DNA of 64,000 nt from Coniferiporia sulphurascens (taxonomy: Eukaryota > Basidiomycota > Agaricomycetes > Hymenochaetales > Hymenochaetaceae), in the NCBI GenBank assembly GCA_002794785.1, contig NBBA01000002.1, forward strand, positions 744,001 through 808,000, written 5' to 3'. Under the pieces are notes generated by a model that searched no databases, was not told the DNA's origin, and worked only from the letters and a program-made list of their open reading frames with translations. Below are positions 1 through 64,000 of the stretch, one piece after another (within the stretch, counting starts at the first letter, position 1; every line of letters starts with the position of its first letter). The position numbers and the translations under genes were made by a program.

Positions 1-57
1 GATGACGAAGAGGAAGTGAGTCAGCGCAGTAGGGAAAAGTAAAGGAAAATTGTAACA
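1..57 (+). repeat. 3' end of an LTR-B repeat
   Basis: The first 57 bases match the end of the solo LTR-B copy at 25989-26547, finishing in the same TGTAACA terminus. The rest of this copy lies outside the window. It abuts an inverted fragment of the same repeat, so the left edge is a rearranged head-to-head pair. Confidence 0.8.
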
Positions 58-416
58 GTTCCCATGACCTTCCATAGCCATGTAAATGACCCTATACATG
101 ACCCTACAGTAGCAAACACATAGAGTAGCATATAAGCATGTAAAGTAGATCGCACAAGCCCTAAACTTGTACTCTTTGTTCATACAAGCCCATTATATGC
201 GCCTCAGTGCCCTCTGTGTGCTCTACCTCATCATCTGGCACTTCATCGTAACCTGACTCCTCTAAGAAGCCCACCGCGTACCTTCTCGATGATCAGGAAG
301 CCCCATCGCCGATCACCACCGCTTTACGACATCTAGGAAGCCCCATTGCTGTAACCACCAGCCCCAATGATCAGGAAGTCCCAACGTCGATCACCGTGTA
401 ACCGTTGAGCTTAACA
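58..416 (-). repeat. Truncated inverted LTR-B fragment
   Basis: From about position 62 the sequence follows the reverse complement of LTR-B, best compared with the complete minus copy at 36751-37311. It ends in the terminal GAGCTTAACA. About 200 bp of the other end (the part with TGTTACAATTTTCC) is missing. It is inserted in a TE-A sequence, the end of which follows directly. Confidence 0.75.
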
Positions 417-511
417 CATTCCTTGAGTATCTATTACATTTATGGTTCTCTCCATGTCAATCTTGCTAATCCGTCAATCCAGCAATCACGATTTTCATCA
501 ATTTACTAACA
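417..511 (-). repeat. Terminal fragment of a TE-A repeat
   Basis: This 95-bp stretch matches the ORF-start end of TE-A in inverted orientation (compare 50309-50401) and ends with the diagnostic ATTTACTAACA. It has been cut by the LTR-B fragment on its left. Confidence 0.75.
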
Positions 512-953
512 GCAGGGAAGTATGCACATGCAAGGGAAAGGAATGTGCATGTACTGCAGAAAGTGGAAAGGAAAGTCATGTGCAATAGGAAAGGAAACAA
601 AGTAATTGGAAAGGGAACACATGCACATGATGTGGCACATGCATTGGGAAGTGGTATGAGCATTGGGAAGCCAATGCCAGAGTGCTGGAAGGTCAGGGAA
701 GTTGTAAGCTGGCCAGGCAGGCTTACAGTTGACTGCTTATTAAGCCTCATCAGTGGGCTTAACATTTTTCTTATTTCAACCATTTTCACTACTACGGATT
801 ATGTACAAACTGTACAATCATATTATGATTAATTACAAGTCCTGTGATGATCAAATATTGCTAGAAATGCACTTCACATTATAGGGTCAGAGGATCCAAA
901 GGGGAAAACATCTTTGAACAAAACAAAGGTCATACATTATGCATGAACTGCCT
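512..953. other. No gene recognised; short purine-rich tract
   Basis: Overlapping short frames exist on both strands here, but none shows a recognisable motif or splice structure. The stretch 530-680 is rich in GGAAAG and GCACATG words. It probably holds the 3' flank of the NLR gene, which ends at 954. Confidence 0.4.
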
Positions 954-3900
954 TTAATCAAATCTCTTCAGAATATTGGGCCAGGAAGAACCACTATATA
1001 CTGAAAGATTCTTTAAATTAAAACCAACTGATCTCCCATCTGTATGCTCTGGGAGGCACATACCATGAGTACCAAGAAATGCATGATGATAGATGTATGG
1101 GAACCAAAACAAGAGTCCACCAGATGAATCTCTCAACCATCCATCATTGCCAATCCTGTTTAATAAAGATGATGTGCCCACTTTAGAAATGGATAGTAAA
1201 CTGTCTACATCCCATATCCTTAGTGTGCTGTCATCTGACCCAGACACAATTTGCATTCCATCTGGGGAGTAGGCAACAGACCAGACAGGGCCTGAATGGC
1301 CTATGAGAGGCTCTCCCATAGCACTCCCAGTCTGGGCATTCCATATTCTCAGTGTCCTGTCTACTGAGCCAGACACAATATACCTTCCACCAGGGGAATA
1401 GGCAACAGACCTCACCCAGCCTGAATGGCCTTTGAGGGGCTCCCCCATAGCATTCCCAGTCTGGGCATCCCATATCCTCAGGGTGTTGTCATCTGACCCA
1501 GAAACAATATGCTTTCCATCAGGGGAGTAAGCAACAGTATTGACAGGGCCTGAATGACCTGTGAGGGGCTCTCCCACAGTGTTCCCAGTCTGGACATCCC
1601 ATATCCTCAGGGTCTTGTCTTCTGAACCAGACACAATATGCCTTCCATCTGGGGAGTAGACAGCCGACCAGACAGAGTCTGAATGACCTGTGAGGGACTC
1701 TCCTACAGCACTCCCAGTCTGGGCATCCCAGGTCCTTAGGGTGCTGTCAGCTGAACCAGATACAATATGTCTTCCATCAGGTGAATAGGCAACAGAGTGT
1801 ACAGGGCCTGAATGACCTTGGAGGGGCTCTCCCACAGCACTCCTAGTCTGAACATCCCATACCCTCAGGGTCTTGTTTTCTGAGCCTGACACAATGTACT
1901 TTCCATCAGGGGAGTAGGTAACAGTCATCACCCAGTCTGAATGGCTGTTGAGGGGCTCTCCCATGCTACTTCCAGTTTGAGCATCCCAAATCCTCAGGGT
2001 GCTGTCATCTGAGCCAGACACAATATACCTTCCATCAGGGGAATAGGCAACAGATCTCACCCAGTCTGAATGACCTGTGAGGGACTCTCCCATAGTGTTC
2101 TCAGTCTGAGCATCCCAGATCTTCAGGGTGCTGTCAGCTGAGCTTGACACAATATGCCTTCCATCAGGAGAGTAGGAAACAGACCAGACATAGCCTGAAT
2201 GGCCTGTGAGTGGCCTTCCCACAGCATTCCTAGTTTGAGCATCCCAGATCATTAGAGTGCCATTATCTAAGCCAGACACAATGTGTCCCCCATCAGGGGA
2301 GTATGCAACAGAATGGACATAACCTGAATGGCCCATGAGGGGCTCTCCCACAGCACACCTAGTCTGAGCATCCCAAATCCTCAGTGTTTCATCCAGTGAG
2401 CCAGATACAATGTGTCTTCCATCAGGGGAGTAGGCAACAGAACAGATGGTATCTGAATGGCCTGTGAGAGGCTCTCCCAGAGCACTCCCAGTCTGAGCAT
2501 CCCAAATCCTTAGGGTGCCATCACATGAGCCAGACACAATATGCCTGCCATCAGGGGAATAAGCAGCAGACCTTACCCAGTCAGAATGCCCTATGAGGGG
2601 TTCTCCTATAGCACCCCCAGTCTGAGCATTCCAGATCCTCAGGGTCTTGTCAGCTGAGCCAGACACAATATGTCTTCCATCAGGGGAGTAGGAAACAGAC
2701 CAGACAGAGCCTGAATGTCCTTGTAGGGGACATATCACAGCATTCCCAGTCTGGGCATCCCAGATCCTTATTGTCTTATCATCTGAGCCAGAAACAATAT
2801 GTCTTCCATCAGGGGAATAGGCAACATACCTCACAAAGTGTGAATGGCCTGTGAAGGGCTCTCCAACAGCATTCCCAGTCTGAGCATCCCAGACTCTCAG
2901 GGTGTTGTCTTCTGAGCCAGAGACAACATGTCTTCCATCTGAGGAATAACCAACCTCACAGACTGGACTACCCACATTGGATGTACATAAAGTTTTTTTC
3001 CAGCTTCTCTGCTTTCCTGAAGTAATGAGGGGTTGGTTGGAGAAATATGGATATAGCTGCTTGGCAATAAAGCTCTCTGTGGGAGCCCATGACAATGCCG
3101 AGATGTAAAGATGAGGTGTACTGACACATAATTGTGTGTAATTTGCAGTCACCAATCTGTACAAGTCATAGGCAATGGCAGATGACATCCCAGATAACTG
3201 TTGACAGAGTAGTACTCATTGAGAATGAGTGCATATATTATATCTCAGCTTGAACATACCTTGTACCACTTTAAGAACTTCTCTAAATTATCTATGCCTG
3301 ATTTCACCTGCCCCATGAGGCTCAGACACTCCAACCAGAACAGGGATTTTGGATAACAAAGTAGATTCTCCAATTGCTTTTGCAGACTCTCATCATTTTT
3401 ATCCAACTTAGAACTGGCAAGATGACTCATCCAATATAGGCAGCTATATTGAAGATGATGTGGGATATACATGGTGATTTTGTCCTGAAGGTCTGGAATA
3501 GCACTGTTTGGGAGATATGATGTCTCTATGCCACATATGTTAAATTTCAGTTGGGTAGACATAATCTGCAAGCATCTTGTAGCCATAATAGAGTCCATAG
3601 ATGTGGGCTCTGTCCAATAATTGCAAGAGCGTGTCTCAGTACTCATAAAATCAAGGAAGGATGGGTGGCAGACACGGATGACATCCCCTTTAGATTTATC
3701 CCTGTAAAGTACAGCTTGTAACCTGTCAATGGTGGTCTTCACAGCAGCCAGATCCAGGTTGATTTGTATGGCCAGCAAGAATTCCAGAAGAGCACCTTCA
3801 TGAAGTGGTCTGTTTTTAGCTGTGCAATTAATTACACTGAGCACAGCCTTGACAATCTGTGCATTCCTCTGTGATCCTGCAGATATATCTTGGAGAACAA

Positions 3901-5791
3901 GAGTATAAATACTATCAAGTTTAGATTCTTGGCTGCCTGCTGAGTGCTCAGCTAGGAGCTTGGAAAGTGCCTCTTGCTTGTTAATTTCCCCATTGATGTA
4001 ACCAAAGGCAGTGGCAGTCCAGATGAAGAGCCCTGATGCATTTTTAGCAAGGGACCTCATTTCATTCTCTGAAAGCTCCAGTTGTGACAACTTTGCACAA
4101 TACTTTGTGTATTGCAAAATGTCTTCTTTGACATGACCATAAGCAATGTCATTGTTGATGTCAAGGGATTCTAACACATCTGAAGCATGCAGAAAGACAC
4201 TCTGTAGCTCTGGTAGGGGTCTGCTGGTAACAAACACCTTGAACCAGGGAACAACATCAGCCAATTCCAATAGCATTCTAGCCAGTTCAGCCCTAGAGTC
4301 TACATCACCACACTCATCAATTGCATCAACAACAACAATCAGAGGTCTTGGTGGTATATTCACAGCAGTGGCAGCCAATATGCTCAGTAGCTGCTTGAAT
4401 AAAAGACCATATTGCCACTGCAATCCATTTTTTAGATTTAGCTCATCCTCCCCTTTTATAACAGACAGTACAGCAGACCGGTAGTCCATATGCCACTTAG
4501 AGATATTGTACGCTATAGTAGGCAGGATATTATTTGGGTCCCGGCATTCGGGGATATCTCTCTTGCAGAAGAAGCACCCTGCAAGCCGCCGCTGCTCTCG
4601 AAACATATGGGCAACCGAGTTTGCGATCGCACTCTTGCCAGATCCTGCCACACCATGCAACCAGAAAAGCTTCGACTCAGAAGCGGCCCAAGCTTCAACC
4701 TTCTCCAAGACACCCGTCCGTGTCCCTTCCAAACACATTTTCCCAATATTGTAACCAGCCTGCCCCGCCGGATGCAACTGCCGTAGCTGAGTGTATTCCA
4801 TGTGGCTCTCTGCATGGGAAAGTCAACAATGCAGCAATTCGATTCACGTCTTGAATTACCTGTACTGATAACGGACCTCCAAACCTCCATCTTAATACTC
4901 CAGTCATAAGTACCTTTCAGCCTCTCGAATTCACTCCTCAATGAGTCTATCTCTTCTTTCTTGGACGAAAACAGGTCCCCTGAAAAGACAATCAGCATTC
5001 AACGCAACAAATAGACTTCCAATCCACCTAGCATTCCCTTTTCCGAATACTCAATGACGAATCTGGAAATTCTACAGAAGAGCTCAAGCATTTCCTTTAT
5101 CGTCCGTCTGATTCCATCGTTCTTGATAATATCGTGATCGCCGGTCTTAAGAAATGGTAGAAATGAGGCTAGGTCCGTTATGAGCTCCGCAGTTGCTTCG
5201 TGGCATTCTTGCTTTTCTTTGCATTGCTGTAGCGAGTGTCATGATATGCGTCTATGCGACGAATTTACTGTCCACGTCACCTCATACAGAACGTCCACAG
5301 CAATAAAAGCTACCCTAGCAGCGGGATGGACCTGTAGAACTTCATACGTTGCAGAAACATTGACATGGGAAGGTGTTTGCTCACATCGGCCGCGAGGTCA
5401 GTGAATTTCATAAGAATAGCCACGATCTTGCAAAACTTCCCAAGGGATTCCAGGAGAACCTTCTTGTTCCCGCTTGCGGCCTGTGCTTTCTCAACGAGGC
5501 ACTGGGCGAGTTCGTCGGTCTCTCGGAGATGTAAGCGCCACGTGCGGTCTCAACTTATCGACCTACTTACCGGCAACACAAAGGCCAGTCTTGCGGAAGC
5601 TCTTCCGGCTAAGACACGCATTAATAGATGAGATTTCGGGGGATGATCAACCAGAATAACACACCTTCCACGGAAGTAATGTCTCCTTTGATAGCGTCCG
5701 CGGACGTGACATCTAATTTGAATGTTACAATGTCTTTATTTCGACGCAATCTATGGGCCTCCTTGATCCGGATAGAAAGCTCCATAGGCAT
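954..5791 (-). CDS. NOD-like receptor: N-terminal C2-like/helical region, NACHT, 14 WD40 repeats
   Basis: Predicted intracellular signal-transducing ATPase of the fungal NLR class, a family linked to non-self recognition. Eight exons join in frame: 5791-5665, 5608-5571, 5519-5385, 5331-5281, 5226-5028, 4979-4860, 4809-3260 and 3197-954, for about 1487 residues. The introns are about 48-62 nt and mostly have textbook GTRNGT donors. The first ATG at 5791 opens a short beta-rich, C2-like stretch, followed by a helical region with the VHPAARVAF signature. The NACHT P-loop GVAGSGKS is near residues 276-283 and the Walker B stretch LIVVVDAIDECG near 380-391. From about residue 815 to 1408 come fourteen near-identical WD40 units of 43 residues, enough for two seven-bladed propellers. 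A tail typical of basidiomycete WD40 proteins (DGWLRDSSGGLLFW) follows. No frameshift or premature stop was found. The first two introns are the least certain joins. Confidence 0.88.
1195..2970 (-). repeat. Fourteen 129-bp WD40-coding repeats
   Basis: Units of 43 codons recur with the core YSPDGRHIVSGS and LRIWDAQTG. Most differences between units fall at a few surface-type positions (for example GNAV, GSAL, RCAV and ENTM after the WD core). Such high internal conservation is known from fungal NLR genes of the het-d/het-e type, where unequal exchange and concerted evolution vary repeat number and specificity. Confidence 0.9.
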
Positions 5792-8143
5792 TGGAATACG
5801 ACTATTGCTGAGTTAGTGTAGAACGTCAGACTTCTGACATAATTCCGCACTCACAGGTAGTTGCCCAGGTCCCATTTAATGGGTCCATCTCCAAAGCGTG
5901 TGGATTTGCGCGTTTCCTCGCCCGACTTGATTTTAACGAAAACCGGATGGGACAGGCGATTGCCTTTGAAATAGATTTCTATTTCTATGGAAAGTCTACA
6001 TTTCAACGTGAATTCGCAGTCGATACAGGTCGTAGGTCACCTTTGAGGTACAAAACCCTGTGCGTCGCGATTGCAAAGTTCAGAATCGATTTATAAACGT
6101 CTAGTGCAGTATCTCAACATACTCTTTATCGATAGCGATGCCGATTACAGGTTGCAACATGTCTGCACGTTTGATTCGATTGAGCTGCTAACAACTTGTG
6201 CGAGACGACGGTGATGGTCAAGAGCGAGTTGCGAGCACAGCTAACTCAGTACTATCAATGGACAGTGTGGGAAGGCGCGTGCGGAGTGCGAATCCATCAG
6301 GTCACAGCGTCTTACCCATCCAATAGGCGGCCGTGCCTTGATGCATGTGTGTTAAGATTTGTAATCAGACACTATGGCGGTCGCGGAACACATCTGCAGT
6401 GCTGCACCATGCCGCCCCCATTTATGCTGTGACTAAACCAATAGACCTGCGCTACCTGCGGACGTAGGCAATTTGGATTTTCGCGAGCGTTTCCGGTGGT
6501 CGGCCGTTGTGCCAGCTCGGATTTGAAGGACCCCCCAAAATGTCCGCATTTTACGCTACCTATGCTCAGGTCCTCCTTCAGTTCGTCCACACGCCCTGCT
6601 CACAGAGGCCGAACTCACAGCGGGCGACCTACCTGACGCACGTCACTTGCTCAGGCATCTGCACACCTACTACAGGCGCACACTGAGGTCTCGCACGTAT
6701 GGTCCGAACAGGGTCATACCAGAGCAGATCATAGATTCCAGGCGCAGAGCTGGATGATCGCATGTATTTCCGGAAGTTAATGAGATATACAGGGTACGTT
6801 TCTCTTTTCCTCTGGTGAGTGAGATTTTGCTAAACTCTCTGGGCAAGCAGGTGGAGCCCTACAGCTTATGTGGATGTGTGCCCTCGGGCTCTACCACTAT
6901 CTCGCGACCATCTCCGCTCAGCTGCATCTACAACGTCATATGGTTCAATCAATATCAACTTGGAGGGCGGGGAGACAGAGCTCGGTCTGCACAGGGCAGA
7001 GTGTTTCTCAAGAGGCAGGCAGTGCAGTTCACTCTTTTCTTAGCTCGTGGGATTGGTTCGCGTGAGTGTGCCTGGTCGCGAAACGCGGAAAAGGCTGATG
7101 ATTCGCTCTCGGACAAGGAACGCTTTGAACCGTTTTTGTTCGACCTGAAAGATTTACAAGCGAAGATCGTTCAAACCTGCCAACGCTGTCGTTACCAATG
7201 CATGGGTTATTGATTGTCCAAACCACTGTGGCTCTTCGCCGCTTAACGAGAAGCTCGTGTCGAACAATCGTTTCACGAGTACGCTATTCCCTATCATTCC
7301 TATGGCTTCTTCTAAGCACCGACATCAGATCCTCAGGGCTGAGATAGACAGGGAGACCTGATCGATTCTCATCCTTAACCCTTCTAGAGCCTCCGACAAT
7401 CTCGACAGCTCTCATCTCCGTGGACGATGTAGTTGCTAAATGGAAGACAATCACCGCTCTACACAAAGGTTACAAATGCTAGGAAGGACAAGTTCCTGAC
7501 TAAAAAGAATGCACTCGACAGTCTCGAACAGTTCCGCATGAGTTCACCATATAGCTGATGGGCAACTTCTTTGAAAAGCACGCGCGTCTGAGAGTAATAT
7601 ATTTAGGAGCGTGGCCTACGGCCGCTCCCTTCGGGATTTTACTCCGAGATTAAGATAGGATTCACTTTGAAATCTTACAAACCGCATGAAGGTGCTGGCT
7701 TCGCGAGTGACAAAGATTAATTGGGGATATCAAATTCTTTGCAGAGCGTGTGCTGGGCAACTCAGGTGCACTTAGTGTGTGCGGAGAAAAGTGCTTTCCG
7801 ATAGGCAGGCCCTAGAACGCATCTGCCCGCTCAGGACTTATCGTCACCGTTTGACAGGACAGGCCTTGAATATTCCTTGATTTCTGAGAAAAAGAGTCTG
7901 TGCCGAATATGCTTCAGTCAGGCTTGTCCCCGACGCAGGTCATTTCGTGAGTTTCCCCTCTCCGTCTGGTAAAAAATTACATAGGCGCTTTATTGCTTAG
8001 AATACAGGTAGCACAAGAGACGCCAGCGGTGGCAGTAGTATATGTACTTGACGCACTGAACGGTCATGGTAGGGTCCGTACAGAGTATACTTTAGTTGGT
8101 CGTATCGGAGTAGGTCTGGAGGCCGTCTGTTTGGGAATACGAG
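5792..8143. other. 2.35 kb without a recognised gene
   Basis: It lies between the divergent side of the NLR gene and the end of the P450 gene. The longest frame (6815-7213, plus) is 132 codons. It shows no family motif, has poor composition for coding and lacks convincing splice partners. No repeat seen elsewhere in the window occurs here. It includes the NLR promoter region. Confidence 0.5.
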
Positions 8144-10298
8144 TTAGTTCTCTGTCGCATCTCTGACCAGCTTAGCTGCGGCGGAGGATCGTGGTTCTAC
8201 GCGGCACTTGAACGGAGCGGGGTGGCTACAGGAGCGTCATTTAATAATGTTTCTTAAGAAAAAAGTAAGATTCTAAAGATAACTACAGACCTAACTGCAC
8301 CGGTTGAGTATTCAACAGTGGGGATGATAGGCTTTCCGTCGTCGTCGATCTCCGGTATGATGCGGAAAACCGCCAGCGTTGTGACAATGGCAATGTACAG
8401 AAATGCGTCGGCCATATGCTCTCCCGGGCACCTCCTTTACACATTAATGTTCAGCGATGGTCATTTGTGAAACTCCGACGGGCCGTACTGACCGTCGACC
8501 AAATCCAAAGATATATATACGTGGATCTGGAGGGATGGACATCTCGCCTCCTCCTGTCTTAGGGAGAAAGCGATTAGGGTCGAATGCCATAGGGTCCGGA
8601 TACAGGGTTTCGTCGTGTGTCAATGTCCTGGGTCGAACGGCAAATGAGAAGTCAGGGAAGAAGAACCCCAAATGTTTAGGATATCCTACCAAACATTCAC
8701 CGTGATAGCGGTCTTTGCTGGGATATGGAAGCCCTTGTATTCGTCATCGACCGTTACTTTGCGACTGACTGAGCCGTACAAATACTTGTTAGCTTGCTTA
8801 GGTTCACTTTTTAGACTTGTAGGAAAAACATATACTTAGCGGAGCGGCCGGATTCCACCGAATGACTTCCTTTAGAATGGCCTCTATGTACGGCAAGCGT
8901 TCTCTATCCTTGAAAGAGGGGAGTGAGTCTTGGCCGACAACCCTATCCAGCTCTTCCTGGGCCTTAGTTTGAACTTCAGGGTGCAGGAGGGCCGCGAGGA
9001 AGAAAGACATGAGCGTGCTGAAAGTCTGCGAGCATCTATGAGTTGCGGCAGAATGCCCTTGAAATTAAGAACTACCGTGTCAAATCCAGCTTTTAGGTTT
9101 CAATGGTTCCCCGTAAGTTCAAGGGGCTGGGACAATTCATGAAAACGCGCGTACCTGCGTAAATTCCTCCAGCAGCCCACTTCAAGAGGTCAAGTTCTTT
9201 ATTGGTGAGTTTCTTGTTCTCGAGCAGGTCGGAAGTGAAAGACGAGATTGCAGTGCCTTCTTTCTAGAGCTTCGTCAGAGAGGCTTCGTTTTAATAGAGT
9301 CATTGGCCAGACCATTTCTCTGCGCACTCCGTCAAAGGGAAGCTCCATAAACTTCTCAAGCGTGGCCTTCCGTTCTTTCGCTATTTGCTGAAAGCCGCAT
9401 CCTGGGAACCACTTAGGGAAGTGCTTCACTGAACTTTTTTTAGGATTGAATGAGGTCGCAGAGGAAGTACACTCACGTATCGGTAACGCATCGACTAGGT
9501 ATCGGTTTGGGGTGATCACATCCGCGAGGCTGTTCATCACCTGTTCTGCCAATTTCAAAAGAGGGTCCTGCACACTCTCAATGTGGTAGCCGTAAGTGAT
9601 TTTCAGTAGGCTGGTTGATGCAGACCTAGGAAAGCAACGCTTCAATACCGGTCAGGAGTTCGCAATTGGTGAAAGTAAACGCACAGACGTAAGTTATCGG
9701 CGAGCGAATGCTCGCCATTTAGAAAACGTAGAGCCATATGCCTCGCCACGTCCTCCTGCAGCGGGCGGTGGTTCAAAATGCGGCGCGGGTTCAGCTCGCT
9801 GTGCAAGAATTTTCTCGTTTGCCGGACGTCTTCTCCATCATTCATGAAAAGTAGCGCCTTTCCGAAGCCGCTCCTGTTTTCATGACTTCAGTATTTCAGA
9901 CAGTAACACGGGGAAGTTTCTCACATCGATGCCATATTCCTGGTGGGACGTTCAGAGTATATGGACGACCTCTTTTCTAGCAGCTCCGTTGCAGCCTCGT
10001 ATGAATTCAAAATTATGAAAGGACGCCGAAAAATGCGCATGGACATTATATCGCCTGTAAATTTCCGATCAGGAAAGAACGACTTAAAGTGGTTTGTATG
10101 CGGCTTACCATAGGTGTGGCCCCAGTGTGCAAGGAGTAGCCACGGTCGAATCTTCGACAGTTGCAGAGCATTACCGAAAATGAAACTCGGGGGCGGCCCT
10201 GGAGGCCATAGCTTTGCCTGCGACTTCCTGGAAAATGAAAAGAACAAAAGGAGTGCTGCAGCTAGCACAGAAACTCCAGCCGCGAGGTAGAGGGACAT
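8144..10298 (-). CDS. Cytochrome P450 monooxygenase, membrane-anchored fungal type
   Basis: Heme-thiolate monooxygenase, probably ER-bound. The substrate cannot be told. The start at 10298 gives an N-terminal hydrophobic anchor followed by the proline hinge WPPGPPPSF. Exons include 10298-10109, 10054-9925, one starting 9873, one of about 9630 downward, and a last exon from 8434. Joined motifs are GGFDTT of the I-helix (intron inside the motif, near 9060), the ExxR pair in ILKEVIRW near 8850, and the heme loop FGFGRRRCPG. The heme loop is also split: the Cys codon lies beyond a 58-nt intron (8435-8492, donor GTCAGT). After one more intron the tail HPAPFKC leads to a TAA at 8146-8144. Read without introns the Cys seems absent, which would wrongly suggest a pseudogene. 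The gene looks intact. Confidence 0.88.
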
Positions 10299-11366
10299 GA
10301 CGTATTGTGTTAGCTATAGGGAGAGCTACAAGACTATAAAACTGACAAGCACAGAAGTGGCCCCGAACTCCATCTCCAGTGTGAGGTGATGCTATGATGT
10401 AGAAATCATTACTAATCGCGATCACAATGATCTTCCCTTGGGACTCTTCCTGCATCTTTGATAACTACACACAATCATTTTCGGTAGTGACACCGTGCTG
10501 GAACGTTGTTCCACAAGTAGACGCATGAGATTTGTGGTAATCATAGCGCACCCCTGGTCCCTGGATCCTCTAAGAAGCGTTTTTTAATATTCCATTACCG
10601 CCCATGCAAGCCACAAAACGCATAGATACCGGCGGGAAATAGAGGATACAAGCACAGTCCTTAGACCAGGATCGAGTCCGATGATAAGACAAAGGTGGAG
10701 TACGGAAATCCAGAAAGTGATGGAATACTCGGTATTTGCCGATTATGTGCATAAATTCACGTGCCGCCTAGCGTAGGGTCAAAATACGTAAGCGACTAGA
10801 AGACTTTTCTGTCTATATCCATTCACACGCGCCGACTTGTGAGGTGGCAGCTTCCTTACAATGCCATATATCAAAGGGGAACGCCGACGATCTCGCAATC
10901 TTTGTCTACCGAGGACCCTCGTTTTTCTCATGTTGTCCTGCAGACCGCATTTCAAAGGCAAACACTCTTCTTGTTTAGATATTATATGCATACTATGCAT
11001 TAACATCCTTGGACCTTGGACCTGGACACAGTTACTATCTGTACATCTGCTTCTCTCGATCGCGTTTCCCCTCCCTGAAGGCATGCATAGCTTGACCGGG
11101 TGCTTCTTCCACATTTCGCTTCCGTGACGCTCGCACGGGACCAGTGAGGACTCCAGAGTCACCTAAAGCGGTGCAATAAGGGTTCCATTCCGGTCGGAGA
11201 GAATCACTGCAGGTCCGCGCCACGGTTTCTATTACTGAAAGGGACTGCTTCGCTTTTGATCTTGTTCATGGTTATGATGGTTGCGTACTTGCAATTCTCG
11301 CCTGCGCATTCTCTATAGAGCGAAGGTCAAAGGACTTCGGAAGAGCCTTCCAAACATGACATTACT
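10299..11366. other. Upstream flank of the P450 gene; no gene recognised
   Basis: Only short, overlapping frames without motifs are present (for example 10779-11162, minus). It contains the P450 promoter and the left host flank of the large transposon that begins at 11374. Confidence 0.5.
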
Positions 11367-11373
11367 CACGAGG
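11367..11373. repeat. Target-site duplication, left (CACGAGG)
   Basis: CACGAGG directly precedes the left inverted terminus CACTTCAGGCAACC, and the same seven bases directly follow the right terminus at 30055-30061. This marks the insertion site of the 18.7-kb element. The family is reported to make duplications of about 8 bp, so one flanking base may have mutated. Confidence 0.9.
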
Positions 11374-11618
11374 CACTTCAGGCAACCCCTATCCTGGGGT
11401 CTATTAGACTGATCTGTCCCATGCCAAATGTTAAGTCTAATTGACCTCGAGCCCAATTTTCGTAGGCCTGCCCGTAGGGCTTGCCCGACACCGTTGGGCG
11501 TGCCCTGGTGGGTGGACCCATACTGACTGGGTCCGCCCAATAAGGCCACCCCAAAGTGACCTGGGCACGTCCAAATGGGCAGGCCCGATAGAGCCCTGTC
11601 ACATGGTGCTCGGGGTCC
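11374..11618 (+). repeat. Left terminal inverted repeat (~245 bp)
   Basis: It is nearly identical to the reverse complement of 29810-30054. The few mismatches that I could align are mostly transitions (for example CGTAGGG/TGTAGGG and GTTGGGCG/ATTGGGCG). Similarity ends near GATAGAGCCCTGTCAC. Its inner part contains GGGCNNGCCC words like those of the subterminal arrays. Confidence 0.9.
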
Positions 11619-12189
11619 TTTAGCTACCGGCTGGTTGGGTTTGAATTCTTGGCTTAATATATGTGCAGTTTCTATTATTTGGATTATTCACGGACTATGG
11701 ACAGTATGTTGAAATACCTAACAAGGCTGTGCTTCTTACATGAAAGTCAGCTTTTGAAGTTATGTTAAATGAGTGCCTGGTTTCCTGAGCATGCTGCATG
11801 CACATTGATAATTGGAATCGACATCGTCTGTTACAGCGGTGGGTGATTCCAGTATTCCCACATTAAAGAGTTCCCTTCAACAGAGTAGATACCTTAGTGT
11901 GAATAACCAATTACATTATAAAAGAATTTCTTCTGAGGCTGTCTCGCTTGCAGGATTTATTAACCATGCACCCACCACAAGCATACTGTATGTGTCATGC
12001 ACAGGCTGGCATTGGAGACTCTTACTTACATTGTGAACGTATTCAGAAGGGCAATTCAGAGTTGAAGGCACCAACCCAAGCATTGTCCCCCGCCCCGTTC
12101 AGGTGATGAGTACAACGAGAATCGTGTTGGCGTATTGATGCCAGTATGAGGTCGTGCTGGGTACGGCCGGGCCATCGTGGTGCTTATGT

Positions 12190-13190
12190 ACCCAGAATGT
12201 ATGCATACTTACTTGACCCAGACATCCCCCAAATGGAGGAAACATGCCCAACTACTTGTCCAGGTGTATCTATAATCTAACACTACTAGGTACACCCTAA
12301 TGGTAATGCAGGTGGGTGCACCCAAAATAGAGAGGCTCGCCCACTCAAAGCAATCAGGCGCACCTAGTAGTACCTGGGCATGCCCCATATATTTGTAGGG
12401 TGCGCCTAGCCAAGCAGGGCATGCCCGTCAAATTATATGGGCGTACCTAAACCCTTTGGGCGAGCCCACCAGTGTTGTGGGCGTGCCCATCGCATTTAGG
12501 CACACCCATATAGGTTGGTTGGTCTTAAAATCTACGCACTTTGTGGTAGACGATGAGGTGCAGTGGTGAAGTTGAGGCAAGGTGGGTTATCAGTGTAAAC
12601 CGATGTATTTCTAGGGCGAGACCAGCTCCCCTTATATACACGTTCCATGGGCTAGTACTACTATAACTATCTAGCTCCTATATCGTATGGCATTATCATT
12701 GCGTTATCGTTCACTTAGTAAGGTGGTTGTTCATATGACCACGTACTATATTTATATCGTTTGTTATATTTATTTAATAGTTGGGTGTGCCCATTAAGTT
12801 AATCTGGGCGTACCCACTGGTGGATTTTAGGCATGCCCATCGAAGTACTTGGGCATGCCTATTGCATTTAGGCGCGCCTATGTAGTTTGTTTGGGCATGC
12901 CCACAATGTGTTGTGGGCGTGCCCATCGGAGTACTTGGGCATGCCCACATAGTTTGGTTGGGCGTGCCCATCGTGTTTTAGGCGCACCCATCGAATACTT
13001 GGGCATGCCCATGTAATTCTGTTGGGCGTGCCCACAAGTGTGTTTTGGGCACGCCCAACCAACGACGTGGGTGCGCCCACAAGAGTATCAGGGCCCGCCC
13101 ATTGATGTACTTGGGCATGCCCACAGTGAGTGTCTGCTTGCCTGGGCACGCCTATGTGGGTACTTGGGCATGCCCAAATCTTATACTATA
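12190..13190. repeat. Left subterminal array of GGGCRTGCCC palindromes
   Basis: Variants of TGGGCATGCCCA, TGGGCGTGCCCA and TGGGCACGCCCA recur roughly every 25-30 bp in two blocks: about 12190-12515 and 12780-13190. The array is split by a solo LTR at 12523-12779. The spacers share a few words (ACTTGGGCATG, CATCG) but are otherwise different. Clustered palindromes just inside transposon termini are typical transposase-binding sites. That role is inferred here. Confidence 0.85.
12523..12779 (-). mobile_element. Solo copia LTR (257 bp), TSD GTTGG
   Basis: The sequence is the reverse of the LTR of the copia element at 42523-47933, running TCTTAAAATCTA...ATTTAATA. It is flanked on both sides by GTTGG (12518-12522 and 12780-12784). 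It was left by recombination between two LTRs and postdates the palindrome array it interrupts. It has diverged clearly from the 42.5-kb LTRs. Confidence 0.9.
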
Positions 13191-13452
13191 GCATTACCTT
13201 TTTCATTGAAAGTAAATAGACTTGAAACTCCTTTCATGACACAAACAAGTAGCTGTGCTCACTCAGTATGGGGTATGCCTGATTTTGATATGCTGGAGTC
13301 CAGAGAATGTCTGTGGACAAGCCCAAACAGACGTGTCTACCGGCCGTAAAGGAATCGAATTGGAGATAATAATTTTTTAAGTACATTGGGTGCCCTGCTA
13401 TTAAAGGAGGCCTCAAATCAACACTCTTAATAATATCTAGAGAGACCTGATA

Positions 13453-16400
13453 TTAATCGTCAGCATCTTCAAAAATTGGAGTCTGGTAACCATCCCTCAG
13501 GTTATCCGGTCCCCCTGGTTGTGAGTGCTGCAAAGAGGATGCATGCCGAGAAGACGATCCCTGCTCAAACTCTGGCAGAGAATGGACCCATTGTCCCTTA
13601 GAAACCTTCAGTTTCTTCCGAGGTTGTTGTAATCTGTTGTCTTCCAAAGAATCGTATTTCTTTGAAGACATAGCATTTTTCCCAGTGAGGCGCGAGGACG
13701 GTAGCGAAGGCGCTTGGTAAACTAGGACAGGGTCATGAGGAATACCCTTGGATGAATGCTTTGAATAGGAACGACTCGCAGCATGTGGACGATCTTCCAA
13801 GGGCGAGCAGACAGCAGTTGATTTGCGCATTTTGGACCTCTCAGCAGAGTGAGAGTGGGGTCAGGCTTTTTCATGGGAATATGTAGTACATGAATGATGC
13901 GGGTCACCTGCAGACACATGCACTCGGTGTGGATCAGATGATCTGGATTGGGACTGAGATAGGCGATGATATTTTCCTGCTGGACGAGACCCATCACTTG
14001 TGCGAGGGGCGACCTCTGAGTTACTCATCCGAGAGGTCTCAGTAGAATCTCCCTGAAAACGAGTAGATGGGAGAAGTCGAGCCTTAGATCGAGAGCGGTC
14101 TTCTTTCAAATGAGAGGTATGGATGGGGGCTCGCTCCCGAGGTGATTCCAGGGACTGCAAGCAACTGTGGGCTACTGAGTGGGAATGTGCTGGCGATCAG
14201 GTCTGGCGCTCTTTGTAATGATGTGCAGGGACCGAAGTGCGTGCCTGAGGGGGCTCGGCAGGGCACGAGCGTGCACGAGCATTCAATCGGGCTTGCGGGT
14301 GCATATGAGCTTCCAATAGCTGGGTAAGATGATCGCCCATGTCGACTGTGGCCCCGGTCAGGAAGCGGGGAGACAGAGGACTTGCTGTCTTTGTCTTGAG
14401 TGAACGCATAGGGGGCGTTCGACAACTCCATGTCAGTTTCGGTCTTCTCAGGTGTTCTTGAGTTTTGTGCTTTGTTAAAGTGAGCCACAAATTTAGGAGA
14501 GTCTGACAGAGATGCAAGTCCGTATCCACACTCGTCGATGACTATAGGCAACTTTGGCAGATCTTCAAAATAAGCCATCTTCATATCTGATAGTCCACTG
14601 AGCTCTAATACCCTAGAATATATCAAATGAAGATGTACCTTCACTGCAATCCTGCACCTGAATTATGTTACTTGGATGATTGAAATCCATGAGACCAGCA
14701 ACACATTTTCGATCATAGGAAACAACGCCATTGTTGGCCCATCGAGCTTGTTCCATATTTAGGTCTTTGATGAAATTGGTGTTGATTTGAAACGGAAGGC
14801 CAGTAGGCCAGACAAGGCACATACAATCGAGATAAAAGGAATCTGCAAAGTTGTTCCACTGATTCTTGTGCGAAAGGTAATTGTATTTATTCTCACTGTG
14901 GCACTTGCTACAGTCGACTAGAAGAGAATGATGTAAGCCACAAACACGAAGGAGAATACGAAGAGGAGCTGACTGATTTCGTATGAAAGGTGTGCATTAA
15001 TGTTCACACGGCAGTGGTCTTTTATATTGACAGGTTTGCCTTTTGCATCCTTCCTCACCTCCCAGTGGAGCTTGGGTCTTCCAGTCCTGTCGTTACCCGC
15101 AAGCTCATCATGTGCCATGCTAGAAATACCAGTTCAGGAGATCCACGTAAATAATATAGAATAAGACTAGATAAGTTCGCACCAAATCCCTGTTTCGACC
15201 TTGCATAAAAACTTCTCATCCATAACCAAGTTATTCTGAAAAAAACGTGTGCTTCGGGCGTCAGGCCTATAAGAAACGGGGCAGCTTGCTGATTTATCAG
15301 AGTGCTGACACCTGCCCTGACGACTTGAAAACCGTGTCTTGCAAACCATTCACACTGCGAGAAACACCTAAGTTTGTGTATTGTCCATTAACACAGGGTG
15401 GCGCACTTACAAGGTCATTTTGGTCCACTATTAACAAGCGAATAATAGTCAATGGATTGCTAGCACTTTCCATTGCTGAAATATTTGTCCTGTCCATATA
15501 GTCAAACTGTACTTTTAAAAGTTCATGACGAGCTCGATTGTCATTTCGTTGGCCAGGGGGGAAGGGTGTCGAGGAGCCTATTATATTCCCGTCGGACGAC
15601 TTTTCTCTTTTCTTCAGGTGTCTCTACTAGAAAAAGGTCAATCAGCAAACTCAGGGAGACAACGAAGTGAGGTTTACAATCTTCAAAATCCGGGTATTCG
15701 GTTTTGTAGCCTAACTTGGTGAACCAACTATGGTAAACATTCCAAACGTTGTCCCCACGTGATTCCCTTGGAAGTCCAAGCTGTGAATAGACATAAGAGA
15801 AATATTTGTCCACATTCCCATCCTTTCCCTCACAGGCAACAGCCTCTATTTCAGCCTTCAGTTTTGCGATGATTGTGTTAAGTTTGGTGCAAATATTCTT
15901 GGCAAGGGGTCCCGGTTTTGTATGATTAGTGTCGACCTTGTTACTTTCCAGCGGGGCGGCAGGTGACTTGGACAGAGGTTTGGAAGTCCCACTTTTTGAA
16001 GGTAGGGCGGATTCAGTGGGAAGTGCCGTGGAATGAGCGCACTGTTTAGATTTCACTCGAGATTTTGTGCCAGTCGTTTCTGGTTTTTTTTGGTGATCAC
16101 TGTGTGACCCTGAGGACTTCGATTGCTTTCGTCTGCTAGAGGGCCGGGCCTCCTCAGTTTCCAGATCCGCATCGTCTTCAAGGTCGTAATCGTCCTCCTT
16201 GTCCTCCTCTTCCTGAGTCTTAGGGTGGGGTATGCCCAAGGCATCCCTTTGCGCACGTGCATGGTTTTCTCTGGCAATAACCTTGTCGTAGTCATCCCCA
16301 CTACTATCGCCCTCAGCATCCTGTTCTTGGTCATTGAGGTCACTCGGTCCGGGATTGGTTTGCTCAATGTCATCATTTGCACCTTCTTCGCAAGACTCAC

Positions 16401-17723
16401 TGGCGTCGGGATCTGGGTTATTACCAATACATGACTTGTCAGAAATCAGTAAGAATCAGTAAAAACAAGAATCACCGTCTTGCTCCACTTGGCCCTCCTC
16501 CTCTTCGGAAATCACAGCCGGTTGTTTCTCTACAGCAGCCTGATCGACACCACCCCTAAACGATTCCGAGATGGTCGCATCAGTCCGGAGAGTTCTGTCA
16601 GGGAGAGCATGCAGCATCCGTGAATTTGCAGAGAAGTTTTTCGGTGTTGTACTTCCGATATTTTGGCCTTTAATCCGGTATGCCTTAGTCGGCATTAAGG
16701 CAAGATCAAGATCAGGGTATGTGACCCTGGACCAATGTGATGAAGGTGCGCTCTGATTATTCTCTTCTTCAGGTGAGCCATGTGGACCGTGCACCCAGTT
16801 GGACATCTCCGAGTCCCGCAAGGACAAGGGACGTTAGTCTGGTTGGGGTCATTATCATGTTCTCGCATCCTTACCTCGTGGTCGGCTGCTCTACTGCGTC
16901 CTTCATTTAACAACTCCACCGCATTGCTGCTGAGGAATGGGCGGTGGAAATTTTTTGTTGCAATAATATTGGCAGTGTTGCTCATGTCAGCGGTTTCCTC
17001 GGCTTGTGACCCATTGTTGCTCCCTCTGCTATGAGTGTCATCTGGGGGTGCAAGACTTTGTCTCTTTGCCTCAGAATCAGGTCCATGCCCTCCTTCACCA
17101 GCCCCTTCACTCACGAAGCGTTCCCTCGTTTCAATGTGAGTGGGGTGTTCCTCTATCTCATTTTCGATCTCACTATGCGCATCGGAGGGGGGCATCGATT
17201 GTTCTGTTGCTGCCAGGATATCTCCGTGAAGCCCCTCCCCTGCATAAACCTCATGATCACCAACGTTAGTGGGCAGTAAATCGGTATGTTTCAGTCCCGC
17301 TTGATCTCCATCCGCTTCAGCGATGCAAGAACTGAGCTTCGCCAATTCTCTATCCACTCCCCTCTGTTCGTCCTCAACATCTGCATGCCCGACAGAGGGG
17401 GGAGCAACATCAACGACCTTCACTGCTGATTCCCCATTGGCCCCTCCCTGTTTGCTATTCTCTGGATCATTGTCCTCTTCCACATAGTACCATCCAGGCT
17501 GTATAAGAGAATAAATTAAACAGTCGAGCAAAAAAAGAAGTTGCACTCACTTTTTGCTTTGGAGCAGAATTCCCTTTTTTCTTTCCTGCGGGAGGTGCAA
17601 TGGCACCCCTTCCCACCTGAGCTGTCCCCCACCCTGGTTGAACATATTATAACAAATCTTGTCTTTAACTTGCACATATGTACCTGTTTCACTAGCTTTC
17701 TGGCTTCTTGTCCAGGGTGGCAT
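13453..17723 (-). CDS. Large multi-exon cargo gene of the KDZ element, function unknown
   Basis: Several minus-strand frames with consistent spacing and splice signals form one gene. The probable start at 17723 gives MPPWTRSQKASETG. A short exon follows, then an acidic, low-complexity exon opening PGWYYVEEDNDPE (about 17500-16700) with a small Cys cluster, CPCGTRRC. Next is an acidic/basic tract at 16239-15950 and a conserved-looking segment KYFSYVYSQLGLPRESRGDN with NVWNVYHSWFTKLG (about 15830-15700). Then come an exon at 15118-14960, an exon with FYLDCMCLVWPTGLPF near 14810, and Ser/Arg-rich C-terminal exons to a stop at 13453. I recognise no enzymatic domain. The Trp-rich segment with basic helices could bind DNA, but this is only inference. 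The exact joins are not resolved. No obvious premature stop was seen, so it may be the best preserved gene of the element. Confidence 0.55.
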
Positions 17724-17849
17724 AATGCGAGCGAGGTTGATTGTAACGTAGACGGTGTCATAGCAGATATTCGCAGCAGGGTTATGTTGCTTGCAAGTGA
17801 GCTTACAATATTTATGTGAGTATATACCTGTACTTATCTGCCGATGCAA

Positions 17850-20080
17850 TCGCTGACCGATTATCCTGTAGGCACTCTCGCCAAGTCGGGTAGACGATAC
17901 TGCTCCCTGTGTGCTTTAACCAAATATGGTTGGCGTGCACCAACATCTCCATTTTATATTAAAAACAAAACAAAAGCATGGCCCCTTATTAACTGATCTT
18001 AGCTAACCCATACCCAGTGCACTGTGACAGCAGTTCGGCACACTGGCTGCACTAGAACGATTCCCATGGAGCAAATTCGGTTCCGTGTAGTGAACCCCAG
18101 AACTCCACTGGGCAAGGACATGATCCAGCCAAGGGCAGCGGGGAATCAGTAACAAGTGATAAGAATATATATCCAATTAAGTACATACCAGTATATCCAA
18201 TTAAGTATGTACCAGTATATCAAGATGGAGCCCGACTTGAAGATGCAATGCTTCAGGCATACCGGCACTGTAGGGTGTACAGCATGTGCACATCGATGTC
18301 TAGTTGGATAGTGTGCAAATGCAGGCGTCTGCATAGACGCTCATCCTGACCGCAACACTAGCGCTAAACTGGCGTTTGGTAGGAGCACTCCGCTTGCGAA
18401 CACAAGCGAGATGCAGAGCCCGGAAGCCAATATAGCAAGGACGGGGGGGGACAGGAAACAAGACAAGACAAGACAAGACAAGACAAGACAAGACAAGACA
18501 AGACAAGATGAGACGAGACGAGACAGAGCGAGACGGGGCGAGGATGAGGGGAGGATGACAAGGCGAGGATGACGAAGCGATGAGGCACGATGGTAGACGG
18601 TGGGATAAGGACGGACGGGGAGATAAGGGCGGCGAGGTGAGGGCGACAAGTTGAGAGTGACAAGTTGAGGGTGACAGGTGAGGGCGACAAGGCGAGGGCG
18701 ATGGGATGGGGGAGACGGGAGGAGACGAGGATGAGGGGGCGACAAGGGCGAGGATAATGATGAGAAGACCTGGAACACATCATTCCTATGGTCCGAGCAT
18801 TCAAGCTTTGTAGAGTAATTTGAAATTCTTATTATACTTTCATCCGGCCTTTACCCAACCACTCTGTCATGGACAGTACATACTTGGCAATGCTCTTGTT
18901 GTTCGCTCCCTTTCCCTCTCCCTATAAGTTTGCAGCCTGCAATTCCATGCAGGTTTCCTTGTCAACATCCCTCCAGTGTCCAGCAAGTCCTCCTTAAGCA
19001 AGTCCCAACAAGAGTGTGTTTAGTGCACACTCTTGGGCATTCACAACGACAGGAGACGATTGTCTCCATCTGGTTGAATACAGTGCACAGACTGACTGGT
19101 ATCTGTGCTACGCCGACTTATCCAGGTGCCACTGCAGTGCACTTCTCGTTTCATCAAGACTTTGAATACATTTGTCTTATCTTGTCATAGGCGTTGTATA
19201 GCAGGTGAGAGCCCACTTTTTCGACATGCCGCAACCGTTTAAATATTGACATCGGCTGGGTGAACTCATCTAAAACTGTCGTGTGCATTGGCGATATATC
19301 ATGCAAGAACAGGTAGCTTCATCCGTGCATTTCACACATGGTCCTGCCGGTCTAGCATTTGTCTGGGGGTAGGCGTTACACTTTTACGCCTGTCGTTCAC
19401 AAGGACGCCATTTGGCGCATTGTGTGGTATTTCCTCTCATGTTTTCAAGTGTGAGTATGTCTTGCATTTTATGAAATATGGCATGAAATATGAAATATAC
19501 ATGTTTCTCGATAGCCTTCGATAGCCTAATTTACACTACTACTATGTGTTCGCCAGCACACAGCCTTCAGATAGACTGAGTTGCCTATAGGTGAGTCAAG
19601 CTATGCAGCAGGTGTGTCAACTGAACTGAGCAAGACATATGCATAAATAGGAGTCTCAACTTGTGTCCTAGAAAGTGGTAGAGTGTGCACATGTGTGTCA
19701 GATTGCAAGGACTAGTCGTTTTCAGATGAGTGAACCAATTGGTATGTATACTTGTCAACATCAACATAGAACATGCTCAGTAATATTCAGTGTATTTCTA
19801 GATTGAAGGGCCGCTGTCCGCATGTGGTGGCAAGTTCGAGTCGGCTTTAACTGTGTAAGGGACAGTTCCATAAACAAAAGCGAATGCGATGTTAATTGTG
19901 ATTAATACCAGTGGGAGTTGAATACTTTTTAAACCGAGAACAATGTCTGCACCACTACAGGTTACGCACCGTCTCGGTTTGTGCTTCGTGATGTTTAATC
20001 TCAATGCGCTAATTAACATATTGAACTTCACAGATGACACGGTCAAAGTACGTTCTCTGGACACGTGAATCACGGCAGAA
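17850..20080. other. Spacer between divergent cargo genes; simple repeats
   Basis: No gene was recognised. It holds two direct copies of TATATCCAATTAAGTA near 18170-18215, an ACAAG microsatellite and a G/A-rich low-complexity tract to about 18770. It separates the minus-strand cargo gene from the plus-strand genes and so probably contains their promoters. Confidence 0.5.
18458..18508 (+). repeat. (ACAAG)n microsatellite, about ten units
   Basis: A pure five-base repeat ACAAG runs about 51 bp. It grades into GACGAGAC and GAGGATGA-type purine-rich sequence up to about 18770. The frames on the complementary strand here are Ser/Leu/Pro repeats and not genes. Confidence 0.9.
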
Positions 20081-22186
20081 TTGTACTTCATGTCACTCAT
20101 CATAACAACGCCCAATGCAAACTTTATACCGGAGTTCCCATACATTGATGATAAGGGTATAGTGAAGCATGACGACAGTCTATGGGGGGGCCATGAATAT
20201 TCCCAATGGCCGCAACTTCATTCATCCTCAAATTTGCATCACGCCTGTATCTCCTTTGATCTGGCATGTAATACAACTCTGGGCGACAGGGATAATATTC
20301 TGTGGTATGATATACAACAAAAAGACTTTATCCCGACCAGGGGTTTCAGTGGCCTCGGTGAACATTTAGGCCGCTTGTGTACCGAACTATTAGACGCTCT
20401 TGAACAAGTCCTAGAAATCTGCGCTGTGAAAGCGTGGAAGGAGTACGTGGGGTTGAAAGAGACGAAGCTAAGGTCAACGATCAATTGTGTTATTCACGTT
20501 GGTCGAGAAACCATAGAGCGTCTCAGACAAGTTCGCCAGGGCTGGGGAATATCTTTATTTTCATTTCAAGATGCTCAAAGAGTTGGCATTGAGCTCGATG
20601 CCGTCATTTGCTATGCCCGCAAAGTATACCCTCATATACATTCTAAAGATTTTTTCGATCGGGACGTACTTGCCATATGAGGAGCTTTCGCCACAGATCC
20701 TGCCATTGTACAAGATTTCTACCGTCTTGGCATACCCATCTGGTATATACGGCCAAGGGCGTTGCTTACACCTGAAACTAGAGTTTTTCAGGTGACTGAG
20801 TGTTTGTGATGGGACCGGAATCTAAGCAGTGTGCCGTTTTGTATACCAGGTACATCCACTGCTTGGAAAATATCACTCCAACATGACCTGCACACAACCT
20901 CTTCTCAAGTCATGGATGATCACACTATGACAGAACTTCTCAATATCATGAATGGCGGCAGGATTGCATTATCTGTTGCAGGGCCTCAGGTAGGCCTCCC
21001 TCGGACTGCGGCCGACCCTCGGATTGCTTCAAGCTTGCTACTACCCGCGTCTACTGTCCAAGCAGTGACATCGTCATCGACACATCCGTCACCTGCATCT
21101 AGCACTCCCTCAAGCTCAAGTAAACCTAAGGGTAAGCACGGACGAGTCGAGGAGCCGAAGAAGAGTAGGGAAGCCAATCCGAACTTCCTGCATTTACTGC
21201 ATGTGCCAAATGGCATCGATGGCACACCGGATCTCCCGGACTTCCACGTTCATGTGCGTGCAGCACTAGAGAGAGTACTGCCTATAGAGATACTCCCTAA
21301 CGCTGCAGCCTTATATCCTCTGCCTCCTCCTTATCAACTTATCCACAAGGACTGCGAAAAAAACACGCAACAATATTTGAACTACGTGCGCATTCATGGG
21401 GCCCTGCGGCACATGCTTGTGAATGGTGGGACTTTTGATAAGTCCATCTGGCGAAAACTGGTGACTTGGAGGGCAATTGTGCATGGTAACTATGACAAAG
21501 GCTCACCTCTTGTTCCAAATACTGTCTCGCCATTCATCGAGAATATTTATCATACTCTACCTCAGCCATCGTCATCATCTCACTTGACAGACTCAGCAGG
21601 CGACCAATTAGGCCAGGATACGTTACGGGCATCAAAAAAACAGAAGCTCGCATCCAATGCAACAATGAAAGTAACATTTGGGGTTGAATGGTCATTTAAA
21701 TCATTCTCACCAGATATGCAGTCTGAGTGGCGCAGCCAGGCCGTCTCGATCGACCATATCAATCAGGACAAGGTTCTTCAGATGGAGGTTCAGTGGGAAT
21801 TGGCAGAAATGCTCTTCCGCACAGAGCTGTGGGCGCTGGACCAGAGACTTCTGCCACGAGATTTCATGAGCATTGACGCCATTTGCGAACACACTGCTCA
21901 CCTCAGTGGGATATATCTTGGGAAAGCCGATGCCAAGGCGTCTTTCGTTCCAGACATCTCCCTTCCAGTAGTCGAATACTGGGGGGAGCATCCAAGTGTC
22001 GAGTCTCTTCGGTCAATGAAAGAGGTATTCAAGAAATGGCTGAATCATCCACAAAGGCTACTGTTAAGGGGGGACATAGACGAGAGGGATTTTCCAGTCA
22101 TGGTGGATTTTTATGTGCAAACCTTTGTACACATTTTCAACTGCATGCCGGTCATGCACTGTAACGTGCCTGTTTCTTTATCTTAG
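20081..22186 (+). pseudogene. Cargo gene copy 1 beside KDZ transposase, one premature TGA
   Basis: The protein is unidentified but belongs to the same family as the gene at 38810-42307. Shared blocks include GGHEYSQWPQLHSSSNLHH against GPQEYSRWPQFHSLVNIHH, and DFYRLGIPIWYIRP against DMFKWGIPVWIIRP. The first exon runs from 20081 (or ATG 20090). An in-frame TGA at 20678-20680 interrupts it just after DRDVLAI, and the homologous frame resumes immediately. An intron near 20775-20850 probably leads into the exon ending at 22186. That exon has a Ser/Pro linker and the segment DFHVHVRAALERVLPIEILP, which matches the second half of the other copy. It sits 240 bp upstream of the KDZ frame in the same orientation. 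Function unknown. Confidence 0.65.
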
Positions 22187-24461
22187 AAATTCAGAATGGA
22201 ATGGAATGATATGCGACCACATGGTTCCTGCTCGTCTCAATCTCAATCGATACTTAGCCATAAGTTTAATAAGTCTAGTGGGTCAACTTTTTCCACAGGA
22301 AACCCTGCTCGGCCCACAAATGGCTGCGGTATATTATCAGTAGGCTAGCTTTCGCTTGCCTAAAGATGTATATGTGAGTGCGCCAGTCTCTGTAGTCCAG
22401 TGTAACTAACACATTCGAATAACTTTGCCTGCCCCACTCCCCCACCTCCCAAGTGAACATGGCGCCTATCCTCTCTTTAAACAGCGGCAGAAGGCATATG
22501 CAAACTTTAACGATGATGCTCCATTTGGTCTGGTTCCCAGGTCTTCCGCTGATGATTTTTTCGCAAGCTCCTCCCCTGCCAGGTTAAAGGAAAGACCACT
22601 GGTCTTCCTTCCGAACGGCAAGACACTTAAGCAGCCGAATCTGCTGTACAAACGCAGCCTTACATACCACCATCCTTCACCTACATTCGATCTCCCCGAA
22701 GAAAATGATTTTGACCCTGCAAGTGCGTTCGATCAGCATCCAACAACACATTACCGTTTATCTTGCACAGGGATGGAAGACCCCACTTTGATGACTGCAA
22801 GACAAAAGAAAAACCGACAATGGGAGCACTGGAAGTTCGATGTCATACCATCACTGATAAAGCCTTTCATGGAAGTTCTTAAATGTTCACAGTCTCTTAG
22901 ATTACCCATGTCTCCACCAGCAGACACAGTATGTACATGTGACATTCCTCCAAATACTTTGCAAGTCCTGTGCGTGTATTTTGATTGTACATCACAGTTC
23001 ACTTGTTCTCCATCCATGAATTACTTATTTAGCCAGTATTTAGGCTTAGAAACCCTTCATATCCATGCTTGTGCATGCCAGCCTGCCCCATTACAGCTTT
23101 TAAACAATGGGTTATTTGCTTGCGCTCTGTGCTTCCCTACCCTCGCCATTGATCTCAAGTTGCTGGAGTTCACAAGCATCCTATTCCTTCGCATGCCACC
23201 CAATTGAACAGTGATGTCTTCATCTATTGAGGCCTTTCTTTTCAGTATTGGGTTTGCATTTAATGGCAAGGTATGAACTTTAATTGTGCAAGGGAAGCTA
23301 TTGTTGTAGTCTAATGTACTTCATTAGGATACTCTTCGACACTGATTCTCCAGTGCGCTACAGTGGTATGGCGTGCTGCACGATACGACTGAGGTCCATA
23401 TTGCCTCAGTTATTGCTGAGGTGTCAGTGTCTCACGTCGGTCAGGCAGAGAGGTCAAATTCACCCGTTTGGGACTCTTCCGACTTAGAAGACGATCATAC
23501 ACCCCCGAGCTCACCCTGTCGAGGCCGTCTGACCCGAATCAATAACACAACAACACCTACTTCAGGTAAGCTTAAAGACATTGGTTACTTTCACACCTGA
23601 ACAGTGTATGACGCTAACGGCGCACTCAGGGGATTTATCAAAAGATATTGTTAGAGACAGGGGATCATCCTCCGAGTCGCATACACAGGACACCGTGTCT
23701 GACAGTGGTGCATCCGTTTGCGATTCTCGACAGACTGAAAATGGTAATAGTTAGATGAATATTTGATAGACAATGGGCAGGCATCCAGTTATCTACAAGA
23801 TTGATGCCCTCTATGTTTCAGGGGAAGAATGCATGATGACTCCTTTTTGTAAGTTCTCTCATTTTCTCTCATTACTTTTATAGTAAACTTGACATCAAAT
23901 GATAGGAATGATGTTCTCGTCTGTGTTGACGCCTGCTTTCAGCAGAAACGGGGGCAAGGGAGCCATGACCCAATACTTCATCATCCTCAAACTTCCTTCA
24001 TTCCAGAATGCGAAGTGCTTGAAATGGAGACACTTGTTGACAATATCCACAGTGTCCCTGCACGCAATCGTGATTGACCACACAAACCCAAAAGCCCCAA
24101 AAAACGCAAGGCTGTGCAAGACGATAGTGATGACGATGATATTGTCATGGACGGTATGCGGGTGTCTGAGGCGGTACTGAACGGCTGTGAGAACTCGTTC
24201 AAGGCTGCTGACGATAAGCGCCAAAAAGCTTCCACACAGTTCTTTTCTGACACAGGGCTTATGGCTTTACTCTGCCGGCATGATCAGGTCCTTTGGGTTG
24301 TGAACATGACGTCTGCCGGCAAAAAGCAGCATTATGTTCTAGTACTCCTGGATAAGTTGTTTCAGCATATTCCTAACAATGTGAACATCAGCATACTTTA
24401 CGATATTGGCTGTCAGCTGCACCAAAGCATCGTTAAATGGGGTTTCTTTAAAGGCATTTCC

Positions 24462-25810
24462 TGTTAGATTCGCTCCTTGATTAAAGGTTAGAAACAAGTG
24501 ATAACAGATTCACACAATGTTACTAGTTAGTTTAGGGTAGGCTTGGTACCCTTTACTTGCTAGAGTGTTAGAGCTGATGATGGTGGTAAGAGACAAGAGA
24601 TGAATTAAACTGCTTTTTACTGCAATTTTACATTGGGCTTTTATACCCTACATGTTGTATGCTATTTACTATGTTTTGGTAGATACTACAACATACTACT
24701 CTCGCTTTATAAGTCATAGGAATATTCTGGTACAATCCTGTACATGCTATTTACTATTCTTAGCTTCCTATGAGTCAGTCATATATTCCGGTACGTTCTA
24801 CAGCCTACCATGCTATCTTTATCCTATGCCAGAACCTTCCCTAAGTTTCCATCAAGTCATATAGTATAATACCTAAGGTAACCATTCTTGGATACTACTA
24901 TACCTATGATGCTTCTCCTAATTTCCTAATTGATCCTGCTGTGTGATGCACTATACTTGGCTCCCATCAATTGCATCTTCAATTGATCGCCATGCTTCCA
25001 TCGGCTAATCTTAGCTGAATGCTTAGATATACTTGTGTGGCTCAGCGATTATGCTAGCCTTCTTAATCTTATCTTGTTGTGGCTTGTTAATTATTATCGT
25101 AGACTACAATTGAGTCATACCTTCCATGATATTGCTGAAGGGTGTTTGTTCTGGTGTCCTATTGTCTATTGGCATAAAGAGTGCTTCAGGTCCTATAGTG
25201 TTTATATTGGTTATCCTGCTATACCCTGGTGTGACTCTATATGATGGTTCATCATTGAACCACTGTATTATAATTTCTTTATCTATTGGTACTAACTCCT
25301 GTCTTAGATTTGGTTCCTTTCAATCTACTGTTGTGTGTCCTTTGGCCATGAAGTTGGCCTTGTATGCGAATAGTTGTTCTTGTAATTGTTTATTGATAGT
25401 ATGAACTATTTGGTGTGCTGCTTCCACATAATTGGTTGATGTAATAACCGCCCTTTGATAACATAATTCATTATGTGGCTGATCATAAATCTTGGTTCTT
25501 GTGTAAGCACTGATTACATATCTATTCAATTGATATGAGAACATAGTTGCTCTATGTTCAATTATTACTTCTAGCCTTTCCGCCACTTGTTGTTCCCTTG
25601 TAGTATGATTGAATGTAATTTGACAGTTGTCATATCCTGCATTCTGTCCTACTGTTGCACATGCAATGTTAAATGCTTTCCATGCTACTTGATCTGCATC
25701 TTTACAGCATTGACATAGATTCCTGGTATCGATTAAATTTACGGGTCTTGCCATGTCGATCTTGCTTATCCGTTGATCCGGCGATCACAATTTTCATCAA
25801 TTTACTAACA
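24462..25810 (-). mobile_element. TE-A copy 1 (1349 bp), TSD TTTCC
   Basis: It begins TGTTAGATTC and ends TTTACTAACA, flanked by TTTCC at 24457-24461 and 25811-25815. It is almost identical in full length to the copy at 61350-62698. It interrupts the KDZ catalytic exon. With TG...CA ends and a 5-bp duplication it behaves like a solo LTR, but it also contains an ORF. Confidence 0.95.
25104..25754 (-). CDS. TE-A ORF (217 codons with one internal TGA), function unknown
   Basis: The start codon lies 56 bp inside the element. The frame opens MARPVNLIDTRNLCQCC and runs 144 codons to a TGA at 25322-25320. It then stays open in the same frame for 71 more codons to a TAG. The sequence after the TGA is protein-like and similar in all copies. 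A CxxC pair near residue 14 is the only motif seen. It resembles no retroviral enzyme I know. It may be a Gag-like or accessory protein encoded in the U3 part of an LTR. Confidence 0.5.
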
Positions 25811-25988
25811 TTTCCCATCGCCTTCGTTTTGCCATCTCCGTTTTTCATGCATACGGCCACCAGTGGGTGTGTCAGATTATTTATCATCCATGTAAGTGTA
25901 CTGGCTTCGGGCTTACGGATGGTGAGGGTTGTGAAAGGTTTTGGAGCTCTATCAAGCACTTGATCCCATCTATGCACGTAACTGGTGT

Positions 25989-26547
25989 TGTTAAGCTCAA
26001 CGGTTACATGGTGATCGACGTCGGGGCTTCCTGATCATCGGAACTGATGGTATGGCAACAGGGCTTCCTAGATGTCGTAAGTCGAAGGTGATCGTCAGTG
26101 GGGCTTCCTGATCGACGATGTGGACGCGGTAGGCTTCTTTAGCGAGTCGGGTTATGACGAAGTGGTAAGTGGCACACAGGTGCACAGTAGACTGGTGGTA
26201 GCAGATAATGGGCTTGTATGAACAAAGAGCACAAGCTTAGGGCTTGTGCTACTGAAGTTACATGCTTATATGCTACTCTATGTGTTTGCTACTGTATCGA
26301 CTTGGTTAGGTATGTTTACCAGACTTATGGAAGGTCGTGGAAACTCAAGGAAGACCTTGGTAATACAAGTGCGATGATCAGTAAGCAAAGCACATCATCA
26401 TGGTGCAGTAAGGCATCATCATGGCGTCTTATGGCGCAAGGCGAAATAAGGATGAGTAAGGCAGAGGAATGGGGGATGTGCACTGACTGATGATGACGAA
26501 GAGGAAGTGAGTCAGCGCAGTAGGGGAAAGTAAGGAAAATTGTAACA
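25989..26547 (+). mobile_element. Solo LTR-B (559 bp), TSD GGTGT
   Basis: The repeat runs TGTTAAGCTCAACGG...GGAAAATTGTAACA, with GGTGT at both 25984-25988 and 26548-26552. It carries three GGGGCTTCCT words in its first 150 bp and no ORF of note. It lies in an intron of the KDZ gene: the exon before ends near ATGCAC (donor GTAACT) and the next begins at TATCATATGCATC. Confidence 0.95.
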
Positions 26548-28459
26548 GGTGTAAGAGTTCTAATACTAAGGATTCTCTTATAGTTCCTGCACTTTCTAAC
26601 CAAATATACGTCTAGTATCATATGCATCTGTACGCACTTGATTCACAAATCCACCATCTTGGTGAAGCAAATATATTTAAGTTGGGTAGGTGGCTTGCAA
26701 GGCGTCTCCACAGCAGCCACAGGCGTCTTTCTAGTGGGCAATGTGGGTTGACAGATTGTGGAATCCCTGAAGACGAGCTGGACGACGAATGGCAGATGCA
26801 ACTCGTGGCCCAGACCAAACCCTTACCTTGTATGCATATCTTTTCCATGTGCAATACTTGCGTATATTAACCCTTCCTGTTTCTCTAGGACAATCGAAAA
26901 CAATTGCCAAAAATGCGATTGAAGAAGTCATAGCACTGCAAGATCGTCTCGATACCCTCACAAGACGACTATCAATCCTTGACAGCCAGATCCTCAATGC
27001 TGACGACAATATTAGCTTCGGTGATTTCAGTGCCCAGGCACAGCATATTATTGCAATTTGGGTGAAGCTCTCTATGGACATTAAACGCCATACTGATGTG
27101 CTTGGAGTCGAGGATCTTGAGAATCTGAATGCTCTGAAGAGCAGTCCTTTCATTAGCATGCGATTGAATGCATGCACTCTAAAGCAGAGGTTAAGATTTA
27201 AGCTACAGTCTCGAAAGTTTGAGCTTCAGAACATTGAATGCTCATACAAGCATCATGTTTCACAGCGAGATGGTTAGTTAATCCATTATCTGTTATATTC
27301 CACTACCGTAACTACATATATTTTTAGAGCAAAAGAAAATGGACCTTATCGAGTCACAACTCAAGTGTCACGACCCCAGCATAACTCAGCTGGCTCTCAA
27401 GTACAACAAGCTATGCGAAAGCATGCAGAAACTTGTGCGTGAAGGCCGAGCGCCTGCATGTGCAATGTGCCCTTGCCCAGTCCAAACAAAAGGTCTGTTT
27501 GATATGGATATTGATGATGAACTCTGGAGTGATCTAGGGCTGTTCGACAAAGCTGATGGTGATATACCCCATTGGCTTGGTGATGAAAATGTCAGAAAGG
27601 GCATTCATGCTCTGCTGGATGTCCATCGATGTAACAAGGAAATTAAACAGATTGAAAAAGAAAGCAAAGCAATGAGGGAATGGTTTGCAACCAAGTGGGG
27701 AAGGATTTCTTCTGCAATCGCTAACTCTTGTAAGTCGGCCCTTTACTGAGAACCACTCCCTGTCATGTTGCAATTATCTCCTTCAGCAAAAAACTCGGGT
27801 CTTCGCTATGCACTTACCATGCGTAGGATGAAATTTTTACTGCTTTTTCAAGAGTGGCGGTTGCACCTATCTTCCCTTCCGCTCTCTTCTCCCTTTAATC
27901 TAAGTGCTTGGGGCCCAACCGAAGAAGACTTGCATTACCTTGCAATATACCAGGCTCGCACACGTGGAATATGCAGTGTTCAAGCCGACTCACCTGGTTC
28001 AGCGATTTCTTCCACCTCTACTACTGATGACGAGGTGGACGTTCATGATGAGGTGGACATGGATGACGAGCTTTATGCTGATGACGAAGTATACGAAGTA
28101 ATGGAGGCGATGGAAGGCATGCCTGTCCAAGACTCCCACATAGATAGTGCCGACTTCCAGGTGGATTCAAGAGATTTCGAGTACATGTCTTTGTCTTCTC
28201 CATCAGTTCCCCCATCACCCCAAAAAAGGCAGCATTTGTATGATCCTTTCCTATAAAACACTATTTACTTATACTAGTAGCACTTGTATGCTCGAATTTA
28301 ATATTGCTTGTGAGAAACTGTTAACTGAAGGATTCTCGAAATTAACACTCACAAAGACATGCTAAGTAGTCTAAGTGTTCTGCAATTATAACTTTAGAGG
28401 CCTATACTAACATCTATTAGGACTAACAAATGCATCTAGGATCTTCTGCGTGGTACTGA

Positions 28460-28790
28460 ACCCTACATGGGCATGCCCAAAAAAGCAACTGGGCGCGTCC
28501 AAAATTCAAATTCAGATTGGGCGCTCCCAAAGTTTACAGGGCATGCCCTACAATGTATTTGGGCACGCCCTACTGACTACCTGGGCACACCCTCAATGTA
28601 TTTGGGTGCACCCTACTGACTATTTGGGCATGCCCTACTGACTACTTGGGCATGCCCTGCTGACAACTTGGGCACACCCAAATAGTCAGTAGGGTGTGTC
28701 CTGCAAAGTATTTAGGTGTGCCCTACAGACTATTTGGGCATGCCCTAAGAAGTATTTGGGCATGCCCTGGTAAACCACTGGGCTGGAAGC
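28460..28790. repeat. Right subterminal array of GGGCATGCCC-type palindromes
   Basis: About thirteen copies of TGGGCATGCCCT, TGGGCACGCCCT or TGGGCACACCC occur every 24-26 bp. They are separated by spacers such as ACTGACTACT and AAGTATT, beginning 200 bp after the transposase stop. It mirrors the left array (12190-13190). Confidence 0.88.
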
Positions 28791-28964
28791 CAACCAGGAG
28801 TTGGCAACACTAAAGTTCAGCCTAGGACAGAAAGGACAAAGGTGTCTTTGTTGCTGTCAGATAGACTGAGGCAACAAAGGCACGGAAAGCAAACGGGAAT
28901 AGCGAGGGAATTATGTAAGCGTAGATCTGTACAGTCCGGAGTAAATACCATCATGTGACCATCA

Positions 28965-29035
28965 GTCCGGCACGTCAGGTGACAGCCCGGCGCGTCATGT
29001 GACTGACAACCCGGCGCGTCATGTGACGTCTGGAC
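28965..29035 (+). repeat. Three direct repeats of CCGGCGCGTCATGTGAC type
   Basis: CCGGCACGTCAGGTGAC, CCGGCGCGTCATGTGAC and CCGGCGCGTCATGTGAC follow each other at about 22-bp spacing. A fourth, partial copy (CATCATGTGACCATCAGTC) lies just upstream. Each unit holds a GTCATGTGAC or GTCAGGTGAC near-palindrome, so a protein-binding site is possible. Confidence 0.7.
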
Positions 29036-29084
29036 CCGGTGGTCTCCAATGCGTAGGCATCAGAGTAGTAAGCCCTGGGCTTAC

Positions 29085-29300
29085 ATGGGCATGTCCAAGT
29101 AGCCTACTAGGCCCACCTAAATGCTGGTCGCATCCTAAGCCTTGTGGGGCAGGCCCAATGGTCACGCCCAATTTTTCAAGGGCATGCCTGCTTTCTCATG
29201 GGTGGGCCCTAAGGCTGATCCAGTACTTCTGGGTGTGCCCTCTATTACTTGGGCAAGCCCAATGTTCAATGGACGAGCCAATGCTGTGGGCCTGCAACTG
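29085..29300. repeat. Second right subterminal block of GGGC/GCCC words
   Basis: Less regular elements such as TGGGCATGTCCA, AGGCCCACCT, GGGCATGCCTG, TGGGTGTGCCC and TGGGCAAGCCCA continue the palindrome theme toward the right inverted repeat. Confidence 0.7.
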
Positions 29301-29809
29301 GTGGCCAAACCCGACATTTTGCGGAGTGTTGATCAATAAATTATATGCCATGTAAGCTGTAACCAGATTCCAGAGTGCTAAAAACCATGTAGAGCTTAGT
29401 ACATGTGAGTGAATTACATTCATAATTTTCGTTAAACATTGCTGACCTGCTCTTTTTCTTGTGCACCTAGTTTACATTATATCAGCGTATGGTATTTTCC
29501 ATTTTTTGTTGCATAATGCCTTTGTATGCCACCCTTCAGGTCACCTCATGTGCTCTGGTACTTATTCCCATTGATCTGGTACAATAAAATGGTCAGCAGC
29601 CTGCTGTATGCATTGGATTTTGCATGGCACAGAGTTTATGCCGCTTTTAAGGCTCCTGTGTGCAGAGGGCCATGCAGTGTTGCACCACATGCTGACGAAT
29701 ACATACGGGTATTCAGAAAATATTCTAGCATTTGACCTCAGGCTGAGTGTATGTTGCGTGAGTATAGAATATACAGCCCTATTAAACAAGCCGCTAAAAA
29801 AAGAGACTA

Positions 29810-30054
29810 TGACCCCAGACACCCCGTGACAGAGCTCTATCGGGCCTGCCCATTTGGTCGCACCCAGGTCACTTTGGGTTGGCCTTATTGGGCGGACCCA
29901 GTCAGTATGGGTCCACCCGCCAGGGCACGCCCAATGGTGTCGGGCAAGCCCTACAGGCAGGCCTACGAAAATTGGGCTCGAGGTCAATTAGACTTAACAT
30001 TTGGCATGGGACAGATCAGTCTAATAGACCCCAGGATAGGGGTTGCCTGAAGTG
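29810..30054 (-). repeat. Right terminal inverted repeat (~245 bp)
   Basis: This is the reverse complement of 11374-11618 with a few mismatches. It ends GGTTGCCTGAAGTG and is followed at once by the duplication CACGAGG. Confidence 0.9.
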
Positions 30055-30061
30055 CACGAGG
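30055..30061. repeat. Target-site duplication, right (CACGAGG)
   Basis: Identical to 11367-11373. The empty host site therefore reads ...ATTACTCACGAGGAATAG... Confidence 0.9.
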
Positions 30062-33000
30062 AATAGTATTCATGCGACTATCGGAGGAGCCGGCCTGAAT
30101 GAATGACATACATCAAAGACTGAAGATACGAAGGGGGTCTTACACCGTGTGATGACGGCTTCCAATGACGTTTAGGCTTTCTAGACTCTCAAGCCGTTTC
30201 GGAAGGGGCTAAGTCACTCAAAAGGAGGCATCGATATCCCTTCAACGATAACTCAAGCCCCGGGCCACACTCATTGCAGACAGCTCTCCAAGATGATCGT
30301 TACTCCTAAGATGTTTACTTCTCTGACCCATTTGATGCAGTGGCAGATATGCGGAGCACCACACCTCCGCATTTGTTCCGGCGGTAACGGACTTCGAACT
30401 TCGGTCTAGCTGTGGCGGGACTTTGACATCTCCGCCTTGCTCAGGTGAGTTGCTACTTACATTGATCCTTTCTTTGCGCGTCTTCTCGAGGAAGGCGTTG
30501 CGTTCGGGAGTATAGCGGCCATCGTCGGACGTTCGGTCTCTTGGTTGGCCTAATTAGTCACAGCCATCTCTATCTACCGTCATGTGCCCTGACCAGTTTT
30601 CCTTGCTCTCTTTATAGATGGTGGTTCCAGGTAAAGTGGATGCTCATAGAATCTCCCCGTGCACTCAACTTATGCCGATAAGTTGCCTTGTCTTCATTGG
30701 GGTTTAGGTCAATGGACACGAGGTACGTATATGCTGATCTGCGAAAGATGAAGTGTGGGTCAAATTCATCGGCTTTGGTGATCTTGTCACTTATTTGAGG
30801 ACCGACCTCGGTATATCTACGTAAGACAGCGAGGAATTTGATTATTCTAAATACTTTGGGGATTCACCAATTTGGACTCTTATGATGCTTACCCGGCAGC
30901 AGCCTCTGGCCTTCCCCGCATTCTCAATACTCAACGTATCAGGCCAAAAGCGCTACCCGAAACGGACAAATCACTTCAACCGTTGGTCGCTCTTCGGCCC
31001 ACACCTCCGAACTTTTCTAATAAGGGATGCAAATATTAATTGCGGTCTATCTTTCAGCGAACGCAATCCTATTTAACGTAGCGCAACGCAATGCAGTCAT
31101 AGCGTCTGACATCGAGCATGCTTGCGATGGTCGCACTGACGGTTAAAACGTGCACCATCTACGACTTCTAGTCAGTCGTCAAATACCACGGTATCCCCTG
31201 GTTATGCGCCACACATTGGTTCATCACGATCACTTATGTTCGTCCCTCTTCCTCCGCTCTTCCTTTGCTAGACATTATTGGCGATTAAGCTAACTATTCA
31301 TCTTAGCTTCATCACACCAGCGCCGAGCTTCCCCACTATCGCGGGGGAAAATAGAACTTCCAAAGGGGTGCTGCCGCAACTGTGAACCGAGACTTCCTTG
31401 GCTGGCGAGGGTGCTTCCTCCTGCATCATGATGGTGTGTGCTATCTTCGCGGATCGTTTGTCAACCCAGCTGACCAGTCCTACATATTTAGTGGCTCATT
31501 ATCACGTTGTTCATCACTTCTTCCCGCAAATGCCCTTCTGTAAGTCATTATATGCGCAGCATTGTATAGGATGGAAAAACGAAAGCTAATTTTATTCGCT
31601 CATAGACAATGGGGTATCTACAACGCTTCATTGGCGAGCACTATCGCTAATCGAACGAGTCTCTTTTCAAAGGCCAAGGAAGACGTATAACAAGTGCCAA
31701 TTCGTAGAGGACGAGGGTGAGTGCTAATCTCTTGGACCATTTCGCCGGAGCTCCCAGAGCGCTTTGTCCTGATTGTTTAAAAGAAATGTTGTGCAGGCAA
31801 CGTGCCGTTCTGCAAGAATAAATCCGGGAGATACGCAGTCATCGATGTGGTCCGGCACAAGTAAGGGAGCTAAGGCTCTCATTGGGGAATATCACGGGTC
31901 CCGCGAAGTACTAGTGCCCGGCGCTACCGTGGAAGCCGTCTCGGTGGAGTTTTGTGGAGAGGGCGAGTAGAGCTTCAGCAAAGGAGGGAGCTATGAATGC
32001 AAAAGACGCCTCTGTTGAGCCGCTTATATCGGTTTTCTTGATCATAACTTAGGAAGCCAGAAGAAGTGCACCTGGTCGTTCACACGATACGTTCGGTGGG
32101 TGCCAGTGAAGACTACTACTGAATAAGTTTTTTCCTATTAAACTCCCAACTTTGATCTCTGATCATGTAATCTTGTTACCGCATTCGGCCGATTTCGGAG
32201 CCGGGAAAACATTTCGCGGCATCAGCTGCCTATGCCCGCTTGAGTTCTCTCACGCGATTACTTTACTGGATATACGACATACTCGTGCAGCACATAGATA
32301 TTCGAAATGCGTTCGCATAGGCCACGCATTTCTGGTGCATGTATTCATCAAATTTTCCGGTTAACCTAGAGTTCTCATCGCACAGGCTCGGCTTGCTGCA
32401 TTGCGCAGAGTGGCAGACGATCCATGATGCATCGACTCGGATTGCCCGCTGAAAAAAGGCAGCTTGCCATAAATGACGAGTGCCACAGCCAACGGCCCGT
32501 TATAGTCCACGTATAAATATGTTGCTCCACCTGTATCGAAGAAGGTCCAAATGACTTCGAGTTTATGGAGCCAATTAGTAGTTATTTGTTTGGTATTTAC
32601 TTCCGAGTCCGCCTACTAAACAGATGATCGTAGCTAGGCGCTCTCCGTGCCTTACCTGCAGATCAAGGGACTTAGGTGGTGCATTTAAGTAAGTAGCTGT
32701 GTAGCTGCTTTGCAGTGTTGTTTGGGCGCCCGTGCTGCATCGCTGTGCAGGGAAGAAAGTTAAGTACGCATGGAGCTGTTAGTTTCCCTCCGCAGAAAGT
32801 TTCGCCTTTACTGTAATAGCCTCCGGCTTTGTCCTCAGAACTACAACAACATCAAACACAGCCCAGACCCAGGTCATTGCAGAGCCTGCTTCCGGTTCCG
32901 AAAGCAAAAAAAGGATGCGGCCAACCGAATCACAATACTCTTCCCCTATCTTTAATCTGAGAACTCCGTAGTCGTACACGATACATTTACATGTCTCTTG

Positions 33001-33200
33001 GAATACACTGATATTTCCGTGCACGGGCGAGTATCCCCTGACTTCTACGGGAGGGCCTAAGACACGTCTGGAACCGCCGATTATGACGCAATGAGTACCT
33101 GGGTGAACGGAACCAAAATCACCATCAGCTTCGTGACAAGGATAGTGCAGGCACAAAGAAAGAAACATGGCCAACGGAGGAAGTATAAGTAATTGTGGAA
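30062..33200. other. 3.1 kb host flank without a recognised gene
   Basis: It has mixed composition and no repeat shared with the rest of the window. Frames are short (60-65 codons on the plus strand). I see no domain motif or convincing exon chain. It may hold the 3' end of the UBX gene and an unrecognised small gene. Confidence 0.4.
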
Positions 33201-33276
33201 CGTAAGACATTGACGAAAAGGTCGAACAGTGTAGCGTTGATGGGAAAAACGGGAAGAAAATGGAAACGCAACGCAC

Positions 33277-34704
33277 CGCAGAGGGCGTCAGTCCAAGCTC
33301 GCGCAGTGTCTTCGAAAAATCTGTACGTGAGAATTGCTTTCTGCTCGTACAGGGTCCGTTACAATTAGTGGCATGATACATGTCGAATGAGTGTAATCGG
33401 AAGCAAACGGGGCATCGGTTCAAACAACGAGAGACAGTAAGTGAATTGTCCTCGCGGAGAAGCAAATGCATGTACCTTGGATAATGCATCGCGAAAGTGA
33501 CTGTGTCGACATCGACACTTAAAGTTTGGGCCGCGAGATATTCTGCAACCTCACGCAGCGCTACAGACGGGAAAAATGCTCAGACACGCTGATGATTTTA
33601 TAAGAAGTACTTAAGAGGACTCACTCGATTCGCTGGGCAAAGCCGTCACATAAGGCTTGCCGCCACTTGCAAGGCGGATCTGCAGGCGGGTCTCCTTATA
33701 GTCGCGTCCTGCTGTACCAGCACCTGAGCTAGTACTCGCTGCAGTTGTGGGAGGAGCGGGTGTTGCTGCGTAATTTGTCCCTGATTAAATGCTTTTCATA
33801 TCGGCTAGCGCAGAAAGGACATACCAACAACAGGCGCACTACCGCCTTCTCGCAGTAACTTCTCCTTCTCCGCACGCTCCCGCCTCTCAGCTTTATCTTG
33901 CTCAATCTTGCGCCGGATCTCCTCGCGAGCACGCGCATCGTCAAGCTTCTCCTTGCGCAAGAGCTCCGCTGCCTTCATTGCCTCCTTTGCCTTGAGATCC
34001 TCACGGATCGACCCCGCATCCTTGCCTGCCTTGCGCCTGATTGCCTCATTTGCGCGCTGCTCCTCAAGCTCCTTCACACTTTTCACCGCGCGCTTTTCCG
34101 CAAGCTTCGTGCGCAACTCGGCGAGCTTTTGAGCGCGCTCCTCCTCGGTAAGCGGTTTGATCTGAAAATGGTTGGGATAAGCCCGTAAGTGGAAGATGTC
34201 GAATAGCATTGAGCCCACACCTCTTCCACCGACTCTTCAAACTGATCGTGCCCGCTCTTCTCAGCATGGAAGTTCGCAAAGTCCGCGTTCTTGAAAGTCT
34301 TTCCGCACTGAGTACACTTGATGCTCTATGTTCGAACGCGATCAGCCTACCATCCTCCTCGACTTTCGACTCTGAGTCTCAGCAGGACATACCTTAGCCT
34401 CAGGTGCAGCACTGCCTTCTCTAGCATTGTCTCCTCCTGCAGCCACAGCTGCCCCGTCCTTCCCGTACACAGCCCGCAGAGCCTCCGCATCTTCGTCATC
34501 GTCTACATCCCTTGGCGCCCCTCCACCCGCAGACGCTTGAGGCGCAGCGCTCTGTGAGGCAGGGTCTGGGATTTCATCGTCCGTATGTGCAAAAAGGAAA
34601 TCGAGCGCAGGCTGGAGCCCCGCACCGCGCGTCGCGCGCAGCGCCCAATCAACGCGTGCAGGTTCAAAGCCCATGCCGAGCAGCGTGTCTTTGTCGCCAG
34701 CCAT
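33277..34704 (-). CDS. UBA / C2H2 zinc finger / UBX protein (Cdc48-p97 cofactor type)
   Basis: Predicted adaptor linking ubiquitylated substrates to the Cdc48/p97 ATPase. Six exons join in frame: 34704-34393, 34316-34221, 34161-33825, 33780-33625, 33560-33476 and 33340-33277. The N-terminal UBA reads LLGMGFEPARVDWAL. Exon 2 holds a C2H2 finger (CTQCGKTF...FHAEKSGH). Exon 3 is a long charged coiled coil rich in Glu, Lys, Arg and Ala. Exons 4-6 form the UBX domain (KETRLQIRLASGGKPYVTAL, then FSRTDFSKTLRELGLTPSA). UBA plus UBX is the layout of UBXN1/SAKS1. The last coding exon after 33277 (donor GTGCGT) was not located, so the C-terminus is open. The plus-strand frames over this locus are shadows. 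Confidence 0.87.
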
Positions 34705-35321
34705 GTTTATGATTTCGTCAAGATCGAACGTGAAGTATCGTGCAATGACCTCTGCCGAGGAATGTGAATAGCCTCCAGACAGAGAGGGTAAGTCAGTGAG
34801 CCGTGACGGTCAGACAACGGCACCTGACGGCTTACGACGTCGTCCGCGGACACAATCTCTGTTGATCTCAAGTGCGATTAAATTCAATTGAACAATTCTC
34901 TGCTGGTGTAATTGGAAAACAGCCTTTGTGAGGCGACTCGGATGCGTAGCACATATGCACCGGCCTGACGGGTTGACCACACTGCTCTGATGACAAATAC
35001 CTCGATAAGGGCTACGTTTTACACGATCATATATTTCAGTTAAAACTTCACAAAAAAGTGACGGAAATTATATCACATTATATTGGAATAAAATGTCTGT
35101 AACATGTAAAAGGGCTGTAATCGAATAAATGCAACTGTCCCCCCAATATGATGTCATATAATACTTGACTATTTCCATAAGACTCATTGTTTTCAGGTAG
35201 TGTTGCACTTGCTTATACATGAGGATATAAGACTTGTGGGTTTTACATATTGTTGTCCACTTTGCTATTGATTATCAGGCAGGTTTCCTCATTCATTCTT
35301 ATCAACATACAGTTTTTTTTC
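34705..35321. other. Upstream region of the UBX gene; no gene
   Basis: It is AT-rich from about 35000. No frame or repeat was recognised apart from a short T tract just before the solo LTR. It contains the UBX promoter. Confidence 0.5.
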
Positions 35322-35581
35322 TCTTAAAATCTATGCACATTGTGGTAGACAATGAGGTGCAGTGGTGTAGTAGAGGCGAAGGTGAGTTATCAGCGTAAAC
35401 CGATGATATTATCTAGGGCGAGACCAGCTCCCCTTATATACACGTTCCGTGGGCTAGTATTACTATAACTATCTAGCTCCTATATCATATGGCGTTATCA
35501 TTGCGTTATCGTTTACTTAGTAAGGTGGTTGTTCATATGACCATGCACTATATTTATGTCGTTCATTATATTTATTTAATA
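35322..35581 (-). mobile_element. Solo copia LTR (260 bp), TSD TTTTC
   Basis: Reverse-oriented LTR of the copia family (TCTTAAAATCTATG...TTTAATA), flanked by TTTTC at 35317-35321 and 35582-35586. It is more similar to the solo LTR at 12523 than to the 42.5-kb pair; for example both have CCAGCTCCCCTTATATACACG. Confidence 0.9.
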
Positions 35582-35880
35582 TTTTCATATATTCCACTCT
35601 CCATTGTTTTGAGTTGGGCATTGAGCATTGTCTAGTATGTGTAGATTTAGTAACAAAGTCCAGGAGTGCTCTCGGGAGTGTGATACTTACAAGATATTTG
35701 GCCAGGAATATCACTAATTGGAAGATGTGTTAGACTGAGCAGGGTACTTCATGTTGGATTTTGCAGTGAAGAGAAAAGAAAGCACTGTATTTCAAACAAG
35801 AGTGTAATTTATTTTAAAGGATATTATTAACAATAAAAAGGCATTTGCTTCAATTTAGTCTATGCTGCATATGATATCAT

Positions 35881-38056
35881 TCAGTCCAAGTCGACACCGC
35901 TCTCATCATCATCTTCCAAGCTGATCCCGTCACCAGCCTTGAGGGCATGGCAGAAGCGGGCTAAAGACCCCATTGATGAGTCAACCACAGCGGCATGTTC
36001 ACACTGTGCAATCTTGAATATTTTCCTGAAGAAAAAATCAGTTTGAGTTCTTTGTGCCATAAACAAGAACAACTCACTCATCCCACCATTGCAGGAGCTT
36101 GACACAGTACTCTGCAACCTCAGGGTCATTGAAGAATTCAATGACACTGAAGTAGATCTCCCATAAGACCTTGTTTCTGTTGGAGAACATTTTATCGGCA
36201 GAAAGGACAAAGTACAACTGTAACATGCTTTAGATGATGTCTTTCAAGAACTAAGGGATGTGACTTACTTGAGTAGTGACATATGCTATGGATGCAGGGG
36301 TCACATTGTGCATGTGGTGATGAGCAGCATTGCCTTGTTTTGTAACCTTTCCTCCTGACTCATCTCCAGAGCATGCATCCACCAAAGATGGTGACATGAA
36401 AATGTGCTTATACACCTTTGAAAGTTGTCAATAACTGCGAATTAGAAACTATCACAAGAAATGCAACCTGAACCAGATACTTACCATCACCAAGAGTTTT
36501 CCTTTAAAAAGCCCCTCCAATGACTTGTGCTTATAGTACTTCTTCTCATAATAAAAGTGCCTGTAATCTCTTCCACTCACACGCCTCTCATTGCCATCAT
36601 CATCAAGAATTGTAGCTGTCCTGGCCTGTAGGGCCTTGTACAATCTATTCCAAACATTAGCAGACACACAATTAAGATATTCAAGTGGCACTTGCTTGTC
36701 TGATATCTTCCTTCCTAACTCAACTGGGGCTATCAGCCTCGCAGTCTTTGTGTTACAATTTTCCTTTACTTTCCCCCTTAATGCGCTGACTCACTTCCTC
36801 TTTGTCATCATCAGTCAGTGCAACTCCCCCATTTCTCTGTCTTACTCATCCTTATTCGTCTTGCACCATAAGACGCCATGATGACGCCTTCTTGCACCAT
36901 CATGACGTGCTTTGCTTACTGATCACTGTACTTGTATTACCAAGGCTTTCCTTGAGTTTCCATGACCTTCCATAGGCTGGTAAACACACCTAACCAAGTC
37001 GCTACAGTAGCAAACACATAGAGTAGCATATAAGCATGTAACTTCAGTAGCACAAGCCCTAAGCTTGTGCTCTTTGTTCATACAAGCCCATTATCTGCTA
37101 CCACCAGTCTACTGTGTGCCACTTGGCCATTAGTCGCTTCGTCGTAACCCGACCACATTCAGAAGCATCTCGCGTCCACAATCGTTGATCAGGAAGCCCC
37201 ACCGACGATCACCTTCGACTTATGACATCTAGGAAGCCCTGTTGCCGTACCATCAGTTCCGACGATCAGGAAGCCCCGACATCGATCATCGCGTAACCAT
37301 TGAGCTTAACACTTTGGGTGTTTAAACCTCATGTCTCATTTTTCATCCGGCATCGCCTCATTGTCAACTCCCCACTTGATCCATTTGTATGCAGTATGTT
37401 TAAGACTGGCCATATCTGCAGAATGAGCGCTGTTCTGGCCATATGTAATCTTTAAAAAAAATTAGTGCTTGAACTTTTTATAATGTAAATTATATGTACA
37501 CTCCTTGCTATCAATGTGAACTCAGTCCCTTTTGCATCCATTATGCACATGTGGGCTGTGGATGATGTTCCAATTGCTGCACGATAAATGCGCCACAACT
37601 CATCATGACTATTCCCATTGTTTTACATGGGTGTCATTATGTTTCAAAAACCAACAGCAAACAGAAAACTCACTCAGGGGAGATATTGAGGTCCTGCTCA
37701 TCATGATTGCACCTGTGCATTCCTTCTATGAGGATGTCCTGTACTGAACCCCATGTTGAGTATGCGTGGCTGAGATGACGACTGATGTGGGTGAAGAACG
37801 AAATCATGTGATGCTCCAAATGTCTTTCATACTCTTGTCATTGAAGTGCTTAGTGGAGTAATATGAATACACATGGTTCCAAGTCCCTAATGTGTGTGTA
37901 CCCTGTCAAAGACTTGCTACCTTTTTTCTTGATGTTGCTGTTGCAGCCATTGTTGTTGTCATCATCATCCTCATTGTTGTCGCCTTTGTCACTGTAGTCA
38001 TTGCTTGAATCTGTGCCTGAGTCTTCAGTTCTGTTGGACACTGGGAACCGTGACAA
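35881..38056 (-). pseudogene. Remnant of a basidiomycete DUF6698-like gene, split by an LTR
   Basis: Exons run on the minus strand. They are an acidic segment near 38056-37910, a segment with ITYGQNSAHSADMASLKHT (about 37440), then HPKTARLIAP joined to VPLEYLNCVSANVWNRLY, YKHKSLEGLFKGKLLV, an exon with HNVTPASIAYVTTQ (about 36270), LYFVLSADKMF and a final acidic exon stopping at 35881. The order and motifs recall a widespread mushroom family, DUF6698 if I remember it correctly. Its function is unknown. A 561-bp LTR-B (36751-37311) sits inside an exon, and removal of it with one CTTTG restores HPKTARL. An in-frame TGA also precedes DMRFKHPK. Confidence 0.5.
36751..37311 (-). mobile_element. 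Solo LTR-B (561 bp), TSD CTTTG
   Basis: It runs TGTTACAATTTTCC...GAGCTTAACA, with CTTTG at 36746-36750 and 37312-37316. It is inserted in an exon of the DUF6698-like gene. Confidence 0.95.
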
Positions 38057-38809
38057 TCATGTCTGTGCTGCTGCTGACCGAGACATGGACTGGTATGGTG
38101 CAGAATGTGAAGAGGTAGACTGCTTGGCAGCATGGGGCATGTTGTTAAGATGCTGAAGAACTAGGGAAGTTAAGACATCTTGAGTGAAGGGGGGGGGCTT
38201 AAGTACTAATTCGAGGGGGGGGGGGATGTTTTTTCAGCTTAAAAGTGATTTTGCAGTGGTGGTGCAACTTTGCGCATCACAACCACCACAACACAACCAG
38301 TCAACACGATCTGTCTGCACGTCCCATATGGCGCAACTTGGATATTTTCTGTTCGAAAGACAGAGCCGTTCAGCACATGGCTGCCGCAACGGCTTGTCCA
38401 TTCCTTGTGTGCCTAGCCGAAGATGAGCCGCATTGTGCCTGTAACTCACCTGACCCTCTTTCCCAGGTCCAGCGCTTGGTTGCTTTTCGTAGTCAACAGT
38501 AAAAGAATATATATTTCTGACATCAGCGTTTGCCACAAATATAATGAAGTCTACAAGAATTTTTCTACAGCTGATCAGGACCCAGGGACAGATGAGAATT
38601 TAAAGTGCAATACCACTCACAGTCTAAGTTCCCTAACATATTAAATCTATAAATTGCATCAGTATGTGCTGCTGCCGCTTCGCCCCTATAAAATCAAGTC
38701 ACTCACATTTATTATATAAATTAATTTATGCACATTACTTAAACAATATTGACCTTTCTGGATAGGAACAGGTATTAGCACAAAAAAAGGTTACAAATGT
38801 ATTACTCCC
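38057..38809. other. Spacer with two poly-G runs; no gene recognised
   Basis: G runs of 9 and 11 bases lie at 38189-38197 and 38215-38225. A minus-strand frame (38536-38234) with several Cys shows no family motif. AT-rich sequence fills 38640-38780. Confidence 0.4.
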
Positions 38810-39219
38810 CTATTTATCCCTAGATGGTATGGGAGTCAGTGCATGGGTAGGGGGGATAGGATGATGAAAAATGGAAACGAAATTCTCCACAAAAAATTGC
38901 ATGCATTGAGTGAGCACACTCTTGCATTCAATTTGAGACATACACTCTGTGTGGCTGTAAAAGAGGGGAGGGGCACTCGGCCAGTCTTTCAAGACTTCCA
39001 TAAAAGCGGATAGCATACTGCTATCTACCTCATCTGCCCAAAACTCCTTTGGGCATCCCCCTACCTCAGGGAATATACCAGATGCATGCCTGTCAACATG
39101 GTTCCCTCCCCATATTTTTGCCACAAGCACCTTCCTCTTTTCCTCTTCACTTGTGCCATGCTGTCTGTCCTGCATGAGTTCCTTGTCCACTGCCAAAAGA
39201 TCGAACCTCCACTGAGTTT

Positions 39220-40559
39220 TGTTAGTAAATTGATGAAAATTGTGATTGCTGGATCAATGGATTAGCAAGATCGACATGGCAAGACCCATAACTCTAATCA
39301 ATACAAGGAATCTATGCCAACGCTGTAAAGATGCAGATCAGGTAGCATGGAAAGTGTTTAACATTGCATGTGCAACAGTAGGACAGAATGCAGGATATGA
39401 CAACTGTCAAATTACATTCAATCATACTACAAGGGAACAACAAGTGGCAGAAAGGCTAGAAGTAATAATCAAACATAGAGCAACTATGTTTTCATACCAA
39501 TTGAATAGATATGTAATCAGTGCTTACACAAGAACCAAGATTTATGATCAGCCACATAATGAATTATGTTATCAAAGGGCGGTTATTACATCAACTGATT
39601 ATGCAGAAGTGGCACACCAAATAGTTCATACTATCAATAAACAACTATGAGAACAACTATTCGCATACAAAGCCAACTTCATAGCCAAAGGACACACAAC
39701 AGTAGATTGAAAGGAACCAAACCAAAGACAGGAGTTAGTACCAATAGATAAAGAGATTATAATACAATGGCTCAATGATGAACCTTCGTATAGAGTCACA
39801 CCAGGGTATAGCAGGATAACCAATATAAACGCTATAGGACCTGAAGCGCTCTTTATGCCAGTAGATGATAGAACACCAGAACGAACCCCTTTTAATGATA
39901 TTATGGAAGGTATGACTCAATCTTAGTCTACGGTAATAAGTAACAAGCCACAACAAGATAAGATTAAGAAGGCTAGTATAATCGCTGAGCCACACAAGTA
40001 TATCTAAGCATTCGGCTAAGAATAGCTGATGGAAGCATGGCGATCAATTGAAGATGCAATTGATGGGAGCCAAGTATAGCGCATCGCACAGCAGAACCAA
40101 TTAGGAAAGCATCATAGGTATAGTAGTATCCGAGAATGGTTAACTTAGGTATTATACTGTATGACTCGATGGAAACTCAGGGAAGGTGCTGGCATAAGAT
40201 AAAGATAGCACAGTAGGCTGTAGAATGTACCGGAATATGTAACTGACTCATAAGAAGCTAAGAATAGTAAATAGCATGTACAGGATTGTACCGGAACATT
40301 CTTATGACTTATAAAGCAAGAGTAGTATATTGTAGTATCTACTGGAACATAGTAAATAGACTACAACATGTAGGGTATAAAAGCCCAATGTAAAATTGCA
40401 GTAAAAAGCAGTTTAATTCATCTCTTGTCTCTTACCACCATCATCAGCTCTAACACTCTAGCGAGTGAAGGGTAACAAGCCTACCCTAAACTAACTAGTA
40501 TTACTGTGTGAATCTGTTATCACTTGTTTCAATCCCTTACTCAGGGAATGAATCTAACA
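39220..40559 (+). mobile_element. TE-A copy 2 (1340 bp), TSD AGTTT
   Basis: It runs TGTTAGTAAATTG...GAATCTAACA with AGTTT at 39215-39219 and 40560-40564. It is more diverged than copies 1 and 4. It is inserted in an exon of cargo gene copy 2. Confidence 0.95.
39276..39926 (+). pseudogene. TE-A ORF copy 2, two internal TGA
   Basis: It has the same 217-codon layout as the other copies, with no indel. TGA replaces a CAA codon of copies 1 and 4 at 39648-39650, and the shared TGA occurs again at 39708-39710. After both, the frame remains open to a TAG at 39924-39926. Confidence 0.6.
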
Positions 40560-42522
40560 AGTTTCATGTACATCCCACAGTATCTCTCGCCACAGATGGT
40601 GATCCTCCATGATATTAGCACAGGAGATTGGGACTGACCGAACAGGAGTCATAGAGGGGTTGTACAGTGCAAACCCTTGCACGCTGAAGAACGTCCTAAT
40701 CGCTGCATGATCTGCCCTTTTCTTCATTGACATTGTACTCATGACACTGCTGCAGTCATCGAGTTTTCGCTTTGAGGGCATGGGGAGACTCGCATTCAGG
40801 CTAGTCAGTGCAGGCGTTGCTACAGACGGAGTGATGGGCAGAGACTGCATGTATTTCCCGCTCAATGTGTCATGCCATTCTTGGATTTTGAGCGGACCCT
40901 GTAGTAGCAGATATTTTCCTAGCACATGCTCCTGACAAACATTCAATATACATATCCAATTGTGTAGATACGTGATTGCCAATTCCTTATCCCTTGTGTG
41001 AAAAGCGAAGGGGGGGGGGGAACTCATACATGGCAGATATGCCCTGGACTTTGGCCACCAGCAAAAGCTTAGTCAGTGCACACACCCATATGTCCGGGAT
41101 AGGAGGATGGTCAGGCGCTCCCTGAATACCCAGGATGTCCTGATACATCCACAATGGAGACTCTTTTGTGGGCACCTGAGGGGGGGGGGTTGATTTTGCC
41201 CTTGCCTTTGTCCTTGTCCTTGCTGGTCTCCGGGTCCCCAGCGGCCTGGATGATGTCACCTTTCGTACTTGTTGATGAAGATGTGGTTGAATTATGAATG
41301 GCGGTCCTGTTGTGCCTAAGCCCTTGCTCAGCTCGAAACTCTGGGCACAGAGTCGAGACGTCCGATGGTCTCATGTGACTCCTAATGACAGATATGAGGT
41401 CCTCCATCCCTGGCTCATGTGTCGCGCTTTCCCTGCCTGTACACAAGTTGATATTCTTCATGTCCACAAACCTTGAGTCCTCAATGATGGGCCACCCTTT
41501 GTTGTCTGTGAAGGCGTTCTCTGCTACTACAGTCGTCCAAGGGGTTATGTCAACAACCGCATATAATAAAATGGATGACGTTTTAACAGATTGCATGGGT
41601 CTGATAATCCAGACAGGTATCCCCCACTTGAACATATCCTCTGCGATGCTGGGCTCTGTGCAAATAACTCCATGATAAGGCAGCACGTCTTCTCTGTAGT
41701 TCTGCATATGCACGTTTTGAGAATGCTTATGCACAATGCGCATGTAGTTGTTGATACCTGTGAGTTCCAGCACACATTGCCGCACTTCATAAAACATCAT
41801 CCTTGACACTTGTTCAGTGAGAGGAACTACTTGCAGCTGAGTCAATGCTAAGCATCCTTGACTTGTGATAACATTTGTGAGGTCAAATACATATTTATGC
41901 TTGTCCTTATCCTTGTTGCTGAGAGTATCCACAATAGTATTTTCTAATAACTTTGCAAGTGCATTCAATAAACTGTGCTTCAAAGATCCAGTAGGAAACC
42001 CCAGGCATGTGTCCATCACATCATCGTGCCGACACTGCCAATTGTTGTTGCTAAGCTCATGCCAGACAATGGAGTCACAGGGGAAATTTGCATTCCCAGT
42101 ACTACCAGTAAAAGGCTTCATTGGGATACAGGTGTGATGAATATTCACCAGCGAGTGGAATTGAGGCCACCTGGAGTACTCTTGCGGACCCCACAAGCCA
42201 TCCGAGTGGGGGTGTATGCCATGCTGCAGATCTAAATCTGGGATGAGGGGTATCCAGGTCATGTTTGGTGTGGACATGACTTGATAGCCGTCATCCCATG
42301 ACACCACAGCAGCACTTCAAGCATCGAAAATATTTCGAACACATGCAGACGACCCTGAGAGAGAATTCAGTAAAGAGTCTGCAGTTCGAACTGCAGAGCA
42401 TGGCACTGACCTGTTACAGATGCATTGGCCTGGATTTTAGGCTTGGGCAGCATGAGCAAGACACAACCTTTCATGTGGGTTTACCAAAACGAATGAGATG
42501 GCACACTATCCACTGCAGAAAG

Positions 42523-42779
42523 TATTAAATAAATATAACAAACGAACTAAATATAAAGGTGGTCATATGAACAACCATCTTACTAAGTGAATGATAATGC
42601 AAAGATAACGCCATACAAATAGGAGCTATGATAGTTATAGTATACGTAGCTCATGGTAGATGTATATAAGGAGAGCTGGTCTCTACCATGAAATACATTG
42701 GTTTACGCTGATAACCCCATTCCTCTACTCAACTATCACTGCACCTCATCATCTACCACAACATGCATAGATTTTAAGA
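42523..42779 (+). repeat. 5' LTR of the copia element
   Basis: It starts TATTAAATAAATAT and ends GATTTTAAGA, so it lacks the usual TG...CA ends. A TATA-like TATATAAGG lies near 42662. Solo relatives are at 12523 and 35322. Confidence 0.93.
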
Positions 42780-42790
42780 GGTTATGAGCC
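42780..42790 (+). promoter_or_regulatory. Primer-binding site, half-tRNA type
   Basis: GGTTATGAGCC begins directly after the 5' LTR. It is complementary to GGCTCATAACC, the anticodon stem-loop of eukaryotic initiator tRNA-Met. Priming by a cleaved half of this tRNA is known for Drosophila copia and yeast Ty5. Its use here is inferred from the match. Confidence 0.75.
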
Positions 42791-42836
42791 TTGACTCTAC
42801 AACTAACAAAATGATTAACAAAAACGAAATGAAACA

Positions 42837-45800
42837 ATGTCCGATGAACATCCTAATACTTGTGAGCAAACACGTTTGCAAAAATTATCAGGATTGCGAA
42901 TAATAGCTAATGAACTAAAAATAGTATATACACAGTCATCAACAATCGAAGAACTCGAAGAAAAAATACAAAAAGCCAAGGATAGCAAAAGGTTAGTTGA
43001 CCTAATAATTCAATGTAATCTAAGACAAATACCTATACACAGAACAGAACAACAAATACAAGATCAAATTAACAGGTATGATAACTCTACAAAAGACGAA
43101 AAATTAACAATAAAAGCTGACTATAAAAATGAATTAATAAATCATGCTAAAGACCTAGGAATATCAGATCAAGGAAAATCATCTGAGATTAGATACCGAA
43201 TCAGTACGTATTTGGGTATATCTGATCCAAAAGAAAAAGAACAATTTAAAACTGATAACCCTTATATTAAGCCAGAAGAAGAAAATAAAAAAGAAGACAA
43301 CAATAAAAAAGAAGACAACGAAAAAGAAAAAGAATCCAAAAATAAATCATCATGTGAGCCATCAGAACCATCTGACCCAGGAGATTCAGATGCTAATGAT
43401 ACTGAGGAAGATGAACTGAGTATGGCAACGAAACTTGCTGAACTCCAGAAATTCTTTGACAGCATCGAGAAACTCAACGGCCACAGAAATTATAAACTCT
43501 GGAACTACAGAGTCCGAAGTGCAATTGAAAGTGCAGGTTATGGTAACCTGCTCACTAACTCCCCAGGAACTGGAGAGATTGGTATATCAAGTGCTTTATA
43601 TAATGGCATTATGTGCACTATGCCCAACAAAATACTGGCTTATTATCTTAATTTCTCTAAAGATATACCAGCATTACTCAAAGCGCTTGACGGACGATAT
43701 AATGTCCAGACAACAATTACAAAGGGCTTTAACAAGGCTGCCCTTTTTGATATCAGGGGTCATGTCAGCCATTTCGATGGAACGCTCGATAACCTCAGCA
43801 ACAAATATGAGGAACTAATTGCCCAAGGGGTAAAAGTTTCAGAGTCGACATACATATTGGCTATTATGAGGGCAACACCCGAACAATATCAATACATGCT
43901 CACACAGAATGAGTTATATATTAAAACGATTAACGAAACAAATCCGGACAAAGATGAAATTGAACTAACCCCTCAATTCTTATTAACCGCATTATGCAAT
44001 GCCTTCGAGGGGTGGCGTAAAAATCATCAGAGGACAGGAGCGGCGGCTAACCACCTGCCCAAGGATGAGTGGACTCACCCTTATTTTAGGGGCCATGGAC
44101 GCGGTTTAAGCTGTGGTGTTCAATCACGAGGTCGCAGCTATAGGGGCTGTGGCAGATATATGAGAGGACGAGGATGAGGGGGATATTCCCCTAACCAACA
44201 ATCACATGTGGTAAAGTGCTATAATTGTAATAAGCTAGGGCACTTTAGTTGAGACTGCTGGGCACCCAAAATGGAATGGACAAAAGCTGCCCAGAAAAAG
44301 AAAGAGGAAGCGAACAATGAAAAAGGAAAAGGGAAGGAAACAGGTGCATCAGCAGCACCGACAGCAACTGGGGCAAGTGCGGCCCAGGCTAAACATACCA
44401 CAGCAGCAGCAGCAGCAAACGTTGCATTGAGCTCTCGAATCGAGTTAAGTGCCGTAATTGGCCAAGGCGAAACCGCCTTTATAACCGAAATCAATGACAA
44501 CGACTTCGACATGGGAGAATTCCCAATATATTCATATAACAACTTCCTTGATGCATTAGGAAATCATGACAGCACCATGGAAGATGTGGATGACAACAAT
44601 TTAGATGTAAGCATTAACGCTATAACAACAGAAGAATTTGCTAACAATATTTATTCATCTATGGATATAATTGATACTGGTGCAATGATACACTTAACAC
44701 CATATCTAAATCGATTACGAAACACTTACAAAACTGATGCAATAACAATAATGGCTGCAAATAAAACAACATTTATGGCAAACATAGTAGGGGATCTTAA
44801 GCTTTACATCCCCAACAGACACTCGGTAAGTGTCATTACTTTATCAAACATTTACTACAATCCAAAAATGAATATGACATTAGTATCTCAAGGACTGCTA
44901 TGTCAAGACAGCTACAAATTTATTTATAAAGAAAAAGAATGTATAATAAAGTATCCTAATGGATCTTTATGCAGAAAAATTAAAAACACAAATGGATTGT
45001 ATAGTATATTTAACAACGATGTACACATGGCTATGAGAAATGTAACATTATTTGAACTTCACAAAAAACTTGGACATATAAGTTACACTTATATAAAGTG
45101 ATTACTAAAAGAAGATCAAATCACCAATAATAAAATATCAAATTACGACGAAACTCAATGTACAATTTGCATTGAAGCAAATATAAAAAGAATGCAAATA
45201 CCAAAATTACGTATTTCAAAGTTAGCAGAAAAATTTAGTGATCATATCCATATGGATATATGGGGACCTGCATCCACACATGCTATAGGAGGATATAAAT
45301 ACCTTCTTACCCTAGTAGACAATGCTACTAGATGGATAAAAATGATTTTATTAAAAACAAAAGACGAAGGTCTAAACACATTTACAACATGGGCCACAAT
45401 GCTAAATACACAATACAATATAAAAATAAAAATATTACAAAGCAATAATGATACAGTGTTTTTAAGCAAACAATTCACTGAATATTTAGAAAAAAATGGA
45501 ACAATATGAAAGCTGACTGTACACAATACACCACAACAAAACGGAGTGGCAGAATGATCACATCAAACAATTTTAAATAATACATGAGTAAATTTACTAC
45601 AAGCAAAATTACCACCCAGTTTATGGGGAGAAGCTGTAAAATACAGTACTTACGTTTACAATAGAACACCAAAGAGTGCTATTGATTTTAAAACACCATA
45701 TTTTAAATGATACAACGAAAATTATAACATTGACGATTTAAAAGAATTCAGCCAACACTGCATTATATGACAAGAAGATGTCAATAAATTACAACCAAAA

Positions 45801-47669
45801 GGAATTTATGCACAATGGCTAGGATTTGATGAAGAAAGTAAAGGTCATAGAACCTATTATAACAGAAAAATTTCAGTAGAATGAAATATACAATTCTTAG
45901 ATTCTCCACCATCTAAAATTGAAGGGGAGAATATATTAGAGAAACATAATGAACAAATAAAGGAATTAACAAAAGAGAGACCAAAAAGAACATTAAATCC
46001 AACAAAATGATCATTAGGTCTAAACTTTGATGAACAAAATACAGTTGCTTATCTTACGGAATTTAATCAATTCAATACAGAATTAATAGGCAATCCGAAT
46101 TCATATCAACAAGCGATAAATAGAATTGACGCAAATCAGTGGATCACGGCAATGAAAGAAGAAATAAAAATGTTAAACAAAAGATCTACATGGATGATCA
46201 TTGATCCACCAAAAGATATAAATATAATTGGAACAAGATTCGTTTACAAAACAAAACAATTAGCAAATGGAGAAATAGAACATTACAAAGCAAGACTAGT
46301 AGTCCAAGGATTTGCCCAAAAAGAAGGCATAGACTACTATTCAAACAACACATTCGCTCCAGTGGCTAGATTAGCCACAGTAAGAACTATATTAAGTTGG
46401 AGTGCAACAAATGATTATGAAATTCACCAAATCGATATTAAATCAGCATACTTATATGGTGAATTAGAAAAAGACGAAAATATATATATAAAACCACCAC
46501 CAGGAAATTTAATCAAAACAAAACTGGGACAAATTTTAAAATTAAACAAAGCTTTATATGGATTAAAACAAGCTGGAAGATGTTGGTATAAAAAATTATC
46601 CAAAATATTAATTGGAATTGGACTAGTATGAGCAGTCCAAGACAATGCAGTATTTCTAAGAAAAGTAAAAGGAAAAACTATCTTAATACTTTTCATACAT
46701 GTTGATGACATAACAATATGCAGCTTAAATTTATTAATTATAAAAGCCTTCAAAGACGAAATTGGAAAACACATAAAATTCACTGACGGAAACGATGTAC
46801 ATTGGTTATTAGGAATTGGAGTTGAATGTGATCGAAAAGAAAGAATAATTAAACTAAGACAAAAGAATTATATTGATACAATAATTGAAAAATATAAATT
46901 AAAAGATGCTGCAATGGTATGAACACCAATGACACCAGGACAAGTGTTAAAATCACTTGAAAATCCAACTAACAAAGAATTAAATTTCATGAGACAAATA
47001 CCATATATGAATATGGTTGGAGCATTACGATATGCAGCTGACTGTACAAGACCTGATATATCATTTGCAACAGGTCAATTCACTAGGCATTTAAATAAAC
47101 CTAGTATTGAACACTACAATGCAGTAAAACACTGTTTTAAATACTTAAAAGGAACAAATGATTATTGGTTAATACTCAGAGGTAAAGACCCAATCGAGTT
47201 AATCAGATATACCGATGCTGATGGAATGACACAAGAAGGCCATAAAGCAATATCTGGATATGTATTTCAAATTGGAAATGCAATGACATCATGGTCTAGT
47301 AAAAAACAAGAATTAGTGTCATTATCAGTATGTGAAGCTGAATTACAAGCTTTAACATGTGGAGTAAAAGAAGTGATATGGCTAAGAAGACTGGTTGAAG
47401 AGGTACTGCAGACCTTGGATACACCTACGAAAATATTATGTGATGATCAAGCAGCCATTACCATAGTAAATTCAACAGAACAAAAATATATGCAAAGAAC
47501 GAAACATATTGATATATGAAAAGATTTTTTAAGAGATTATATAGAAAATGAAACTATATCAGTTTCATACATTCCAACTGGACAGCAAAAGGCTGATATA
47601 ATGATGAAAGCGCTAATGATAGAATTAATCAAATGTTTTACAAGTCTACTCCACCTAGTAAAAGTTTGA
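42837..47669 (+). pseudogene. Copia gag-pol, 1611 codons with 13 internal TGA
   Basis: One uninterrupted register from ATG 42837 to 47669 holds all domains. Gag (42837-about 44270) has two SAP-like motifs at the N-terminus, the Gag core with KLNGHRNYKLWNYRV, and a CCHC knuckle CYNCNKLGHFS-stop-DC. Protease has IIDTGA (about 44670). Integrase has the HHCC segment and a DDE core with HMDIWGP. Its second Asp is Asn (45444-45446) and the block reads LQSNNDTVF. Reverse transcriptase (from about 46150) has FAPVARLATVRTI and HVDD. RNase H has SWSSKKQELVSLSVCEAE. Internal TGA codons include 44175, 44250, 45099, 45507, 45555, 45585, 45708, 46629 and 47517. No internal TAA or TAG occurs. Confidence 0.92.
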
Positions 47670-47676
47670 AGGGGAG

Positions 47677-47933
47677 TATTAAATAAATATAACAAACGAA
47701 CTAAATATAAAGGTGGTCATATGAACAACCATCTTACTAAGTGAATGATAATGCAAAGATAACGCCATACAAATAGGAGCTATGATAGTTATAGTATACG
47801 TAGCTTATGGTAGATGTATATAAGGAGAGCTGGTCTCTACCATGAAATACATTGGTTTACGCTGATAACCCCATTCCTCTACTCAACTATCACTGCACCT
47901 CATCATCTACCACAACGTGCATAGATTTTAAGA
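47677..47933 (+). repeat. 3' LTR of the copia element
   Basis: It is identical to the 5' LTR except GCTTATGG for GCTCATGG and ACGTGC for ACATGC. The second difference is a CpG in one copy and CpA in the other. Confidence 0.93.
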
Positions 47934-48517
47934 GAAAGGGACACTCACTGACAGAGTTGCAGGTAAGACTGTTGCACAGACCAGAATCCCTGATCGATGA
48001 ACACAATCACAGTGACCAAAGTCTCAAAGACTAGGGACACAGGGATGAAGGCCATGCAGGCCAAGACGACTAGCCGACCAATACAGATGAGTGACCAAGG
48101 TCTCGAAGACCAGGATCCCTGAAGACAAATTGTGCTGACTCGAAGTCCGAGCTATAGGTCCTCAGACAACTGCACCACTGACATGAAGTCAGAGTGTGGG
48201 GGACTGCAGAGGAGGGGGGGTACAGATCACGCCGAGGGTGAGGCAGCAGCAGTGAGAGTGAGAGCGGTGGCGGCAAGAGCAAGAGCAAGAGCAAGAGCAA
48301 GAGGGAGAGCGGCGGCGAGGGTGAGAGGGCGAGGAGTGTGATGTGGGGAGTGTGGAAGAGGGGAGTGTGGAAGGGGGGATGTTGATGACAATGATGACAA
48401 CAATGAAGGTGAAGATGATGGGAGGAATGAAGTAGTAGTAAAAAGAGTTGAAACAAGCTTGAGGGCATAATTTGGTTCCATGCTGATCCTTTCAAGCAAA
48501 TTATGTAAAGCCGCTGC
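47934..48517. other. Host or old-repeat spacer with purine-rich low complexity
   Basis: It contains three imperfect copies of a GACCA-(A/G)GTCTC-AAGAC phrase (48000-48120) and an (AGAGCA)n/GGGGAG-type tract at about 48225-48420. Long frames over this tract on both strands are Ala/Arg or Leu/Ser repeats and not genes. Confidence 0.5.
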
Positions 48518-50401
48518 TGTTAGATTTGCTCCCTGAGTAAGGGTTAGAAACAAGTGATAACAGATTCACACAATGATACTAGTTAGTTTAGGGTAGGCTT
48601 GGTACCCTTCACTCGCTAGAGTGTTAGAGCTGATGATGGTGGTAAGAGACAAGAGATGAATTAAACTGCTTTTTACCACAATTTTACATTGGGCTTTTAT
48701 ACCCTACATGTTGTAGTCTATTTACTATGTTCCAGTAGACACTACAACATACTACTCTTGATTTATAAGTCATAGGAATGTTCCAGTACAATCCTGTACA
48801 TGCTATTTACTATTCTTAGTGTTAAGCTCAACAGTTACATGGTACTCAACGTTGGGGCTTCCTGATCGTCAGTGCTGGTGGTGATGACAATGGGGCTTCC
48901 TAGATGTCATAAGTCGAAGGTGATCGTCGGCGGGGCTTCCTGATCGACGATGTGGACATAGTAGGCTTCTTAGCGGAGTCGGGTTACGACGAAGTGACTA
49001 GTGGCACAGCGGCACACAGTAAACTGGTGGTAGCAGATAATGGGCTTGTATGAACAAAGAGCACAAGCTTAGGGCTTGTGCTAACAACTTTACAGGCTTA
49101 TATGCTACTCTATGGGTTTACTACTGTAGCTGCTTGTATGCAGTCATTTACATGGCATGGAAGGTCATGGAAACACAAGGAATGCGATCAGTAAGCAAAG
49201 CACATCATGATGGTGTGATAAGGCATCATCATGGCATCTTATGGTGCAAGGCGAATAAGGATGAGTAAGGAAGAGAAATGGGGGAGTTGCGCTGACTGAT
49301 GATGACAAAGAGGAAGTGAGTCAGCGCAGCTAAAGGGGGATGTAAGGAAAATTGTAACACTTAGCTTCCTATGAGTCAGTTGCATATTCTAGTATGTTCT
49401 ACAGCCTACCGTGCTATCTTTATCTTATGCCAGAACCTTCACTGAGTTTCCATCAAGTCATATAGTATAATACCTAAGGTAACCATTCTCAGATACTACT
49501 ATACCTATGACTAATCGGTTCTGCTGTACGATGCGCTATACTTGGCTCCCATCAATTGCATCTTCAATTGATCGCCATGCTTCTATCAGCTATTCTTAGC
49601 TGAATGCTTAGATATACTTGTGTGGCTCAGCACTTATGCTAGCCTTCTTTAATCTTATCTTGTTGTGGCTTGTTACTTATTACTGTGGACTAAGATTGAG
49701 TTGTTTTGCCTATAGATTAATGATATCAGTGAAAGGGGTTTGCTCTGGTGTCCTATCATCTATTAGCATAAAGAGCTCTTCCGGCCCTACATTCATAAGG
49801 TTTACAATTCTATTGTAACCTGTCATGACTCAATATGATGGTTCTTCATTCATCCAATGCATTAGGAGTTCTCTGTCCATGTTCATCATCTGAGGTGTTC
49901 CTTCTTCTCTTTGATCTACTGTTGTATTTCCTTTGGCTACAAAGTTGTTCATGTATGCAAACATTTGTTCTTGTAATTGCTTATTGATATTGTGAACTAT
50001 TTGGTTGGTGTTCTTAGCATAATTGGTTTGTGCTATCACCATTCATTGATAACATAAGTTGTTATGTGGCCGATTACATATCCTAGTTCTGATGTAAGCA
50101 TTGATTAACCACTTGTTTAATTGGTAAGAGAACATAGTGGCTTTGTGTTTGATTACAATTTCTTGTTTGTCCATTACTGGTATTTCCCTTGTAGTATGAT
50201 CAAATATGATTTGACAGTTATTGTATCCTGCATTTGTGCCTATCGTTGCACATGCTATGTTGAATACCTTCTAGCTAATTAGATTTGTGTCTTTACATCG
50301 CTGACACATTCCCTGGGTATCTATTATGTTTATGGGTCTCTCCATGTCGATCTTGCTAATCTGTCGATCTGGCGATCACGATTTTCATCAATTTACTAAC
50401 A
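48518..50401 (-). mobile_element. TE-A copy 3, older, interrupted by LTR-B, without matching TSD
   Basis: The termini TGTTAGATTTGC and TTTACTAACA are intact. The flanks GCTGC (48513-48517) and CCTTC (50402-50406) do not match. The ORF part (about 50345-49700) is diverged. Against copy 4 it has TGA at two Arg positions and TAG at a Trp position, and CAA where copies 1, 2 and 4 have TGA. It may be a recombinant of two copies or an insertion followed by loss of a flank. Confidence 0.85.
48820..49359 (+). mobile_element. Solo LTR-B (540 bp), TSD CTTAG
   Basis: It runs TGTTAAGCTCAACAG...GGAAAATTGTAACA between CTTAG at 48815-48819 and 49360-49364. It is nested in TE-A copy 3, so LTR-B was active after that copy. 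Confidence 0.95.
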
Positions 50402-53370
50402 CCTTCCCCATTGTCTACTACCCTGTGCCTCTGAGTGTATCAACTTCGTGTCGGTCCTGTTTGGTCCTGTGTATGTGTTGCCTCGACTTCGAGTCGGCGT
50501 GGTGCATACGTGGTCACCCTTGTCTTTGTGACATTGGCTCACACTCTGTATTCCTAGGGGGATGGGGCGCATGGTGTTTTCATCAAGACAGCAATGGCTA
50601 TTCTAAAGTGAGTCTTTGTCTTCATCTTCACTTGAAGTAGATCCCTCGCTGTCATCAACATCGTTGTCATCTAGCAATCCCTGAAGACATCCGTCCTCAT
50701 CTTCATCTTCAGGTGAGCCGTCTTGCATGCCAGGCACGGAATCGCAGGCCATGTCTGTAGGATCAAACCCTATTACACTGAACAAGTCTTTTGGTATGTT
50801 GTTTGCTGTCTCCGTGTTTACCCCTGTTGTATGACCAATGCCTCCGCCACAATGATGCATGAACAGATCCCTGTCCGCAAATCTGCCAGGAATGTGAGTA
50901 AGTGTACATCTAAACCGATATATGATGTTGTGACTGACTTGTTCATGTAAAACGAGTCCCAGTCGTCCACTTCCTCTTTATCCTTGACACACGCAAGCTC
51001 GGACAGGGGCAAGAGTGATGCAGAGCATCCATATGTGAATGCAGGTATTAAGTGAGCGGCCCATATAACACTGCTTGGATCCAGGAAGCTGAACCATGGT
51101 GAACCATCTCCTTCTGCAACAAAGCTGACCCGCTCAAGTCTGCACACATCATCTCCAAACTTATGTTCACTCACATGAGCGAACCATCTAATCCACAGGA
51201 AATCTATGCAACATGATGCTGATTCTGATTTCCAGTACACATCAACATGAAAGATTCCGATGACACATGTGTACCAAAACGGACACAGGATGCAGTTCTC
51301 GGAGACCTCTCGAGACAGGACAAAGACATCGGAAGTGATGGAAGTTGGATTCATGGATTCATGTTGGCGCTGGAGATCATAAGTTGTGTAATTGAGCCAT
51401 AAAGTTTTATACTGATGCATCTGGTTATCCTTGATGTTTACCGACTTGTGGGCTTCCGCAGAAAAGTGTACGTCATCATCATCCTCGACCCCTTCTATTC
51501 TGGCAATGATGCGAATAAGGAGACTGTCAAGAAAACCCTAAGTATAAAGAATTGGTAAGGTCAGGTCTGATGCGAGTGGATGTGCGACAAGGCATACCTC
51601 AACCACAGGGTTGTGCCTATTCATATATAGCCAATCTCCCATATCAATCCCGACTCCTTTTTTACTTACTCGATAGCATTCTCTGTCATCAAAGGCATTG
51701 ACATCAGAGCTGTTGGAGTCAGAGTCAGAGTCGGCACAGGCCTCTGAAACGTGGTCTGTGATCATTTGCAGATTGGATTGGCAACAGTCGATTTCAGTAA
51801 GCTGTTTAAGAAAGCCGACTTTATTAGTGCGTTTGTAATTAGCCTTTGACTATTGATGTTCAGATTTGCCCTGTGAAAAAGGGGTTTGTCAAGGAAAGAA
51901 CATTTAGAAGGCGGATGGGAAAAGGCACACAATGGTGGTTGAATAGGAATCTGTAGTCCCTAAGTGAAGGATGTGAGTAGCATAATCCCCCAGTGCATGA
52001 ATTTTGGATGTTGACAAGTTGAATGTTTTCAACACTGTTCCTCAAATTTGGATTTTTCCAGTGGGTGGTAAAAGGCCCGCAGCTTTCGCTTCCTGACAAA
52101 GTCGCTTCTGAGCCTCTGCCAGCAGTTCGGTGGTTTCATGGACTGCACAGGTAGTTCACTTGAATTTTCTCAGTGCATCCACGAAGTGCAAAGTTGTATT
52201 GTGTAAGGAAGCCACTGTTGCATCAGTATGGATGCGGAGTTTTGCCAACACATGCATAGATGCTGCCAGATAAATTAACTCCAGCATTATGTTGTTGTGA
52301 CGCTTGGGGAGAAAGCCTTCAAATATTGGCATAGCGCACTACATAAAAACAATTTGGCATTATGTGCAACACTACACAATAGATGCACAAAATTCGGATG
52401 CACCTGCAATAGGTCCTCAAATCCATGAGCAGTCATTTGCTTAATTTCTGATATGTTCCCTTTATACTGGCATATAGCTGAACTGAAAGATGGTACAGCA
52501 CAATATCTGGTAATTGCAGTCAATGGCTGAGCTGGTAAAGACTCAGTGAAGAACTTGCCTCTGATCCAACTCATCCACCTTAGTACTCCAGTAAGAATCA
52601 AGTATGTGCACAAGATGAATAAAAGTCTGACACCACACACCCACCTCCCATTCATGTAGTATATCAACAACAAGCATGGAATGAAAGTCGAAGCCCACAT
52701 GGCTCAACCAGGAAGAAAATGCATTCTGATGTCAATATCAGGTGTGAGTCACACTTACAATACCAGAATTGCAAGGATGACTTGCCTCAATGGGAGTTAA
52801 TGATTGCTCGTCCAATAGGGCTTCGACTTGATTGTGGCCAACCTGCAGATGTTTGTCATAGATCAACTTTTGAGCACTATCAATTTTATCTCGACAATCC
52901 TTGTTGTCTATTCATCTTTTATTTCTTCTTGCATGGACATCAGACTTCATTCCCAATTTTGGTATGTTGGCCTTTGAAATAAAGCATCTTGGACAAGGCT
53001 GCTTTCCCTGATTTTTAATTGTCGCAAGCAGGACCCTGAAGACGATGTCAAGACTTGAAACATGTTCATATGCAGAGAACTAACTTTTCAGGGTAGTCCA
53101 TGGAATACGTGAAAATTCTGGGGTACAGTCTTTGTGTGATGCCATCTCTGCATTCCACAATGATGCCGTGCCTCCATGCATGCAGGAAGTCATCATCCAA
53201 TAATAAATTCCACACTGCATGCATTACTTTGCAGCAACAGTGTGTCTGCAATTCATCTGAGGCCTTGAACCCCTTTGTAGCTTTCCACATGAAATCTTGA
53301 AATGTACTTGGAAGCTGAAAGAAATCACAGCCGCATTAATGTGGGAGGCAAAAGATGAAGGTATGTGCAG

Positions 53371-53385
53371 GCTTACAGATGGGAT
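53371..53385. repeat. 15-bp target-site duplication at the LINE 3' end
   Basis: GCTTACAGATGGGAT, repeated exactly at 60064-60078 on the other side of the LINE. It marks target-primed insertion in the Plavaka gene. Confidence 0.95.
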
Positions 53386-53562
53386 TTTTTTATTTTATTT
53401 TTAATTCTGCATTTATATACCGCAACATTACTATGTAAAAGACGCGGATGTGAGACCAAATGAAGTGACGTGTCGGAGGAGATTAACAAATTATGAACTA
53501 TCTGGTTGTAAAGGATGGAAATGTAAGAGTTTTTGTTTTCGGAATTTAATATGAGGATGATT

Positions 53563-56500
53563 TTATGGTGGAAAATTTCTAGACGGGAGAATTGGGTCAT
53601 GAATGGTAAATGCTTTTGTGAATGTGTTAGAGGAGTTTAAGAATGAAGCGAATTTTTGAAGGTATTGTTCTTTGGTAAAAAGGATGTGGTCTGGTGGCGG
53701 TATGGCATTCCCGAAGGCTTGAATGCGTGCGAATTTAAGCAGAGGGCATCGTCAAATAATGTGATCCCTGGTTTGTATACGTTCGCTGCAAGGGCATGAT
53801 ATGAGTTCGGTTGGTACGAAGTGACGATAGTAATCCCCAAAGTGACCGTGTCCAGTTATTGCATGAAAAATATGCAATGATATGTCTCATGGGTAGTAGA
53901 AACATTTCCAAAAAGGTGTGAGTTTCGATGATGGAATTCCGGAAATTGTGTTAAATGATGTGGAATCTGAGATGTTTTTGGTGTTTCGAATGAGATGAGA
54001 CCAGGATGTAATAGCGTGAAGGTTAATATCTTCTTTTTCGCCTGTGTATGTTTTGAGTAGAAATGGACAGCCTATTGGAGAGAAGTGCGTAAGGTTGTCG
54101 GCAACGACATTGCCAGGGATGCCAAGGTGACCAGGGGACCAATGAAAATGAATATGGTTGTGAGTGTTAGAAGTGAAGGAATCAGAAAATTGACAGAAGA
54201 TTTTGGAAGAACATTGAGCAGTGTGAGGAGAAAGATCGATGATGGCTGGGATACATGACGATGAATCAGAGAAGAAATGAATATTGTTAATATGTGAGGT
54301 AGAAAGAATGTGTTGTTGTCTGAATAGCGTAATGCGTTCTGTACATTTGGCAAGGGCATACATTTCAGCATTGAACGAGGAACCAGAAGGAGAGCAATAA
54401 AAATGACTGAGGTCGACAATTTGAGAATTATGGTAGATGACGAAGGCGGATATTGTGACGGATTTGTTATTTTTGTAGTTTTTGGAACCATCTGTGTAAA
54501 CTAAGAGATTGTGAATATTTTTTAATAAAGAATCGTGTAAAAGAATAATGCGATTTTTTTGTTGATTTTTACGTTCTAGTGGTGAAGTTCCGGATTCAAG
54601 GTGATAAGATAAAGAATTGTAGTGATATTGAGATGGATTACTGGGTAAGTGTTGAGACGGATGGGCGAGATATGGATTGATATGTTCAGTTCTGGGATCT
54701 GCGAGAAAGGCGAGGCGATGAAGTTGCGTTTTTGGTTTTGATGAAGTGGATTTGTGTCGAGATGTAATAGGGGGTTTTGATGTAGGGAGACGAGGCCATG
54801 AAGAGGGTAGTCGGTTAAGAAGTTGAGAATTTAGAGGGAGGTGATTGAGATGAAGGGCGGTAGATTGATTATATTTGTTGAGAAGGATCGGAATTGGTAG
54901 AACGTGTGAGATGCAATGTAGAGCGTGAGACAGTGTAGTTCTGAAAGTTCTGGTAAGTAGACGAAGACTTTGGTTTTGCGCGATGGTCATATGATTGAGT
55001 TTGGTTTTTTGTCAAATACTGGTGAACCATAGTTGGAAGCCATAGGTAAGGACTGGAAGAATATTTGCGAAGTGTAAAGTGCGGAAGTTGGCGAATGATA
55101 GACCACGAATCGTGTTTCCGAGGATATGTAAAGCCATGGTGGTAGAGCGTGCCCTCATGCACATGTGATGAATGTGGTGATTAAAGTTGAGTCTTTGGTC
55201 AAGATAGAAACCGAGCCAGCGAATGATGGGGGAAGGGGTGATGACCATGGGCAGTGAATGAATATCTGATAGGGTAATGGATGGAAAAGATGTAGGAGAG
55301 AAACCGTGTCTAATAAAGTGGATAAGATCGGATTTAAAGTGATCGATAGAAAGTTGAATGTTGTTAAGTTTACTGGAAATAATATTGTAAGTGTTGGTGA
55401 GGAGTCGTATGTTTTCTTGATATGATTCTGAATATACTAAAATGAGTTGATCATCAACGTAAGCTTTAAGACATGTGTCCGATGATGAATCAAAGGAATG
55501 AAGAATGAATGCCATGTAAATGGATGAAAGAATTGGAGATATGGGAGATCCTTGTGGAATACCGATGTTATGAATAGGTTTTGGTTCGGAAATAAAATTG
55601 TCAATTTTAAATGATATATGATGGTCAGAAAGGAAAGCTTGCGTCCATAGTATTATTTTTGAATCAAAGCCAAGAAGATGTAAGGAATGTAAGAGTCGAG
55701 AGTGGTTGACGTTATCGAAGTATCCTTTAATGTTGATGGCGAGGGCTGATATGAATAGTTTCTTTTTGTGTGCAATTTGGATGTCATGAACAAGTGATAG
55801 GCCAGCGTTGATAGTGCAAGAATTTGAGTGACCACCAAATTGGATTGTAGGGATTAGATTGAAACGACTGACATCCCATGTAAGGCGTTTGGCAATGATT
55901 TTTTCGAGAATTTTTCCGATGCATTCGAGGAGTGCTATTGGTCGATAAGATCTGGGGCTGCTAGAGTCGGTTTTGTTAGGTTTGGGAATGAGAACAATGT
56001 TAGCATTTTTCCATGGGTGTAGATGTCATGAAAAACATTCATTAAAAAGATTAAAAAGAATTGTTGGATGAACGGAATTAACCCATTTTAGATACACATA
56101 AGAGATATTGGAAATGCCCGGTGCTGAATTGTTATGTGTAAGGTTAAGGCATGTATCGATTTCATTTTGAGTAATGCGAGGTGATGCTCGAGTCGGTTTC
56201 TTTGGTAGGTCGTATGGAAGTTCAGCGACATTAGGTTGTGGTGCGTTAGAAAAGAATGATTGATGGAAGACGTCTGCCTGTTGCGTTGGTGTATGTGCGT
56301 ATTGATTGTTATAAAGAATAGGTGGAGTCCGTGTTTTTCGTTTTCCTGAAGACCATTTGGCATATCGATAGATATCGTAGGTTGACGCTCCCTCTAGGAC
56401 AGATGTTGCCCATGATTGTTTAGCTTTTTTGAATATTAGTCAAGCCTCTTTATGAAGATGTTCTTTTTCGAAATTGTTGGAGCAGTCCCGGAAAGCGCGT

Positions 56501-57510
56501 ATAGCTTGATCGCAGTCATTGTTCCACCAATATGAATATGAAAAGGTAACTGAGGTGGTTTGGGGCATAATGTCTGATGTTGTTAGCAAAATTTTGTTAG
56601 TCAATTGATGTGCAAATTCAGTAATGGAGTCATTGTTCTCGAAAGCGGGAAGAGGTTGTTCGTCTAAAAGAAAACTGAATTTTTCAATCCATTCTTTCTT
56701 ACATTCAGGGTCATATTTGTAGCTCGTAACCGTTTCTTCTGGAGTGAATTCAAGATTAGTGGGTAAGAATGCAAGAGTGATCGGAATATGATTGGATGAA
56801 TAAGCTGCCATGTCGACGCAGGTCCAGTCATAAAAGAAATCGGAAAGAATCACTGTAAAATTGAGAAGTGTTAGATCAATAATAGAATCAGATTGACAAT
56901 GTTGGCCTTTGCAAGTAGGAAAGTCAGTGTCATTAAGAATAAATAACGATTGATCTTGGGTCCACATAAGAAAGTCGTCCGCTTCCGATGAATTTCGTCA
57001 TAATGTTCGATTTGGGAGAGACCATTCCGAATGATGAATATTGAAGTCGCCCAAGATGCAAGTAGGAATGTTGTATTCAAGTTCAATGTCAATGAGGAAA
57101 CAAATGTTGTCACCGAGAATACCAGAACCATAATTGTAGCAGTTAATGAGGCGGAAAGTTTTGCCGAGGTATGTGACGTCGATGGTCATGAAATCTTTAT
57201 GGTTAGTGATATCTTGTTGTGAAATTGCTGAAAGGTTAGGAAAAGATTTGCAAATATAAATGATTACGTGAGGTTTAATCGGAGAAGTTGGGTCGAATGA
57301 CGGAATAAAATAATCCCAAGCCAGATGTTTGATAGGAAGTAGAATAGGTACTCCGTCTGGGGAAGAATCAGATCGAGCTAAGCCAGAAAATCCAATGAAC
57401 GGTTCTTGAAGAGCGAGAATATGTAAATTTGGGTTATTGAGAAGGCGAGTTGTGCGCAGTCCGCTTTTTGCTACATTTAGCTGAAGGATGCGTATGGCCA
57501 TATGATTCAT
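53563..57510 (-). pseudogene. LINE ORF2: APE endonuclease, reverse transcriptase, RNase H; six internal TGA
   Basis: It has 1316 codons to a terminal TAA. The APE domain opens with ILQLNVAKSG, then LALQEPF and GDFNIHHSEW. Reverse transcriptase shows NIVLIPKPNK, SYRPIALLECIGKILEK, GIPQGSPISPILS and the catalytic YVDD (about 55460). RNase H shows VYTDGSKN, NAEMYALAKC, FSDSSS and HWSPGHLGIPGN. A C-terminal Cys/His stretch (CPCSERIQTRDHII) follows. Internal TGA codons lie at 56998, 56440, 56026, 55012, 53887 and 53752 (lowest base given), with no internal TAA or TAG. The start overlaps the ORF1 stop as ATGA, consistent with coupled termination and restart. Confidence 0.9.
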
Positions 57511-59867
57511 AGAGTATCGTTGTTGACTGAGTTGTGTGGGTCTACCTGCATGGTCGGGGATGTCAAACGATTGAATGCTGGATCAGAAATAAATGCTCGT
57601 CGAGATGGGTGTATGTTAATGAGATTGGGATTAAGCGATGACGGTGATGGTGGCGATGATAATGACATTCGAACTGGTGCCGGATTATGATTGAAATAAA
57701 GAGCACGTTGTGAGCAATCTATAGAGTCTGCTGGATGAGCACTGGAACAGTTGACACAATGGAAATGATCGCATGGTTGATTGTCCTGGTAACGAGTGCT
57801 TGAACAGCCTGAACACATTTCACGGTGTTGAGAAGTAAGGTGACGTTTTGAAGCGCAATATCGACATCCTAGTGGTTGGGTGCAGTTGATTGTTAAGTGT
57901 CCGAATTTCCAGCATTTCGTGCATTGCGAGAATCGAGGTTTTTCTTTCCATACGACTGGTACTGTTGATTGTCCGAAGATAAAGAAAACTGATGTAGTTA
58001 CTTTTCGTAATAAATCTCCGTTTGGGTCCTCGAATGCGAATGAGATAGATGAGCGGGGTTTTGTGATGAATTCTGGATTATGTGCCCAGCGAGGTGGTTG
58101 AGTGATTTTAAGAGTCCGGAAGAGGTCATTAAGAAGGAGTGATTGGAGGATTTCTAGCTCAGAGAAAATTGGAAGATTGGGTCCATTTGACGTGATGATG
58201 TTGCTAAGTATAACTTTTGACCATTTGATGTCGCGGGTGATAGTAAGCGGATGGTTAGGGCGTAATTCGAAGGTGTCTTTAAGGATAGGGATGATAGCGT
58301 TTATAGAGTTGTTGGAGATGTTGTTTGGAAAGGAGAAAATGCAGTTGCCGGACATATTCCAGTCAGTGCCAATGATGCGGATGTGTCGAGCGGTGGGAAT
58401 GCGGTCAAGTTTAGCCTGAATGCGATCGATGAGAGTCTTGGAGTTAGGTCTGGATGAAAGGGGCATGTTTTGTCCTTGGAAACATGCAATGTAACAATTG
58501 AGAATAGAGATTGACGCCAGTGTGGATGGAAGAAGTTTAGGTTGAGTCGCTGGCATGTTAAGTCCTAGATGATCCTTGTATGACATAGTGCTGATTGGTT
58601 GATCAACGATCGGGTTATGAAGAGTTACTGGAGACGGAGTGCGTTGATGTGGGCCGGCTGGACGAGTGCGTGAGATTGGGATAGATTGCGGTTGTGGTGG
58701 TTGTATAAACCCGTGGCTGATGTTATCGTTTTCGTATGAGTTATCGTCGGTGAAAGACACATGTCTTGTGTTCGCGGGAACGTTGGTTTGGGGGTTATTG
58801 ATAGGAGGACCGAACGAAGCTACAGTTTCTTCCAATTGAACCATTCTGGAAATAATACGAAGTTCTAGATCTTTTGCATGTTGTTTTGCCTGTTCTTGAA
58901 GGGTAGTTTGAAGCATAGTGATCATAGAAGTTATTGTAGAGAAATTTGGACCGGATGTTACAGTGGCAGCTATGGGTTCAGCAACGTTGTCGTGCAAAGA
59001 ATTAGGGAAAAGAATTGGGTTCCTAACGCGGAAATCGAACTGGCCAGTGTCGTCAATTGATGTTTTGTGATATGTAATGGGTAAGGTCGGTTCCGCCGGA
59101 TGAATAATTGTAACCGAAGTGCTAGATGGAACAAAATGAAGATGAAACAGTTGAATGGCGTTTGCTAAGGAATTCATAGAATGATCCGTAAGATGTTGAT
59201 TAAATCATGAAGGCCATGTGTTGGCGATAAGAGAAAGCAATTGTTCGATGGAAGATGTCCATTCTTCAAATGATCGTGGGGCTAAAACGTTTTCAAGAGC
59301 ATTGCATGATTCAGAAATGAGGATCCTGTCTTCCATATTAGTTTCGTCAGGTGATGGTGTGAATCGAAGTCGTCGATGTTGGTGCGTGAGATGTTCTGAG
59401 GACGATGATGAATGTGATTGGTTGGAGTTTTGATGCGCAAGGATAGGGGCAGGCATGGGTTGTTGAGATGATGGAGCATGAATAGAGGGGGAGGCAGCTT
59501 GAACAAGGGACTGAGAGTTGAGAGGAAAAACAACGTCCATAGGGGTGATATTTGGAGCTGCGAGTGTAATGTCTGAATAATTGGCATAGGTAGAAGAAAA
59601 GTCTTGGAAGTGTGCATTGAAGGATGGGTCTTGAGAGGTAGGCATAGATAAGACAGACGGTGACTGAGATGAAGGAAGTATTTGCTGATATCCTGTTATT
59701 TCTGTGTTTTTGTTAATGTCAACGTTTTCTTTAGGGGGAGAAGGAAGAGGATGAGGAGGAGAGTGAGAGGCAGGAATATTGGGAGACATAGAATTGTAGG
59801 CATGCATTTCTTCAGGGGTGTTAGCGAATCTGGGACTGTTGAGGGATGGGGTTTGAGAGTGCGCCAT
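57507..59867 (-). pseudogene. LINE ORF1 with CCHC zinc knuckles; one internal TGA
   Basis: It has 787 codons in one register from 59867 to the stop at 57509-57507, broken once by TGA at 59207-59205. The first 220 residues are Ser/Pro-rich and disordered. The central part resembles the nucleic-acid-binding ORF1 region of fungal LINEs. Three zinc knuckles near the C-terminus begin CTKCWKFGHLTINC. ORF1 proteins bind element RNA. If the TGA is a true stop, translation could restart at 59177. Confidence 0.88.
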
Positions 59868-60063
59868 TGGGGGAAAGAAGAATAAAGGGATAGGGGATGG
59901 GGAGGAAAGGGAAGTGGATGGGTTGAAGTTAGGTGAAAAACAGCTCGACAGATGTCTACTGTGAGGGGGAACTGGTGTGGGTAGTTAACCCAGGAAGTTT
60001 AGGGGCGGCGTATGTGGCTGTGCAGAGTGTGAGATGATGGTGGTAAGAGGTCAAGGGGTTCGT

Positions 60064-60078
60064 GCTTACAGATGGGAT
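60064..60078. repeat. 15-bp target-site duplication at the LINE 5' end
   Basis: An exact copy of 53371-53385 (GCTTACAGATGGGAT). It lies in or next to an intron of the Plavaka gene, between the CNIHHFAHIPS exon and the next one. Confidence 0.95.
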
Positions 60079-61405
60079 GTGAGCAAAGTGATGTATGTTA
60101 CATGCACCTGGTTTACTCCATTCATACTTGGACTGATTTCCAAACTGAAGGTACGCAGGCCAAATCTTTGCATTGCCAAAGTTAGTTGCCGCCATCCCAT
60201 CTGACCAAAATTGCAGAGCAGCAACTGCTCGGGGTAGATCGTCTCCAGTGGCATGAGGCAGCTGCTGGATTTCATCATGAGCATTTCGAAATTCATTTGA
60301 CCAATATAATTCACCATAAACCCCCATATCAGGTCCATCTGCTCCTGGTTTGAATCTCATTTCACAGGGCTCATAGCAGAAATCTTTTGATTTGGCTTTG
60401 CTGGAGAAAATGGAGTGAATGATACCCACAAGTGGGCAATGCAGAAGATCACCGACTTCATAATCCAATATAGATGGTGTGTCAGGTGCAATGTAACCCA
60501 AGGGCACTGAGATATTCAGTTTATTTGATTTCCAGCCATCCTCTGATCGAAAATAAGTATTGAGTGAGCTGTCGCCCAACAACTTATTGATACGAGCGAA
60601 ATTGACGCCTCGGAGGTCATCTGTGTTGATATCATACACAAGTAGTGTGTGAAGTCGTTCAAGGTCTTCAAATGTCTTCTGTGGTTGACCCATCCAAAAC
60701 CAATAATTGAACTTAAATGCCAAGTAGTTTGGATGAGGTGCATAAATGTTGTCTTCATCGATGGAAAGGCCATCCTGGGCCTCATACATCATGGAGCCTG
60801 AGGGTGATACAGGACTGCTTGACATACTTGATGACTCTTGAGCTATGCTGGATAGTGTCACAGGGCCAGGCTCAGTTGACAAGGCCACATGATATTTTTT
60901 TCATATGTGAAAAAGTCTGAACTGATTTCTTTCTGAGCAATACAGCTGCCAATGCACATCTGTGGCAAGGTCTAATGCTTCCTCTGAAGGTAGTAAAGCC
61001 TGAGGTGCCTCCACTTCAATTTCCCCCATGGTAGTTGGTGGGGGCTCCAGAGGTTCATCTTGATATCACTTAGGCAGTCTGTGAGGATGCATGTGCCATG
61101 CCGGAAGGGATGGCTCCTGTATGTCTGCCTCTGGGGCAGCCTGAGGGAAGCTGTCTCTGTCTTGGTCCATAAAGCCTGCTCCTGCCTCTTCCTCAACATC
61201 AATTTGAACAGATGGCATCTGCATGAGCAAACCACCTAAATTAGTTGGTTGTATGTTTTTATGGGATCACTAACCTCATCCCTCAGGCTCTCCCTCATGA
61301 TGGACACAGGGCCATCATCATGCAGTTCTCTCTGCTTCTGCAGCTGCTTTGTTAGTAAATTGATGAAAATCGTGATCACCGGATCAACGGATAAGCAAGA
61401 TCGAC

Positions 61406-62056
61406 ATGGCAAGACCCGTAAATTTAATCGATACCAGGAATCTATGTCAATGCTGTAAAGATGCAGATCAAGTAGCATGGAAAGCATTTAACATTGCATG
61501 TGCAACAGTAGGACAGAATGCAGGATATGACAACTGTCAAATTACATTCAATCATACTACAAGGGAACAACAAGTGGCGGAAAGGCTAGAAGTAATAATC
61601 AAACATAGAGCAACTATGTTCTCATATCAATTGAATAGATATGTAATCAGTGCTTACACAAGAACCAAGATTTATGATCAGCCACATAATGAATTATGTT
61701 ATCAAAGGGCGGTTATTACATCAACCAATTATGTGGAAGCAGCACACCAAATAGTTCATACTATCAATAAACAATTACAAGAACAACTATTCGCATACAA
61801 GGCCAACTTCATGGCCAAAGGACACACAACAGTAGATTGAAAGGAACCAAATCTAAGACAGGAGTTAGTACCAATAGATAAAGAAATTATAATACAGTGG
61901 TTCAATGATGAACCATCATATAGAGTCACACCAGGGTATAGCAGGATAACCAATATAAACACTATAGGACCTGAAGCACTCTTTATGCCAATAGACAATA
62001 GGACACCAGAACAAACACCCTTCAGCAATATCATGGAAGGTATGACTCAATTGTAG
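61406..62056 (+). CDS. TE-A ORF copy 4 (217 codons, one internal TGA), function unknown
   Basis: It opens MARPVNLIDTRNLCQCC. The TGA is codon 145 (61838-61840), and the frame then continues to TAG 62054-62056. Residues differ from copy 1 only at isolated positions (for example VIIKHRATMF against VIIEHRATMF). It is upstream of the TATA box, so it would be read from the 3' repeat of a full element or from a host promoter. Confidence 0.5.
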
Positions 62057-62511
62057 TCTACGATAATAATTAACAAGCCACAACAAGATAAGATTAAGAA
62101 GGCTAGCATAATCGCTGAGCCACACAAGTATATCTAAGCATTCAGCTAAGATTAGCCGATGGAAGCATGGCGATCAATTGAAGATGCAATTGATGGGAGC
62201 CAAGTATAGTGCATCACACAGCAGGATCAATTAGGAAATTAGGAGAAGCATCATAGGTATAGTAGTATCCAAGAATGGTTACCTTAGGTATTATACTATA
62301 TGACTTGATGGAAACTTAGGGAAGGTTCTGGCATAGGATAAAGATAGCATGGTAGGCTGTAGAACGTACCGGAATATATGACTGACTCATAGGAAGCTAA
62401 GAATAGTAAATAGCATGTACAGGATTGTACCAGAATATTCCTATGACTTATAAAGCGAGAGTAGTATGTTGTAGTATCTACCAAAACATAGTAAATAGCA
62501 TACAACATGTA

Positions 62512-62525
62512 GGGTATAAAAGCCC
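62512..62525 (+). promoter_or_regulatory. TATA box of TE-A
   Basis: GGGTATAAAAGCCC is also present in the other TE-A copies (for example inverted near 24640). It is followed by about 175 bp to the repeat end, which includes CTCTTGTCTCTTACCACCATC. It is probably the retroelement promoter. Confidence 0.6.
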
Positions 62526-62698
62526 AATGTAAAATTGCAGTAAAAAGCAGTTTAATTCATCTCTTGTCTCTTACCACCATCATCAGCTCTAACACTCTAG
62601 CAAGTAAAGGGTACCAAGCCTACCCTAAACTAACTAGTAACATTGTGTGAATCTGTTATCACTTGTTTCTAACCTTTAATCAAGGAGTGAATCTAACA

Positions 62699-63820
62699 TG
62701 CTTGCCTCAGCACAGTTCTCTCTGGGTGAAGTGATGGTAGGCTTCACAGGTGTGCTGATGGTATGTGATTCCTCTCTCAGATGGGAAATTGCAGAGACAA
62801 CCTGAGCAAGTGTGGTTCCTGCCAGCATATAGAGCTTCCATCCACCGAGTCCTCCTGATGTCAACTTGGCAAATGTGGTCATGAACTCTTGACCTAGTTC
62901 ACAGTATACAGATCGATGTTTTGATCATATTGCTCGATATGTCTCAAACGTGTTTTGGCAAGCTTATTTAGGAAATTTGAAAGTGGTCTAGGACTCTTGT
63001 CCAGAATGTAAGCTCATTAGAGGACTTGAATGAATTTTCTAAGTAATAGACCTTCAGTGTAATCGCTTAAGATGTATTTACTGGCATGCACTACACTTGC
63101 AGATGTCCAATACAAATGTTTGTCAAATATATGCAGTTTACAGCATAGCAAGCATACTTAAGGGGAACAAATCATTAACCCCAACCCAGTGTATGAGTTG
63201 CCACAGGCATATAATGTGAATACAAGAGGAATCTGATAATGTAACAAAAATGTCATGAAATGTATTGCATTACGACCCAATGTCACAATTTAGATACTAT
63301 GCAATGCCTCTACTTTTATTATGACCAACTTGTAATCGAATATAAGGTGTGTAAGATCGGTGCTCTGATTATATGGTCTAAAAGCGGAAATAAGTTTCGG
63401 CGGTTTTTTGTGATGAACCTCCACTGATGCGGCAGCACCTCCGTTTTGCTACTCCGCCAAGGGCTTTTCTACTCCGGTGGGTAGGAAACGTAGAGAGGCG
63501 AGACGATCGAATGACGATACTTCGGCCAACTTGAAGAATCACTGGAAATTTCCCAATGGCACTCGATCACTCGCTGACTTTCATTATATAATGACCGGAG
63601 ACTCGCAAGATTTGATCATAAGTGGTTTTGACATACGCAAGAAAAAAGAAATAATGATTATAAGAAAACCGTAAAGGCAGTTAAATTTGAGGATTCCCTC
63701 CGAGGTACAAGCGGAGAATTCGAAGAACAAGCTCAGGCTACTATTATACATAGAGCCTTTCCCGATTACTTTCGTTGGCGTCTCCCTCCCAAGCTCCGAC
63801 TTCCTGTGCTTCTTCACCTT
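62699..63820. other. Upstream flank of the Plavaka region; one possible exon, otherwise nothing
   Basis: A minus-strand frame (62882-62676) with SGGLGGWKLYMLAG looks protein-like. It could be an exon of the gene interrupted by TE-A copy 4, but I cannot place it in a family. From 62880 to 63400 the sequence is AT-rich without frames. Confidence 0.35.
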
Positions 63821-64000
63821 CTACACGGATAATCCATCAACCTGTATTTTCAATTTTGGCGCGAGGAAGTGATTCGGATCCACAGGTCGCCAAGCATATG
63901 GACCCACTCTATCACTGCGCTCCTCTTCGGCACCCTTAATGATCCACGGAATATGATTATACACGTCGGGTGCGTAACGAAGAACGAGGACGTCAAATGA
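63821..64000 (-). CDS. Partial reading frame at the right edge, unidentified
   Basis: The minus-strand frame is open from the window end to a TAG at 63823-63821, 59 codons. It has host-like codon use and aromatic-rich text (VLRYAPDVYNHIPWIIKG, GPYAWRPVDPNHFLAP). It is probably the C-terminus or an internal exon of a host gene starting outside the window. Family not recognised. Confidence 0.35.
   Translation of the reverse strand, partial: SFDVLVLRYAPDVYNHIPWIIKGAEEERSDRVGPYAWRPVDPNHFLAPKLKIQVDGLSV

Follow-up and report, generated by a model that had tools for sequence, protein, structure and literature searches.

In this study we analysed a stretch of 64,000 nucleotides, hereafter the window, which represents positions 744001-808000 of contig C2 in a 39.35-Mb genome of 31 contigs (C-numbers denote contigs). 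KDZ transposons form a large fungal superfamily, reportedly defined in a PNAS paper of 2014, and the window harbors a very large KDZ-type transposon with both ends present, spanning positions 11374-30054 (18,681 bp). Its features are as follows, with the strand given where there is one.

11367..11373: left target-site duplication CACGAGG, abutting the left repeat; a single CATGAGG stands at the paralogous empty site
11374..11618, plus strand: left terminal inverted repeat, starting CACTTCAGGCAACCCC
11477..13175: subterminal palindrome zone on the left, where GGGCRYGCCC (one mismatch allowed) occurs 24 times (100 shuffles: mean 0.35, maximum 4)
13453..17546 (approximate outer limits), minus strand: gene A, with homologues adjoining KDZ genes on C12, C29 and C10
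within 15544-16455, 15300-15623, 14616-14996 and 14087-14662, minus strand: conserved pieces of gene A
20090..22186, plus strand: gene Y, 699 codons including the stop, from a putative start codon to the stop TAG at 22184-22186
22410..28253 (approximate limits), plus strand: KDZ transposase gene; its PF18758 core is divided into three pieces, and the gene runs collinearly with its counterpart on C12
about 23052-23183, plus strand: weak CxC1-like cysteine cluster within the KDZ gene
24462..25810, plus strand: solo-LTR-like insertion 1, 1,349 bp, TGTTAG..CTAACA, 5-bp duplication TTTCC
25989..26547, plus strand: solo-LTR-like insertion 2, 559 bp, TGTTAA..GTAACA, 5-bp duplication GGTGT
26616-28253, plus strand: probable 3' exons of the KDZ gene, from collinearity with the C12 copy
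28469..29951: subterminal palindrome zone on the right, where GGGCRYGCCC (one mismatch allowed) occurs 20 times (100 shuffles: mean 0.29, maximum 2)
29810..30054, minus strand: right terminal inverted repeat, matching the left repeat
30055..30061: right target-site duplication CACGAGG, abutting the right repeat

The sequence-only reading of this DNA had claimed inverted repeats of about 245 bp, and the ungapped alignment of 11374-11618 with the reverse complement of 29810-30054 agrees with it, as 231 of 245 positions are identical; blastn on the two repeats gave 234/246 with 2 gap positions (E=2e-111). The 7-bp duplication CACGAGG that it placed outside both repeats was confirmed. When the 200-base flanks were joined around one target copy, they matched C10:1559371-1559768 at 81% over query bases 6-399, and with longer flanks the match reached 1133/1388 (82%, 92 gap columns), crossing the junction with one CATGAGG. 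The C10 segment is a paralogous segment and not an allele. Such an unoccupied segment backs both the complete boundaries and the recoverable empty site claimed earlier: a single target copy does stand at the matching site, but the site is paralogous and not allelic, and reads CATGAGG and not CACGAGG. The element is thus coextensive with its termini, with one target copy at the paralogous empty site, which provides a base-exact example of insertion. The right part of the C10 segment appears to resemble the start of a fungal delta-12 desaturase, and the window copy of this desaturase-like gene is itself interrupted by stops. NACHT-WD40 genes are also present, and together with the KDZ genes they suggest a basidiomycete genome.

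A search of the genome for the same termini, as proposed with the earlier claims, detected 36 occurrences of a 19-bp terminal pattern with three mismatches or fewer, while the reversed-pattern control gave 4. These 36 occurrences yielded five pairs that face inward, that of the window among them, and a looser search of selected stretches added a sixth (C10, end variant CACCTCAGGC), giving six paired elements.

Window element: 18,681 bp, 7-bp duplication CACGAGG
C6:753222-771327: 18,106 bp, 7-bp duplication TTTAATT
C12:524690-544057: 19,368 bp, repeats of 261 bp that are 96% identical, 7-bp duplication ACCAGAA
C10:1683661-1703498: 19,838 bp, repeats of about 250 bp (90%), 8-bp duplication GTGGATGA
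C17:643718-661161: no duplication, repeats 99% identical over the 162 bp matched
C18:214979-237382: no duplication

The duplication is therefore of 7 bp in three of the six elements (window included), of 8 bp in one and lacking in two; since the C17 repeats are still 99% identical without a duplication, the missing duplications may reflect recombination. KDZ matches were found inside all five other pairs (C12, C10, C6, C17 and C18), and judged by their recurrence in the genome the termini are family ends. Gene content varies among the KDZ elements, and the C6 element carries coding pieces with a KOW domain.

The KDZ transposase that had been noticed inside the element is borne out by Pfam PF18758, though in pieces: 23853-24074 covers profile positions 2-46 (E=0.0036), 24078-24464 covers 48-137 (E=1.4e-27) and 25777-26031 covers 142-201 (E=5.2e-21), two of the three being individually above the curated cut-off. 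Ahead of the catalytic domain, a match to CxC1 (PF18802) stays below its cut-off (E=0.002, 18.7 bits vs 26.9). Two solo-LTR-like insertions, which the earlier reading had missed, break the transposase. In the C12 copy, KDZ profile positions 47-198 lie in one uninterrupted exon (E=1.4e-48), and in the window the 1,349-bp insertion splits the catalytic domain. This insertion is 99.6% identical to window positions 61350-62698, and at least 40 genomic copies, the insertion counted as one of them, match it at near full length (all 40 scored, the best 40 of 227 candidates), while the 559-bp repeat has at least 40 matches over most of its length (all 40 scored, the best 40 of 926 candidates). We infer from their ends, duplications and copy number that both inserts are solo-LTR-like and represent later retrotransposon insertions. 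The ORFs at 26616-28253 were also considered as a separate gene, which was rejected, because in C12 they follow the KDZ core collinearly at a distance of only about 61 bp; most likely they belong to the transposase gene as its 3' exons.

Gene Y is damaged as well, which had been missed: it has premature TGA stops at 20678-20680 and 20807-20809. Across the aligned codons of five copies of Y (C12a and C29 compared in pieces), 14 premature stops were counted in 11 columns, and all 14 are TGA; another copy has CGN at 8 of these 11 columns, and CGN, CAN or TGN at 10 of them. The pattern of TGA stops fits CpG transition at arginine codons, and methylation may be the cause of the decay. At the very point where its frame shifts, the C12b copy has a TAG, which lies outside the counted pieces, and some KDZ matches elsewhere have TAA or TAG besides TGA, these six-frame matches taking in introns. 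The window element has a CpG ratio of 0.61, compared with 0.65 in the DNA on its left, 0.70 and 0.63 in the DNA on its right and 0.42 in the C12 element; as 0.61 lies little below the surroundings (0.63-0.70), the whole-element signal in the window is modest.

With respect to these interruptions, the element might still be functional if its LTR-like inserts were spliced as introns and its TGA codons read through. Fungal genes have many introns, and the TGA at 20678 is common to the window, C10 and C12b, with coding conserved on both sides. However, the 1,349-bp insert, a genomic repeat flanked by a 5-bp duplication, falls within what is a single exon in C12, and the codon at 20678 is CGA in C29 and CAA in C12a, as would come from CpG decay of an arginine codon; on these two relatives, conserved read-through at 20678 was rejected. 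With premature stops at ten further columns, the counted ones all TGA, we consider a functional element very improbable. By its interrupted genes, this copy is a coding-dead fossil that lacks the intact transposase gene of an autonomous transposon, and expressing its supposed cargo unaltered would therefore mislead.

Two further genes without known function had been announced within the element, and these we take to be A on the minus strand and Y on the plus strand. Neither reached a Pfam family at curated cut-off. For Y, the 458-aa C-terminal piece was searched against a protein database (7,991 candidates scored, none at E<=0.001) and against PDB sequences (no match), and its AlphaFold single-sequence model had a mean pLDDT of 32.5. 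The possibility that Y is the N-terminal part of the transposase was rejected, since all five copies stop at the same place with different stop codons; the C-terminal end before the stop is conserved in the five as HC.xxP/S..L. Gene A probably consists of several exons.

The distribution of both genes follows that of KDZ. Homologues of Y at E of about 1e-145 or better adjoin KDZ on C10, C12 (two loci) and C29, and weaker ones, without a KDZ match found alongside, lie at C7:1570102 and at C2:784560 (window 40560-41021); a search with the latter gene yielded one more fragment, on C15. Eleven loci matched most of the KDZ profile (full KDZ loci); among the best candidates scored, 5 of them, window included, have Y upstream of KDZ and in the same orientation, whereas Y was undetected at 6, and 5 of the 7 loci that match Y adjoin KDZ. 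Homologues of A beyond the window were found only on C12, C29 and C10, each 9-11 kb from a KDZ match, and all four matches to A adjoin KDZ in divergent orientation (again among the best candidates scored). The gene order is collinear between the window and C12 elements. Comparing copies, Y has pN of 0.22-0.25 vs pS of 0.70-0.81 (8 comparisons), the KDZ exon 0.20 vs 0.67 (window vs C12), and A 0.20-0.36 vs 0.63-0.71 (5 comparisons, all between the copies on C10, C12 and C29); with synonymous differences close to or at saturation, the pN/pS ratios are upper bounds. On these ratios, purifying selection has acted between copies on Y, A and the KDZ exon.

The description of the element as cargo-carrying is not supported in view of this, as A and Y recur with KDZ in the same order and orientation with their coding conserved between copies. 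Such recurrence, together with purifying selection, makes them look like core element genes, and they are probably working machinery and not cargo. If A and Y were instead captured host genes, they would be passive riders or confer a trait on the host. This would suit their lack of a Pfam family, the six full KDZ loci without detectable Y, the Y homologues at C7:1570102 and window 40560-41021 that stand apart from KDZ, and the variable gene content exemplified by the KOW-domain pieces of C6. Nevertheless, the gene set, order and orientation are identical although the Y proteins are only about 60% identical, KDZ adjoins every A match and most of the Y-matching loci, and selection has kept the coding; true cargo is therefore unlikely. 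The KOW-domain gene of C6 looks like a better cargo candidate than A or Y. The window element, though dead, is a good boundary reference.

As to classification, the element has the characters of the KDZ superfamily, namely a PF18758 transposase, a duplication of 7-8 bp and a single-target empty site. The KDZ-type Kyakuja families Kyakuja-1/2_LB of Laccaria bicolor, as described in PMC12730594, also combine a KDZ-type transposase with 7-bp duplications, 5'-CA..TG-3' ends and a second carried gene in mushrooms. The window element shares their duplication length and end letters but not the absence of terminal inverted repeats reported there, as its own are of 245 bp, and it carries A and Y where they carry a TET/JBP gene (same source). 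PF12851 (TET/JBP) had zero matches in the whole genome, and the control genomes likewise gave zero. In Cryptococcus neoformans, KDZ1-KDZ3 have been shown to move and likewise join a KDZ transposase with CxC1 cluster to long inverted repeats (139-241 bp), with duplications of 8 bp in KDZ1 and 4-8 bp in KDZ2 and KDZ3, but they are about 9-11 kb and only a transposase is named for them in the sections of PMC12810828 available. In the main text of that paper the term 'subterminal' is absent and 'palindrom' occurs only for a restriction site. The Zisupton and Dileera lineages of KDZ have related transposases, and Zisupton is described with terminal inverted repeats; their reported duplications are of 8 bp (PMC12730594), unlike the 7 bp of the window, though the C10 element has 8 bp.

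The ends begin with CACTT, and the CAC..GTG ends and subterminal repeats given for EnSpm-type elements in PMC12730594 and PMC8195511 could suggest that the element is of CACTA/EnSpm or Plavaka type and just happens to include fragments of KDZ. The 7-bp duplication (8-bp in C10) is, however, outside the 2-5 bp of that clade (PMC12730594), KDZ is the only transposase domain in the scanned pieces of the element, and KDZ matches lie within the other five pairs too, so that we regard this as exceedingly improbable. The Rfam scan gave no match and the tRNA scan none.

The structured subterminal DNA claimed for the element turned out to consist of palindrome arrays. With up to one mismatch, GGGCRYGCCC has 44 sites in the zones 11374-13400 and 28350-30054, compared with a single site across the central 15 kb and 2 across the 45 kb beyond the element; the 21 exact sites in the element are all the exact sites of the window, and genome-wide there are 169 exact sites vs 100 for a control pattern. 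Each end has a few sites in the inverted repeat, then a gap of 0.6-0.8 kb, then an array. On the left, 4 sites in the repeat are followed by 799 bp between site starts and then by 20 sites; among the 19 spacings within these 20 sites, 12 measure 22-23 bp and another four 41-42 bp; on the right, 3 sites lie within the repeat and the array spacing is less regular than on the left.

Of the 36 ends, 30 were examinable, and for these the first 1.5 kb inside was compared with 1.5 kb outside, an array being called where the best near-palindromic 10-mer occurred at least five times in the inner 1.5 kb and above all 8 shuffles. Arrays were thereby found at 17 of the 30 ends and not at 13. In the outer 1.5 kb, the end's own best 10-mer occurred three times or fewer at 29 of 30 ends, the exception, L029, having 9 GGGCGTGCCC outside. 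The motifs by family are GGGAGCTCCC, GGGAAATCCC, GGGACCTCCC, GGGAGATCCC, GGGAGCGCCC and TGTGTGCACA, whose exact letters are approximate because each 10-mer was chosen as the best for its end; an end on C1 (L015) and the window have GGGCGTGCCC in common. Exact GGGCNNGCCC occurs 29 times in the window zones and 0 times in the C10, C12 and C29 stretches, while exact TGTGNNCACA occurs 0 times in the window zones, 11 times in C10, 27 times in C12 and 13 times in one side of C29, with a few cross-matches when one mismatch is allowed. For C29, the expected palindrome outcome had been recorded before its sequence was analysed. The palindrome arrays are family-specific, other KDZ-type families having other palindromes.

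The identities of the three proteins bear on which of them might read these palindromes. Pieces of A, compared over 24-116 residues in hand-chosen alignable cores, are 25-40% identical between the window and C10, C12 or C29, and 42-52% among those three. For Y the identity is flat (60-61% for window vs others, 61-64% among others), and the KDZ exon is intermediate (63-70% vs 71-81%). Gene A is fast-evolving and divergent relative to KDZ, and since it diverges along with the motif, we propose it as a TnpA-like subterminal binder. The resemblance is to CACTA/En-Spm (TnpA, TnpD), where two element proteins include a highly diverged regulator that binds subterminal repeat units of 10-20 bp; it is one of design and not of membership, as the transposase there is unrelated and the duplications short (PMC8195511). 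That A binds the palindromes is predicted from correlated divergence in four copies, at somewhat short of an even chance. The window copy stands apart in its KDZ exon too, so that shared descent would explain much of the correlation between A and motif. Neither the Pfam searches with A and Y nor the PDB search with the Y piece returned a DNA-binding fold.

Alternatively, the KDZ transposase itself could bind the arrays through its cysteine cluster, and A would do otherwise, e.g. counter silencing. In keeping with this, palindrome arrays occur in a group of KDZ elements, those of C6, C1 and C18, in which Y and A are undetected or unproven (an A-like gene in C6 was not significant in hmmsearch, E=0.62, and gave hhalign E of 0.018 and 0.029 in one chosen comparison), and a CxC1-like cluster of sub-threshold score does lie in the N-terminal part of the transposase. 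Two aligned N-terminal stretches of the transposase, however, retain 51% and 67% identity between the window and C12 copies, whose palindromes are wholly different, which speaks weakly against it, whereas the A pieces are more diverged. We rate binding by KDZ as possible rather than probable.

With A as the proposed binder, the data can be put together as follows. In functional ancestors, a three-gene core would have comprised KDZ, Y immediately ahead of it in the same orientation and the divergent A. The KDZ transposase would cut at the 5'-CACTTC ends and move the element by cut and paste, with Y as a putative essential partner. A fast-evolving accessory protein, most likely the product of A in a role modelled on TnpA for En/Spm, would bind as a dimer to the 10-bp family-specific palindromes in the outermost ~1.8 kb on either side, and the bound protein might join the ends or regulate silencing. 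The window copy would then derive from a single insertion that duplicated 7 bp, followed by CpG-type mutation and later retrotransposon insertions. A terminally complete, coding-dead KDZ transposon with a three-gene core and a palindrome-binding accessory protein is, as a whole explanation, highly probable in our judgement. In the literature searched, in the parts available (PMC12730594, PMC12810828, PMC7641404 and PMC8195511 included), we found no description of KDZ end recognition, of arrays of palindromes or of genes resembling A and Y, by which we do not claim that none is in print.

A wider proposal, which we hold tentatively and with some doubt, is that of a multi-family system of three components (KDZ, Y and A) in which a fast-evolving A reads the palindromic 'address' of each family in two-zone arrays. 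If this were true, a changing DNA code would keep apart families that have one ancestral transposase. Several families with the common end CACTTCAGGCA but different 10-bp palindromes constitute a natural experiment on change in recognition specificity.

Elsewhere in the genome, nine partial KDZ loci were noticed among the matches listed, located on contigs C4, C6 (two), C10, C14, C1, C3 and C12 (two), and their profile coverage lies chiefly in the second half, starting at about 91-116. These loci suggest a second KDZ clade with a different exon structure. The repeats of the pair at C17:643718-661161 are 99% identical over the 162 bp matched, and a target duplication was absent from this pair. 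Within the KDZ element of C6, coding pieces with Spt5-like KOW domains were observed at C6:761941-762984 (L074:7201-8244, minus strand), and they are a better candidate for true cargo.

A second gene resembling Y, the gene upstream of the KDZ transposase in the element, was found at window 38813-42316 (minus strand); it has diverged from Y (about 30% identity in the part compared) and is interrupted by a copy of the 1.35-kb solo-LTR-like repeat at 39220-40559. No KDZ match adjoining it was detected among the matches listed. The window also harbors the following features.

Other transposons and the NACHT-WD40 gene in the window
957-4822, minus strand: NACHT/nephrocystin-type domain, then 14 WD40 matches
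42819-47516, plus strand: Copia-type retrotransposon (Pol beta-barrel, integrase core and RVT_2; gag match weak)
53890-56025, minus strand: LINE-like reverse transcriptase (RVT_1) and RNase H
59959-60900, minus strand: Plavaka transposase, weak match (E=0.0022, below the cut-off)

Directly downstream of the element, a broken gene copy was observed at window 30265-30743, and its paralogue (C10:1558600-1560600), which is less damaged, appears to resemble the initial part of a delta-12 fatty acid desaturase. The coding sequence for the WD40 matches of the NACHT/nephrocystin-type gene is underlain by a 129-bp tandem array at window 1208-2939.
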